From contig JAWPHD010010993.1 of NCBI GenBank assembly GCA_037043455.1, positions 23,829-87,828 on the forward strand: 64,000 nt of DNA, written 5' to 3'. The notes under the pieces were generated by a model, which was not told the DNA's origin, ran no database searches, and saw nothing but the letters and a program-made list of their open reading frames with translations. The position numbers and the translations under genes were made by a program. Positions 1 to 64,000 of this stretch are shown piece after piece. Source of the stretch: Cyrtodaria siliqua (Eukaryota > Mollusca > Bivalvia > Adapedonta > Hiatellidae). Positions within the stretch are counted from its first letter, which is position 1, and each line of letters starts with the position of its first letter.

Positions 1-155
1 TTATTATACTTTCAAAACGATTGCATATCAACCAAGTCAGCAGATCATATTTTATCAATTTCATTAAAAATAACTCGGCGTTGAGTGAACTTCCTTCGTA
101 TAGGTTTATGAAGTTCATCTGCTAACTTGTCAGTCCATTTCAACGCATTTTCTCG
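1..155 (-). pseudogene. Polinton/adintovirus-type integrase, partial, at window edge
   Basis: On the minus strand a frame runs through a basic stretch (HKPIRRKF) into ADLVDMQ, the region around the first catalytic Asp of retrovirus-like (rve) integrases in Polintons. Two TGA stops break it, at 45-47 and 12-14. The first falls just before SADLVDM, where a Trp is usual in this family, so it may be a TGG to TGA change. The gene runs off the left edge, so only its N-terminal third is seen. It lies immediately downstream of the PLA2 gene and is read in the same direction, consistent with one viral gene block. It is too short for firm family placement but the motif and context agree. Confidence 0.5.
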
Positions 156-613
156 TTTTTTGATGCTCCAAGAAAAAGTTTATATTTTGTACTAATAAAT
201 GGTTTCACTATCAAATTATTAGCAATCTTTTCTCCAATAATTTCAGACTTACTAGATTTCAAACCAGCAAGCATGTTTTTATCACACATTGATTTATTAC
301 TAGGATGTTCATCATAACAATAATCATGATCTTTACAAACAGCATCTACTTCATTTACCGGTTCTCCTCTATCAAGTGGATTACCAGGGCTACAATATTT
401 ATAACCAGGAATTGTTAACCTCTTTGTAGGCAACAGAGGAAGTCGAGCTTTATGAATATCAATATTTCCTCCTTGTGTACTTTTAAAAAACTGTGTTTTA
501 GTAATACGACAAGATGCACAAGTTCCTTTTAACATTCTTCTACCATTTTTTGCCAATATGTACTGAGGATTAACATTTTCAGTAACCATTTTTTCTTTAA
601 TACAATAACTCAT
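140..613 (-). CDS. phospholipase A2-domain virion protein (adintovirus/parvovirus-like)
   Basis: The 157-residue protein has an N-terminal Cys-pair segment (GTCASC, residues 30-35) and then a PLA2-like core. The calcium-loop motif YCSPGNPL is at about residues 72-79, and the catalytic-type motif DAVCKDHDYCYD is at about 89-100, with the His-Asp pair present. Such domains occur in parvovirus capsid proteins and in adintoviruses, where they are thought to help particles breach membranes by hydrolysing phospholipids. The frame is open from an ATG at 613 to a stop at 140. It sits between an adenain-like protease fragment upstream and integrase remains downstream. The last residues overlap the integrase frame. 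Function is inferred from motifs; activity of this endogenous copy is unknown. Confidence 0.75.
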   Translation of the reverse strand: MSYCIKEKMVTENVNPQYILAKNGRRMLKGTCASCRITKTQFFKSTQGGNIDIHKARLPLLPTKRLTIPGYKYCSPGNPLDRGEPVNEVDAVCKDHDYCYDEHPSNKSMCDKNMLAGLKSSKSEIIGEKIANNLIVKPFISTKYKLFLGASKNEKMR

Positions 614-682
614 ATATAATATGATTAGACTTAACTTTGTTTAGCCTAAACTTTGTTTACAAAATATGATTTTATAATGTTT

Positions 683-945
683 TCATTTTCTATTGGTTTG
701 TATGGTTTTAAGAATATCATACATACTATTTTCTTCTTGTAAGTTTTTAATGAAGAATAGACAGAAATATCCACACAAGACACTTGTTTTATCTTGATAC
801 TGAATAGTGTTGTATTTTATATTAGGTGTGTACGCTAAAACTTCTTTTGGTGGGCTCAGACAAAACGGATCGAAGTAATAATTATCATAGTAACAAGTCC
901 AGTGTGTACGAGGTCCAGTATGATCATCAAGATTAATAATACCAG
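683..945 (-). pseudogene. adenain-like viral cysteine protease, C-terminal fragment
   Basis: No ATG opens this frame, but the minus strand reads GIINLDDHTGPRTHWTCYYD, then a YFDPF segment, then CGYFCLFF, before a stop at 683-685. The THW histidine and the Cys of CGYFC match the order of catalytic residues in adenovirus-type maturation proteases (adenain, ULP1-like fold). These enzymes cleave capsid precursor proteins in adenoviruses and Polintons. The N-terminal part is missing or shifted out of frame upstream of about 945, so the gene is broken. It lies in order between the small hydrophobic proteins and the PLA2 gene. The motif pair makes the call fairly safe despite the short length. Confidence 0.7.
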
Positions 946-1163
946 ATTTTTGTTTATTTTGTTTTATTGGTAATTTTTATTTTTGCTGTACACCCCACTG
1001 AATTTCTGTAATCCTAGCTACTTAACCCATTTCATTATATCTAAGTTAGAGATAGGTTCATTTTTTATTTTTTTTTCGTCATCACAAATGGGATACTTCT
1101 ATATGGTCTAATTTGTGAGTATACTTGTTAACCTTTTCCACGATCAACTCTCAAACCTTTTCC

Positions 1164-1391
1164 TTATTTACCTACTTGTAAACATTTTCCAGTTAAACCA
1201 CTAATAAGAGATCCGATCAATGGAATTCCTAATGATGCAAGCAGTCCGAGAAATCCCCCGTCTTGTTGTTGTTGCCTTGTCAGTTTAATAGGGCAGCAAC
1301 ATTTTGACTTTATTATCTTGTTTCTTTGTGCAAGTGTTAATTTATTTGATCCAAGAAGTGCTTGTTTTTTGTCACTAGGAATAGTTACCAT
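1164..1391 (-). CDS. small hydrophobic viral core-type protein
   Basis: This is a 75-residue protein: a polar N-terminal half with Lys/Gln runs and a CCC cluster (residues 31-33), then a Gly-rich hydrophobic C-terminal tail (GFLGLLASLGIPLIGSLISG, about 46-66). That architecture resembles the C-terminal half of the next gene upstream. It also recalls short amphipathic core or membrane-active proteins of adenovirus-like viruses, but I see no diagnostic motif. It lies directly after 1398-1763, only 6 bases apart, so the two may be a tandem duplicate or one gene split by a stop. The role is unknown. Confidence 0.45.
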   Translation of the reverse strand: MVTIPSDKKQALLGSNKLTLAQRNKIIKSKCCCPIKLTRQQQQDGGFLGLLASLGIPLIGSLISGLTGKCLQVGK

Positions 1392-1397
1392 CCCATT

Positions 1398-1763
1398 TCA
1401 AAACTGTTTGCCAATTCCAGTACTTGCTAAGCCATTCAGTGCTCCTGTTGCTAAGGGTACTAATATTTTCCAAGCGAGTCTAGCAACTGTTGATAATATT
1501 GTTTTAGTTAACAAACCAGCAAATGCGCCTAAAAAGCCTCCTTTTTTGACGGAGATCTCATTTGTGATTTTGATATATTTATGTCCACCAGATTTAGCTT
1601 TGTTAATATTGTTAATCTGAGTAGCTGTTAATAGCAAAGGAAAGTCTCCAGTTAGTTGGTTATTCTTTAGCATGAGCGTTAATTCACTTTTGTTTTCATA
1701 TGCTTTTGCCAGACTTCGTTTCTGGCCATCTGTCAAATCTATCGAATATTTAACGTAAGTCAT
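1398..1763 (-). CDS. small viral protein with hydrophobic Gly/Leu-rich tail
   Basis: The 121-residue frame begins at an ATG at 1763, 17 bases after the capsid gene block. The N-terminal half is polar (DLTDGQKRSLAKAYENKSEL). From about residue 73 a KKGGFLGAFAGLL segment begins a long hydrophobic region with two helices separated by K/R residues. The neighbouring 75-residue protein has the same layout, which suggests paralogues. Small proteins of this kind lie beside the hexon gene in adintovirus/Polinton genomes and are presumed virion components. I do not recognise a defined domain, so the name is descriptive. Confidence 0.5.
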   Translation of the reverse strand: MTYVKYSIDLTDGQKRSLAKAYENKSELTLMLKNNQLTGDFPLLLTATQINNINKAKSGGHKYIKITNEISVKKGGFLGAFAGLLTKTILSTVARLAWKILVPLATGALNGLASTGIGKQF

Positions 1764-1780
1764 ATATATTATAAGTTAGA

Positions 1781-3053
1781 TTAAACTATTACCAATTCAT
1801 TTCCGACAGTATCAATAACTACATCTTCTTCATAGAGAACCAGAGCATACACTTTATAAGGATCCCCCGGAGATATATTTAGTTTATATCTCAAACTTAG
1901 TTGTTTTGGATCAATACTGACTTCATTTCCCTTGTAACTCAAATCAAAATGTATCATTCCGAAAAGAGTTTTAAAATTACTCACGTTTAGTAAAATTCCA
2001 GTGTTTTTATTATTTTGTTTGTAAGAATAATTAATAACATCTCTGAATATTCTGATGATATTATCATGGCTGTATTCAGCTTCTGGATAATATAGGCCGT
2101 TTCCAACTTGCAGTCTAGCTGATTGTAAATAGCAATTAGCATTAGCAGCATTTATCCTAAACGTATCCAAAATATGAGTATTTTGTGTTTGAGAAGAACT
2201 GTTGTCTGACCTTTGCAGATAAACAAAAACATGGTTTGGACTTTTGACCCCAGCCGTTATTCTAAATTTATACGGATTCAGTTAGTTGAGAACTTCCGCT
2301 TTCTTGTATCATTTCACGAAGATAAGTTCATCTTGTTGATGTCATATGATTTGACATTACATAACTTAAACCATCTGAGTTAAATATCATTCTGAGTATC
2401 CACAAAACTAATTTATTAATAAATACTCGACCATTATCACCACTTGATTTGAAAATTAGCACATTATCATCTGTCAGTTGCAAGCTAATTTGAAGCTGAC
2501 TAGGAGGAAGCATGTTTTTTTCAAACCTACAAAGAAGGATATTTATTTAATGGAATTATAGAGTCAACTTTTTGATTAGTTATGATTAAAGCATGAGAAC
2601 AGTAAATCCTAGGTAATAATCATCTAGATCATCTCGAGATGCTGCAACAGTCGTATTATCCATATAAAAGTATTCGTTTGTTCCGGTTGTCTTTGCATAA
2701 ACGTCAGAAATTTCAAGCAAGCTTTTGACATTAACAAATCTGTGAAGATTATTTCCATCGTAAACTATTTTTCCATTTTGCTTAACTTGCATTTGATAAA
2801 TCAGTGAAGCTGCATCGTTAATTAAAGCAATTCTGTCAGCGTGTGCGAAAGCGGTTCCTTCAGCAAGTTTGTTTACTTGAAAACTGATTTCAAAATATGC
2901 ATTATACCAATCAAAGTAAAAACTTCTATCATTTAGTGTAAACTGATAACCACTTTTCATTTGCCTGGTAGCATTTCCTGGCTGTGTTATAGAAGTATCT
3001 AACTGAATAGGTACATGTTCATATCTAGTATTATATTTATCACATCGAAACAT
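1781..3053 (-). pseudogene. hexon-type major capsid protein, broken by frameshifts
   Basis: Three consecutive minus-strand frames together have the size of much of a double jelly-roll capsid gene. The N-terminal part (3053 to 2586) begins MFRCDKYNTRYEHVPIQLD and contains the Phe/Tyr-rich strand DRSFYFDWYNAYFEISFQV. A middle piece (2513 to 2328) and a C-terminal piece (2170 to 1781, ending in beta-strand-like VYALVLYEEDVVIDTVG) follow in other frames. The gaps at about 2513-2586 and 2170-2328 carry stops or frameshifts. The opening pattern is what I know from adintovirus/Polinton hexons, which form the pseudo-hexameric shell. The gene is dead as it stands. Confidence 0.65.
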
Positions 3054-3080
3054 CTATGTATACTAATAATTAGATTGTTT

Positions 3081-3422
3081 TTATTTAATCAATCGTTTAA
3101 TTCTCGCATGAATATTTTTGGTTCCTCTTCCGGATAGTAATCTGTTAATGTCTGCATTTACATCTTCTTCAGTTTCAGCTACAACTTCCTTTTTGTTATC
3201 AGCCTTTGTAAGTTCTTTTAAAATTATATCACTTTTTGGTTTAGGTTTAATAACTGAAACTAACTTATCTGCAGCCATTTTTCCTACTTCATCTCCAAGT
3301 TTTTTAGAACAATTCTCTATGATTTGTTTACCAGCAGTTTCTGATGCCTTCTTACCTGCTGTTTTCACAGACTCACTAAATATCTTTGAGCCAACCTTTG
3401 AAAAAATAAATCCCCCATGCAT
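3081..3422 (-). CDS. Lys/Ala-rich core-type viral protein
   Basis: The 113-residue protein is rich in Lys, Ala and Ser. It has amphipathic helical stretches (residues 8-60), an acidic segment (ETEEDVNAD, about 84-92) and a basic C-terminus (KNIHARIKRLIK). It resembles adenovirus-style internal proteins (pVI/pX-like) in composition only. The ATG at 3420-3422 lies at the edge of an inserted repeat (3423-3672), so the real N-terminus may have been displaced. It lies just upstream of the hexon pseudogene in the same direction. Function is not established. Confidence 0.4.
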   Translation of the reverse strand: MHGGFIFSKVGSKIFSESVKTAGKKASETAGKQIIENCSKKLGDEVGKMAADKLVSVIKPKPKSDIILKELTKADNKKEVVAETEEDVNADINRLLSGRGTKNIHARIKRLIK

Positions 3423-3672
3423 ACGCCGTACGACATAGGGGAATACAGATACTCCATGTCCACCGCCATATGCATGCCATCTTCGGGATGGTTAAAATTG
3501 TGTACAATTGATTTTATTAATATTGAGTTCTGCTCAACCTGGGGCTAGAGGGCGTGAGCGGTAGCTAGCATATTTCACTACCGCTCATGAACAGTCTCAA
3601 TCAAACCGAGACTGCAATGTTTCATATGTGTCGTTTTCGGCCATTTCCAAGGGTCCATTATCATACTCTTTT
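3423..3672 (+). mobile_element. fragment of the 616-bp hairpin-bearing repeat family
   Basis: This segment matches the right part of the tandem units at 21342-22757: ACGCCGTACGACAT, the GGATGGTTAAAATTGTGTAC block, the GAGCGGTAG/CTACCGCTC hairpin (3556-3564 with 3578-3586), and the end TCCATTATCATAC followed by T-rich sequence. It splits the viral region: polymerase sequence resumes at about 3672 and the basic core protein begins at 3422. The palm domain of the polymerase is absent, so a deletion accompanied or followed the insertion. Confidence 0.7.
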
Positions 3673-5598
3673 TTAAGGCACGCATCACAGGCTAAACCAG
3701 GACTACTGAAGTAATGGCAAGTATCTAATTTGTAATACTCAATACAAATTTTTCTAAAGTTTTCAAAAACGTCTGCAAGCAGCAGCACATCAGTCTTAAG
3801 ATACAGATCATGATATTCTCCCATATTTTTAATCTTAAATGTTTTCCATATTTTTTTAGCATGATCATAATCTGCATCTGAAATTCTAGCTTGTCATCAA
3901 AGTATTCTTGCGAGGTGTATTGAAACGAGGGAATGTTTTTTACTAAATTTTCTAATGATTGAGACATAAACTGAAAATTGTCAATAAACACCAAACTTTG
4001 TCCTAACATAAAAGCCATGTACTTTTCCATATTATTCGGTATGACATTTATTGTTTGTTTAAAATTTCCGATGTGTTGCATTATGAAGTGAGAATCATAA
4101 CCTCTCAAATTATGAAACACAACAGGTATTTTTTTAGTTAGTCTGAAATTAATATTACATATGTCATGAGCGCTTCCTCTGTACTTTCCAGTTATATGAC
4201 AATGGTCTCAAACTTTTCTAACGGAGTACGACCTAGGTCATCTTTTTGAAGTGTTATTGAAAAACCATTACCACAAATATGACATGATATAGATTTTTGG
4301 AATTTAGCTTCTTCTTCCGGTGACATCACCAAATCTTTCTTAAAATGTATATTCATAGCTTTTTTTGCACCAATTTTCTTCTTCTATAATTTTTTCTAAT
4401 AACTTGTAAACAGCATTTGGTCCTCTGTATGTCACAACTGGTTTTGAATATTGATCAAAATAATAATAAACAAACCTTATATCCATAGCCACAATCAGTA
4501 TGTTGCTGATATGCTTCCGTGTATGATTTTTTAGGATAATTTAGTGCTGAAGAAATACTTTCAGTTATCGCCTCAAAATCAACATATATAACAAACGGAA
4601 CCATTAGATGCCTGTCATAGTTTTTAAACTTAACTTTTTCATTCTTATTTGCCATTTCTACTGCTTGCTTACCATTATGCGAAAGACAAATAATTACAAG
4701 GCTTGTGTTTTTCCAGAACTCTTTCTAATTTAAAGCACTGCAAGCATGTTTTACAAAACCATTTTTTATTTGAATGTAATGTTTGATTAAACATTAACCT
4801 GTTAAAATCTTTTATCCATACATAAGCGTTTTTTTCTTTTTTGCTAATTAAAAGCATGTCGCAAGAATCTTCACCTTTATTTTTTAATATGTACAAAGGG
4901 TACACTTGATTATTTTCATATCCAAATATGTTAAAACATAAGTTGTTTTGTTTTTTCTATTTTTGGGATTTCTTTGATAGTAACAGGAAATGTTATTCCT
5001 TTGTAATTTAGACCTCCGATATGCTTTTGATAATGCGATATTCTCTCGGTATGTGTTTTAACAGGAAACGTAAAAGCTAAATGACACCATCTAAAGCACT
5101 CGTTATCTTTTTCATTTTTTTATATTTATTAAACCTTTTTTAGGATAGGCAAGTTCTTTCGGTAATGCTAAATACGAGCTACATCGCAAAGGCTTATACT
5201 TTATTCGATTTATGTTGTGTGCATCTATTACCTCAATTTGCCAACCACTTCCCATCTGAATCTAATCCAACTCTATTTACAATTTCCTCACGTGCTTTGT
5301 CCAGCGCCTCGATAATATTATTTTCGGTTAATATTGTTGCCGCTTTAGAATAAAAGTAAGCTGTTTTGTATGTGGATGCAGGACCTGTTTCTTTGTCACC
5401 CATCGATGTTTTTTTAAAAGTGTGTTTCACATCAACACTTAATTTAAAGCCACGCGTTTTTCTTAGTTCCGTTTTAAGAAATTTTATGAGGCTTGGTTGT
5501 GTTTTCTGCAGTTGAGTGAGCGGGTCATTACTGATAACATTTACTTTAAAATCCTTGCTATACTGTTTTGTGGATGTTTCAATTTCTCGGATATTCAT
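3660..5598 (-). pseudogene. polB: family B DNA polymerase (Polinton type), N-terminal half, decayed
   Basis: Successive minus-strand pieces follow the order of a Polinton-type PolB. First is an N-terminal region (5598-5233), then a Cys/His-rich segment (4905-4675, WFCKTCLQCFKL with a following H and C). The exonuclease I motif VDFEAI lies near 4590, and the exonuclease II motif HNLRGYDSHF near 4100. A segment with [19 protein letters not shown] (3824-3660) comes last. Frameshifts or stops separate all these pieces. The catalytic palm (motifs A, B, C) is missing where the 616-bp repeat family inserted. The intact gene would copy the viral genome by protein priming. This copy cannot. Confidence 0.75.
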
Positions 5599-5700
5599 TA
5601 TATAATATCACATGAGATTATTTCTTTAAGCTTATCATTATTTTATTTGATTATTTCAAAGTAAAATATTTGCTTCCTGGTTAGATTATATTATTTTTAT

Positions 5701-6021
5701 TTAACCGACATAAACAACAATATCAATTCCTTTGTCTAACAAAATGCTGTAGTAAGGAACAAAAGAATCCTCAGTTACAACAAAACGAGTTGCAATTTGT
5801 TTTTTACAAAAAGCATGCAACCTGTTTATATCTGTTTTTTTTATTTTCCATGGTAATTTTAGTTGTTGTGCCATGGTTATAATTATTTCAGTCAGATCTT
5901 GAAAGTTTGTAAAAACTATTAACTCTTTGTCAAGTTCATTCATATCTTCAAAATCGACCATTTGAGCATATGTCATTTGATTTTTTTTAAAGTTTTTGAT
6001 TTTCTTTTCTATGCGTTCCAT
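5701..6021 (-). CDS. hypothetical viral-region protein
   Basis: A 106-residue open frame starts at 6021 with a basic N-terminus (MERIEKKIKNFKKNQ). It is followed by mixed alpha/beta-looking sequence ending FVPYYSILLDKGIDIVVYVG. It lies about 100 bases upstream of the PolB pseudogene and is read in the same direction, preceded by AT-rich DNA similar to that before PolB (both have a TTATATAATAT-like stretch just before the start). The shared upstream sequence suggests a viral gene with the same promoter class. I do not recognise the family. Confidence 0.4.
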   Translation of the reverse strand: MERIEKKIKNFKKNQMTYAQMVDFEDMNELDKELIVFTNFQDLTEIIITMAQQLKLPWKIKKTDINRLHAFCKKQIATRFVVTEDSFVPYYSILLDKGIDIVVYVG

Positions 6022-6099
6022 TTATATAATATTACATGAGATAATATTTTTAAGCTTATATTTATTCAACTTTAAAATATAATGCTATATTATAGTATA

Positions 6100-6551
6100 A
6101 TGGATTGCAAATATTGTAAAAGAGTTTTAGATATTACTGATCCTCCTGGAGTGTGTTCAGATTATATCTTATTTAGCATAACTAATAAAAAGAAGCATTG
6201 TCAATATTGTGTTGGAACCAAGCTTTGTTATAAGTGTACTTACGCATATATAAATTGTAACGATAATTGTGAAATGATAATGAACGTATCTGTTTTAATT
6301 GTGGCACTCACAATGGTTATAATCTCATTACAGGTTGCAATTACAACCGAAAGAAAACTATTTACCACATAAAGTACCATTTGGATAAATGCTTGGTAGC
6401 ATATGATTTGTCTTCTACAAATAGACAAAGATTTGAAGATTTGTTTTACAAAATTGTAAAGATTTTGGATAAAATAGAAGGTCGAAAAAGATCAATCAAA
6501 TTTAAGTACATTTTTCAGAAAATATTTAAAATATTAAAAATAAAAAAATAA
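6100..6551 (+). pseudogene. Cys-rich zinc-binding-like viral protein, frameshifted
   Basis: Reading from ATG at 6100 (an upstream in-frame ATG is at 6082), the protein starts MDCKYCKR and carries repeated Cys pairs (CQYC, CYKC). Around 6270-6290 the frame shifts. The other frame continues with CFNCGTHNG and a later H-x3-H...C pattern, then a basic Lys-rich tail ending at a stop at 6549-6551. The continuation of Cys/His spacing across the shift suggests one gene with an indel, giving a zinc-finger-like protein of about 150 residues. It is divergent from the PolB side. The family is unknown; nucleic-acid binding is a guess from composition. Confidence 0.45.
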
Positions 6552-6620
6552 ACAAAACCGATTAAAACAAAATCTACTAGAGAAAAGTACGATAGGATAT
6601 GGAAACAAGTTGAACAAGAA

Positions 6621-6826
6621 TTACGACTGGATGCCATGACCGTTTAACTTGAATTTTTTCATATACATTTCCAGAGGTTCTGTAAAATTATCATTCTTTT
6701 GAATCTCCAATATTTTATTAAAGGTAATCCTAATTATCTCTTCATAATTTTCTAGTCCAATTGTTGTTTGGACATATGAAAAAAGTGGTTTAAAACTCCT
6801 ATGATGTGTTTTCAACAAAGAAATAT
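6621..6826 (-). pseudogene. hypothetical protein truncated by a retroelement
   Basis: The minus-strand frame has a body of about 60 residues (from HHRSFKPLFSYVQTTIG to a stop at 6621). The first residues come from the 3' end of the retroelement copy that begins near 6827. The original start is therefore lost or lies beyond the insertion. The body has no motif I recognise. It could be the next gene of the viral block or host sequence. Confidence 0.25.
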
Positions 6827-7190
6827 AAACAGATCGGACAGAGAAAGTAGCATTCAAGGAGGACAGTCAACCACAAAACACAGAAACAAACACGCAAACA
6901 GACAAACAAGAAGGCAAAAGCAACGATAAATGCAAACGACATCACAAACACAAAAGGGTTGACAATAGGGCTACCGCCTTGGAACGGTCAGTGGCAAAGT
7001 AGGCCACTGGGGGGGTTAAACCGGTTCTAGGGTGCACCAAACCTCACACTTACCCTACATCATCCCATTAAAACGGGACAGTATAAATAAAGAAATCCCC
7101 GCCATGATCTAATCTCTAACCAACAAGGCAGCATCAATAGGCAATATAAGTAAAACACAAATAAGGTCGTGTAAATATAATACAAAATCA
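6827..7190 (-). mobile_element. 5'-truncated YLDD reverse-transcriptase element, 3' end
   Basis: This is the 3' terminal part of the family represented best at 21211-25440. It begins with the terminal motif ATATAAACAGATCGGACAG on the plus strand, then the A-rich ACAAACACGCAAACAGACAAAC stretch, GGGTTGACAATAGGGCTACCGCC and GGTTCTAGGGTGCACC. Only untranslated 3' sequence is present. Similarity fades after about 7190. Confidence 0.8.
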
Positions 7191-7364
7191 AAGGACTGAA
7201 GGTCCTGAGAGGCGCCTAATTGCACTGTGATTTAGAGTCATTTCCATCATTAAAATTTTCACCAGACTGATGATCCTGGAATCAACCAATTCGGACACGC
7301 CATATCTGAACCGGAATACAGGAAATGCAACTAAATTTGGAACTGTAACACCAAACAAAACACA

Positions 7365-7640
7365 TTATATCGACAAATTGCATATCCACTGTGATTTGAT
7401 AAGTAATTCTATTGTTGATGGACATACGGGGATGTTATTTATGAAATAACTAAAGCTGACCTTACGAGATCGCATCCTTTTAAAGATGAACCGATAATAG
7501 TCGGGTTCTGTGAAGTAAACAAAACGATCATTAACAGTATTAATATTTACATAACCGATTTCTCTGGTAAAATTATTAACATCAATTCGATTTGTTTTAA
7601 AAGAATAAGTGTAATATAAGTTATATGGTACGTTTAACAA
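7365..7640 (-). CDS. hypothetical open frame
   Basis: A 91-residue frame is rich in aromatic residues (YNLYYTYSFK, FVYFTEPDYYRFIF). It lies between a retroelement end and a tRNA-derived SINE. The composition resembles the viral structural genes nearby more than satellite DNA, but I see no motif, no splice signals and no partner gene. It may be a relic of the first viral element or chance. Low confidence. Confidence 0.2.
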   Translation of the reverse strand: MLNVPYNLYYTYSFKTNRIDVNNFTREIGYVNINTVNDRFVYFTEPDYYRFIFKRMRSRKVSFSYFINNIPVCPSTIELLIKSQWICNLSI

Positions 7641-7719
7641 AAGTTTACGACACTAGTACGGGAACTTATACTCAAGTTGATCGATTAACCGGGGCTGGCA
7701 TATTTTATCCGTACTTTTA

Positions 7720-7901
7720 GAATTGAATTGAATTGAATGTTGTTTAACGGCTCATCAACACAGTACAGGTTATTTAGAGCCGCCCCAGAGAGAGGGGAAG
7801 GATACATAGGAATCCGGCGGAACTCAGTGGCACCACGGAGGATTGAACCCGGGGCCTCCGGTTACAAATCCGCCGCGCTACCGACTGCGCCACGCAAGCC
7901 C
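7720..7901 (-). mobile_element. tRNA-derived SINE
   Basis: Read on the minus strand from 7901, the head is tRNA-like. The A-box region GTGGCGCAGTCGGTAGCGCG is followed by an anticodon-loop-like GATTTGTAACC, and the B box GGTTCAATCC lies near 7840-7850. A non-tRNA body follows to about 7720. It lacks a proper acceptor stem at the distal side, so it is a SINE rather than a tRNA gene. Confidence 0.7.
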
Positions 7902-8209
7902 TCATTTTAAAAGAATCCAAATATCATCATGTAAACATTAACAAGTGATTTACTTCTAGATTTTTTTATTAAGAATATTCCAAACTTCAGTATCAAGTAA
8001 ATATGTTTACAACATGTTAATAATTTAATTTATTGTTAAAATGTCAATGTATTCAATTTTTGTTTTAAAACGAGATAGATTTCTTATAATTAAAAGTATG
8101 TATTCTTTTAAAACGTATTACTATTAATAATAAATATTCTTTCCATGCATTATGTACCAAATTTAATATGTGATAATCCACTTTACTAAATTAGCAAAAA
8201 AAAGGATAA
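7902..8209. other. AT-rich stretch without a gene
   Basis: This is A/T-rich sequence with short T and A runs and no frame of note. It leads into the A-rich 3' terminus of the next retroelement copy. Confidence 0.5.
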
Positions 8210-9406
8210 AAATATCGGACAGGGAAAGCAGCATTCAAGGACGACAGTCAACCACAAAACACAAAAACAAACACGCAAACAGACAAACGAAAAGACAAAA
8301 GTAATAAAAAATGCAAACGACATCACAAACACAAAAGGGTTGACAATAGGGCTACCGCCTTGGAACGGTCAGTGGCAAAGTAGGCCACTGGGGGTTTAAA
8401 CCGGTTCTAGGGTGCACCAAACCTCACACTTACCCTAATGTCATCCCATTAAAACAGGACAGTGTAAATAAAGAAATCCCCGCCATGATCTAATCTCTAA
8501 CCAACAAGGCAGCATCAATAGGCAATATAAGTAAAACACAAATATGCTCGTGTAAATATAATACAAAAAAACAATAGCCTAGAAAGCCACAATGAAGGTA
8601 CTCAATGACTTTGCAGAAGCCAGAGCAGTAAGAGAATAAACCATTAAGGGCACGACAAGAAAGATCATGGACAAACATCAAACGCCACCGTCCCAATGGG
8701 CTTTAGGTAGGCGTCATCACAGGGTCCACAGCCTGTCCGGTCATCGTACAATTAAAGAGGAAAGCATAGTGGCGAACTGTAAAAGGGTCCACCACCAAGC
8801 ATGCAGTACGTTGCAAAATGATAGGGTCATAACCTCTTTTGATAAACTTTTTAACAAGTTTAACAAAGATAGTATGAAAGTGATCATGACCAAGAATCTT
8901 ACGAAGTTTATAAATCACATCACCATAGAAGTCAGGTTGTGATAGTCCTTGTCGCAGAAGAGTCCTTAAATTACATTTATATTTGGAAAGAAGATCAGGG
9001 TTACGATAATAAAATTTTGCAAAGGTTTTACGAAGTTTATGGTAACGGTAACCCTGATTGAGTAACTTTTTAGTTATACAAAGATTACGAATATTAAAGT
9101 CCTCAACTCGAGTACAAGCTCTAGAAAAACGAATAAGTTGAGACAGATACACCCCATAAGAAGTTGCTCGTGGAACAACCCCATCCAAGTGGGGATAATT
9201 AACAATGTCAAAATTAAAATCATCTCTCTTGTCATAGATTTTGCTAATTATTTTACCATTTTCAATCGAGAGATCTAAATCAAGAAAAGAAGCGTTATTA
9301 TCAGATATATTTTCTTTATTAAGCCGAAGTTCTTTAGGATAACTATTATGAACCATAGTTGGAAAGAAAGGGTTGTCAATGTTCAGTATGTCATCCAGAT
9401 ACCGAA
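8210..9406 (-). mobile_element. YLDD reverse-transcriptase element, 5'-truncated copy
   Basis: The copy starts at the 3' terminus (ATATCGGACAGGGAAAGCAGC on plus) and contains the complete 3' untranslated region and a 217-residue open frame (8703-9356). It ends just upstream of the YLDD motif at about 9406. After that point it no longer matches the copy at 24100. 5' truncation is typical of target-primed insertion. Confidence 0.85.
8703..9356 (-). pseudogene. reverse transcriptase, C-terminal part
   Basis: The open frame has FLDLDLSIENGKIISKIYDK, then RDDFNF, a SYGVYLSQLIRFSRAC block (about residues 67-82) and a RYHKLRKTFAKFYYR block. These are the post-catalytic region of an RT family that recurs many times in this window. 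Immediately upstream, out of the ATG-bounded frame, RYLDDI (near 9390-9405) gives the YxDD catalytic motif. The N-terminal fingers/palm is missing. The family could be Penelope-like or another non-LTR group; I cannot decide between them from sequence alone. The product would be inactive because the palm is missing. Confidence 0.7.
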
Positions 9407-10420
9407 GTTACCCTTTCAACATTAGCCTTAAATTGAGTGTAAACATTTAAATAATTTGATGTCTTCATATCTAAGGCTTAGGATGTTGTATGTATTTTTT
9501 TTCCAAAAGCTTGTTCACTGATTATTCTTTTTAATCTAGCATATAATTTTAGGTAATGTGAAAATGGTAAGCTACGCTACTTCAATAACAAATGTCAGAT
9601 TATTTCTATTGTGATTTAAATTGAACGGTAAGTACACTCATACAGATATTGTTATTTGCCCTAAATACATTCAATTTTCTTGTCTACGATAGGCTGTGTA
9701 ACGAAGATTTCATTACGTAGATTACAAATGACACTCATTATGTGAGTATTAACATTCATACCCTTCCAACCCCTTCTCAAAGAGACAAAAACGGGTTTTT
9801 TTCATATCCGATATGTTTACCCATCACCTAGGTAGTGGGGACATATTAGTCTCCACCAAAACGCAACAGGTCCACTATGATTTATGATGTCGAATATTTT
9901 ATGTGATAATGTCGCAGGTTGCTTCTGTGTTCTCAAGACACCGAACACTGTAGATGCCTCGTCAATTTTATTTTTTTTACAATTACGGAAATCGGCGAGA
10001 CAATTCCGATGCACACCAAGCTGAATGAAAACCCGGACGATTATTCCACCTGTTTTAGCATATTTATTACATAAGTGTATTATGATATTTATGACATGGT
10101 TTTATTACATTTCCAGCCACAATATATGTAATTATATATGTAGTTCAGGACAAATTATTTTGACATATTACAATGTTTAGTATTATGCAATATTAAGTTA
10201 GTAAAATGTATGATAAAATAATAAAAACTTATAATACCGCTTTATATTTTAAATATATAAATATTTAGATTTAAATATGTACAAGAAACTTTAAAGTATA
10301 CCGCTTAAAGTACACCCCTTAAGGAGACTTCGAACAAAAAAATCTAAATATTTAATTTTATATTGTTTCCCACTTAAATATATGAACACACGATAATCAC
10401 TATTTTTCCGTTTATTTCAG
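9407..10420. other. intergenic, upstream of the deaminase gene
   Basis: I see no gene here. The region is AT-rich, and a pyrimidine-rich tract TTTTTCCGTTTATTTCAG ends at 10420, a good splice acceptor just 21 bases before the deaminase ATG. A 5' untranslated exon may therefore lie further upstream. Confidence 0.4.
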
Positions 10421-10441
10421 CTTAGGCTAACTCGGTCGAAT

Positions 10442-10788
10442 ATGGCACTAATCAAACTCACTCAGGACGAATTCAAAAGTAACTTTGCATTAACAAATAA
10501 ATATGGTGAAAGAGAACCAGCCTGGCCGCGCAACACAGTTTTATTATACAAGTGCATTTTAACGAAATCAGACAAATCGGAGAATGAAATGACCTGGACA
10601 AAAGTTCTCAATATATCAAATCGTGGCAGTCCAGATGATGGTCATTGTGAAATAGGTTTGATCAACGCGTTAGATGGCATTATTACGATGATACAATGTC
10701 CGTGTGAGCTAACGGTGGATCAAATTAGAAATGTCCTTGGCGGATACCAAATCATCAACAATGAGAACAATGGATATGATTTAATAAG
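10442..10788 (+). CDS. AID/APOBEC-like cytidine deaminase, exon 1
   Basis: Exon 1 encodes residues 1-115 plus two bases of codon 116. It contains two predicted beta strands (TVLLYKCIL and TWTKVLNIS) leading into GHCEIGLINAL, where H68 and E70 fit the zinc-binding and catalytic HxE motif of AID/APOBEC enzymes (His codon at 10643-10645). The position between x is Cys rather than the usual Ala or Val. The frame reads on to a chance stop at 10870, but a donor AG|GTATTT at 10788/10789 joins in phase with an acceptor at 15876. These enzymes deaminate cytosine in single-stranded DNA or RNA. Invertebrate members are known, mostly of unknown function. The start ATG at 10442 follows a good splice acceptor at 10420. 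Confidence 0.8.
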
Positions 10789-10919
10789 GTATTTAACACA
10801 GTTTATTATTAAAATACTCAATGGAGATTGGTTATTGAGGAAGTATGGCATTTCCTATCAATACCTCTGACGATTCCTATGAATAAATTGTAATAATTTT
10901 AAACGTCAGATTAACTTGC

Positions 10920-11411
10920 AAAACACCGCAAAAATAAGTTATTTCTGAAGCAACCTTACGTTGCAACAAAAAACTTAAATTGTAAAAACAAAACGAGATG
11001 AAGCTGCATATTTCCTTCGTCTGATGTTGAGATATTGGTCTTCATCGTAAATGAGAGAATTTGTAGGTATTATATTCAGTATTTCGAAACAATGTTTATT
11101 ATTTACATAACAATTCATGTCAGATAAGAAATAAACTATTTCCAGAAGGTTTTTATTCTGTGAGATCAAAACAACGCAAAAACAAGTTATTTTGAAAGTA
11201 ACCTTACGTTTAAACAAAAAACTTAAATTGTAAAAAAACAACGAGATGAAGTTGCATATTTCCTTCTTTTGATGTTGAGATATGGGCCTACATCGTAAAA
11301 TGAGCAAATTTGTAGGTATTATATTCAGTATATCGAAATAATGTTATTATTTACATAACAATTCATGTCAGATAAGAAATAAACTTTTTCCAGAAGGTTT
11401 TATTCTGTGAG
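10920..11411. repeat. tandem direct duplication, unit about 246 bp
   Basis: Two diverged copies lie head to tail (from about 10920 and 11166). Both contain AAACAACGCAAAAA-like, ACTTAAATTGTAAAAA, GATGTTGAGATAT and CAATTCATGTCAGATAAG blocks in the same order. They lie about 130 bases inside the deaminase intron. Confidence 0.7.
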
Positions 11412-12769
11412 AAACCTGGTGTTTGGAACTTGGAAATACATCGAAACCGCGGACCTTCGGCTCTTGGTCGTTGATCTGGCCAGAGTCTATACTGTCGCAA
11501 TATAAACACGCTGGAAATATTGTCTTTCCTTATTAACATTGATTTATCAATTAGTGGATTATTTTCTAAATTCTTGCGACAAAAAACAACAAAAAACATT
11601 GCTTATTTCTAGTTACCAATATTCTACGACATGAAAACAGTCCATTGATGCTGTTTCTTCCTAAAACAGTAACCTCATTTGTTTTATCAAATAGCTTCTA
11701 TTAAATAGCATGTTAAATAAATAAAATAAACAATTAAATGGAATTAAAACACAATTATACATCGAAACTTTTATAAAATACCACATAAACATATAGGAAA
11801 GGTTCGTTCTTATATATACATCATTCCTGTTGGTGCCTGTTTTGTGGTGGCTTCCTGTTAATTCAATTCAATTCCTAACAGAAACGCGATTCCTGATGAC
11901 ATTGGGATTACTCTTCGATCGTTGCCAATCCGTTCGTCGTGCTTCTGAAACCGCTAGTTCAAGTTTGTTCGAACTTCACATGGATGAGTTTTATTTCAAT
12001 GTTTTTCAAATTTGTTTAAATGAGGTCAACATGCCATCCAAGATGGCCGCCATTATCGCAAAAGATTGAAACCTTATCAATCTTCTTTTCAAGAACCACT
12101 GAACAGATTTTTTTTTTTATAAATTTTATCGTTTTCTCCTAGACTATGAAGTTTGTTCAATGAAGCCACCGAGGCCACGCCGCGACGGTCCAAATTGTGT
12201 ATATAAAGATTTTACATGTTTTATAGAGAAATACAAGAATAAACTGATGCAAAGCATCAGGGCGGCGCAGATTGTTTTTAAAAGGAGGAAACACATTTGC
12301 AAAATTTTATTATATAACGACAAAAATGTAGAAATATTTTAAAAAGTATAAAAGTTATATGGCAACAGTAAGCAATAGTAACTTGGTAACATCTGATCAT
12401 GTGATCAAAACCGCGGGGCATAAATTAGTCAATGGCTATGTACTCGGCAAACAAAACTACGTGACCGTCTATACATCGGAAGTCGGACGCGCTCCACAGG
12501 GTATTTTTTTTATCTCCCTTGGATTGGTACCCGGTCCAACAGTTAACAATCTATCGAGACCGGGCACGTGAAACATCTGTTTAAGCTGAACATGCCACTG
12601 TTCAGTGGAAAAAGTTTAAGTTGATAAATAACAAAAGGATTTAAAGAAATATAACTTCGATCAATCGCTAATAGTGTGCAGTGTGGTATAACACCAACAA
12701 CGGCCCTTGTCAGTGCGTATCACGCCTAAATGCTTGGGTTGTTGTAGTTGGACGTGCAATCTGACGTCG

Positions 12770-12815
12770 AAGGGGGGGGGGGGGGCGGTGGCGTGGGGGG
12801 GGGGGGGGGGGGGGC
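12770..12815 (+). repeat. poly-G tract, quadruplex-prone
   Basis: Two long G runs separated by CGGTGGCGT lie on the plus strand of the deaminase intron. The transcript would carry the G-rich strand and could form a quadruplex. Length may be unreliable in assembly. Confidence 0.6.
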
Positions 12816-12828
12816 TCATTGAAGGTCC

Positions 12829-14575
12829 TTAAGGTTCCTCTCACCTGCCCAAAATGAAAAAAAAAGTAAATTTAGTTTTATATGTGATTTTGTTGGAGTT
12901 TGTGCATGTTTGGCATATCGTTTTAAGCATCTTCGAACGAAGATTTTGAAAATGATAATGTTTTTGCACAATTCCTTTTATTATTATCAATATTTTGTAA
13001 AAATGTAACCGTAGTTTGGGCATCATACGACGGAATCTTAAGTTACTTCAAAATGAGAAATAAATGAAAATTCATAATGAAAATAATTCTGTTTTGGTAT
13101 ACTGAAGGCTGTGCCTAGCCGAAAAGCCCATGCCAACTAATATAACGTTACGTATTTTGACCTCGAAAGTGACCGCGTGTTGAACTGCATGTCGCCATTT
13201 TCTGCCCTAGACAGTGGTGATACATATTAACCAAATACACGCGTTTAAGTGAGGTTTTTAGTAAAAGATGAACATGCAATATATTATCCTTGTTATATTT
13301 AACCTTACCGTCAATACTGTTCTTTGATCGGACATAAGATGTCGCTTTATTTATAGGTTCGCCGACGTTTGTTTACAATAATTTTCCGGCTTCACCCTGT
13401 TTTGGCGAAATTGTATTCTTACGCCAGAAATAGTCTTCTCAAACTCATCGAGTAAGATGGGGAGTTTTTCTCAATTTTAATAAAGTTTTCTATTTCCGTG
13501 TTTATTTAAGATCCTACGCATCCTAATTTTGTAAAACTATTACACAGTTACTACATCCTTTAATATTTTCACATTTACGACGTGCACCTGCAACGTGGGA
13601 CCTACTTTTTCGGTTATAATTTCCGGTGTATGTTATTTGGCACTTCCGAAATCGCGAAAAAGATGATAATATTGCAATTGTCTTCTGGATATGGACGATT
13701 TCTATACAGCATTTGACAAAGCAAGGTAGATATATGATTGTTTCACCTAGCTTAAGTTGGTTGCTTATGCGATCTCCTCCCGATCAGCATGAAACATTCA
13801 CAAACAAATAAAAAAAGATCGGACATTGAAAGTAGCATTCAAGGATGACAGTCAACCACAAAACACAGAAACAAACACGCAAACAAGAAGGCAAAAGTAA
13901 TAATAAATGCAAACGACACCACAAACACAAAAGGGTTGACAAAAGGGCTACCGCCTTGGAACGGTCAGTGGCAAAGTAGGCCACTGGGTGTTTTAAACCG
14001 GTTCTAGGGTGCACCAAACCTCACACTTACCCTACTGTCATCCCATTAAAACAGGACAGTGGTGATCTCCAAAGTTTGTTCAAATGATGAGCCTAGGGTC
14101 AAACTTTGCCCCTTCCCTGGGGTCATAGTTTTATAAAACCGTACTTAGATCCAGCTGGCAAAACTCCATAATATCCCGTGCAATCATGCACGTGAAGATA
14201 TAAAAATAGGCATAAAAATAGGCCCAAATTGTAAATATATGTGAAATATAGGTGTTTTATTTTTATAAATTATGGGTATTGTGACATTAAATTTTGACTA
14301 CATTCATAAGGCACTGCCTGAGGTAGACATTGAAGTTGACTTCTTTGTCCAAAGCCGTAAAACAAAAAGAACTTGAGATTCCGCCGTATGATGCCCAAAT
14401 TACGGTTACATTTTAACAAAATATTAATTATAATAAAATAAATTATTAATTTCAAAATATTGGTTCGAAGACGCTTAAAACGATATGCAAAACATGCACA
14501 AACTCCAACACATTCACATATAAAACTAAATTTACTTTTTTTTTCATTTTGGGCAGGTGAGAGGAACCTTAAACA
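12829..14575. repeat. inverted repeat pair within the intron (arms about 235 bp)
   Basis: The left arm (12829-13065) starts AAGGTTCCTCTCACCTGCCC. The right arm (14340-14575) ends in its reverse complement. Shared internal blocks include GTTGGAGTTTGTGCATGTTT, CATATCGTTTTAAGC and AATGTAACCGTA. The 1.3-kb loop holds a retroelement fragment. In the deaminase pre-mRNA the arms could form a long duplex. Confidence 0.65.
13816..14065 (-). mobile_element. YLDD retroelement, 3' end fragment
   Basis: The fragment starts at AAAAGATCGGACATTGAAAG and runs through the ACAAACACGCAAAC, GGGCTACCGCC and GGTGCACCAAACC blocks to TTAAAACAGGACAGTG, where it is cut off. It is 5'-truncated and lies in the deaminase intron. 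Confidence 0.8.
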
Positions 14576-15115
14576 ATATTTCATAAAGGATGTGCCGTGG
14601 TGTCTGGTAGCGTGTTTCAATAATTATATATATATATAAAATGACAATTACAGCAATTTCAATACAACAACACGATCTTATGGCCAGTCTTTTACCCCCA
14701 ACACTTTTAATCACGTGCTCCTCCATATGTCACGTGCTCCTCCATATGAAGCATAACAAACCAATACAAATATAGGCTGCGCGCATAAAGCGCGCCGCCA
14801 GTAAGGAAACAATTGAAAACTTTTCTTTTATGAAATAACACGACATGGACAATTTATATATTGCAGTTAGCAAATGCCTCTGTCCTTTACTAAGTTTGTT
14901 CAAATGATAAGTACCATTCGTTTATTTTTACCCACAATTTTGACCCCTCGGTAAGTTTTGGCACCGTCCCAGGGGTAATATGATTTATATAGACTTATAA
15001 AGAGAAAAAAACTTAGAATACTTTCTTCTCTACAAAGTTTGTTCAAATGATGAGCCTATGGTCAAACTTGACCCCTTCCCTGGGGTCATAGTATTATAAA
15101 AGTAGGTATAAAAAT
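14066..15115. repeat. short dispersed repeat copies (GTTTGTTCAAATGATGAGCC family)
   Basis: Copies at about 14066-14140 and 15030-15110 share AAGTTTGTTCAAATGATGAGCC, GGTCAAACTTTG or TGACC, and CCTTCCCTGGGGTCATAGT. A weaker copy lies at about 14888-15000. I associate this type with bivalve genomes. Sequence between the copies is AT-rich with no gene. Confidence 0.5.
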
Positions 15116-15139
15116 GCAGCTTCACAGATCACAGTAAAC

Positions 15140-15845
15140 CAAATACACGAAATTAAAAAACACAGGAATGACAATGCAAATAAAGGCACGTGCCATCAAA
15201 AACACAAAATAGTTGACAATAGGGCTACCGCCTTGGTACGGTCATTAGCAAAAATGCAGTTTCTAGGGTGCACCAAACCTCATACTTATCCTTTTTTCAT
15301 CCCAATAAAAAGGAACAGTGTAAATAGAGAAATACCCGCCATGATATAGTCTCTAACCAACAAGTCAGCATAATAGACAATATAAGTAAAACACAAACAT
15401 ACTCATGTATATATGAATATAAAAAACAATAGCATAGAAAACCACAAAGAAGGTACTCAGTGACTTGACAGAAGCCTAACATCAGAAGAATAAACCATTT
15501 AGGGTACGACAAGATAAGATTGCAAACAAACATCAAAGGTTACCGTCCTTTTTAGCTTTAGGTAGATGTCATTATAGGGTCCACAGTATGTCCGGTCATC
15601 GTGCAATTAAAGAGGAAAGCAATGGCGAACTGTAAATGGGTCAACCACCAAGCATGCAGTAGGTTGCAAAATGATAGAATCATAACCTCTTTTGATAAAC
15701 CTTTTTACAAGTTCTTCAAGGATAATATGCAAATAATCATGATCAAGTATCTTACGAAGTTGGTAAATCACTTCACCATAGAAATCATGTTGTGGTAGAA
15801 CTTGTTGCAGTAGAGTTCTTAAAATACTTTTTATATTTCGAAAGA
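15140..15845 (-). mobile_element. YLDD retroelement, diverged 3' part
   Basis: This copy contains the GGGCTACCGCCTTGG, GTGCACCAAACC, CCAACAAG.CAGCAT, CGTGCAATTAAAGAGGAAAGC and ACCACCAAGCATGCAGTA blocks and a short remnant of the RT C-terminus. It stops at about 15845, 30 bases before the deaminase exon 2 acceptor. It is more diverged than the copy at 8210-9406. Confidence 0.75.
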
Positions 15846-15875
15846 AGGTAACACATGTATTGCTTTCTTATACAG

Positions 15876-16521
15876 TTTTCTACGTACCGGTTCGAAGACA
15901 ATTGAAAGACTTCAATTAGAAATGGTTATCAGCTATTCACCGTGCTTTGCATGTGCAGACCGACTAATCAAATTCCGACGACGTCTAGAAGCAGACGATA
16001 TCTGGGTATCGATTTCCATTAGAATTGCCAACTTTTATAAATCTTACGAAGCGAGGCAGCTGACATGTTTATGCAGATTACACGAAAACAATTTTGTACT
16101 CGAAGTTTTTGACTGGAATTATTGGAGAGTATATTTGAGAAAATGTATGCCTGATTTTGATGAAGATACGCATTTCATGATGTACCGTAATGGACGTGAA
16201 GAACGAGATCAGATTGATGCTTATATACTTGAAACTGTTAAAGTTACTTTTAAATTTGAGGTATTTTATAAATTTAAGCAAAACGGCTTTATCAAATTTG
16301 GTCATCCAAAGTGGACTGAAATCGGAAATTCAAAAACGGCTGAGGATTCGGATAAACTATGGACTATGATTTCGGGTTGTTATAAACACATATATAACAT
16401 TTTTAATACTTGTCCTGAAGGTAACCTCATCAAGATAAGGGATTTAATTCGACGAAGGATTGAGGACACTGACATATCGATATCAAGATCAATAGGGTCC
16501 TACTCTCACCAATTACAGTAA
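15876..16521 (+). CDS. AID/APOBEC-like cytidine deaminase, exon 2
   Basis: Exon 2 supplies residues 116-330. After a short linker it reads MVISYSPCFACADRLIKF. P138, C139 and C142 form the PCxxC half of the zinc site (codons at 15940-15954). Next comes the SISIRIANFYKSYE strand-helix typical of the family, then a segment with RLHENNFVLEVFDWNYW that resembles the position of the AID/APOBEC beta-5/helix region. The spacing from E70 to P138 is longer than in vertebrate AID, so another isoform or small exon arrangement is possible. The C-terminal 90 residues are lineage-specific and I cannot assign them. The stop is at 16519-16521. The protein could act on retroelement or viral nucleic acid or on host RNA; nothing here decides. 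Confidence 0.8.
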
Positions 16522-18089
16522 TCTACCGGTGAAGTTCGTGAATTTGCCTACAAAGGTTGACTTTAGAGATTTTCATTTTACCAAATGCAACATAGATTTT
16601 AGTAAGCATTGATTTTATACTTCATGAGCAATAGTGTGTATGTGTATATAAGAGTATGTGAATATAAGATAATGGTGACCTTGTCTTTAATCTTATGAAG
16701 TTTCATTTGTGTAGATGTTATCCTTCAGGAGTTATTGCGCTGAATGCATATATGCAAATCAAGTCATAGCGACATTGACCAGTATGGTGAAATAATTGTG
16801 GGTTTTATGGTAAAAGCATCAAACTTTGCACATGTGTAGGACAGGCCATACTGATCATTTTAGGAAGTGGACCCACTTTGAAATTGTCAAAATGGCCACC
16901 AAACTGAAGATCGCCGCCATGTTTAGACTAAAATTTATAATTTTACTATTGTTGCGTACATGCATAGTTTTTTCCTTATTTAGATCTCACTTGCACTGAC
17001 ATATTAATATGATCATGCAACATAAGTAAGATATCCATCAAACACATTTGTGTGTATGCGGAGTAATTTTTCCATTTCCACAATGTAGACAACATTAAAG
17101 TTTGTGTCTTTAAACAGTGCACTCTGTTCAAGTACAAGTACAATTTTGATTTTGAGTAGGTCTACCGTTGGTAAAGAGTGTTTCCAATCAGTTTAATATT
17201 TAGTGCTCTCGAGGTAACATGTTTAATAATCCAAAATACGAAAAATAACAGTTCAAATTTAAGTTGTTATCAGTTTTCGCGAAGACCACATTATTTGTTG
17301 AAACTATTCATAAAAAAGCAATTATCTTAACAAGTAAAGAATTGTTTTCGGATCAATATAATTCAATAATTCTGAATTATTTAGTAAACATAATGCAGCA
17401 ATAACTGTTATAAGTCATATATCTTATAAGAGGGATACTAATTTGCTACGTAATTTATTACAATTAAAGAATATATATGTTACTGAGCTACTAAATTTCA
17501 CTTGATGTAAATTTGCATAAAACTAATATATTACAAACTTGCAAAATCCATGTGTATAAACGCTGTTACTAGCTCCTCAATCGTTTTATCTATAATGCTT
17601 TAAAAAAAATGTTAGTGCAGTTTATAGATGCTTTAAATGTGTGTGCTAAAATACATAATGTAACTACAAACAGGTCATCCGTGGACGGGTTAGGAAATAC
17701 GCTGTGTCTAAAACTGTCTCGCTTCTCACCGTTGCGAGCTAGACTTCTCGAGTGAGAAAATGTCAATTACTACGGATGGCTCGAGGTATACAGTACTGGT
17801 TCTACCCAGGAAAAATGGAGTGATTTGCCCCTACCACAAACAATCGACCGTCATTTATGACCTAACAGGTGCTAAAATTGACGTAAAACACCATTCAAAC
17901 AAACTAACATGCCAAAAGGCAGGGAAATCGATCATCATGCTTAAAACAACATCACCAGACTTAAAAAGATGAGTTCCTCAGACAAGAATAAATGTTCTGA
18001 CTGAAAACATTTCACAGCTTCTACGACGGATGGTGTCAGTGCCAGAAATTACTAGTGAGGTTAATGCATTGAATCATCTCAAGAACTTG
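16522..18089. other. intergenic; one weak open frame
   Basis: The region is mostly AT-rich with no recognisable gene. A 70-residue frame at 17760-17972 (MSITTDGSRYTVLVLP...) is somewhat less AT-rich than its surroundings and follows a GTTGCGAGCTAGACTTCTCG stretch. It has no motif or splice partner, and I regard it as uncertain. Confidence 0.3.
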
Positions 18090-18530
18090 TAAAAGGCAGC
18101 CAACATAAGTGACTAGTTTTCGTCACCATGAAAAAGTTAAAGGCTTAGGGAGGTGGGTACATGAGCTTTCGTCCCTCGGGTTTTCTGGTCGTACCCTAGA
18201 TTGGTTTTCTCTTTAGCTGCAACTACTATGGTTGTTCAATACGATTCTGGATACATCCTGAGATGTTGATTATTTTGTATGTGTTTCTTTAGTTGTTAGT
18301 TTCTCTGGATGTGGACTTTATTGTTAGAGAATTCCTTTTGATGGGATGTAGTTTTGTTTACACTGTCTTGTCTATTTGGGCACCGAAGACAGGATAATAG
18401 CGAGGATTGTGCGCATATAAAATCGATTCAAGCTAACCAGTAGGCCTTATTGCCTACTGACCGTTCCAAGTCGGTAACCCTGTCTTCACCACCCTTTCTG
18501 TTGTTTTTTGTCTCTTTCATTGTATTATCA
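18090..18530 (+). mobile_element. old YLDD retroelement copy, plus strand
   Basis: Degenerate blocks of the family 3' untranslated region lie on the plus strand: TTTTGATGGGATG, TTTACACTGTCTTGTC, CCTACTGACCGTTCCAAG and GGTAACCCTGTC. It is strongly diverged, so the edges are approximate. Confidence 0.45.
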
Positions 18531-18539
18531 AGTCCTTGT

Positions 18540-19690
18540 TTGCAGTACAGATCGGACCTACGATGCCATTGCGTTCGGACACTGTGGTTTCCATAGGACC
18601 CTATATCTCATTTTTGCATATGATGTTCATTTAGCAAATGAACGACTTGTGTACACTAGCAACAACACGGGGAATCCATTTAAAGAGATTATTGAACATC
18701 TTCTTGTGTTGGACACCCTTGACGGTTATTGATGGCCAGGTGACAGAAACAGTGCGACATAACAAAACAAAGTCCCCTCTGTTCTGTGGACCCCGAACTA
18801 GAACAACAACAAAACACACTGTTTCTCTAAAACAAAATTGCTCCTCACTCACTTTGCTCAATTTCATGTTTCTTGCCATGCCAAAAAGGTGATTTGGATG
18901 ATTTCTTCTCCATTGAAAACAGTATATTCCCACCAACTCATTCCCAGTTTGGAAAACTATGTTTAGGAAGCAAGGCTTAACACGTACGTACTCTCGAAAC
19001 AGTTTTCTCAGTCAGCTAAGCATGCCAGTTTCTTTCTCTCAGGGTTGATGAGAACAAATCTATATTGCTGAGCATAAGCAGTCATATTAACAAAATGTTG
19101 TTCTTTATTGAGTAGTAAACAGATAGATGACACAAGTATCCTTTCTCCGTTTAACCACTTCTAGCTGCAGATGCTGCCAACCATGGCTACAACGAAGTTA
19201 TGGTTCGTACAGTTGATCCAGATGTAATTGTATTGGCTATAGCAATCGCCCAATGGAGTAACATAAGATTAATTGTGAATTGAATTTGGAACTGGGAAAC
19301 ACTCGAGATACCTGTCACACACTCGACCGAGAGAAAGCACAAGCTCTTCATGCAGGCCATGCCTTCACTAGATGTGACAAGACCTTATCATTTTGCGGAA
19401 AATGCAAGAAACAGATTTGGAAGCTTTGAAAGTTTTGAGGATGATACCTCAGCTTTTGAAATTTTCAGCAATGTCCCAAAGGAGGTTTCTCTTCAGGATA
19501 TAATGATCCTTCTCGGGCGCCTTTTAGTGCTGGTGTATGACCAAGAACGTTCTGTCATGGGCAAAAATGAAGCACGCAAAGCAATAATCACATGTTCCTC
19601 CAACATCTGCAACTATTCTACAACATACACAATGATTTGCTTACCAAGCTGGACACTGCTGATGACAGGCACTGAATCCGGCACCTGAAA
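18540..19690 (+). pseudogene. degraded transposon-type ORF (PIN/FEN-like repeat ORF)
   Basis: Scattered plus-strand frames read as one decayed protein: VRTVDPDVIVLAIA near 19205-19250, then LDVTRPYHFAENARNRFGSFESF and a LVLVYDQ segment in the frame 19350-19688. The D-x-D-V-x-V-L-A motif followed by a conserved domain and a YD motif resembles a repetitive ORF common in mollusc and cnidarian genomes that carries a FEN/PIN-like nuclease region. Stops and indels are frequent. I am not certain of the superfamily. Confidence 0.35.
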
Positions 19691-20570
19691 TACCTTGTCC
19701 AAATGAGTAGGGTTGGATTAATTAAAATGGGTTTTACGGCGCATAAACACAAGAAAGGTTATATAGCGCCATACAGGAATGAACATGGTATGTTCATCCT
19801 GCATTAACATTGATACAATATGGAGAATGGGCCTAGACTATTCTAACCTTTAGAACTGCAGAGTTAACGAAAATATTCTGTTGTAAACAATCGATTTACG
19901 ATGGAGCCACATTCTCACGTGTACATACGCAAGGTCATAATGAAGACAAAAATGACAAAAATGACAAATTGACCATGAAGTATGTGGTGTGGTGGAGGTC
20001 TCATTCTATACGCAGTAACTAAACGGGGGCGAGGTCGGATCAAAGGACCATCAAAGCACCATCAAAGGACTGTCACGCATGTAGGAACCATTTTGGACAA
20101 CACTAATGCAAGCATCATAATACTTCTGTCAAGAGCTTCTTAAGTGTGAAAGTAAGTCTGATAAAGGATGTTGCGGAAGGTGCAAATGCTTTTAAGATGA
20201 AATGCTATGCACAGCTCTTTGTGAATGTGATGGAAACTATGATCTCGAATGATATATATGTAGATAATAACAATACAGATGGTAAATCATGGTTAGTTGC
20301 ATGCCATAAAATGTTAAACTATGATAGACATACCATTTATTGGTATAAATTAGTGTCACTGCCTAAAAAAAGGAACTCACAGAAACACATGACTAAATGT
20401 CAAATACACAATGTTGATGTTGTGTATAACGCATATGCCATACAGAACATACAGACCTCTAAATAATCACTATATATACGTATGTTTGTATGTACTTTTA
20501 TGAAAGCATAGCTATATACGGTAGCTTTTCCCCACTTAAATTACAGCTGTATTTGTGTGATCAAAGAAAT
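19690..20570. other. intergenic; one weak open frame
   Basis: No recognised gene. A 106-residue frame at 20146-20466 (MKVSLIKDVAEGANAFKM...) is intact but without motifs. Short CCATCAAAG repeats occur near 20040. The stretch ends at the A-rich terminus of a retroelement. Confidence 0.3.
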
Positions 20571-21210
20571 ATAAAAAGATCGGACAGGGAAAGTCGCATT
20601 CAAGGAGGACAGTCAACCACAAAACACAGAAACAAACACGCAAACAGACAAACAAGAAGGCAAAAGTAATTATAAATGCAAACGACATCACAAACACAAA
20701 AGGGTTGACAATAGGGCTATCGCCTTGGAACGGTCAGTGGCAAAGTAGGCCACTGGGGGTTTAAACCGGTTCTAGGGTGCACCAAACCTCACACTTACCC
20801 TACCTAATCCCATTAAAACAGGACAGTGTAAATAAAGAAATCTCTGCCATGATCTAATCTCTAACCAACAAGGCAGCATCAATAGGCAATATAAGTAAAA
20901 CACAAATATGCTCGTGTAAATATAATACATAAAAACAATAGCCTAGAAAGCCACAATGAATGTACTCAATGACTTGGCAGAAGCCAGAGCAACAAGGGAA
21001 TTAAGGGCACGACAAGAAAGATCATAGACAAACATCAAACGCCACCGTCCCAATGGGCTTTAGGTAGGCGTCATCCTAGGGTCCTCAGCCTGTCCGGTCA
21101 TCGTACAATTAAAGAGGAAAGCATAGTGGCGAACTGTAAAAGGGTCCACCACCAAGCATGCAGTACATTGCAAAATGATAGGGTCATAACCTATTTTGAT
21201 AAACTTTTTG
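20571..21210 (-). mobile_element. YLDD retroelement, 5'-truncated copy
   Basis: It begins at ATATAAAAAGATCGGACAGGG and runs through the complete 3' untranslated region and the last RT codons to CTATTTTGATAAACTTTTT at about 21210. There it abuts the 3' terminus of a second copy directly. The two are in tandem in the same orientation. Confidence 0.85.
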
Positions 21211-21341
21211 GATCGGACAGGGAAAGTAGCATTCAAGGAGGACAGTCAACCACAAAACACAGAAACAAACACGCAAACATACACACAAGAAGGCTTATAA
21301 ATGCAAACGACATAACAAACAAAAAAGGGTTGATCTTTGGG

Positions 21342-22757
21342 ATGGTTAAAATTGTGTACTGTTGATTTTATGAATATTGAGTTCTGCTCAACCCGGGGCT
21401 AGAGGGCGTGAGCGGTAGCCAGCATATTTCACTACCGCTCATGAACAGTCTCAATCAAACCGAGACTGCAATATTTCGTATGTGTCGTGCTCGGCCGTTT
21501 CCAAAGGTCCATTATCATACCTTTTTATAGCACAGTGGCGTTGCTTGTGCAGTGTGGCGGCAGTAAAACGTCTCCCCGCGCTTGCAATCAGTACTGTTAT
21601 TCATTCGATCTTTGGAGATCGCTGAGCCCGATACTTATATTTAGTTATCGGTGGTACATTTTCATTTTTTTTTGTTTTCTTACTTAATTTTTGATTCGGT
21701 GGTTCCACTACTTCGGCCTATAAAAGGCTCTGGGTATTGTTTAACCACTTATAGGATATGTTGTCTGCTTTTTAATTTAGTCTTTTGGCTGTAACTTGTG
21801 ATACGCAGGCTTCATAACCGCTGCTCCCAACTAAATTCCATTTTTTTTATTTCGCTCTTCGGGGCATTTAATTTTATTAGATACTGGGACCATACGCCGT
21901 ACGACATGGGGAAGCATATAACTCCATGTCCACCGCCGTATGCATGCCATCTTTGGGATGGTTAAAATTGTGTACTGTTGATTTTATGAATATTGAGTTC
22001 TGCTCAACCCGGGGCTAGAGGGCGTGAGCGGTAGCCAGCATATTTCACTACCGCTCATGAACAGTCTCAATCAAACCGAGACTGCAATATATCGTATGTG
22101 TCGTGCTCGGCCGTTTCCAAAGGTCCATTATCATACTTTTTTTATAGCACAGTGGCGTTGCTTGTGCAGTGTGGCGGCAGTAAAACGTCTCCCCGCGCTT
22201 GCAATCAGTACTGTTATTCATTCGATCTTTGGAGATCGCTGAGCCCGATACTGATATTTAGTTATCGGTGGTACATTTTCAATTTTTTTTGTTTTATTAC
22301 TTAATTTTTGATTCGGTGGTTCCACTACTCCGGCCTATAAAAGGCTCTGGGTATTGTTTAACCACTTATAGGATATGTTGTCTGCTTTTTAATTTAGTCT
22401 TTTGGCTGTTACTTGTGATACGCAGGCTTCATAACCGCTGCTCCCAACTAAATTCCATTATTTTTATTTCGCTCTTCGGGGCATTTAATTTTATTAGATA
22501 CTGGGACCATACGCCGTACGACATGGGGAAGCATATAACTCCATGTCCACCGCCGTATGCATGCCATCTTTGGGATGGTTAAAATTGTGTACTGTTGATT
22601 TTATGAATATTGAGTTCTGCTCAATCCGGGGCTAGAGGGCGTGAGCGGTAGCCAGCATATTTCTCTACCGCTCATGAACAGTCTCAATCAAACCGTGACT
22701 GCAATATTTCGTATGTGTCGTGCTCGGCCGTTTCCAAAGGTCCATTATCATACTTTT
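21342..22757 (+). repeat. tandem array of a 616-bp TATA-bearing, hairpin-bearing unit
   Basis: The array has one 5'-truncated unit (21342-21525) and two full units (to about 22140 and 22757). The ATTGTGTACTG block recurs at 21351, 21967 and 22584. Each unit has a TATA-like CCTATAAAAGGC, the GAGCGGTAG/CTACCGCTC hairpin (first at 21410-21418 and 21432-21440), and an AGTCTC/GAGACT hairpin. Each ends TCCATTATCATAC plus a T run. The retroelement sequence continues on both sides, with a possible TTGA target duplication. No protein is encoded. It may be a non-autonomous retroelement or terminal-repeat unit; class undetermined. Confidence 0.75.
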
Positions 22758-23503
22758 TTTTTGAGAATAGGGCTACCGCCTTGGAACGGTCAGTGGCAAA
22801 GTAGGCCACTGGGGATTTAAACCGGTTCTAGGGTGCACCAAACCTCACACTTACCCAACTGTCATCCCATTAAAACAGGACAGTGTAAATAAAGAAATCC
22901 CCGCCATGATATAATCTCTAACCAACAAGGCAGAATCAGTAGGCAATATAAGTAAAACACAAATATGCTCGTGTAAATATAATACAAAAACAATAGCCTA
23001 GAAAGCCACAATGAAGGTACTCAATGACTTGGCAACAAGAGAATAAACCATTAAGGGCACGACAAGCACGACAAGAAAGATCTCAGACAAACATCAAACG
23101 CCACCGTCCCAATGGGCTTTAGGTAGTCGTCATCATAGGGTCCAAAGCCTGTCCGGTCATCGTACAATTAAAGAGGAAAGCATAGTGGCGAACTGTAAAA
23201 GGGTCCACCACCAAGCATGCAGTACGTTGTAATATGATAGGGTCATTACCTCTTTTGATAAACTTTTTAACAAGTTTAACAAAGATTGTGTGAAAGTGAT
23301 CATGACCAAGAATCTGACGAAGTTTATAAATCACATCACCATAGAAGTCAGGTTGTGATAGTCCTTGTCGCAGAAGCGTCCTCTTAAATTACTTTTATAT
23401 TTGGTAAGAAGATCAGGGTTACGATAATATAAATTTGCAAAGATTTTACGAAGTTTATGGTAACGGTAACCCTGATTGAGTACCTTTTTAGTTATAGAAA
23501 GAT

Positions 23504-23862
23504 TACTAACCCAATTTAGCTGGTTTTCGAACTTGTCCGAGCTTTCATTGATATTAACAATCTGTGCAAGTAAATAAAGTGGCTAGTGTTCACAAGGCTT
23601 ACTATGGCGTTTTATTAGCAAAACATGGGTCATAACTCCAGCGAAATTAATCCTATCTGGCTTGTTTTGGAATTTGCCCGAGCTTTCATTGATATAAAGA
23701 CACTGGCAAAGTTTTGTAAATATCCGATTAATAATAAAGGCCCTAGAGTGTTCATAAGGCAAAAGTTAAGGGACGACGGACGGACGGAAGGACGACGGAC
23801 GATGGACAACTCGCCATCCAATAAGCTCAGCTGGCCTTCGGCCAGTAGAGCTAACAAACGAA
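23504..23862. repeat. GACGGACGACGGAC-tailed repeat insertion
   Basis: It has two related sub-blocks (CGAACTTGTCCGAGCTTTCATTGATAT and GGAATTTGCCCGAGCTTTCATTGATAT), then CGGACGGACGGAAGGACGACGGACG. It ends at AAGCTCAGCTGGCCTTCGGCCAGTAGAGCTAAC, a short hairpin. The satellite at 40060-40150 ends similarly. It replaces about 40 bases of the RT element. Confidence 0.6.
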
Positions 23863-24226
23863 TAAGTTGAGACACAGAGACCCCATAAGACGTTTATCTG
23901 GGAACATTTCCATCTAAATGGGAATAATTAACAATATCAAAATTGAAATCATCTCTCTTGTCATAAATTTTGCTAATTATTTCACTATTTTTTATAGAAA
24001 GCTGTAAAACGAGAAAAGAAGCGTCAGTATTAGAAATATTAGCTCTGTTAAGTTGAAGTTCTTTAGGATAGATATTATTAACCATAGTAGAAAGAAAGGG
24101 TTGTCAATGATCGATATGTCATCCAGATACCGAGAGGTGTCATTAAAGGCTTTAATGACATCTGCCTGAGTATCTGGTGAAAAACATGAAATCTCTTTCA
24201 TAGCAATATAAAAATATGCGACAAGG

Positions 24227-24479
24227 CATTACGTGGTCCCACCTTAATTCCAATAATCGATGGTAAAGCTTATATTAGCAGGCTTTTATAACGGTTATTT
24301 CGACAATAAAACACGTTCAAAAACATTTTTTACTGAAAAATATGCGATAACCTGTTTAAAATTACCTATTAAATGTTTTAATTTTACAATATGCAAACCA
24401 TTGAAGCCGAAACCCCGTTTTCGCTTATTGGAGAAGGGGTTGGATGGGGTATGAAAGTTAATACTCGGACCACGTAATG
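24227..24479. mobile_element. MITE with perfect 13-bp terminal inverted repeats
   Basis: The ends are CATTACGTGGTCC (24227-24239) and its exact reverse complement (24467-24479). A diverged copy lies at about 43935-44195 with the same interior (AAAGCTTATATTAGCAGG, CCTATTAAATGTTTTAATTTTACAAT, GTTGGATGGGGTATGAAAG). No coding capacity. It is inserted in the RT element. Confidence 0.75.
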
Positions 24480-25440
24480 GTGTGCACAATTTGTCTATAA
24501 ACGGTGGTTCCATACCTGAAGAAAATATTATCTAATAGAAAAATAAGTGATTCACAAACTTCATGGCAACTCCACATAGTGTAATTGTCTAAACTGCTGT
24601 TAGTAAAAAGCGCTTTAACATTGTTACAGGCCAAAAAAGTAGTATTTCCTCTAGCAAAAGTTTCTTGAATGAGAGCAATAAGCTTGTCTATGATAAGGTT
24701 GTGTGGTTATGCTGTATATAGTGTTGAAAAATCATAAGTACTTATAGATGAAGCTTGACGTTTCTTGCACATTTTATTAAGAACGTCGCCAGAATATTTT
24801 AATAAATGAATTCCAGAGATTTCATAAGCTTTAGCACAATATTAGTAAACGTGATCTTCAACGGCAGTAAGACAAGATGTTAACAGTTTTGAGATATTTG
24901 TAGTTGTGCAAGAACTAGCATTGGAAATGAAACGGACTTTACATGGTTGTTTGTGTAATTAGGGAATCCAGTATATTGTTGGAAGTTTGTTTTGCTTTTC
25001 GTCTACTCCAGCTTTGAAAATCTTCCACTAAGTGATAGGCGTCGAAACATGATTATCTGCAGTAGATTGCACTGGAGTATACGAATTAGTACTCCCGAGT
25101 TCCATAGATAAAATGCTGACGTAATGTAGGCGTCAAACAAAAATTATGTTATTAGCTGTTTTATCAGCAGGAACTAAAACAAACTTGTTATGAAATTCCT
25201 GGATTTGAACTTACGAAACGAAAACCTAGGTCTAGGGGGAAGTAAGGAGGGGTTAGTCGTATAAATGTTTATACGGGTATCTATGATGTTAAAAATGATT
25301 TTTTTCCAAGTAGAAAGGCAGTTCGGGTCAACATGTTCCCTACGACACCATGTAATACTAAAATTCTCAATGGATTGGGCGAGCTGACCACAACATGCAT
25401 TACAATCAATCACACAAGGCACTCTATACTTAAAATCGAG

Positions 25441-25798
25441 TAAATCGTGAAGCCTAATACTTCCTCGGTTGGAAAGCCTAGTGCTGCTCCAACTAAGGGA
25501 GTTGGAAAGCCTAGTGCTTCTCCAACTAGGGAGCACAAGGAGCAGCCAAAGGTGTCTAACGGTCCTATTGAGTCGTATAACAAATTCGAACAGCTCATGG
25601 ACATTTCAGAGCCAGCAGTTGCATGCACTGCCACTTCCATCCTCTCATGAAAAGTTAGTTGAGGTGCCACTTCAGCCGACTTCTTCCAGGGAGGAGGATT
25701 CATCAGTGGAGATGTCGCTGCTTGAGTCTCCTAAGACCTCTCCTAAATCTAAGGCCAAAAATAAAAATAAAATTAAAAATCGCCTTAGCGCTAAATAA
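25441..25798 (+). pseudogene. LINE ORF1-like, frameshifted
   Basis: Two overlapping frames contain a short duplicated segment (GKPSAAPTKGVGKPSASPTR) and end in a Ser/Lys-rich tail, KSKAKNKNKIKN, with a stop TAA at 25796-25798 that overlaps the next ATG (TAATG). A frameshift or stop near 25650 separates the halves. The position before the endonuclease ORF and the basic tail fit a LINE ORF1 (RNA-binding protein), but no zinc knuckle or RRM is visible. Confidence 0.45.
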
Positions 25799-27062
25799 TG
25801 GGTAAAACTAATAAGATCATTCAATGGAATTGTCGAGGTTTGAAACCAAATTATGATGAAATCAGCTTAATTTTAAATGAACACAACCCTATTGCCTTTT
25901 GTCTTCAAGAAACATTGAAGACAAGTGATAAGGTATCTTTTAAACAATACTCACTATACAATCATATTTGTGATACCGGGGACAAGGCGACTGGTGGAGT
26001 TTCGATAATCGTTAATCGAAACATTCCTCACAGACCTGTTGCGTTGAAAACAAATTTGCAAGCTATTGCTGTCAGTGTTACTATGCACAGAGTCATAACA
26101 ATATGTTACTTATATTTACCACCTAGTTCTTCACTAGACCCTAAAGATCTAAATCACCTAGTTGCACAATTGCCATCACCTTTTATACTCTTGGGCGATT
26201 TTAATATACACAACTACATCTGGGGTTGTAAAGATATAAACGATAAAGGCAAGAAAATTGAGGTTTTCTTAGCCAAAAACAATTTGTGTCTTTTTAATAA
26301 TAAGTACTTATTTACATCCTGCTACAGGCTCTCATTCTTCCATTGATTTAACAATATGCGATCCAACGCTTTTGATGGATTTTTCGTGGAGTGTTGGAGA
26401 CGACCTCTGTGGAAGTGACCACTTCCCCATATTTCTTGAAAATATCGGCCCTCCACTTCTTGAAAAAACGCAACGATGGAAACTTCGCAAGGCTGATTGG
26501 TCTTCGTTTCAATCTCTTTGCGAGGAACAATTAAAGCCTTCCGTCTTCGAGGATGTCGAAGACGCAACTGCTCTTTTTACCAAAACTCTTCACGATATAG
26601 CTGATCAAACTATTCCAAATCGGCAAATCCTAAACGCCCACATAAACCATTGTACGACGATGACTGCAAAAACGCAGTCAACGATCGTAAAGCTTCATTA
26701 AATAATTTTAACCTGCGGCCAACTCAAACAAATTTAGATAACTTTAGAGTTTTTCGTGCGAAAGCCCGTCGTACCATTAAGGATAGCAAGAGGAAATTCT
26801 GGAGATCTTACGTCTCTAGGCTGAATTCTCGCTCATCTCTTAAGAAGACATGGGACATGGTCCGGAAAATAAGCGGTAAAGGTAATTCTAGTTCTGTAAA
26901 TCATCTTAAAACAGATAAGGGAGATATAACGTCTGTCAAAGATATTACAAACACTTTGGCAGAAACTTTTTCAAAAAATTCTTCTTCTGAAAATTGTCAA
27001 CCAAATTTTCTGAAAAATAAGAAACTAAAAGAACAGAAGAAGCTGAACTTCAAGTCTATCAG
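25798..27062 (+). pseudogene. LINE ORF2 (I/Jockey-like): endonuclease and linker, RT missing
   Basis: The first frame (25798-26346) reads IIQWNCRGLKPNYDE, then FCLQET and FILLGDFNIHN. These are the conserved motifs of the apurinic-type endonuclease of I/Jockey-group LINEs. After a frameshift at about 26330, the DLCGSDHFPIFLE motif near 26405-26445 supplies the SDH end of the nuclease domain. A third frame (26650-27062) gives the basic linker before the RT (KFWRSYVSRLNS...TWDMVRKISGK). The RT palm is absent. At 27062 the sequence switches to an inverted RNase H segment. The endonuclease would nick target DNA in an intact element. Confidence 0.75.
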
Positions 27063-27440
27063 CTGAAAAGATAGAGGCCTTGTCAGGCAGGCGGCTCTTT
27101 ATGCTGTGTTTGTGAATAACAGCTGCTGCAGCTACCTTATCTCCATCTTTAGAACCATCTGTGTATATATGTTGAAAGTTACTGTATTTCGATTTAATTT
27201 CATTAAATTTGCTTTGAAAGACAGTAGGGTCTGTACTGGATTTGTTACTATTACAAAGATCAAAAATAATTGTTGGTGTTTCCAAAGTCCACGGTGGAAT
27301 TTGTGGTACTTTGTACTTGGCAATTAAATTTAGGTCGATTTCAGTGTCTCTTAATTTTGGTTTAATACGAAGACCAAATGATCGAATGGCCTTCGGTTTT
27401 CGATCAAAAAGAGGTTCATAACTTGGATTAAAAACACTTT
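27062..27440 (-). pseudogene. LINE RNase H segment, inverted relative to the LINE body
   Basis: The minus strand reads PPWTLETPTIIFDL, then HIYTDGSKDGDKVAAAAV and SRLPDKASIFSA. The YTDGSK and SIFSA motifs belong to the RNase H domain of I-group LINEs. The domain stops at TCAGCTGA where the plus-strand LINE body ends, so the two parts meet head-on. At its other side (about 27440) it is fused in frame to a viral gene. Confidence 0.75.
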
Positions 27441-27921
27441 GTTTCTGTCTCCAGTCTGAATATAAATCAACGTTAAACTCCTTGCATATTCTCTCGTATG
27501 CGTTTCGGTTATATGTGTTATTAAACGCATTCCAATTTGAGTCTTGTGGCATTGCTACACTCATTTCAAATAATATTCTTCTGACTTGGTAATAGACATG
27601 AAATCGAAATAACGAACCAACCAAATCATCAGCTTTTAGATGATTGTTGAAATCAATGCCACATCCAGTTGTCGCACACCAAATAGCAAAGTTTAACTGA
27701 TTCTGCCAAAATAACATCCAATCTGTTCCCCAACGTTGGACTATAGCATCTGATTTGACGTATGGGAGTTTGTATTTTTCGAAGACATTGGGAAATGATG
27801 CTTTAAAGCCTTTGCCGTCTGATGTTATAACTATGTTTTGATTTATTATATCTATCACTTTCTTGCTAAAAGTATTTGAATAGTGAGCATCTGGGTTATA
27901 TTTGAATTCTTTAGAAATCAT
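27435..27921 (-). pseudogene. large viral structural protein, N-terminal part
   Basis: From ATG at 27921 about 160 residues are viral (MISKEFKYNPDAHYSN..., then LNFAIWCATTGCGI and FRFHVYYQVRRILFEMSVAMPQD, then NRNAYERICKEFNVD). Beyond this the frame runs on into a LINE RNase H segment, so the C-terminal part of the viral gene is gone. The start is divergent from the gene at 27958, with 36 AT-rich bases between them, a shared promoter region. I know similar proteins only as uncharacterised sequences in invertebrate genomes, and I believe this is a virion component, possibly capsid-associated. No enzymatic motif is seen. Confidence 0.5.
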
Positions 27922-27957
27922 TTTTATTTGTGTTTTTATATATATATATTAAAAAAA

Positions 27958-28602
27958 ATGTTTCATACAATTTCAAACATAGACAACTCTATTAATTTAC
28001 AACAGTATATCGATAATAGAGATGGAACTAAGCGCGTTGGATTAAAAAGTTTTACATACACTATCGGTTGGTATAATATTATTCATGAAGTCATAAAGAC
28101 ACGAAACCCAGATAAAACAGAACATTTACCAGGTGGACTCTATAACTTTCAAGACTGGGTAGAAGATTTTAAAAAGCTAAATGAAAGTATTATCCTGGAC
28201 AGTATTGTCCAAATTGGTACAGCCATTATACATACGCCGGTAGAGACACGTATGTCAAGCGGTCTTTCAAAAATGCTAGGATTCAAGGACAGAAAATGGT
28301 TGACAGGTGCTAATATAGGAGATTACCCAATTGATTTAGCTCCTTATAAACAGCTTTATGTTCATCTGAAACAAGTTAATATAAGTAGTAATTATTTCAA
28401 TGGTGCACCAAGCACTATTATAGGTGTTGTACCTGTAGTAAATAAGCAGTTTGGAGATATAGTATATACAAGTTTTTATCCTGAATATCACTGTCTTATG
28501 AATGGTGCAATTACTAAATTGAAAATAGAAGTCAGAGATGAGTATGGTAACAAAAAAAATAATCACGGTTTGCCTATGAGTTGTGTTTTAGAAATTATTT
28601 AA
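27958..28602 (+). CDS. viral structural protein, possible penton/minor capsid
   Basis: The ATG at 27958 directly follows TTAAAAAAA, the leader pattern seen before other genes of this lineage. I prefer it to the in-frame upstream ATG at 27883, which lies in the divergent gene. The 214-residue product is rich in beta-strand-like segments and ends KLKIEVRDEYGNKKNNHG followed by a hydrophobic strand. It has a GGLYNFQDWVEDF segment near residue 60. The size and beta-rich nature fit a jelly-roll minor capsid (penton-like) protein, but this is inference with no diagnostic motif. The gene is intact and heads a three-gene run (27958, 28628, 29147) on the plus strand with 20-25-base gaps. Confidence 0.5.
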   Translation: MFHTISNIDNSINLQQYIDNRDGTKRVGLKSFTYTIGWYNIIHEVIKTRNPDKTEHLPGGLYNFQDWVEDFKKLNESIILDSIVQIGTAIIHTPVETRMSSGLSKMLGFKDRKWLTGANIGDYPIDLAPYKQLYVHLKQVNISSNYFNGAPSTIIGVVPVVNKQFGDIVYTSFYPEYHCLMNGAITKLKIEVRDEYGNKKNNHGLPMSCVLEII

Positions 28603-28627
28603 AAAATATATATTTATAAAAAAAACA

Positions 28628-29125
28628 ATGAGTATATATGGACCAACAAGACCTAAAAAAACAGAAGACTTAGAGGCTTTGATAAATGATGTTCAAAATT
28701 TATATAGGCGAATTGCGCCTTTTGTTGACCAGTTTAATCATTTAAAAAATAGAGTTGATAATCTTAAATATGGGATTATAACAATATTTGCAGAAGCTAA
28801 GGGCCCACTTGTGTCAAACAGAATACTCTCATTTGGTAACGGCGGGGCAGAAAAAAATGTGGGGCATGTAATGACACGCCGTGGACGGATTATGGGAATA
28901 GGTTTAGCATGTGAACAATTAGTTGGTGACGTATCTGTAATAGTTTCTGTCAATGGTGTTGAACAACCAAATTATGGCATAACGCTTCACATCATTCCAC
29001 GCAATCTAGATAACTTTGATAAACCTTTAGAAATTGGTGCTGGTTCTGTTGTTAACTTTGTATGCAAGATTGCCAACGCTACAGCTGTAAATACGGTGGC
29101 ATCATTATTAATTGAATTAATTTAA
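28628..29125 (+). CDS. fibre-like protein: N-terminal coiled coil and C-terminal beta domain
   Basis: The 165-residue protein starts with heptad-like sequence (EDLEALINDVQNLYRRIAP... to about residue 55). A beta-rich domain follows (SFGNGGAEKNVGHVMTRRGR, GDVSVIVSVNGVEQPNYG, AGSVVNFVCKIANA). The C-terminal domain is homologous to the protein at 51309-51629 of the third element, which lacks the coiled coil. A trimeric stalk with a globular head is the layout of viral attachment fibres, so a receptor-binding or vertex role is plausible. This is inferred from architecture, not from a known family. The gene is intact. Confidence 0.55.
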   Translation: MSIYGPTRPKKTEDLEALINDVQNLYRRIAPFVDQFNHLKNRVDNLKYGIITIFAEAKGPLVSNRILSFGNGGAEKNVGHVMTRRGRIMGIGLACEQLVGDVSVIVSVNGVEQPNYGITLHIIPRNLDNFDKPLEIGAGSVVNFVCKIANATAVNTVASLLIELI

Positions 29126-29146
29126 TTTTTTATTTATTAATAAAAA

Positions 29147-29740
29147 ATGCCGAAGCAACCAACGGCACCAAGTATATATCCTGATTTGCCAGTGGAAAAT
29201 TCAGTGGAAAACGGACAAAATTATAGATTACAAAAGATTTCAGAAATTGAAAAAAAGTTAATTACAGAACGAGATATACGTCAGTCACTTTATAAAAAAT
29301 ATAAACGTGGTATTAATATTACAGATGGAATTGACACTACCTTGATATCAGCAGGTGTTATTATGGCTGGGATTGGATTTGTTATTCCAGTTTTGCTACC
29401 TTTAGAAATAGCAGCAATAGTATGTGGAGCTGCAGGTGTTTGTGTTAATTTTATCAGACGCAAGCTTAATGCAAAAGCTCAAAAACATCATGAAATAAAA
29501 ACTTTGGCAGAGGCTAAGTTAAATAGTATAAAGCAGTTAATATCAAAAGCGTTGAGTGATGCACAAATATCTGATCAAGAGTTTAAGATGATTTTAGATG
29601 AGTTAGATAAATATTATAGTTTAAAAGAAGACACCAAACAAAAAAAGGCTAAAATAAGTGAAGCTCAAAAAAAAGAACTAGTAGAGCAGGGAAGAAAAGA
29701 AGCAATGGCAACCTTACAAAAAAGTCTAAAAAGTGTGTAA
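29147..29740 (+). CDS. viral membrane protein with flanking helices
   Basis: The 197-residue protein has a polar, proline-bearing N-terminus. A helical segment (YRLQKISEIEKKLITERD...) is followed by a hydrophobic double segment at about 65-98 (TTLISAGVIMAGIGFVIPVL...IAAIVCGAAG). A long charged helix then runs to the end (EIKTLAEAKLNSIKQLISKAL...). It is the last intact gene before the terminal repeat at 29830-30062. The arrangement suggests an internal or membrane-anchored virion component. I recall similar uncharacterised proteins in other invertebrate genomes but cannot verify this. No enzymatic motif. Confidence 0.55.
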   Translation: MPKQPTAPSIYPDLPVENSVENGQNYRLQKISEIEKKLITERDIRQSLYKKYKRGINITDGIDTTLISAGVIMAGIGFVIPVLLPLEIAAIVCGAAGVCVNFIRRKLNAKAQKHHEIKTLAEAKLNSIKQLISKALSDAQISDQEFKMILDELDKYYSLKEDTKQKKAKISEAQKKELVEQGRKEAMATLQKSLKSV

Positions 29741-29829
29741 TAAATTGTTTTAGTAATGTGTATGAGTACGATCCACCACCTTTGTATTCAAGGTCAGAAA
29801 ATTGTTAATTGAATGTAATTTTGATAACA

Positions 29830-30062
29830 AATCGACAAATTTGTTTTGTATTAAATAAACATTTTATAATTTTGATAACTTATAAAAAAAATTAAACTTG
29901 CAATCTTCACTACCCCCATTTTAAAAAAGTTTTAATAAATCAAGTAAAATCACCATTTCATGATGATTTATTTAAAAAAAATTAAACTTGCAATCTTCAC
30001 TACCCCTATTTTAAAAAAGTTTTAATAAATCAAGTAAAATCACCATTTCATGGTGATTTATT
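29830..30062. repeat. terminal repeat of the second viral element
   Basis: It starts with TTGTTTTGTATTAAATAAACATTTTATAATTTT, which matches the inner edge of the right terminal repeat of the third element. It then has two direct copies of an 84-90-bp unit beginning AATTAAACTTGCAATCTTCACTACCCC and ending with CACCATTTCATGATGATTTA. CTTGCAATCTTCA occurs at 29897 and 29987. The matching left terminus of this element is not in the window or was lost. Confidence 0.65.
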
Positions 30063-30129
30063 ATATATGTGTTTATTTTGGGGTCGTTCTGCTGCAATTC
30101 GTGGTAAAAAAAAAATTACAACAGAAACC

Positions 30130-30883
30130 CCAAAATACATATATATCCGGTTCCAAATAAAACTGGTTTAGAAATTATCAAAGCGTTCCAACAGATAATC
30201 AGTACAGGAAGACAGTGTAAATTGTTGTGGGTTGATCAAGGTGTGGAATTTTACAACAAAACGTTTAAGCAATTTCTTGATGATAATAATATCGAAATGT
30301 ATCACACGTTTAATTTTGGAAAAGCTGTAGTAATTGAACGATTTAACAGAACCATAAAAGAAAAGATGTGGAAATATGTTACAGCTAACAATACAAATAC
30401 ATATTTAGACGTGTTGCCAGAAATGGTTGATAAATACAATAATACAAAACATCGGAGTATTAAAATGACGCCGATTGAGGCTAGTGATGAGAAAAATAAA
30501 GGAACGGTATATTTCAACTTGTATGGAAAAATGAGAAGTAATCAAATTAAGCCAAAGTTCAAAATAGGGGATAATGTTAGAATCAGTAAATATAAAAGAA
30601 CTTTTGAGAAAGGTTATACCCCGAATTGGACTGAAGAAATATGTGTTGTTGATAAAATTCAAAGCACAAATCCTGTGACATACAAAATAAAAATTTAAAC
30701 AACGAAAACATTGACGGAAGCTTTTATGAATTAGAAATGATAAAAGCAAAGCAAGAAATATTCAGGATTGAAAAAGTAATACGACGTGATTTTAAAAAGA
30801 AACAAGCGTTGGTTAAATGTAAGGGTAACAATGAGAATTTCAATAGTTGGGTCTCATTTAAGGATATTGAAAATATTAAATAA
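30130..30883 (+). pseudogene. Polinton-type integrase, C-terminal two thirds
   Basis: The frame opens without an ATG (near 30130). It contains LLWVDQGVEFYN with the second catalytic Asp and VIERFNRTIKEKMW with the catalytic Glu of rve integrases. Then KYNNTKHRSIKMTPIEA and a C-terminal domain starting FKIGDNVRI follow. At about 30690 a frameshift leads to YELEMIKAKQEIFRIEKV and a NSWVSFKDIE ending, a chromodomain-like tail of Polinton integrases. The N-terminal part with the first Asp is absent. It lies outside the terminal repeat of the second element and more resembles the integrase remains at the left window edge, so it probably belongs to another Polinton. Confidence 0.75.
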
Positions 30884-30919
30884 GGGCTTAACAATAATTA
30901 TATATAGTATTATTATATA

Positions 30920-31234
30920 ATGGAACAAGAAAGATTAGAAAAGGTTTGCAGAAAACTTAACAATTTAAAAGATAAATATAGAAGAGAATTGATGAGAGGT
31001 AGGCAACTCCAAATAGAATATGAAGTAGTTCGTGGTGATTTTATGGATTTTAAAAAAAGACGATTGCTGGTTGAAATGGATAATTATGAACGTGAGCTGG
31101 CTGAAAACAGAGAAGAGCTTCTTGAACTGGAATACAAAATAGCAAAGTGTAGGAAAATAAAATACTCCATGGTAGAAAATGATATGCAGAGCGGTTATGA
31201 AGACTACTGCCCGGTTCCGTCTGACTTTGATTAA
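30920..31234 (+). CDS. coiled-coil hypothetical protein next to integrase
   Basis: The 104-residue protein is almost entirely charged helix with heptad spacing (RLEKVCRKLNNLKDKYRRELMRGRQ... ERELAENREELLELEYKI). Its acidic tail is ENDMQSGYEDYCPVPSDFD. It starts 36 bases after the integrase stop on the same strand. Small coiled-coil proteins are common in Polinton-like viruses, but there is no specific family signal. Intact frame. Confidence 0.4.
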   Translation: MEQERLEKVCRKLNNLKDKYRRELMRGRQLQIEYEVVRGDFMDFKKRRLLVEMDNYERELAENREELLELEYKIAKCRKIKYSMVENDMQSGYEDYCPVPSDFD

Positions 31235-31272
31235 CGAGTTGCAAATGTTATGTTATTAAAATGACAACCGGA

Positions 31273-31477
31273 GTATAGAGAGTGGGGATACCAGCGGAGT
31301 TTGTTTTGGAAGGACTGCTCGAGTAGCTAATAGTATGCATCCGAGGCTTCTGACTCAGGTGTGACTTTATTTAAATAAAGACATGCCTGGGTTCTAGCCT
31401 CAGGTGAGCTATTGTTAGTTTCTTGAGTGAATCTTTTCGGGAGGAAAAAACTGTGCCAAAACCCACACTCTCTATAC
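31273..31477. mobile_element. MITE with 12-bp terminal inverted repeats
   Basis: GTATAGAGAGTG (31273-31284) and its exact complement (31466-31477) bound a 205-bp non-coding segment. The ends read TATAGAGAG, so TA could be the target duplication. Confidence 0.6.
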
Positions 31478-31689
31478 TACTCATGTAAAACGAATACTGG
31501 TGTTCAGAGCACCACCACGACAATGAATAGAAATAGAATTAAGGAATCATTAAACGTATATGTGTGTGCATATGTATTGCTATTTACTTGACTACTTGAC
31601 TACTTGAGCATTTCTGTTTGATATGGTATAAATAGCTCTATTATGCAAAATTATATTAATATATTAAATAAAAAAATAAAAACATCATT

Positions 31690-32350
31690 GCGTGACGGTG
31701 CAGTAGATCGACTTGTTAAAAGGTTTATCAAAAGATGTTACCCTATCATTTTGCAACGCAATGCATGCTTGGTGGTGGACCCATTTATAGTTCGCCACTA
31801 TGCTTTCCGGACAGGCTGCGGACCTTTTGATGACGTCTAACTAAATCCTAAAGGACGGTGTTTGATGTTTGTCTGCAATCTTGTCTTGTCGTGCCCTCAA
31901 TGGTTTATTCTCTTGTTGCTCTGGCTTCTGCCAAGTCATCGAGTACCGTCTTTGTGGCTTTTTAGGCTACTATTTGTTTGTATTTATAGATACACCAGCA
32001 TCTTTGTGTTTTACCTATATTGCCTATTAATGCTGCCTTGTTGGTTAGAGAATAGTTCATGGCGGGGATTTCTTTATTTACACTGTTCCGTTTTATTGGG
32101 ATGACAATAGGATAAGTTTGAGGTTTAGTGCACCCTAGAACCTGGTTTAAACCCCAGCGGCCTTTTTTGTCACTGACCGTTCCAAGGTGGTGGAGCTATT
32201 GTTATTATGTTTGTGACGCCAAATGTCTTTATTCCTTGCTAACATTTACATTCGTTAACATTGCCATTCATGTTTGTCTTTTTGCGTGTTTTTGGGTTCA
32301 CTTTGTTTGCGAAAGCTGCATTTCCTGTTCAACTTTTATACTTATTGTTG
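31690..32350 (+). mobile_element. YLDD retroelement, 3' part, plus strand
   Basis: The plus strand reads the RT C-terminus (RFIKRCYPIILQRNACLVVDPF, 31715-31790). It then reads the family 3' untranslated region, ending GCATTTCCTGTTCAACTTTTATAC near 32345. Several indels; 5'-truncated. Confidence 0.75.
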
Positions 32351-32806
32351 TATGTTTTATCAACTGGGTTAGATAATAAATACTGAAAGTGGATCCCCTG
32401 GAAGCAATAAACACAAACAAGAGATACAAGTAGCAGACTCGGCTTAATTGTTCGTGGGCGGTATTGTGAAGTGCAACACCTCTCACGCCTCCTGTCACCT
32501 GCTTAAGCGATATTCTACTTTAAAGCCGCAAAGAAAAGATTGGGTTTGATTATCTCAAAGGGCCAGTAACGAATAGCTCTACTGATTTGTAGTCGGTGCC
32601 ATATTTTACGGCTGCCACACAGCACTAAACAAACATAGATTACGTAGAGATCGGAATATTTTCTAAATTTATATAAAAAACGTCATTGAAAGACAAGCGT
32701 ATTAGCGTATATGTGTCGTCTACTGAGCTTGATTTCAATTTTTTTATAACGAACAGCTGAAAACATATCTTATTTTTGTACTTCATTCAAATTGACGTTT
32801 CGGATA

Positions 32807-33287
32807 ATATACTGAAAGGAAAAAGAAACGCATTATGGGTATTTCTGCTATATATTGTATGTTTAATATGCTACTGCTGATCGAATGTTACAATGCAACA
32901 GTAGGCATGTCCTTTCGGAAAGAATTTTTAAATAGCACCGAACACACCAATGTTTACCCCTTTAAAGTTTCATTATCAACAGAATGCGCATTTGGCTCAA
33001 GCTTGTGAGCAAACGTAGGCTTAACAATTTGCAATCTCTTAACACTAAGCACAATACTGAAATGGCTTGACCTTTTCAAGCGAAATTGCAACATTCATGA
33101 CTTTCGTGTATCAAAGCATACTTTGATTAAAAGGTCTACTACATGACAGAGTTGTCCTTTCTGTAATTAGTAGCCTTGTTTTGTACAAAACACATCGATA
33201 TATATCTGGAAGGTTACGTGGAATTAGATATATATAATAGTGTAGTATAGGCATTTGATTATGCGTTTCTTTTTCCTTTCAGTATAT
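32807..33287. mobile_element. Tc1/mariner-like MITE with perfect 27-bp inverted repeats
   Basis: The ends ATATACTGAAAGGAAAAAGA... (32807-32833) and the exact reverse complement (33261-33287) enclose a 481-bp non-coding segment. Read as TA plus TACTGAAAGG, the ends fit a TA target duplication of a mariner-type element. Confidence 0.75.
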
Positions 33288-33429
33288 GAATGTAGACCTT
33301 CGTAGCATACCCCTGTCCTAGGCTAAATCACACATACACATACTCTTGTTAGGACTAAGAGATGCTTTGTCGTCAACACTGAGTAAATTGCATTTATCAT
33401 AGAAAAAGAAAAAATATATATAAATCTAG

Positions 33430-34700
33430 CAGGAAGAGTAGCATTCACAGAACACAGTCACTCCAACAAGTATGACAAAGCAAAGTTGATTTAAAAATTA
33501 CGTCCCAAACACATTCAGTTAAAAAAGCACGTCACAGACATATAAGGGTACCGCCTTGGAATAGCCAGTGGCAAAAGGAACCAACGGGGAGTTTAAACCG
33601 GTTCAAGGGTGCACCAAACCTCCGTCTTTCCCTGCCATAATCTCTAGAACAACAGGACAGTGTAAATAAAAATAATCACCTCCGAGTTAACCCCTTACAT
33701 TTGAGAAAGCGTAGATAGGTGTTATAAGAATCAAGAGGCCCAAGAATCCCTGTATCGCTCTAATGGCTATATGGATTTTTAGATGGGAAACACCACAACA
33801 ACATGCGCAACTAGGCTTGGTACTGATCATACTGCCAAGTTTCACTGAAATCCAGCAAGGGGTTCAGGAAAAAATGTCTGGATAAAGTTTGTGTATATTA
33901 GGCCATAACTCATTCAACCAGAACACGGTGATGATAGGCGCAACTAGGCTTGGTACTCATCATACCTGCCAAAATTCGTTGAAATTCGGCAAGGAGTTCA
34001 GAAGAGACTAGTCTTGATGACATTTATGAATCAAAACCTTTAAAGGGCTGTTACTCCGTAAAAATCATTCAACCGGAACACGGCGATGACAGGCACAACC
34101 AGGCCTGGTACTGATCATTCCGGCAAAGTTTCACTGAAATCCGGCCAGGGGTTCAGGAGAACTAGTCCGGATAAAACTTGTGTATTAAAACCTTTAAAGG
34201 GCCATAACTCCGCCAAAAACCTTTCAAACGAAATACGGCAATGATATGCATAACTAGCCATGGAACTGATCATCCCTGCAAAGTTTCGTTGAAATCCAGC
34301 CAAGGGTACAAGAGAAAAAGGTTGTGTAGTAAAACATTTAAAGGGCCATAACTCAGTCGAAAATCATTCAAGCGGAACAGAGTGATGATATGCACCACTA
34401 GGCTTGGTACTGATCATCTCGGCAAAGTTTCGCTGAAATCTGGCCAGGGGTTCAGGAAAACCTCTGTATATACTGTAAATATATTCAGTTAAAACACAGA
34501 AATGTTCATGTATATATCAAACGTGTCCCGCCTTAAAGGATTTAGGAACACGTTGCCATAGAGTCCACCTCCCGTCCGGTTGTTGCACAATCAAAGAGGA
34601 AAGCATAGTTGCAAACTGTAGAAGGTCTACAACTAAGCATGTAGTGCGCCTCAGAATACTACTGTTGTAACCTCTGTTTATACATTCAGTTGTTTTGAGA
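33430..34700 (-). mobile_element. old YLDD retroelement interrupted by a satellite
   Basis: The outer blocks (AGCAGGAAGAGTAGCATTCACAG near 33435, GGGTACCGCCTTGGAATAG, and GCACAATCAAAGAGGAAAGC near 34600) are diverged pieces of the family. Between about 33740 and 34480 lies an unrelated tandem repeat. Confidence 0.55.
33740..34480. repeat. satellite, unit about 145-155 bp (GGCCATAACTC family)
   Basis: About five imperfect units each contain AAAGGGCCATAACTC, ATTCAACCGGAACACGG.GATGA, GGCTTGGTACTGATCAT and AAAGTTTCACTGAAATCC. I associate the type with bivalve genomes. The short open frames in it are shadows. Confidence 0.7.
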
Positions 34701-35214
34701 ACATAATTTTGTTAGACTGACTTGTAGCTAAATCATCGCAACAGTTTATTACCGTCATTAATTATATTTATTATTAAACAGAAAGGATAAAAATACATAC
34801 TCTATTGAAATTACCGGTATTTGTAAACTTATTCTTAAAAATTATTCTAAGTAAAGCATGTAAATTAATTGCATACGATTATATAAAAAGAATAGAAAAA
34901 TTGAATAATTCATTCTAAGTCATAATTACTGTATTCATTATTCAGTTTGCAATTTATACTTGTGCGGTTTGATGGTTATGTGAACTGTTGTTATTATTGC
35001 ACTGATTTCTTCACAAAGTATATAACTGGTTATGTTTGACGCTCTTAATAAGCCTTGTCTCAATGAAATAAACTTGGATCACCCGGGTTATACTGGCAGT
35101 TGTGATTTATAAGAAGTTCTAATACATGTATGTTGGTAGCAACTTTCAATGTGTGTTTAAATAGAGTAATAAAAGCGATTGTCAAGTGGGAAAGCATGTT
35201 GCGATTTAAAAAGA

Positions 35215-35385
35215 AATGTGTCAGGAGCAAACTGCAAATTACAGAAATTGAGTCGCTAGTTAAAAAAGCAAATTGTAAGTTACAAAACTGAGTTGCGAGT
35301 AACAGAAAGTAAGTTCCGAGTTAAAAAAAGCGCGTCGCAAGTAACAAAAAGTGAGTTGCGAGTAAACAAATGATTCGGAATTTGC
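35215..35385. repeat. minisatellite (GAGTTGCGAGTAACAGAAA type)
   Basis: Short imperfect units of roughly 25-35 bp (AGTTGCGAGTAACAGAAAGT, AGTTCCGAGTTAAAAAAAG, GTCGCAAGTAACAAAAAGT). The stretch before it (34700-35215) is AT-rich with no gene. Confidence 0.55.
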
Positions 35386-35409
35386 AAGACGTGAGCCCGC
35401 GAAAACAAA

Positions 35410-36490
35410 GCCACCAACAATCCGCATCAAAAACAAACAAAATTGTCAAAGAAAAAGCCACACCACAGGCATAAGAAAGGGTTGACAATAGTGGTTTAGC
35501 GCATTGGAACGGTCAGAGGCCTTCTAGGGTGCACCAAACCTCACTCTTACCGTACCATCATCCCAATAAAACAAGATCATCATAGTGGAAATAAAAAGAA
35601 ATCCTCGACAGGTTCTATTCTCTTACAAATTAGGCAGCAATAACGAAAATATGCTGATGTATAAATTAATATAAAAGACGAAAGCCTAAAAAGCCATAAA
35701 GTACCCAATGACTTGGCAGAAGCCATTAAGAGAATAAACCATTTACGATACAGCACGACAAGACTGAAGACAAATATCAAAGATCACTGTCATATCAGGA
35801 TCTAGATAGACGTCATCATAGAGTCAATGCTCAGTCCGGTCATCGCACAGTCCGGTCATCACGACCCAGGATCTTACGAAGACGAATTTTGTAAATCACG
35901 CCACCATAAATATCAGAATGTGAAAATCCTTCTCGCAGAATATTTCTAATATTGCTTTTATATTTTAGAAGTTGATCAGGGTTGCGATAATAAATGTTTT
36001 CAAAGGTTTTTCGAAATTTATGGTAACGTCAACCCTTATGGAGTAGCTTTTTAATTATTCAAATGTTGCAAATATTAAAGATTTAACCCAACTAAAAGCT
36101 CCTGAAAACCCCCCGAAAAAGTTGACAAATATAGACCCCATAGGAAGTTACACGGGAAACATCCCCGTCTCAGTGGGGACAATTAACATGTAACCTGTCT
36201 TGTCATAGATTTTACTAGATATTTCTCCATTTTCAATAGAAAGATTTAACAACAGAGATACAATGTCAATAGCAAATTTGATATGAATTGTTGAAATTCA
36301 GAAAAAACAGGCTTTTTATATTCATTTGTATACATGAGCATATTGGTAGCCCTGTAGTCAAACGTTTTATGTCTGTGGTGTCGCATACTTTTCTGTTTCC
36401 TTGACAATGTTGTTTGTTGAGCATGCGTATTTTTGGTTGACTGTGTTCTGTGAAAGCTACTTTTCCTGCTAGACTTTTACCTACTTTATA
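35410..36490 (-). mobile_element. YLDD retroelement remains in both orientations
   Basis: From 35410 to about 36260 a minus-strand copy carries the 3' untranslated blocks and scraps of the RT C-terminus. At 36345-36490 a short 3'-terminal fragment lies on the plus strand (GGTAGCCCTGTAGTCAAACG, GAAAGCTACTTTTCCTGC). The two together form an inverted pair. Confidence 0.6.
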
Positions 36491-36949
36491 GAGAAAACAC
36501 AAGAATTAAGTATAATTGCTCATAGAAAATGCATTTTATAATGACAGGTTCGGTAATGTTATATAAAAATCTAGAGATGTGTCCATTGGACAGGATGCCT
36601 CCTCGTTTGCTTCAAATATTATTAAGAAAATTGTCTGAATATTTTGACTGATAAAATGTTGCAAACAGTTTTATTTTATTATAATATTATATGATAAATG
36701 AACTTGTGGTATTACATTTACATGTTAAATGCTGTATATGAACCAACTTACATATGTTTTACAGTAGATTAACCATAAGGCAAATCTTGTATTGCTAGTT
36801 GGGTTTCAACTGATGTAAATATGATCTTAATGATTGTAGTTGGTCCTTAACTTTTGTATTGCTTGCAGAATGCCACATTAGAGATATTGTGTTTGAAAAG
36901 AGTATGAAAAGGGAACTGGAAATTACCGAACATAATAAATATATAAAAC

Positions 36950-37045
36950 AATATGCAGTCTCAGGTTGACAGTACATGAACGGCAGTGAAACCTGCTTGC
37001 TACCATTCACGCCCTCTCGCCCCGGGTTTATCAGAATATTAAAAA
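36950..37045 (-). mobile_element. diverged fragment of the 616-bp hairpin family
   Basis: The minus strand carries the CCCGGGGCGAGAGGGCGTGAA block and the main hairpin (arms at 37000-37008 and 36978-36986) with base changes in both arms that keep pairing. Neighbouring sequence 36490-37560 has no gene. Confidence 0.6.
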
Positions 37046-37559
37046 TGTCAGTAGAACAAAACTTTGAGGCATCCCGAAGATTGCATGCATGGAATATTCA
37101 ATGTGATACTTTCATACCAGTTCATGACCAGCGACGTACGGTTCCAGTTTCTATACCAAATGCTTTTTCCTAAACAAGAAAACAATGGGCTAAATAAACA
37201 TAATGCAATTTAGCAGGGAGCAGAGGTTATGGAGCCTGCGTATAACAAGCATCAGTCAAAATACTAAATTAAAAACATATCCTTAGAGTGATTAAACAAT
37301 ACTCAGTGCCTTTAAAGCCCGGAGAAACGGAACATCCATTCGAAATTAAAGTAAGAAAACGGAAGTATTTGAGATGTTCAGATTGACATCACAGTACAAA
37401 GGCACTTGTGGGTCAAAACAATCAAGTAATTGTTTAGCAAAGTATTATTGTTTTTGAATTTCAATCTTGTAATAGGAATCTCACTAAATCTTCTCTACCT
37501 CGCAACATATCATTATTTTAGAGTCACTATGTTTGAAATCACAAGTCAAATTTGAGATC

Positions 37560-37960
37560 ACTGTATGGAATGGCACTGGTGTTTCTGTTACAGATCTCAA
37601 ATGTAACGAGAAGGAAGCAAAACCAGCAACACAAATTGTTGAAATATAATCAATAAAAGTATTTACTTAAAAATATTCACTTACAGAGTACACAAATAAA
37701 TCCAGTTTTACTATAATATCCAATGTTTGAATCAAGTCCGAATAAAATTATCAATTGTTCCACAATAAAAAGTGTCCCTTTAATCCAAAATAGTAAGTGT
37801 TCCTTTAATCTAAAATAGTAAGTGTCTCTTTAAACCAAATATTAATTGTCCTTTCTATCCAAATTAATTTCCAATATTTCTGATTTAGTCAAAATATCTA
37901 ATTTCACTGTTAATATGAATGAGCACAATAATAAATAAATCCTCTTACAAATATAGAGCA
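37560..37960. other. AT-rich stretch without a gene
   Basis: It has three short imperfect repeats of AGTGTCCCTTTAATCCAAAATAGTA (37775-37850) but no coding sequence. Confidence 0.4.
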
Positions 37961-40150
37961 ACATTCCTGTTAAGTTTCAAGTAGTTTCAGAGGAGTAATC
38001 GCCACAAATTGTGGCAGTATTATTCTATGTAAACAAAGATGGCCTCTGGTGGTCATGTTTGATATTGAATCGAAATGAATTGTGTTAAGGACCAACTTCA
38101 TGTCATGCAAATCACATTAGTAAGGTTCCAAATCAATACCACTTCTGGTTTTTGAAAAGTAGTCATCACAAACTTGTATTTTTAAAATCATTGTTTAGCT
38201 TTTTAGCCATCTTGAATTTCCGACCAACATGAATTTTTACTTAAGACCAACTAGACATCAATGAACATTCCTGTAAAGTTTCATTAAAATTCATCAAGTA
38301 GTTTCAGAGGAGTAGTCGCCACAGGTTTTCCTATCAAAGACAGTCGCTGTAAGCCATGTTTGACATCGAATTAAATGAATTTTTGTTATGACCAACTACA
38401 TGTCATGCCAGTCATTTTAATAAAGTTCCAAATCAATACCACTTATGGTTTTTGAAAGTAAAGGTCACAAACATGTATTTTAAAATCTATTATAGACGTG
38501 GTGGCCTTCTTGTTTTTCCGACTAACCTGAATGTATGCCAGGATCAACCAGTAGACATCAAGAGCGACATTCTTGTGAAGTTTCATGAAAATCTGCCAAG
38601 TAGTTTCTGAGGAGTAGTCTATACAAGTTTTTACTATATATTAAACTATATGTCAACAAAGATGGCTGCTGGTATCCATGTTTAGCGTCAAATCAAAATG
38701 CTTTTCGACAAAGACCAACATAATGTTATGCTGATCATTTTAGAAAAAGTCATATATCAATATCACTTATAGTTTTCATGAAGTAGTCGCTACAAACTTG
38801 TTTTTTAAAAATCTATTTCTAGCCGTGGTGGCCATCCTGAATTTCAGCAGACCTGAAATTTTGCTAGTATTAACTAGACATCAAGAGCAATATTCCTGTT
38901 AAGTTTCATGAACATCCATCAAGTAGTTTTAGAGAAGTAGCTGCTACTGGTTTTTACTATATAACTCTATGTAAATGTAACCGTTTTGAGTGAGTGTTAT
39001 TGAATATATATACGAAATATTATGCCAAATATAATCAACACCGTGTATGGTCACTGGATAGCAACCAGGCACGGCGGTGTTATCCTAAGGGAGAGGCTAC
39101 TTTCTACAAAGGTTCTTACATGGGGTGTGGACTGTCGCACTTCAGGAAAAAAATCGCAAATGTACTCTTAACAAATTGTATTAAGCTCTAAAATGTGAAA
39201 GTGAATCCAAAATCTATTCCAGCACTAATTTAACAGAACTGTATAAATCAATATACCCTCAGCAAATGTATAAATAATTATCAGGAACCTCTAACGAGGC
39301 TTTCCCCCTGATAACTTAAACAGACTACCCTATATGGACCTGATTAACGGGTATCTCTAACGAGAGTGTTAATTATAATCATACTAATTTGGTAATCAGG
39401 AACCTCTTAAAGAGGTTTTCGCCTGAATCTGAGAGATAGGATCCTAGCGGAGACTGGATACCTAGCAGAAGACACACTATCAGTGTCCTTATGGCCACAT
39501 ACTACAGTATTCTTTGGCAATTTAATCAAGTTAATATGAATAGGTAAATTACGGTTAATATACTGGATACTAATATAAAGAAAATGGCGCTTTAAACAAA
39601 TATCATAGGAAGTAAATCAGTAAATGACATATGCCCTTTAAATAAATAATAAACAATGCATGCAAATATCAATAATAACCTGTAGCATGTCAAAGGCAAG
39701 TGAACGAATGTTGGATATTACCTGCCGTTTCATGAAAATCCGTCAAGTAATTTTAGAGGAGTAGTCGCTACAAGTTTTTATTATATAACTCTATGTAAAC
39801 AAAGATGGCCGCTGGCAGCCAGGTTTAACGTCAAATCAAAACGATTTTCGACAAGGACCAACATCATGTCATGCTGATCACTTTAGAAAAAAATCCCATA
39901 TCAATATCACTTATAATTTTCAAGAAGTAGTCGCTACACACTTGTTGTTTTAACCTATTTTTAGCTTTGGTGGCCATCTTGGATTTACTAGACTTTATGG
40001 GCAACATGTTTGTAAAGTTTCATGAAAATCCATCTAGTAGTTCCAGAGGAGTAGTCGCTACAAAAAAAAAGTTTACCGACAGGCGGACGAGACTTACGGA
40101 CGGACGACGGACACCGCACCACGGCATAAGCTCTGCTGATCAGTAGAGCT
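37960..40150. repeat. satellite array, unit about 300 bp
   Basis: About six diverged units share AAGTTTCATGAAAATCCATCAAGTAG, TTTCAGAGGAGTAGTCGC, AAACAAAGATGGCCGCTGG and CATGTCATGCTGATCATTTTAG. The array ends with CGGACGAGACTTACGGACGG and AGCTCTGCTGATCAGTAGAGCT. An unrelated segment interrupts it at about 38985-39720. Frames within it are not genes. Confidence 0.75.
39278..39427 (+). other. three serial nested hairpins with a CCTCTAACGAGG-like core
   Basis: Hairpin 1 (39278-39314) has outer arms TTATCAGG/CCTGATAA and inner CCTC-taac-GAGG. Hairpin 2 (39343-39373) has ATTAAC/GTTAAT and TCTC-taac-GAGA. Hairpin 3 (39395-39427) has CAGG/CCTG and CCTCT-taa-AGAGG. They lie in the segment that interrupts the satellite. 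Class unknown. Confidence 0.5.
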
Positions 40151-40180
40151 AAAAATCATTAAACATTTAGAAAATTATGA

Positions 40181-40706
40181 AAGGGGTTGATGCACTATTT
40201 TCAAACACAGTTTATCTTAAAGGGCTCTGAAAAACTTGAAAAAAGCTGAAAGAATTATCAAAATGCCATGAAAAATAAAGGAGATATGACCTATTCAAAA
40301 TGTGCAAAGAACATAAATGGAGGTGGCCATCTTTGAACGATGACGTCATCGCGCCGTTTTACCATATATGGCATATTGATAAAATGTCTTTTAAAGCAAA
40401 GAAAATCACTGCAGATGAAAAATAATACTAAAATGTATGCATTTTACATCTTTATATTTATTTTTAATCAATTTGCAGTGGTTTTCTTTGCTTTAAAATA
40501 CATTTTGTCAATATGCCTTATATGGTAAAACGGCGCGATGACGTCATCGTTCAAAGATGGCCGCCTCCATTTATGTTCTTTGCAAATTTTCAATAGGTCA
40601 TATCTCCTTTATTTTTCATGGCATTTTGATAATTCTTTCAGCTTTTTTCAAGTTTTTCAGAGCCCTTTAAAATAAGCTGTGTTTGAAAATAGTGCATCAA
40701 CCCCTT
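40181..40706. mobile_element. foldback element, near-perfect palindrome with about 245-bp arms
   Basis: The left arm begins AAGGGGTTGATGCACTATTT and the right arm ends with its complement. The arms extend to about 40426 and from about 40462, leaving a 35-bp centre. Each arm holds GATGACGTCATCG, itself a palindrome containing the CRE-like octamer TGACGTCA. No coding capacity. Confidence 0.8.
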
Positions 40707-40944
40707 GAAGCAAAAAACATAACAGAATTGAACGCTTTGTTCATAATTTTTGGCCTTGAACCCTGTCTAAAAGTCGTGGTTTCGTCACCTTAAAAATCAA
40801 AAAGAATATTTCATTTTTGTTTTGCACGTTTTCTGGTTTAAACATATTTCACTGCAAAATTTTACATATAATTCTATAAGTTCTACAACATAGTTACGGC
40901 CAGTCCCTACATAATTTAATACAAAAAGCAATAGTATGACAATA

Positions 40945-41515
40945 TATGAATGACAGTTCGCCACTATGCTTTCCTCTTTAATTGTGCGATGACCGGACAG
41001 GCTGTGGACCCTATGATGACGTCTACCCAAAGCCCAAAAGGACGGTGACGTTTGATGTTTTTCTGCAGTCTTGTATTTCGTGCCTTCAGTGGTTTATTCT
41101 CTTGTTGCTCTTTTTACTGCCAAGTCATTGAGTATCTTCTTTGTGGCTTTCTAGGCTATTGTTTTTTTTTGTATTTATATACACGAGCATCGTTGTGTTT
41201 TACTTATATTGCCTATTAATGCTGCCTTGTTGGTAAGAGAATAGTTCATAGCGGCGATTTCTTGATTTACACTGTCCCGTTATATTGGGTTGACAGTAGA
41301 GTAAGTGTGAAGTTGGTGCACCCTAGAACCTGGTTTAAACCCCCAGCGGCCTTTTTATGCCACTGACCGTTCCAATGCGGTAGCCCTATTGTCAACCGTT
41401 TTGTGTTTTTGTTATGTCTTATTTGGACTTGTATTCATCTTTAAATGTGTTCCTTGTTTCTGTGTGAGTTTGTGGTTGACTGTCGTCCTTGAATGCTGCT
41501 TTTCCTTTCGATTAT
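40945..41515 (+). mobile_element. YLDD retroelement, 3' untranslated part, plus strand
   Basis: It starts at GTTCGCCACTATGCTTTCC and runs through GTGCACCCTAGAACC, CCACTGACCGTTCCAA and GGTTGACTGTCGTCC to TGCTTTTCCTTTCG. It is 5'-truncated. Confidence 0.75.
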
Positions 41516-42960
41516 AGTTTCTATATTTAAAGGATTTCAACAAAATTAAAGGTTTTGAAAGGTTTTACTAGGAGGCCTGAAGTATACAAAAGTGCATCTA
41601 GTGCTGGATCTTATCCAAAACAATTGCATATGACCTCATGACCTCTATTGGATCCTCCCACTGGGGATAGTGACCAATCGAATCTTTTAATACATGTATA
41701 CTGGGATTGGGAACCGTCTTCCTGCAAAATAAAATTATAAACATAAATGTTTGTCATTTCTAGAGGAAAAGGTCATTTTTTTTTTTTTATCACATTACAT
41801 GGCTTCTGGGAGTGTAATAAAGCCATGACATATTTATTGTAATACACTAGTGCGTTATAAATGCAAATGAGGAACGACTCACTGTGTTTGTGTGCAGCCA
41901 AACATTAACTTCCAACTATTTGCATGGTTTATATCGTACAATATGTTCAAGCACCTTCATATTTATATTTATTTGAAATCTAACTTTATAAAATGCATAT
42001 TAGCAATGAGAAATTTGGTTTAAGGTGTCGCATTATTTGTAATGCAAACACTTTACAGCTGCATAACATGTAGACAACAAAACGCTGAAATGATTTCTCT
42101 TGCAAATTGCTTCTGTATAAAAGGTAAACTGATTACATTAAACTATCATGTCGTAGGTGTGTTATATAATAAATCGAATCTTACATTCGTGAGGGATAAA
42201 ACGATAGGATACTCGGCAGAGTCTCATATCTTATCATGTTATCGAAATCGTTTATTAAAATCAATAATACAAAGTCACTCATGTAAGATACCCTATGGAT
42301 TACAAGATTTTATTGAATATAATATATACATACTGATACAATGATTTAAGGATGTTTTAGATTATTCCCGCCCTTTGAAGGTTTGCAACCAAAGTTTTTG
42401 TCTTAGATGTTTTGGTCTTGATTTATAACTAACGGTACATCCAGCTTTTTCTAGAAGAATCTAACATTTTGTAATGTTCCAATTCATGATACAATCTTAC
42501 CCCTTAGCCCGCTACATATATATAATGGACTGTTCTTTCTTTGAATTACGAACATTCCATTTATGTGACAAAGGGGTGATCTGGGTTTACAATGAACGCA
42601 AAGGCTATAAAGTCGTGCTTAGCGGGTTAAGGGTTAATATCAATCAAAGTAATTATGGTGTTAGCACTGTGTTGCTTTGGTCTAAAATTTGAACTCACAA
42701 TAGATAAACAACAGAGTTAGAGATATTAGTAACTTATTACTTTGTTCAATAAAAGAGAAACCGGCTTTTCCTCAATGTGAAAGATGAGTCATTTAAATAG
42801 AGTATGCAAGATGTTCACACTAGGTCTCCGTTTCTTTTCAACATACAGTATTTGTGCTACAATTTGTTTTCAAGTTACAACGTAAACTTAAAGCAAATTC
42901 TAAGTAAAGAAACGTGACTAATTATAAAAATATTCAAGGGGTCTAATTATGAAAATATTC
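41516..42960. other. intergenic with two weak open frames and a small MITE
   Basis: An intact 100-residue frame at 42042-42344 has no motif or partner. A 72-residue frame at 42474-42692 overlaps a MITE-like segment (about 42497-42640) whose ends are TACCCCTTAGCCCGCTA and TAGCGGGTTAAGGG, a near inverted repeat. I do not support a gene here. Confidence 0.35.
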
Positions 42961-44420
42961 TGAAACCGTGTTCTATTTTTAGTAACAGTGACCTTGCGTC
43001 CAGTGACACCAAATGCAATCCCAAGCTTCCATTTCATATAAGCTACCTAACTATAAAGTTTCATGCTAATATCTCATTCCTAACTGAGGTTATCGAGCAG
43101 AAGCTGTTTTTTTTCTATTTTTAATAAGTGACCTTGACACCAGTGACACCAAATACAATCCAACGTTTGCTTTTTATATAAGCTACATATCCAGAATATT
43201 TCATGCCAGTATCTCACTCCTAACGGAAGTTACTGATCGGATTTTTTTTGAATCTAGTGACCCAAAATGCCAGTGACCCCAAATGCAATCCCAAGCTTCC
43301 TTTTCATATAAGCTACCTAACTATAAAGTTTCATGCCAATATCTCATTCCTAACTGAGGTTATCGAGCAGAAGCTGTTTTTTTTCTATTTTTAATAAGTG
43401 ACCTTGACACCAGTGACACCAAATACAATCCAAAGTTTGCTTTTTATATAAACTACATATCCAGAATGTTTCATGCCAATATATCACTCCTATCTGAAGT
43501 TACTGAACGGAATTATTTTTGAATCTAGTGACCCCAAATGCTAGTGACCCGAAATGCAATCCCAAGCTTCCTTTTCATATAAGATACCTATCCGTAAAGT
43601 TTTATGACAATATTCCATTCCTAAATGAAGTTGAACGGAAACTATTTTTCTATTTTTAGTAACAAGTGCCCTTGATCTTGAATCCAGAGACCCCATGTGC
43701 AAACCAAAGCTTACTCTTTATATAAGCTAGCTATCCAGAAAGTTTCATGCAAACATTTCATTCCTAACTAAAGTTATTGGACGGAAACGAAACTTAAACA
43801 AAAAGGTTAACACAAACTCTGTTTTTATTAAAAGTGATCTTGACCTTGAACCCAGTGAGCCCAAATGCAACCCCTCACTTCCTCTTCATATACGCTATGT
43901 ATAAAGTTTCATGTCAATATCTCATTACGTTTTCCCGCCTAATTCCATTAAGCGATGGAAAAGCTTATATTAGCAGGATTTTATAATGGATATTTCTATG
44001 ATAAAACGCGTTTAAAAACATGTCTTTACTGGGAAAATATGATAACCTGTTTAAAATTACCTATTAAATGTTTTAATTTTACAATGAGCAAACTTTTTAA
44101 GTCGAAATTAAGGTTTTATTTCATTCCCCAGCCAATCCGTTTCCCCTTCTTGGAGAAGGTGTTGGATGGGGTATGAAAGTTAATACTTGAAACACGTGAT
44201 ATCATCCCTAAATGGTTATTGAACGGAAACCATTTTCTATTTTTAGTAACAATGACCTTGACCTTGACCCCAGTGACCCCAAATGCAACACAAGCTTCCT
44301 CTTTATATAATATGCCTATCCAGAAAGTTGTATGGCAATATTTCATTCCTAACTAAAGTTATTGAGCAGAAACGAAACTTAAACAAAAAGGATAACGGAA
44401 ACTTAAACAAAAAAGTTAAC
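42960..44420. repeat. satellite array (CAGTGACCCCAAATGCAATCCC family) with a MITE inside
   Basis: Eight or so imperfect units of about 150-160 bp each contain TATTTTTAGTAACAGTGACCTTG, CAGTGACCCCAAATGCAA, TCATATAAGCTACCTATCC and AAAGTTTCATGCCAATATCTCATTCC. A diverged copy of the 24227 MITE lies at about 43935-44195. Two more units occur at 47490-47730. Confidence 0.7.
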
Positions 44421-44539
44421 GTAACATATGTTTTGGAGAAAGTAGGTAACAGTGACCTGGTTTTCTGGGTTAGGGCATTGCTTCATGAGAAGAAGGTGCT
44501 GTTAAAGTTTGGTGAATATTGGACTTGGTTATGCTAATA

Positions 44540-45540
44540 TATAACAAAAAGGAAAATGTGGATGGCTGCCCGCCCGGTTTACGCCAAACTTTTAACATAA
44601 ATGTTATTGTGGCCGCTGTTGCCACAAAGTGATGCCTATATCTCGCCATCTTCTTGAAGGTGAAACAATAAACGAGATCTGACTTACTTGTAATGATCTA
44701 TAAACGCTGGTGGGTTGACAGGATCTGCTGGACCATATATCATATGTACTGGAATTGAAAAATATGAACATACTAGAAAGGGTTTATTAAAGTGACACAT
44801 GGCAATCCAGAAGTTGTTATCAATCATCAAAATTATCACCTTTATTTATTAATCCAGTATCATTTTGACTTGGCTGGAACTTGCGCTCTGCACGGAGTCT
44901 AGATATGTCGAACATTTATGCCAAGTTATTTTAAAATCCCTCAAAGTGTGACTTTGACCTTGAACGGAAGTGGGAGAAAGTTGCGCTCTGCATATCGACT
45001 CGATATGGTGAACATTTGAGTCTCTCTCAAACGGTTCAAGAGATATGGCGGAGACACGATTTATGATGGACTGATTTGTGATGGACAGAGATACAGACAG
45101 ACAGACATCGGGGGCGGGGGAGACATAAATATAGCAGGTATAAGCCCCGGCCCCTGGCGGCCATGTTTTTTTTATGAATCAATCCGGCTTGAACAATCTT
45201 GGAAGAGGCCAACCCAAACATCATTTCTGTGAAATTATTTTGTAAGGGGACAAGTGTTTTCCATATACATGTAGAAATATAGCAAAAATAAACCCCGCCC
45301 CTGGCGGCCATATGTTTTTGAAGGATCAACCCGGCTTGAACAATCTCCATATAGGGTCACACAAACATCATTTCTATGAAATTATTTTGAAATCCATCAA
45401 GCGGTTTCAGACGAGAAGATTTTTTACTTATTCCATATAGAAATATTGCAAAAATAAGCCCCGCCCCATGGCGGCCATGTTTTTTGCCGAATCAACCCGG
45501 CTTGATCAATCTTGGTAGAGTGTCACCCAAAAATTTATAT
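44540..45540. repeat. bivalve-type repeats; GCCCCGCCCCTGGCGGCCATG units
   Basis: Three units of roughly 160 bp at 45110-45540 share AAATATAGCAAAAATAAGCC, CGGCCATG.TTTTT and AATCAACCCGGCTTGAACAATC. Before them lies a related GTGACTTTGACCTTGAACGGAAG repeat. No gene. Confidence 0.55.
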
Positions 45541-45869
45541 ATTGATTAGACATTTATTTTGATAATGCAAAACAACAACTTGAGTGTTTGTTTTAAACTT
45601 TTCGAAGTCAGTATGCCGATCTATACGTTCGCAGCTGTGTACTAGTAAATCGTTTATGAATGGTATTGTTTGTTATCGTTGTCATCAATTACCGAGTATT
45701 TAGTTTTATTTGTTCGACAACTGCGTGGGATCTCAATGATTTCAACATGGAAATCATTTGTTATATTTTATCAACAAGAACATACTATAAACTACGGTGG
45801 TATAGATACGGTGGCATAGACGTGACATGTGAGAAAAATAATTTATCTCGTGGCCACGAGTTATAAAAT

Positions 45870-46350
45870 CGGGTTTCGAGTGGATTGGGCATGGGTGTGT
45901 GGGGATGGGGGGGGGAGGAGGGGGCGGGGACAACATAGCTTTAAGTCTATGAATGGACCAAAAAAACAACAGAAATATGTAAAAAAAAAAAAAAAAAAAT
46001 TTCGCGTTGGTTAGGCGGGGTGGGTGTGCAACATAGCTATAAATCTAGAATTGGACCGTAACAACACAGAAATATGTAAAAATTAATAAATAAATATCGG
46101 TCTTCGAGTGGGTTAGGCGGAGGGTGGTGGAGGGGGGGGGGGGGGGCGGGTAAGGGTGGAAACGTAGCTATAAGTCTGTGAATAGACCAAAACAACACAG
46201 AAATATGTAAAAAAAACAACATCGGGTTTCGAGGGTGTTAGGAGGGGTGGGTTAGGCGGGGTGTGTGGGGGCGGAGGTGATGGGCAGGCAACATAGCTAT
46301 AAGTCTATGAATGGACCAAAAACAAATCAATAATATGTAAAAAAAAAAAT
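45870..46350. repeat. G-rich tandem repeats with CATAGCTATAAGTCTATGAATGG
   Basis: Four to five imperfect units alternate a G-run segment (GGGTTAGGCGGGGTGGG) with ACATAGCTATAAGTCTATG and an A-run (CAGAAATATGTAAAAAA). Open frames here are artefacts. Confidence 0.6.
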
Positions 46351-46479
46351 TGGCGTGGCCGGATTGGGGGTGGTGGGGTGGGGGAGGGCGCCGGTAGGGG
46401 GGAAAGGGAGCCCATACCCCAATGTGGGTGAAAAGTCGCGATTTCTAGCAATTTTTTTCAGCACTTCTGATTAGTTAAT

Positions 46480-46690
46480 TATGTCGAGTCCACGAGATAA
46501 ATAAGTCGTGGCCACGAGATAATAAGTCGTGGCCACGAGATAATAATTCGTGGCCACGAGATAAATAAGTCGAGGCCACGAGATAAATAAGTCGCGGCCA
46601 CGAGATAAATAAGTTATGTCCAATAAGTCGTGGCCACGACATAATAACTCTTGGCCGCGAGATAAATTACGTCACGTCTATGCCACCGTA
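46480..46690. repeat. 20-bp minisatellite AAGTCGTGGCCACGAGATAA
   Basis: About nine copies. Each carries the palindrome CGTGGCCACG. An isolated copy of CTCGTGGCCACGAG lies at 45847-45860. The following region to 47480 is AT-rich and holds no gene. Confidence 0.7.
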
Positions 46691-48141
46691 AAGGCCTGAA
46701 CGTTGCATAGTACATATTTTCATTAATTCATAATATTATATATTAAATAAATAGTAACTCTTCTTCAAATTTTCTAACACTTGTTCTTTTTTCAAGAAAA
46801 AACACAGAAATACAACTTTTAAGTAAAATCCATCTTGTTTAAATGGCTGACGTTATGATAAAAAATATACCATAACAAAATGTGTGTTCAAAATTTGAAG
46901 AAGCGTTACTATTTATTTAATATTGACTTAACTTTCCTTTAGAAAGACTATACAGATATGTATATCATAATATTATAATTAAATCATCGTAGAATATATA
47001 TAGTATTACTGATTCTTACAATTTTATACAGATAATGTAAAAATATATATATACTAACCGTAATACATAAAAAAAATGTGTCAATAGTGGTTGGGGTAAT
47101 TTTACTTCGAATTTTAAGCAAAATAGTGATTTTAAGCAGAATGCAATGCTGAAACAAAACTTATTTATTCTTTATTTAACTAATATGAATTATAAATTTA
47201 ATTGCATGTTTTAAAAGTATATTTACAATAAAAACATAATAATGTGCAAAAATAAATATTCCAAAATTTGATGCCTAGGCTAGAATGATATAACTAGTAT
47301 TGTTCGAATTAAACTATAAGCTACCCATTACTTGATATTGCTATCATGGAAATATGTCATCTACAGACATTGCTCTTTTAAAAAAATAATGATATATTTG
47401 CCACCTGAGTTGGTAGCAATATCGAAAATATTTGGTCCTGTCTCAAGGCCTATATTTCCCATTATATACCCATTTTCTATGTTTAGTAACAGTGACCTTG
47501 AACCCAGTGACCCCAAATGCAATCCCAGCCATCCCAATCCACAAAATCCACCTACCCAGCGAGTTTAATTACAATACCTCACTCCAAGCAAACGTTATTG
47601 AGCAGAAACCATGTTTTATATTTTTAGTAACAGCGACCTTGAACTTGACCTCAGTGGCCACAAATGCAATTCCAACCTTCCTCCTAAATAAAGCTACCTA
47701 CTCTGCAAGTTTATGCAACTATATGGTTAAGCATTGAGCTCACTGCTATAAAATACAAATAGGCACTGCCGTGATATGACTGAAAGATTGTTAAAGGCCA
47801 CGTTAAATCATGCACCCCTGTTATGCTTGGCCATGTAATCGTGCAAACATTTTAATCTTGGAAATTTGTGTATTCCGGGTAGCCTACTTAATGACAAAAC
47901 GACCAGATAAATAAATAATACCCGAAGGTTCTTTTACCATTTTGGAGATTTATTGCAGACTTGACAAGGTCACCTTATAACAGCTAGTTGATAACGTACT
48001 TCTAGGTATTGGTGAGATACCTAGATGTACAAGAAAAAATTATCTTTAAAACATAACATGCATTTTATCCTATATATATTTCCATCGGAAACGTTAGGGG
48101 AATGCAGATTTGCTCCTAGAACGTAGCATATCTGCCTTTGT

Positions 48142-49748
48142 GGCGTATTCTTACGAACCCCTTACACATTTCCGGTCGTTTACGGGACCATTGTTATTTT
48201 CAATTTTGAAATTATGTTTTGTATATGCATTATGATTATATATCTTGTTGTATAGTAAGAACAAAAGGTTGTATGAGAGTGTGCTTGGTTTAATCATTAA
48301 ACATTTATATTGTGTTTCATTATATGATACTGTTTGTTTTAGAAAACATATGACTAAAACAACATTATATTGGGTCATGCAACGCATGACCCCTTTCAAT
48401 TGCATACACGGATGTTTGTCTTCTTTTACCCCGGACTGAGGATCATAAATATCCAGTTATGCCTGCATAACGTGTTTTATGAACAAGTCTGGGGGGTCAT
48501 TATTGATAACGTCAATATTAGATGATCAGCATCTTATTATCACGCGCAGGAACATGAGTTCAGTGTGTGCTCCATGCTGATTGTCTATTTTATGGGCGCG
48601 CCCATGAGAAGTTGGGCGTCTGGAACACCAGTCATTCAGTTTATATTTATCAATGGATAGAGAGAGAACGCAATTTGCCCACCTCCACCCCTTGTATATA
48701 TATCTATATACACCTTCCCCATTGTGTCGAACCTCTTCCAGGGCGTATTCTTACGACCCTTTCCACATTTCCTGTCGTTTAGGCGGCGCCGGCGTATTCT
48801 TACGAACCCCTTACACATTTCCGGTCGTTTACGGGACCATTGTTATTTTTAATTTTGAAATTATGTTTTGTATATGCATTATGATTATATATCTTGTTGT
48901 ATAGTAAGAAAAAAAGGTTGTATGAGAGTGTGCTTGGTTTAATCATTAAACATTTATATTGTGTTTCATTATATGATACTGTTTGTTTTAGAAAACATAT
49001 GACTAAAACAAAATTATATTGGGTCATGCAACGCATGACCCCTTTCAATTGCATACACGGATGTTTGTCTTCTTTTACCCCGGACTGAGGATCATAAATA
49101 TCCAGTTATGCCTGCATAACGTGTTTTATGAACAAGTCTGGGGGGTCATTATTGATAACGTCAATATTAGATGATCAGCATCTTATTATCACGCGCAGGA
49201 ACATGAGTTCAGTGTGTGCTCCATGCTGATTGTCTATTTTATGGGCGCGCCCATGAGAAGTTGGGCGTCTGGCACACCAGTCATTCAGTTTATATTTATC
49301 AATGGATAGAGAGAGAACGCAATTTGCCCACCTCCACCCCTTGTATATATATCTATATACACCTTCCCCATTGTGTCGAACCTCTTCCAGGGCGTATTCT
49401 TACGACCCTTTCCACATTTCCTGTCGTTTAGGCGGCGCCGGCGTATTCTTACGAACCCCTTACACATTTCCGGTCGTTTACGGGACCATTGTTATTTTTA
49501 ATTTTGAAATTGTGTTTTGTATATGCATTATGATTATATATCTTGTTGTATAGTAAGAAAAAAAGGTTGTATGAGAGTGTGCTTGGTTTAATCATTAAAC
49601 ATTTATATTGTGTTTCATTATATGATACTGTTTGTTTTAGAAAACATATGACTAAAACAAAATTATATTGGGTCATGCAACGCATGACCCCTTTCAATTG
49701 CATACACGGATTTTTGTCTTCTTTTACCCCGGACTGAGGATCATAAAT
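48142..49748. repeat. tandem 649-bp repeat, about 2.5 near-identical units
   Basis: Units start at 48142, 48791 and 49440 (GGCGTATTCTTACGAACCCC). They differ by only a few bases. Each has the hairpin GGGTCATGC-AAC-GCATGACCC (first at 48372-48392), and GGCGTATTCTTACGA recurs within the unit. The frames that repeat every 649 bases are not convincing genes. Confidence 0.8.
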
Positions 49749-49764
49749 ATATATATAAATAAAT

Positions 49765-51010
49765 AGATGGGGGAAAAAACATTTATACAGTGCTACAGGG
49801 CACCGCCATGGGGACAAAAATGGCACCTTCATATGCCAATGTGTTTATGAGCAGACTGGAAGAACACATTTTTTTTACATAAAAAAAATAAATAATTATA
49901 TATATATATATATATAAGGGTGAGAAAATACATACATCTACAAAATACCTTTCAAAAAGCACTGTAGCACTGTATAAATGTTTTTTCCCCATCTATTAAT
50001 TTATTCCAACATTTTCGTATCCCCTGGGGTATCCAGTGCTTTTTGAAAGGTATTTTGCAGATGCACGTATTTTCTCACCCTTATATATAAATATATATAT
50101 ACTGTATGTAGGTATGCGTCTATATGTTAATTGTGCCTCACCCTTATATATAAATATATATATACTGTATGTATGTATGCGTCTATATGTTAATTGTGCT
50201 TCCAGACGAGCGTGTTATGATGTAGAGATACAGTTCATCAACGTATGTTGCAGCTACCTTTTTTAAGGAGTGAATTTATACGCTTGATTTCTGTGATATC
50301 TCGTCATAGCTAGGCGCCCTGCCGTAGTTCGTCCGAAGGTTGTCTGTCCTTGGTAGTTCACAAATGTTTCTCCCTATATATAATTCTGCCTTGTGAACGT
50401 GAATCTCTTACGAGATCCCAATTTAGAAAGTTGCCGTAGTGAGTTCAAATTCTCTGCCTTTATTATATTTACTGAATTCACAGTATCCCCAAGATCCGGC
50501 ACCTTTCATTGTCACTGTCTCAAAAAAGCTGTGTGTGGTTGAACGCTTAAATGTGGCCAACTCATATGAGCTATAATTGTATGTATGTATGCGTCGATAT
50601 GTTAATTGTGCCTCTAGACGAGCGTGTTATGATGTAGAGATACAGTTCATCAACGTGTGTTGCAAGGGTATCATGTCTACTACGGCGTGGTATTCCAGTG
50701 TGGCAGCACTATAAAGAAACCACTGAGTTAGCTGCTTCAAGTAGACATATCATCACATCACACAACAACACACAGATAAAAGTCCAGACATTGTGCCTAT
50801 AATCGTCGGGTAGGACGCCTGTCGTAGGTGGAGGGACTATAATCCTTAGAAACACACACACACACACACACACACAGCTGCCTTTTTTAAGGAGTGAATT
50901 TATACGCTTGATTTCTGTGTATCTCGTCATAGCTAGGCGCCCTGCCGTAGTTCGTCCGAAGGTTGTCTGTCCTTGGTAGTTCACAAATGTTTCTCCCTAT
51001 ATATATACAT
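49765..51010. repeat. foldback segment and duplicated block left of the third viral element
   Basis: AATAGATGGGGGAAAAAACA (49765) recurs inverted at about 50000. A second inverted pair (TATAAGGGTGAGAAAATAC near 49915) recurs inverted near 50085. A block containing GCGTGTTATGATGTAGAGAT and another with CTAGGCGCCCTGCCGTAGTTC are each present twice (about 50207/50622 and 50263/50885). A (CA)n run lies at 50852-50876. No gene. Confidence 0.6.
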
Positions 51011-51062
51011 ATATATATATATATACACTGGACGACTTTAAAAACGCAACAGGGACATAAAC

Positions 51063-51239
51063 TAAGGTAACTGACACATTTCAATAGAAATTAATAAGGT
51101 ATTGAAGATTGCAAGTTCAAAAAATTGTACCTGAGCTATATTTTCAGGATTTTGAAACTTCTTGAAATCCTAAGGTATTGAAGATTGCAAGTTTAAAAAA
51201 TTATAAATGTTTGTCTAATACAAAACAAAATTATTGATT
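51063..51239. repeat. left terminal inverted repeat of the third viral element
   Basis: The outer part (51063-51095, TAAGGTAACTGACACATTTC...) matches the complement of 62477-62508. The inner part (51096-51239) matches the complement of about 62031-62173. It contains two copies of the 13-mer TGAAGATTGCAAG (51103, 51180). Confidence 0.75.
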
Positions 51240-51308
51240 ATCGAATATAATAAAATAAAAAAATATAATAAAAAATATTATTTAATCCTCCGAGCTTGAT
51301 ACGCTGAA

Positions 51309-51629
51309 TTAAATTAATAGAATTAATAATGACACCATCGTATTCACAGTGTTAGCGTTAGCAACCTGGCATACAAAGTTAATAACAGAACCAGCACTAA
51401 TATCTAAAGGTCTATCAAAATTATCGTGTTTGCGTGGGGTGTTGTTAAGCGTTATACCATAATTTAGTTCTTCAACACCATTTACAGTGACCACTACAGA
51501 CACGTCTCCAATTATAGGATCACTTGATAAACCTATTCCCATAATCCGCCAATGGCGTGTCATCACATACCCCACATTTGTTTCTCTTCCCCCATTACCA
51601 AATGACAATACTTTACCGTCTTTCTGCAT
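51309..51629 (-). CDS. fibre-like beta-domain protein (short form)
   Basis: The 106-residue protein is homologous to the C-terminal domain of the gene at 28628-29125: LSFGNGGRETNVGYVMTRHW, GDVSVVVTVNGVEELNYG, AGSVINFVCQVANA. It lacks the N-terminal coiled coil. Either the start is lost or this element uses a separate stalk protein. It is the first gene inside the left terminal repeat and lies 3 bases from the coiled-coil membrane gene upstream. Attachment or vertex function is inferred from the domain layout of its relative. Confidence 0.55.
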   Translation of the reverse strand: MQKDGKVLSFGNGGRETNVGYVMTRHWRIMGIGLSSDPIIGDVSVVVTVNGVEELNYGITLNNTPRKHDNFDRPLDISAGSVINFVCQVANANTVNTMVSLLILLI

Positions 51630-51632
51630 TAC

Positions 51633-52899
51633 TTATTTACGAGATTTACTGAACCACTCTTTAGCTGCAACATATAACAACCCGGAAACAAACACAAGCA
51701 AAGCCTATCGATTGTTACCAAGCCATTTAATAACATTACCTGGTGCAGATAAAAGCCATGATACTATTGCACCAATAACTCCTGGAAGTGCTGCAGCAGC
51801 TTTCCCAGCTAAATTAGCTAGGAGTTTACCAAGATTACTTAGTGTTTTTTTTATCCAGTCCTTAACACTTGATGGATCAGATTTTGGAGATGGAGCAGCA
51901 CTTGATGTGGGAATAATAGCATTAATTATCACCCCAAGAATCATACCAAATGCAGCTAGGATACTAACAATAGTAATACCTTGCTCCCTAAACAAGGTTT
52001 TAATCCTTTCACCAAGAGTTGCATCCTCGTTTTACATTTTATTTATTGTCTCTCTTATTTTGCTTACTTGGTTACGGAAAGCTTCTCTGTTCTCATTGAT
52101 GGCATCCATCCTTGCACCTCTCTCAAATTCAAAGTCTTTAATGCGATCGCTTAGTCTATTGATCTGAAATTCATCATTATCAGTTTTAGCTTGTTCTAAC
52201 TTTTGTTTTTCTCTTATCATGTTTTTATCAAGTTGCGTGAGTTTTTCCAAGTTATTGATATTTTCTTCCTTGGCAGTTGTCATCGCTTTCACTATTCCAT
52301 CCATTTCACGTTTGTTTATATTTGTTTGTGTTTCAACACCAGAAAGTTTGTCCCAGTCATGAAGTGACTGTACTGTGTTATTCATTATATGTGGTAAATC
52401 TTGTAATGGAATAGCATCCACGTCTGGTAAATCATTTGTCGAGCTTTTTGTGATAATTTTGTTTTACTGTTATACTCTGGCAAATTCAAAAATTGTCTTA
52501 CAGCCATTGTTCCCCCAGAGCCATATTCTTTTGCCAAAGAACCAAGAGCAAGAAATGTTGCACCACCTTGCTTGGCAGTTATTCTTATTTCTTTATCACC
52601 AACAACCCAGTATAATGTTTTACCATCATCTGATACTTTAAACTGGTCATAATCCATTTTGTCCGGTGCCATTTTATATAGTATTCCTATTTCATCATAA
52701 AAGGATTTTACAAGATTTTTCTTATGTGCTTCAAGTTCGGATTCTCTCAACTCCCCACGAAGGTTAGCAAGATGGTCGCTTTGATTAAAAGACTTCTTTG
52801 AACAGGCTCATTAGGCACCATTGGTAAATTATCCAAATATTCATCATAATCATCTGGATCAAACGTAGGATTATCAAAGTTATATCCACCCTCAGCCAT
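51633..52899 (-). pseudogene. coiled-coil membrane-anchored viral protein, broken
   Basis: The start at 52899 (MAEGGYNFDNPTFDP) leads into an acidic, proline-bearing N-terminus. A frameshift at about 52790 follows, then a segment with VSDDGKTLYWVVGDKEIRI and FLALGSLAKEYG. After a second frameshift near 52400 comes a long coiled coil (NNLEKLTQLDKNMIREKQKLEQAK..., 52421-52032). A stop at about 52034 precedes a hydrophobic helix (ITIVSILAAFGMILGVI), an Ala/Gly-rich second hydrophobic region and, past another stop near 51705, a third hydrophobic helix ending at 51633-51635. The layout suggests an anchored rod, perhaps a membrane-spanning vertex or entry protein. I know relatives only as uncharacterised invertebrate proteins. 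Confidence 0.5.
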
Positions 52900-52946
52900 T
52901 GTTTATTTTATTTAGTTTTAAAAAAATATATTCAAAAATAAAAACA

Positions 52947-54367
52947 ATGTCTACATACGGAAACAAACTCGACCCTTATAGAAAACTATAAGAAAACATC
53001 ATGGTTCCAAGGGCATCCGCACAAGTGTAATAATAACAAATAATCCATCAACAATAGACCAAAACCAGCAACTGCTTGTGAGATTTCCCAATTTAATTAC
53101 TAATGATGTGATAGTTCCACGTACTGCTCGTCTTGCCTTTGAAATAGAACTTAAAAGTACAGACGCCAACGCTACTATATACCAGAATCTGGGTAGAGCA
53201 ATTGTGAAAAAATGACAATAAAAATAAGTGGCAATGAAGTCATGTCAATAGACGACAGTGATATATATTATTGTTATATAGATTTATGGAAATGCTCCAC
53301 CGAACGATTAAACATGGCTTACCAAGGTGTTAGTGAGGTAAACATGCTAAAATATAGAGTTGGTGCAGATGCTAATGATGAAGCTGTAGCAGCAGCTTAT
53401 GGAAATAGATTTTGTATTCCACTGGACTTTGAAATGTTAGAAAAGAAATATAAAAAGATCGGACAGAGAAAGTAGCATTCAAGGAGGACAATAAACCACA
53501 AAACACAGAAACAAACACTCAAACAGACAAACAAGAAGGCAAAAGCAATAATAAATGCAAACGACATCACAAACACAAAAAGGGTTGACAATAGGGCTAC
53601 CGCCTTGGAAGTCATATGCCATTTTATCAAGCGGGGTTTGGTGATAGGTTAGAATATGAATTAACGTTTAACAATTATAACAAAGTTATCAAAAGCAGTG
53701 ATGCTAATGCATCTTATGTAATAAAGAATATCTGCTTGGAATTTGATATGGTTAGTGATGTTGAATTAACCAGACAAATAAGACAGCAAATTAATGATAA
53801 GATGTCATTTATGTATGATCGTATCTTGCGACATAGAAAAATAAAAGCAAAACAATCTGATACCCTTTGGAATATCAACATTAATGTACCAGCACTGATC
53901 ATGAAAGGTATTTTAATGCTGTTTGAAGACCCAGAAAGAACAGACACGGAATTCTTTTACAATCCAAAGATTGAAAAGGTTGAAATGATAATAGAGGGTG
54001 TACCAAATCAGTTGTATAGCCAGGGCATACAGGCATATCAACAATGGGATGAAATCAACAAACTTTTTGCCCTAACATAAAAAATAAAAAAAAAGAGACA
54101 GACATAGTGGCGAGGGACTTATGTCTTACCAATGTTTCTCTTAAGACTTATCTAACAAAATCATATGCCTTGTGGCTTGATCTTAGAACATGTGATGACA
54201 ATTTATTACACGGCAGTGGAAGAAAAATAGAAAACGGCAGTGAAGGCATAACGATACTAATAAATAAAAAAGCAGAAGAAGATAAACCTTTAAATATTTT
54301 TATATATATAATACAAGATGCAGGAATCAATTTCGAAGATAGAAGATTCAAAGAAGTACGATACTAG
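52947..54367 (+). pseudogene. putative major capsid protein, frameshifted and interrupted by a retroelement
   Basis: The ATG at 52947 follows AAATAAAAACA. The open reading breaks near 52990, resumes with TIDQNQQLLVRFPNL, shifts again in an A run at about 53210, and continues (KISGNEVMSIDDSDIYYCYIDLW...YGNRFCIPLDFEMLE). Retroelement DNA is then inserted (about 53437-53610). The frame resumes at about 53612 with MPFYQAGFGDRLEYELTF and a RILRHRKIKAK segment, and a last shift near 54090 gives the end (YALWLDLRTCDD...). The full length would be about 420-430 residues, beta-rich, a size that fits a double jelly-roll capsid. It lies directly before the packaging ATPase, the usual place for a capsid gene. 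Assignment rests on position, size and composition; structure prediction is needed. Confidence 0.5.
53437..53610 (-). mobile_element. short 3' fragment of the YLDD retroelement within the capsid gene
   Basis: The insert starts at AAGAAATATAAAAAGATCGGACAGAG and ends at GGGCTACCGCCTTGG. Capsid codons lie on both sides. It is one of the least diverged copies in the window, so the insertion is relatively recent. Confidence 0.8.
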
Positions 54368-55004
54368 TTTGTTCAAACACAAATATCCTAAATATCCACA
54401 CAGTGCCATTATCTGTGGCCAGACAGGCTGCGGTAAAACAGAGTTTGTTCTTGACATACTCGAACAAGAGTATGTTGGAGTTTTTGAACATATAATTATT
54501 TTGTGTCCGACCATAGAGTGGAACGAGGCTTATAAAAATAGACCCTGGATAGGTGATGTAAGACACCCGAGAGATAAAAAAATAACAATGGTCAATCCCG
54601 TGAGCAACGGTAAAGAAATGTTACAAGAACTGTTGCGTTTATTTTTCAAACAATATGCTGGCAAGCCTACATTATACATCATTGATGATTGCTCCGCCAC
54701 AAAAGAATTAACAAAGAAAAAGGATATATTATCAGAGTTGGCATTCTCTGGTCGTCACACAAAACAATCCGTGTGGGTTATTTCACAGAGATATAATTCT
54801 ATATTGAAAGATTTGAGGGAGCAAGCAAAATGGTTGTGTATGTTTTACACTAATGACAGAGATAGTTATGAAACTTGTTTGAGAGAGAATGATGTTATTC
54901 CGACGCTGGAGGAGAAAACCAGAATAAGAAAAGCTTTAGCAAAGACTAAATATTCCAAGTTAATTTTGAGGACCGACCAACCAATTGGCTATTGGGTTGA
55001 ATAA
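54318..55004 (+). CDS. A32/FtsK-HerA-type genome-packaging ATPase
   Basis: The intact 228-residue protein has a Walker A motif GQTGCGKT (residues 34-41) and a Walker B TLYIIDDCS (118-126). A following SELAFSGRHTKQSVWVISQRY (139-159) carries the sensor-like Gln and an Arg. This is the compact ATPase used by Polintons, poxviruses and relatives to pump DNA into the capsid. Its ATG lies inside the end of the capsid gene, so the two overlap by about 50 bases in different frames. It is the best-preserved long gene of the element. A close relative in another group would be the poxvirus A32 family. Confidence 0.85.
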   Translation: MQESISKIEDSKKYDTSLFKHKYPKYPHSAIICGQTGCGKTEFVLDILEQEYVGVFEHIIILCPTIEWNEAYKNRPWIGDVRHPRDKKITMVNPVSNGKEMLQELLRLFFKQYAGKPTLYIIDDCSATKELTKKKDILSELAFSGRHTKQSVWVISQRYNSILKDLREQAKWLCMFYTNDRDSYETCLRENDVIPTLEEKTRIRKALAKTKYSKLILRTDQPIGYWVE

Positions 55005-55009
55005 TTTGT

Positions 55010-55310
55010 TAAGCATTGCTGTTAGCAATGCTCTTTTTTATCTAACAGCATTGCTTTGTTGCTAATAGTAATACTAACAGTAAAGTAGCAATGTTAATAG
55101 CAAAACTAGCATGAAAATATAATGAAAATATCGGGAAATATAGTAATGCTTATAGCATTGCTCATAGTAAAGTAGCAATGCTAATAGCAAAGCTCATAGC
55201 AAAGAAGCAATGTTAATAGAAATGCTTGCAGCAAATTAACAATGATAATAAAAAAATAGCAAATATTAATAACAATGCTATTAACAATACTAACAATTAC
55301 TAGGTGCGTG
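55010..55310. repeat. short-unit repeat (AGCAATGCTAATAGCAA type)
   Basis: Many imperfect units such as AGCAATGCTAATAGC and GCAATGTTAATAGCAA lie between the ATPase and the next gene. They are not coding. Several adjacent units form small inverted pairs (GCATTGC/GCAATGC). Confidence 0.6.
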
Positions 55311-55352
55311 GTGAATATCGCAACTGGTTGTTTTGCATTTTATATTTATTCC

Positions 55353-55858
55353 ATGATAAAAAATAAAATTATTGATATATTACAAGATATATTGGAAGGT
55401 TTCACGGAACACACAGATGAATCAAACTAACAAGACACAAAAAAAGAAAGATTATCAGCTATAGTGGCTAGCGGTGGCAGCCTTCAATATTTGGGTAGAG
55501 ACATACAACTCACGACTATAGATAGTATGCCCCCGGATGAAATTAACAAACTTTACTGCAGATAGCAAGGCTTGGAGCAAGCATGTCTAAGACTTTAGGT
55601 AATTATTTTATTGACTTGTATGTGATGGGAGTATCAAATTATTTCAATGTGATCAATCCACCAAAACTGATAAAAGATTTGGAGGAAGATCCATTTATTT
55701 ATCATGCTTTAGCAAGTGCGTGTTGTGAGTTATATTACAGGTATGGGATGTATTTAGCGCCATTTACAGCAATGCTGACAACTGTTAGACATATTGATTT
55801 TAATAAAAATAGAAATAAAATTATAGATAATGTAAATGATGGAGAACCAAGAGAGTGA
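55353..55858 (+). pseudogene. unknown conserved viral protein, frameshifted
   Basis: The ATG at 55353 begins a helical protein. A TAA stop lies at about 55428. The same frame continues with IVASGGSLQYLGRDIQLTTID until near 55563, where a frameshift leads to KTLGNYFIDLYVMGVSNYF, PPKLIKDLEEDPFIYHALAS and CCELYYRYGMYLAPF. It ends at 55858, overlapping the next gene by 20 bases. The product looks alpha-helical with a partly hydrophobic C-terminal part. Family and role unknown, but the position in the structural gene run suggests a virion protein. Confidence 0.45.
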
Positions 55859-56222
55859 AGTTGCTACAGTTGCTACACAACATGTTGCTACACAACAAAA
55901 AATAAAAAATCCAAAACGAATAGAAGCTGGGAAAAAAGGGGCAGCGGCAAGAAAGGCAAAGAGTTTGGTAGATGCACAGGATGCAAAGCATGTAAAGCAA
56001 GATGAAATATCAAAAGTAACAAAAGGTGAAGAGGAACCAGAAAAATACATTAAAATAAATGTATATAAACATTATAGTCCACTGTGTGTGGTTTTATTAG
56101 GCATTGATGCGTTGGGTTTGTATATCTATAACACGAAATCTCTCGCTACGCAATCTATTGCTACACAACCTGTTGCTGCGCGATATGTTCCCACTTTACC
56201 AAAATACCCGTTTGATTTTTAA
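55839..56222 (+). CDS. small single-span membrane protein, basic N-terminus
   Basis: Starting at ATG 55839 (an ATG three bases upstream is also possible), the 127-residue protein has repeats of VATQ and then a Lys/Ala-rich basic region (KNPKRIEAGKKGAAARKAKS). A single hydrophobic span follows (PLCVVLLGIDALGLYIYN, about 82-99), then a Thr/Gln repeat tail (LATQSIATQPVA) ending with PKYPFDF. Small spans with basic tails are common in viruses with internal membranes. Unknown family. It overlaps the pseudogene upstream. Confidence 0.45.
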   Translation: MENQESEVATVATQHVATQQKIKNPKRIEAGKKGAAARKAKSLVDAQDAKHVKQDEISKVTKGEEEPEKYIKINVYKHYSPLCVVLLGIDALGLYIYNTKSLATQSIATQPVAARYVPTLPKYPFDF

Positions 56223-56261
56223 TAATTTATTTAAAAAAAAATAATCATATTAAAAAAAAGA

Positions 56262-56477
56262 ATGGCAACAAGTATTGACGGAAAACAAATTGTAAATATG
56301 ATGTATCACGCTGGGGTGGAAACACTTTTAACTATTGGATATTCTGAGATTGGCAGAAAACTACTAAGAAAACCAGCTCCTAAAGTGGATTTTAATATGA
56401 TAGATTTTGGGATGCTGTCTGTGGATATAATGTTAGCAATGGCTACAAAGGATATGTTGATTAAGCGGATATTATGA
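56262..56477 (+). CDS. small hydrophobic viral protein
   Basis: The 71-residue frame, with ATG after TTAAAAAAAAGA, contains LLTIGYSEIGRKLLRKPAP. The tail is MLSVDIMLAMATKDMLIKRIL. It may associate with membrane. No known motif. It is the middle of a run of three small genes with AT-rich, A-ending gaps of 34-40 bases. Confidence 0.4.
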   Translation: MATSIDGKQIVNMMYHAGVETLLTIGYSEIGRKLLRKPAPKVDFNMIDFGMLSVDIMLAMATKDMLIKRIL

Positions 56478-56511
56478 AGTAATTTAAAAAAAATTATACT
56501 ATATAAAAAAA

Positions 56512-56937
56512 ATGGCAAGTGCAGTAGCAATGATGATCGGTGGTGCATTAACAAACGCATTGGCGTTTAGCGGTTCAAATTATCTGTTTTCAAAAATGGG
56601 AAGTCATTCAGATGAGGAAAGACAAAGACATGATAAAGCTGTGGAACAATTGGAAGCAGCACAAGCGGCGTGGAATAAAAAAAGAACAGAGAAATTAGAT
56701 TTTATTAACAAGCAACTGCAAAAAGAGCATCATGCAGAGCAGACATTTGATAATGTGGACCAGGCTATGAAGCAGTATTATTACATAACTGGTAAACATT
56801 TGCTTTTGGAACCAGAACCGGAGCCTATGTTGAGTGATTTTTATACACCATCTCCGGATCAACATACTAGAGAGATTATGTTTATTGTGGTGGGTATGGC
56901 TGCAACTGGGTTTGTGGCGTATAAATTGATTTCATAA
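56512..56937 (+). CDS. two-span membrane protein with central coiled coil
   Basis: The 141-residue protein is intact. Its hydrophobic N-terminus is VAMMIGGALTNALAFSG (residues 4-20), and a charged heptad region (DEERQRHDKAVEQLEAAQAAW...) follows to about 80. An acidic LEPEPEPMLSDFYTPS linker then leads to a C-terminal span (IMFIVVGMAATGFVAYKLI, about 122-140). Such proteins could bridge capsid and membrane. I recall similar uncharacterised sequences in other invertebrate genomes, unverified. The ATG directly follows TATATAAAAAAA. Confidence 0.55.
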   Translation: MASAVAMMIGGALTNALAFSGSNYLFSKMGSHSDEERQRHDKAVEQLEAAQAAWNKKRTEKLDFINKQLQKEHHAEQTFDNVDQAMKQYYYITGKHLLLEPEPEPMLSDFYTPSPDQHTREIMFIVVGMAATGFVAYKLIS

Positions 56938-56990
56938 AAAAAAAAAAAAAAAAAATTACTTTGAAATGATCTTTGGAAAGACTAAGATAC

Positions 56991-57320
56991 TTATTTTTGT
57001 TGTTTCTTTGGAAAGACTAAGTCATATGCATGATACTTATTTTTTTTGTTGTCTATGCATGGTTTTAATCCAAGTGGTCGAATATAATATGGTGGTTCAG
57101 AGCTTGTCTTTTCTATTTTTATTTTGAGATGACCAGGCGCCCATACTTCACCGTTATCTAATAATGTCAATACCATGGATGGTCCATACCCAACATCCTG
57201 TATTTTTGTTTCTGTAACAATATATATTTTATTTATTTTCAAGTCTGTCCATTTCCTCGTACTATATTGATTTTGTTCTTTGAGCAGTTCATCAAATTGT
57301 GTCGTTGTGATTTGTTCCAT
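56991..57320 (-). CDS. small beta-rich protein, possible OB-fold
   Basis: The 109-residue protein alternates short strands (KIYIVTETKIQD, SMVLTLLDNGEVWAP, PYYIRPLGLKPC) and ends with a basic aromatic tail (NKKNKYHAYDLVFPKKQQK). The strand pattern and length would suit a single-stranded DNA-binding OB fold, which would fit a replication role next to integrase and PolB, but no diagnostic motif proves it. It is divergent from the integrase with 46 bases between starts. Intact. Confidence 0.4.
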   Translation of the reverse strand: MEQITTTQFDELLKEQNQYSTRKWTDLKINKIYIVTETKIQDVGYGPSMVLTLLDNGEVWAPGHLKIKIEKTSSEPPYYIRPLGLKPCIDNKKNKYHAYDLVFPKKQQK

Positions 57321-57366
57321 TTTTTTTTATATTTATATAACTTTTAATCTTTACAATAAAAAAAAA

Positions 57367-58281
57367 ATGGAAAAGATTTATTACAGTCCCAAAGGATTTT
57401 GGAGAGGTTACTCAGCAGTTAAACAAATTGGCAAAAGAGGCTGGTGTTAGTGAAAACAAGGCATTAGAATTTTTAAAGAAACAAGCTGTGTGGCAGATTT
57501 ATTTACCCGCACCCAAGAAAATAGTTAGACCCAGGTTTGATGTTTCTACTAAAAATGGTGTGCATCAAGCTGATTTATTATTTTTACCGCATGACACTTT
57601 TGGCTTTGGCCGTGGACGCAAGACATATAAATATGCATTGACAGTGGTTGATATTGCGAGTAGACATAAAGAAGCAGAGCCACTAACTTCCAAGGATAGT
57701 AAAGAAGTTGCCAAAGCATTTGAAAATATATACAGTCGGCATCTAAAATATCCAAAATTATTACAAGTGGATCCAGGTAGAGAATTCATGGGTGCAGTAT
57801 CACACTTGATGATGAAACATAAAGCAAATATTAGACGAGGCAGTACAGAGATACATAGAGACCAAGCTATAGTGGAAAGATTTAACAGAACATTAGCTGA
57901 AAGATTGTTTGGTTATCAGTATGCTAAGGAAATAGATTCGCAAAAACGCAACAGAGAGTGGGTAAAAAGATTACCAGAAGTTGTTAAAGCAATAAATGTG
58001 GAGACAAAAAAGGCCCTCCTATTGAAATAAAAACACTAAAAGATGATCCTATCTGTATAAATGCTAGTGTAAGATATTTATATCAACCCAGGGAACATGA
58101 CGGTGGAAGACGTAGAGCAACCGATACAATATGGAGTGTAGCTATTCACAGGATTAATAATTATATGATAACAAAAGGTATAAGAGTATATTATTTAAAA
58201 ACACCAGCACCACAAAGAGGATTTGTCAAAGAAGAACTACTTATTGTTCCTGCTAATACCCAAACGCGCATGTCTTTATAG
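57367..58281 (+). pseudogene. retrovirus-like integrase, two frameshifts
   Basis: The ATG at 57367 follows an A run. The first 20 residues (MEKIYYSPKGFWRGYSAVK) are separated from the rest by an indel near 57424. The core carries HQADLLFL (first Asp), LQVDPGREF (second Asp) and AIVERFNRTLAERLF (Glu), a complete D,D,E set. A second indel near 58010 leads to an SVRYLYQP, RRRATDTIWSV and GFVKEELLIVP C-terminal domain, stop at 58279-58281. The sequence type differs clearly from the Polinton integrase at 30130-30883. It would insert the viral DNA into the host genome. The stop codon abuts the convergent PolB stop. Confidence 0.7.
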
Positions 58282-61200
58282 GTGTTTAAAAAATCCATGT
58301 GCATCAGTTATAATCCCACATGGCCGGATGTATCTTTTAGAGTAAAATGGTGGCAGTGTTACTTTGTTTACTGTTATACCATATATTTGATGCTTCATCG
58401 AGCGTATCATATTCATATCATGGGTGTATTTTTTTCTGTTAAACAATGCATCCTTGTAGTTCTCAAAGTTGATATGTTTTTCGATTACATATTGTTTTAC
58501 TCCCTTTGCTTTCTTAATAATCTGCTAATCCGCTCTCAAAATAGAATATAGTTTGGGTCTCAATCCAACATACTCAACTATATGAACACCAGAACACTCA
58601 TCTTTCTTCTTGCCTACTACTTTTTTATTTGTATTATCGTGCAGTGGATGGTTTTGTGGATAATCACTCAAATCATACTCATCTTTCATTTCAGCCATGT
58701 CTTTGTAGACATCTTCTGTTTTGATGTCTACAAGCAAGCTATCAGTGTCTGTGTATAATAAAGTACATTTATTCCGGTATCTTTTCTTTAGGGAATTATA
58801 GTACCAGTCATACATCTTGTACTTTGAATAATCCAATACTGTCATCCCCACATAGATTGGTTTGTTTAATTTTATTATTGTTTTGTTTGAATGTAATGCC
58901 GCCAAAACATCTGAAAATGTTATCCACCTGTTAAAGTTGGGTTTAGCTGTTATTTTTCTTATTTTTTCATTTCGAGAGCCGTCAGTTTTAACTAGTTTTA
59001 TATAAGTCCACTTGCATATATTTTCCATTGTCTTACCATAAACAGAGTTGTTCATAAGTTTGTAAAAAGCTATTTCAAAGTCTGATTTAGCTCTTTTCCT
59101 AAGTTCTGTGTTTAGATTTATGTATGATGCCATCCATGGTTTTTCATTAAATTCTAATATTCTATGTATTTTCTTCAGTTTCATGCCTAAAGCTAAATAC
59201 AGTTGCAGGTTTTTGTAATGTAACACATATTTTTCTTTGTCCATAAGATTGGGGACTAGTTGTTCTATATTTATCAATCCATTATTTTCCAACAGATCTG
59301 TCTGGTATTCGGACAACCATTCTTTTTTCACAGCTATTCTTTCCGGTGCAAGTGGATAAGCATTGTGAGCTTCATGAGTTCTTTGGGATATTCCAAATCA
59401 ACTTCACGTATTTGTCCTTTGCCAGGATCGGAGAGTGGAAATTTATCTTCTGTCCACGGAACATCATCTTCTAATGCCCACTCAAACCCAGAATTTGGAA
59501 GTTGCTGACTCATTGCCCATCCATAAAGGTTATTCTCATCAAGATTCATTAAGTAGTTGTTTTCCTCGTTAGGGTTATAATCAACTACATGTGGATTGTT
59601 TGCTTTTGCATATCGTTTTGATACCATACTAATTCCACCACGCATGCCTTTTCTATAAATAAGTGCATGTCAATGTCTGTCAAAAGTTCTAAATCTATTC
59701 CTGTTTTAAAAAGTAAAGCATCCCAACTTAATCCAGGTGCTGTATAGTAGTGCAAAGGTTCAAGCCTGTATGCATTCTTACATATTTTTCTAAAATTTTG
59801 AAACACATCTGCTAACAAAGTTACATCAGTTTTTAGATATAAATCATGATAGTCTCCAACAGTTTTACAGTTAAACTCTTTCCATATTTTTTGAGGATAT
59901 TCATAATCTTCAGGACTTATACTTTCATCTGTGAGACTACTGTAAAACTTGTCTATAGGTGGCAATTGTGTTTCCTTAAATCTTTCCATACTGTCCATAT
60001 ATTCGTATGGATAAACACCTTTTCGCAGAAGTAAATCAGTTTGTTCTTTAAAAACATTTTTATTAATTTTGAACTCAGATTTATCAGTTGCATCAACCAA
60101 TTTTTCCAGGGACGAAGCCATAAATTGAAAACTATCTAAAAATCTGAGTTTTCCGACACTAAATGATATATACTTCAGCGTTGTTTGGGATACATTTAAT
60201 ATTACCTGACATTTTATGTATTTTTTGCATAATGAGATGACTATCATATCCTTTGAGGTTATGAAATACAACAGGGATGATTGTTTTATCTTTTTTTATG
60301 TTCAGTTTTAGGTTGCAGTTCTTGTGTGCTGCACCTCTGTATTCACCTGTTAAATGACAGTGGTCTCTTACGTTGCCGTTTCTACCCCATTTCCTACCTA
60401 TTTCCTTTTTGCATATCCAACAGTGTGTTGCTTTTTCATGATCTTCCTCATTTTGCTGCGTCATGATTACTGATTTTGGGTGAGCAAGTATATTATTAAT
60501 GTTGCTCTTTTCACATTCTAAGTGATTTAAAAACACTTCAACAGCATCAGGGTCATAGTTGTCATCTATAATTCCTTCATTTTCTAAATCATCAGGGTTA
60601 TAGTTATCATCTATAATTCCTTCTTCATTCTCTGAATCATCTTCATTTTCTGAATCATCATCTTCTCCATCCTCAATGTCTTCAGCTATTAAGAGCAGAT
60701 TAATTCGCTTCATATATTTTGGTTGTTTTGATGTGTAATATGAAAAAATGATTATATTATTATTTTTCACTTTATATCCAAAAATATTGATAGCAAGGTT
60801 GTTTTGTTTTTCTACTTTGGAAATTTGAGAAATTGGAGTGGGAAAGTCGATACCATTCATATTCAACTTACCCATGTATTTCTTATAACTAGATATCCTA
60901 TTTGGATTATTTTTATTAGGCCACAAAGCAGACACCAATGCTACTTCCAAGCAATTATTATCTTCATTATTAACATTGATTATTGCTTTCTTGTAAGCTA
61001 GTTTATTAGGTAGAGGAATATAAGAAGAACCTTTTAATGGTGAATACTTTACAATATTTAAGTAAAACTTAAGACAGTGATCAACTTCCAATCCTGATGC
61101 TCCATTCATAATTGTTTCAATGCCATGTACCATACCAGCACACGCTTCATCATAAAACTCATTCATATTTTCAGGAATTTCGATTGATTTTATCTCACTG

Positions 61201-61921
61201 CGTAATACAAATGTGTTGGCGTGTGTTTTGGTAGCACCATTGTCTTTATTTAAATCTACAGTGAAACCAAAATAAAAGTGTAATTCTCCCATTCTGCTAT
61301 TTCTTTTTTAATTTGTTTCATCATTTTTTTCTTTTTATCATGAAATACTTTTTGAGGGTCTTTATATCTCTTGACAGACATTACGTATGCTTTATATAAA
61401 TCGCATGGTGGTTTTTCAACAAGTCTTAATTTTCTATCATCAAACTCTTGGTTTAGTTCATTTATATCATTTTTTGATCATTCAGCATATCTCTTTTGTT
61501 CATTTTCTTGTAATTTCTTCTTTTCTTTGTTACGATGTTTTTTAGCACGTCGTCTCTTGCGTAAATCTAATGTTTGGGAAACAACCTCTTTTGGAGGTTC
61601 TTTTGATATTTCCTGCACTATAACTTCTTTTGGAGTATCCTTTGGAATTTCACGGGGTTTGATTGTAGTCCGTCGTGCTGGAACTGGTTTTACAGCTCGT
61701 GGTGCTGGAACTGGTTTTACAGCTCGTGGTGCTGGAACTGGAATTTTGCTTTTATTTTTTCTTTTCTCCTTGTTTTTTAAACTTTCCAATGCCTCCGATT
61801 CGGCTAGTTGGATAGCTACCGCATTAATACCATTTTCTAGTGTCTGTTTGCTTATTATTCCTGCATCAAACAGACGTATCAAATTTCTTATTATCTCTTC
61901 ATTGTTTTTTACATTATTCAT
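58276..61921 (-). pseudogene. polB: family B DNA polymerase, Polinton-like, several lesions
   Basis: I place the start at 61921 after a long A run. The N-terminus has a Pro-rich repeat (PVPAPRAVK) and a basic region, a stop at about 61478 and a frameshift near 61295. The following open frame (61292-60159) has an acidic insert (EDGEDDDSENEDD..., near 60660-60550), a Cys/His cluster (CWICKKEIG...DHCHLTGEYRGAAHKNC) and Exo II HNLKGYDSHL. Exo I (D-x-E) is not found. After further shifts come YLKTDVTLLADVFQNF, motif A DENNLYGWAM (about 59535), motif B KLMNNSVYGKTMEN (about 59040) and motif C YTDTDSL (about 58745). The end is at 58276-58278. The enzyme would replicate the element by protein priming. 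This copy is inactive. Confidence 0.75.
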
Positions 61922-61959
61922 TTTTTTTTTTTTCATGTATTTAAAAAAAATTGTTTAAT

Positions 61960-62508
61960 ATAAAATTGTTTTTCTTAGAAAAATCATATTTTATTATATT
62001 CGTGTTTATTCGTTGATTTGGGTCTAATCAATAATTTTGTTTTGTATTAGACAAACATTTTATAATTTTTTAAACTTGCAATCTTCAATACCTTAGGATT
62101 TCAAGAAGTTTCAAAATCCTGAAAATATAGCTTAGGTACAATTTTTTGAACTTGCAATCTTCAATACCTTAGGATTTTAAGAAATTTCACATTTTTTGAA
62201 ATTTACAACAATACCCCCAGAATGGCTATATATTGTTAAACTCAGAACATAACAGTACGCCCAAAAGCAAAAGTCACAAAACTAATACCTGGTATATCAA
62301 AATATGCGTAGGAGATGTCAGGCGTGCATTGCCGCTAATGGTGGATATTGTGACTTTTGCTTTTGGGGTAGTACTGTTATATTTTGAATTTAACAAGTTT
62401 AATGTTGATCAATTTGAATAAAATGCTCAGTAATTCAACTGCAAATATGGTTAAATAGAATATATGAAATTAAAATTTAATTTCTATTGAAATATGTCAG
62501 TTATCTTA
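61960..62508. repeat. right terminal inverted repeat with a MITE inside
   Basis: The inner part (about 62031-62173) complements 51096-51239 and has CTTGCAATCTTCA at 62075 and 62151. The outer part (62477-62508) complements 51063-51095. About 300 bases separate them here and include a MITE at about 62249-62380. Confidence 0.7.
62249..62380. mobile_element. MITE with about 30-bp inverted repeats
   Basis: ATAACAGTACGCCCAAAAGC and AAAAGTCACAA at the left match the complement of TTGTGACTTTTGC and TTTTGGGGTAGTACTGTTAT at the right, with one or two mismatches. It is 132 bp, non-coding, and inserted in the viral terminal repeat. Confidence 0.7.
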
Positions 62509-62769
62509 ATAATAACATATTTCTGTTAATTTGTGCACATGATTTTAATGAACCAATGAAGTTGAAGATGAAATACATGTTTTACTTAAATGTGTTACGC
62601 TTTGAAATGTGCTAAAATGCAAAAGTTTACTTTTATGGCTACATGACAACGGAAAAACATGTCTGCTTTTACATGAACATGATTTAATAAAAACATATAC
62701 TGTCAATGTCTGCCATAATATTTTAAAACCATTTTCTACGGAATACATCGAGGTCCCCGTTTAGATATT

Positions 62770-63595
62770 TGTATTATGCCCCCGAAGGGTGGCATATAGT
62801 AGTCGCACTGTCCGTCCGTCCGTTCGGACGTCCGTCCGTACAATCGAGTGCGGTTAATAACTCTGACAATAATGAACGGGTTTTCAAATAACATGGCACA
62901 ATTGCTCACCACAAGAAGACGACATATTGCGCAAAAAATTTAGGTCAGTGGCTTTAAGGTCAATGTCACACTTAAAGGTCAAAGGTCAAATTGTGTCCGG
63001 TCAATAACTCTGGCATTCCTGGACGGATTTTCAAATAACTTGGCACAAGTGCTCAACACAAAAAGACGACAGTCGCGCATGAAACCCAGGATCGTGGCTC
63101 CAAAGTCAAGGTCACACTTAGAGGGCAAATGTCAAATCGTGTCCGGTCAATAACTCTGGCACTCTTTGACAGATTTTCAAATAATTTGGCACAAGTGCTC
63201 ACCACAACAAGACGACATGTCGTGTACAAAACCCAGGTACGTGGCTGCAAGGTCAAAGTCAAACTTAGAGGTCAGAGTTCAAATCGTGTCCAGTCAATAA
63301 CTCTGGCATTCCTTGACGGATTTTCAAACAACTTGGCACAAGTGCTCACCACAACAAGACGACGTGTCGCGCACCAAATCCAGGTCCGTGACTCAAAGGT
63401 CAAGGTCACACTTAGAGGTAAAAAGTCAAGTCGTGTCCGGTCAGTAACTCTGGCATTCCTGGACGGATTTTCAAATAACTTGGCATAGATGCTCACAACA
63501 ACAAGACGATGTGTCGCTCACAAAATCCTGGTCTGTGGCCCCAAGGTCAAGGTCACACTTAGAGATAAATGGTCAAATCGAGTACGGCCAGTACC
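62770..63595. repeat. satellite, unit about 145-150 bp (AACTCTGGCATTCCTGGACGG family)
   Basis: It starts with CCCCCGAAGGGTGGCATATAGT and a CCGTCCGTCCGTTCGGACGTCC stem. Five units follow with ATTTTCAAATAACTTGGCAC, AAGTGCTCACCACAACAAGACGAC and AAGGTCAAGGTCACACTTAGAGG. The frames in it are not genes. The rest of the window (63596-64000) holds nothing I recognise. Confidence 0.75.
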
Positions 63596-64000
63596 TATTT
63601 CCGTGCAAGCGTGTGCATGTAAAATAACTATCCACCCAAACGTGAACTTATAAAACATAATCTTATGAATATAATTAGGCACTATTAAAATATGTCCTGA
63701 TCTGTTTTGTTCTCCAAGGCCATATAATGCGTTAGAAGAGACTCATGAACCATAGCATTACTTACATCATGTGGCGTCGTGTACATGCGTGTCTTATGTA
63801 TTTTCTTATTCGAAGAAAGGGATGGCTATTTGTTTCTTTCATAAGTCACTCAAAGTCACTCATAATTAAGACAAAGCACAGAGCATGTGATAGCAAGAGT
63901 GGAGGTGTGGTGGCGGGAAGGTTGGGTGGAAGTGTACACAACTCAAATGCCGACAAAGAAGCTTGAACATTCATTCTTCTTAATCAGACTTTCAAAAGTT

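Follow-up and report, generated by a model that had tools for sequence, protein, structure and literature searches.

An adenain-type protease is usual in descriptions of Polintons (Mavericks). According to the accessible part of PMC4028283, an adenain/Ulp1 protease is present in 74% of Polintons and is not universal, and in a Hydra Polinton the giant-virus capsid VP54 was the only significant match of the capsid protein. Cnidarian capsids are the only animal ones placed outside the main Maverick-Polinton cluster in the portion of PMC10120064 at hand. Adintoviruses and meldviruses combine a polymerase bearing an OTU-like domain with an rve integrase, and one meldvirus pairs an adintovirus-type polymerase and integrase with a poxvirus-like capsid (PMC11071296, from the section available).

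The element at 51063-62508 of the window (the whole stretch of 64,000 nucleotides from Cyrtodaria siliqua analysed here) is of the Polinton/Maverick type, combining inverted repeats with genes or gene pieces for an rve integrase, an A32-type ATPase and a family-B polymerase; the assignment to Polinton-type integrated DNA viruses, made from these hallmarks in an earlier sequence-only reading, is borne out. With its relatives in the same 2.88-Gb genome, it shares with Polintons the terminal inverted repeats (TIRs), 6-bp duplications, integrase, polymerase with OTU-type blocks, packaging ATPase and a capsid candidate, whereas no adenain/Ulp1 protease was found and the capsid was unmatched to any Polinton family. 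From end to end, four other copies are about 13.8-14.6 kb long, as against the 15-20 kb given for Polintons in the consulted part of PMC10120064, and a TA run comes first at the termini, where vertebrate Mavericks have AG or AGT repeats (PMC8097293, likewise in part). The polymerase with its OTU-like domain and the integrase are also those of adintoviruses and meldviruses; unlike in these, the libraries scanned returned neither adenain nor a recognised penton, nor a hexon of the adenovirus type. Taken together, this locus is very probably the decayed remnant of an endogenous DNA virus of the Polinton (Maverick) type, present in high copy number and belonging to a branch whose capsid is giant-virus-like and divergent.

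Gene content and state of the copy

Table 1. Features of the element and of a second fragment of the same family (positions in the window)
Feature	Position	Strand	Observation
Outer 32-nt inverted repeat, left	51063..51094		94% complementary to 62477-62508
Left TIR, inner part, repeated unit at 76-nt spacing	51088..51283		198-nt match, 89%, to 61981-62178 reversed; resembles TIRs of other copies
Fibre-like protein (named by eye), C-terminal ~107 aa only	51294..51614	-	64% to residues 66-172 of open 172-aa ORF
455-aa-type coiled-coil-like protein, hydrophobic C-terminal spans, broken	51636..52902	-	one frame holds residues 227-455, another residues 1-25
Major capsid protein candidate, five frame pieces	52947..54364	+	73-85% per piece to open 422-aa copy
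Foreign repeat, ~160 nt, inside capsid gene	53443..53603		window self-comparison; matches near 6817, 8198, 13802, 20563
A32-type packaging ATPase, open frame	54318..55004	+	Pox_A32, E 1.9e-11, above cut-off; 913 database relatives
~215-aa protein, hydrophobic N-terminal span (11-42 in open copy), two frame pieces	55251..55855	+	one ORF in another copy
~113-128-aa protein	55836..56222	+	one hydrophobic span in open copy
~71-85-aa protein	56262..56477	+	89% to open copy
141-aa protein, C-terminal hydrophobic span	56512..56937	+	similar ORF in L057
109-aa protein	56991..57320	-	no Pfam match
rve integrase, broken into frame pieces	57361..58263	+	88% and 78% to open 309-aa ORF
Family-B DNA polymerase gene, proline-rich N-terminus, EndoVII-like zinc motif; in five or more frame pieces, with internal gap	58276..61954	-	tblastn of open 1389-aa ORF, motif positions, Pfam
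Right TIR	61981..62205		similarity to other copies spans about 61912-62210
Outer 32-nt inverted repeat, right	62477..62508		partner 51063-51094
Fragment B, outside the element	27436..29737		86-95% to open copies
Fragment B: 397-aa protein, residues 1-163	within 27436..29737	-	86-95% to open copies
Fragment B: 213-aa protein, fibre, ~200-aa protein	within 27436..29737	+	86-95% to open copies

Terminal inverted repeats, a Polinton/Maverick trait, are present (Table 1), and six contigs of the genome bear TIR matches that face opposite ways. The copy itself is dead. Measured against one other copy, on C808, it is short of the outermost ~135-150 nt in both repeats; three left-arm proteins (397-aa, 213-aa and ~200-aa) gave no tblastn match in it, nor did residues 1-65 of the 172-residue fibre, over a third of that gene, and no target-site duplication is readable. 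A repeat insertion and frameshifts disrupt the capsid gene, and the polymerase gene also lies in pieces. The locus had been described as near-complete, a reading ruled out by these losses.

The ATPase provides the packaging enzyme of the A32/FtsK class expected of Polintons and was linked by PHROGs to terminase (3.1e-15), a library that gave nothing specific for the other proteins. The integrase had been called unfamiliar, which is not supported: its core (57341-58030) matches rve in this copy at E 4.4e-6, below the Pfam cut-off, and the open 309-aa ORF matches it at 5e-8, above the cut-off, as in Polintons and Mavericks. NCBIfam linked the integrase to IS481/IS3 transposase, below cut-off, and no chromodomain was found in it by Pfam.

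For the polymerase, the pieces within 58525-61307 match DNA_pol_B_2 (E 5.9e-5, below cut-off) and Endonuclease_7 (E 3.4e-5, just above it); DNA_pol_B_2 was not listed for the open 1389-aa frame at E up to 0.5. Motifs A and C, the exonuclease strings and the EndoVII-like zinc motif are present both in the pieces and in the open frame, and the counterpart of the ORF at 61478-61954 is the N-terminus of another copy's polymerase ORF (39% identical). An OTU-type Cys block and a HYCWI His block occur in copies L058 and L060, whose Cys/His residues are those described in the accessible part of PMC11071308. The Cys is missing in copy L057, and no His block turned up in the copy at 51063-62508.

The coiled-coil membrane protein proposed earlier is broken here and stands as a single 455-aa ORF in another copy (L043:214-1578), with hydrophobic spans and a coiled coil judged by eye. 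In the proposed run of small membrane genes, several ORFs carry hydrophobic spans; the first members (55251-55855) turn out to be a single ORF of ~215 aa elsewhere. At the DNA level, 51307-51605 in the fibre gene is 82.6% identical to 28829-29127. The 213-aa protein is the single-jelly-roll penton candidate by position only, with no match in the copy at 51063-62508, no solved structure matched and no consistent Pfam match. No adenain-like/Ulp1 protease was detected by Pfam in the ORFs of the element and its open relatives, in agreement with the sequence-only reading; the 397-aa protein, considered as a possible hiding place for it, had no Pfam match.

The capsid candidate and competing readings

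The capsid candidate had been read as a single frame at 52947-54367, which proves to consist of five frame pieces and a foreign repeat of ~160 nt. The insert, which may be of Penelope-like type, is missing from two open copies, L003 and L007. We discarded a retroelement origin for the entire capsid region, as only this inserted piece is a dispersed repeat in the self-comparison. Open copies encode 422 aa, and the protein has 3353 database relatives and is conserved at about 80% across sources. Among seven open copies, the median dN/dS over 21 pairs is 0.42.

Capsid_N (PF16903), the family for the N-terminal jelly roll in capsids of giant viruses, was matched by all 42 aligned members, which are ~80% alike and hence not independent (best E 5.2e-5). 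The scores of 17.3-19.5 lie below the curated cut-off of 24 bits where shown, and ~48 residues are covered. No capsid model matched the C-terminal half or the three pieces of the decayed copy that were scanned, and comparison with solved structures gave no credible match for the capsid and little of use for the other proteins searched in this way. As had been proposed, none of the named Polinton or adintovirus capsid models in the libraries scanned matched the protein. This weak N-terminal match is what the element shares with giant-virus (Nucleocytoviricota) capsids, whereas it differs from giant viruses in being a ~14-kb element that has an integrase and in which Pfam showed the ATPase and capsid as the only giant-virus genes. 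A giant-virus-like capsid on a Polinton has a precedent in the Hydra capsid that matched VP54 (PMC4028283, as far as its text was available); Hydra and cnidarian Polintons resemble the present element in having a capsid of this type, likened by published description. A distinct lineage is likely, as judged from the library models scanned.

It is possible that the locus is a copy of an already described Polinton or adintovirus family whose ordinary hexon has diverged too far for the libraries scanned. The gene set, integrase and OTU blocks fit known groups (the parts at hand of PMC11071308 and PMC11071296), and the Hydra capsid likewise gave only VP54 (PMC4028283, in part). Against this, the only capsid family matched is Capsid_N, a giant-virus model, no protease was found, and nothing in the profile libraries scanned consistently matched the 397-, 213- and 455-aa proteins. 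Somewhat unlikely is a chimera of the meldvirus kind, in which an adintovirus-like polymerase and integrase would have joined virion genes related to those of poxviruses or giant viruses; such chimeras are described in PMC11071296 (section available), and the present element likewise joins replication genes of Polinton type to a giant-virus-like capsid, but this origin requires conflicting gene trees. A capsid-free transposon moving by replication and integration alone, in which the 422-aa protein is no capsid, would fit the weak and partial capsid match and is improbable, given that the packaging ATPase adjoins the 422-aa gene and that this protein is constrained and conserved.

Returning to the Polinton-type virus with a divergent capsid, the gene set allows us to propose a cycle. 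The integrase would insert the linear genome, and the polymerase would be primed by its own N-terminal part, a region that the OTU-like domain may cut away. The ATPase is predicted to load DNA into a shell in which the 422-aa protein has a double-jelly-roll fold; the 213-aa protein may form the vertex (penton), and attachment of the particle would fall to the small fibre-like protein, in a branch that would do without the adenain-like maturation protease.

Copies and relatives

Places bearing the ATPase number at least 150 in the genome, and in 118 of the 150 scored (hand count) no internal stop interrupts it. Three of the four other copies with both ends aligned carry 6-bp target-site duplications, as do Polintons and Mavericks. 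Gene order is common to copies within this genome; of the 18 contigs bearing both genes, 16 have the 213-aa gene upstream of the ATPase by no more than 6 kb and running in the opposite direction (hand count). So many copies would form a large set for asking whether Polintons make particles. A very abundant invertebrate branch that lacks adenain and has a giant-virus-like capsid would indicate that virion gene sets are exchangeable on one replication and integration backbone.

Single-sequence scans, which reach close relatives only and may exclude records near the source genome, returned no exogenous relatives in IMG/VR, prokaryote genomes or phage records. Relatives occur in mussel records, in assemblies of clam symbionts and in many further public assemblies. 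Titles and abstract openings in the literature yielded no description of the bivalve element. Rather unlikely, in our view, is the wider proposal that a lineage of animal Polintons joins the customary integrase and OTU-bearing polymerase to a giant-virus-like capsid, has no need of adenain for maturation and still spreads as particles between bivalves; were it true, recent circulation would have left its traces in the open copies, the ~80% conserved capsid and the relatives in these records.

Three of the listed relatives (P0028, P0036 and P0178) are labelled as proteins of the bacterium Candidatus Thiodiazotropha, and such labels are a warning for annotators.

Gene content and decay of the window copy

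The Polinton/Maverick-type element of the window carries about eleven genes enclosed by inverted repeats (outer repeat of 32 nt; inner repeat of 198 nt at 89% identity). Its ATPase is a clear match in an open frame; the genes for the integrase, the polymerase, the capsid candidate, a coiled-coil-like protein and a ~215-aa protein are broken, with the capsid candidate lying in five frame pieces. Open counterparts were found in other copies of the same genome: an integrase of about 309 aa (L058), a 1389-aa polymerase whose N-terminus corresponds to a separate window ORF (L057) and the 455-aa coiled-coil-like protein (L043). The coiled-coil-like feature was judged by eye, and membrane features were assigned with a hydropathy window.

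In other copies, the left arm extends further outward and encodes proteins of 397 aa, 213 aa, 172 aa (fibre-like) and ~200 aa (with hydrophobic spans). Within the window copy, the fibre-like protein is matched over its C-terminal 107 residues exclusively, no match was found to the other three, and, taking the copy on contig C808 as reference, the outer ~135-150 nt of both terminal inverted repeats (TIRs) are absent. The fibre-like, 213-aa and membrane proteins have putative roles, suggested by where their genes lie and by simple features of their sequences.

Features located in the window
Feature	Position	Strand	Basis or content
Element, window copy	51063-62508
ORF matching N-terminus of L057 polymerase	61478-61954
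Dispersed-repeat piece inside capsid candidate gene	53443-53603		further matches near 6817, 8198, 13802, 20563
Left-arm fragment, same family	27436-29737		397-aa (residues 1-163), 213-aa, fibre and ~200-aa genes, 86-95% identity
rve integrase piece of different type, after left-arm fragment	30108-30698		32% to family integrase
Tandem repeats, ~649 nt, one side of element	48142-49750
Tandem repeats, ~147 nt, other side of element	62842-63657
Second, different virus-like element	about 140-5607	-
Second element: phospholipase A2 domain behind DUF5679	140-640	-	PF08398 1e-13, PF18930 4.4e-12
Second element: pieces capsid-like by eye	1781-2281, 2586-3053	-	without significant Pfam match
Second element: polymerase piece	3725-4207	-	DNA_pol_B_2 0.0029, below cut-off
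AID/APOBEC-like deaminase ORF, 232 aa	15823-16521	+	SNAD4 1.9e-9, NAD1 2.9e-8, APOBEC4 3.6e-8

Copy number, gene order and termini in the genome

The window covers positions 23829-87828 of contig C10993. Searches covered 2.88 Gb in 26,948 contigs, and the resulting copy counts are lower bounds, at most 150 candidates being scored per protein. The genome holds at least 150 places for the ATPase (best 150 of 3735 candidates scored; 118 without internal stop by hand count) and at least 150 for the 213-aa protein (best 150 of 3486). Among the places listed, 18 contigs carry both genes; on 16 of them, again counted by hand, the two lie within 6 kb of each other, the 213-aa gene being on the other strand and upstream relative to the ATPase; the exceptions are C828 and C512, where they are further apart. 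In another copy, L059, a 1038-aa ORF (1607-4720 of that locus), LINE polyprotein-like by eye, lies between the integrase and polymerase parts, at the point where the frame of the integrase ends prematurely.

Oppositely oriented TIR matches were present on six contigs, the best-listed match per pair showing 86.6-96.2% identity over 128-525 nt, as compared with 89% in the window copy. Four copies with both ends aligned measure about 13.8-14.6 kb end to end, as computed from coordinates, and a TA run stands at the start of their termini. Three of the four are bordered by exact short words (ACAGTA, ATCGCA and TAGGTA); for the fourth, on C676, the flank comparison gave TA-run matches only. Mismatched end pairings gave TA-run matches plus TCTCAC once, away from the junction (C676 left end with C5317 right end). 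Because of its gene set and these 6-bp target-site duplications, the element is of Polinton type, with candidates for two further defining features, the capsid fold and the penton.

Capsid candidate and polymerase

The capsid candidate is open at 422 aa in copies L003 and L007 and has 3353 database relatives (E up to 1e-3), with identities of 77-94% among the 120 listed. Pfam Capsid_N, a model of the N-terminal portion of capsids from giant viruses, matched 42 of 42 aligned members (best E 5.2e-5), over about 48 residues, with all scores shown below the curated cut-off and members too similar to count as independent evidence. No Capsid_N match was found in the C-terminal half or the three window pieces scanned, and a solved-structure search gave no credible match. 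A full-length open frame was retained in 7 of 26 scored copies, a set that leaves out the window copy and L005, in which 20 were picked for open ATPase frames and L003 and L007 were known beforehand to be open. Across the 21 pairs formed by these seven, median dS was 0.104, dN 0.048 and dN/dS 0.42, the latter value pointing to past constraint on the capsid candidate.

In the open L057 polymerase, motifs A and C are accompanied by exonuclease strings and an EndoVII-like zinc motif; among the window pieces, motif B is seen as well as A and C. Pfam DNA_pol_B_2 matched a window polymerase piece only, below cut-off, and was not found in the open 1389-aa frame. OTU-type Cys and His blocks occur in the polymerases of L058 and L060; the Cys is absent from that of L057. 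An OTU-like domain has been proposed to cut the terminal protein off the polymerase (Krupovic and colleagues, PMC11071308); judging from short motifs, such cleavage may also occur in this family. The OTU region comes in two sequence types among L057, L058, L060 and window position 60959 (-), which suggests recombination between subfamilies.

Relation to known elements

Sources named for ATPase relatives include Mytilus coruscus, M. edulis and assemblies of the clam symbiont Candidatus Thiodiazotropha, which makes a bivalve host likely; in one assembly of the symbiont, a capsid relative (P0178, N0C80_01725) adjoins an ATPase relative (P0028, N0C80_01730) in gene numbering. Pfam scans of the element's ORFs and of open relatives found no adenain protease, a common Polinton feature that is reported in 74% of Polintons (PMC4028283). 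The same paper offers, in Hydra Polintons, a precedent for a giant-virus-like capsid on a Polinton. Cnidarian capsids are described as the sole animal capsids that fall outside the main Maverick-Polinton cluster (PMC10120064), and PMC11071296 describes a meldvirus whose capsid is poxvirus-like. For Maverick, a bivalve genome paper tabulates values of 1.69 and 1.93, which presumably are percentages for two assemblies, and the Maverick passages of that paper hold no description of this element (PMC8905726).

The position of the AID/APOBEC-like ORF near many virus-like elements was unexpected.
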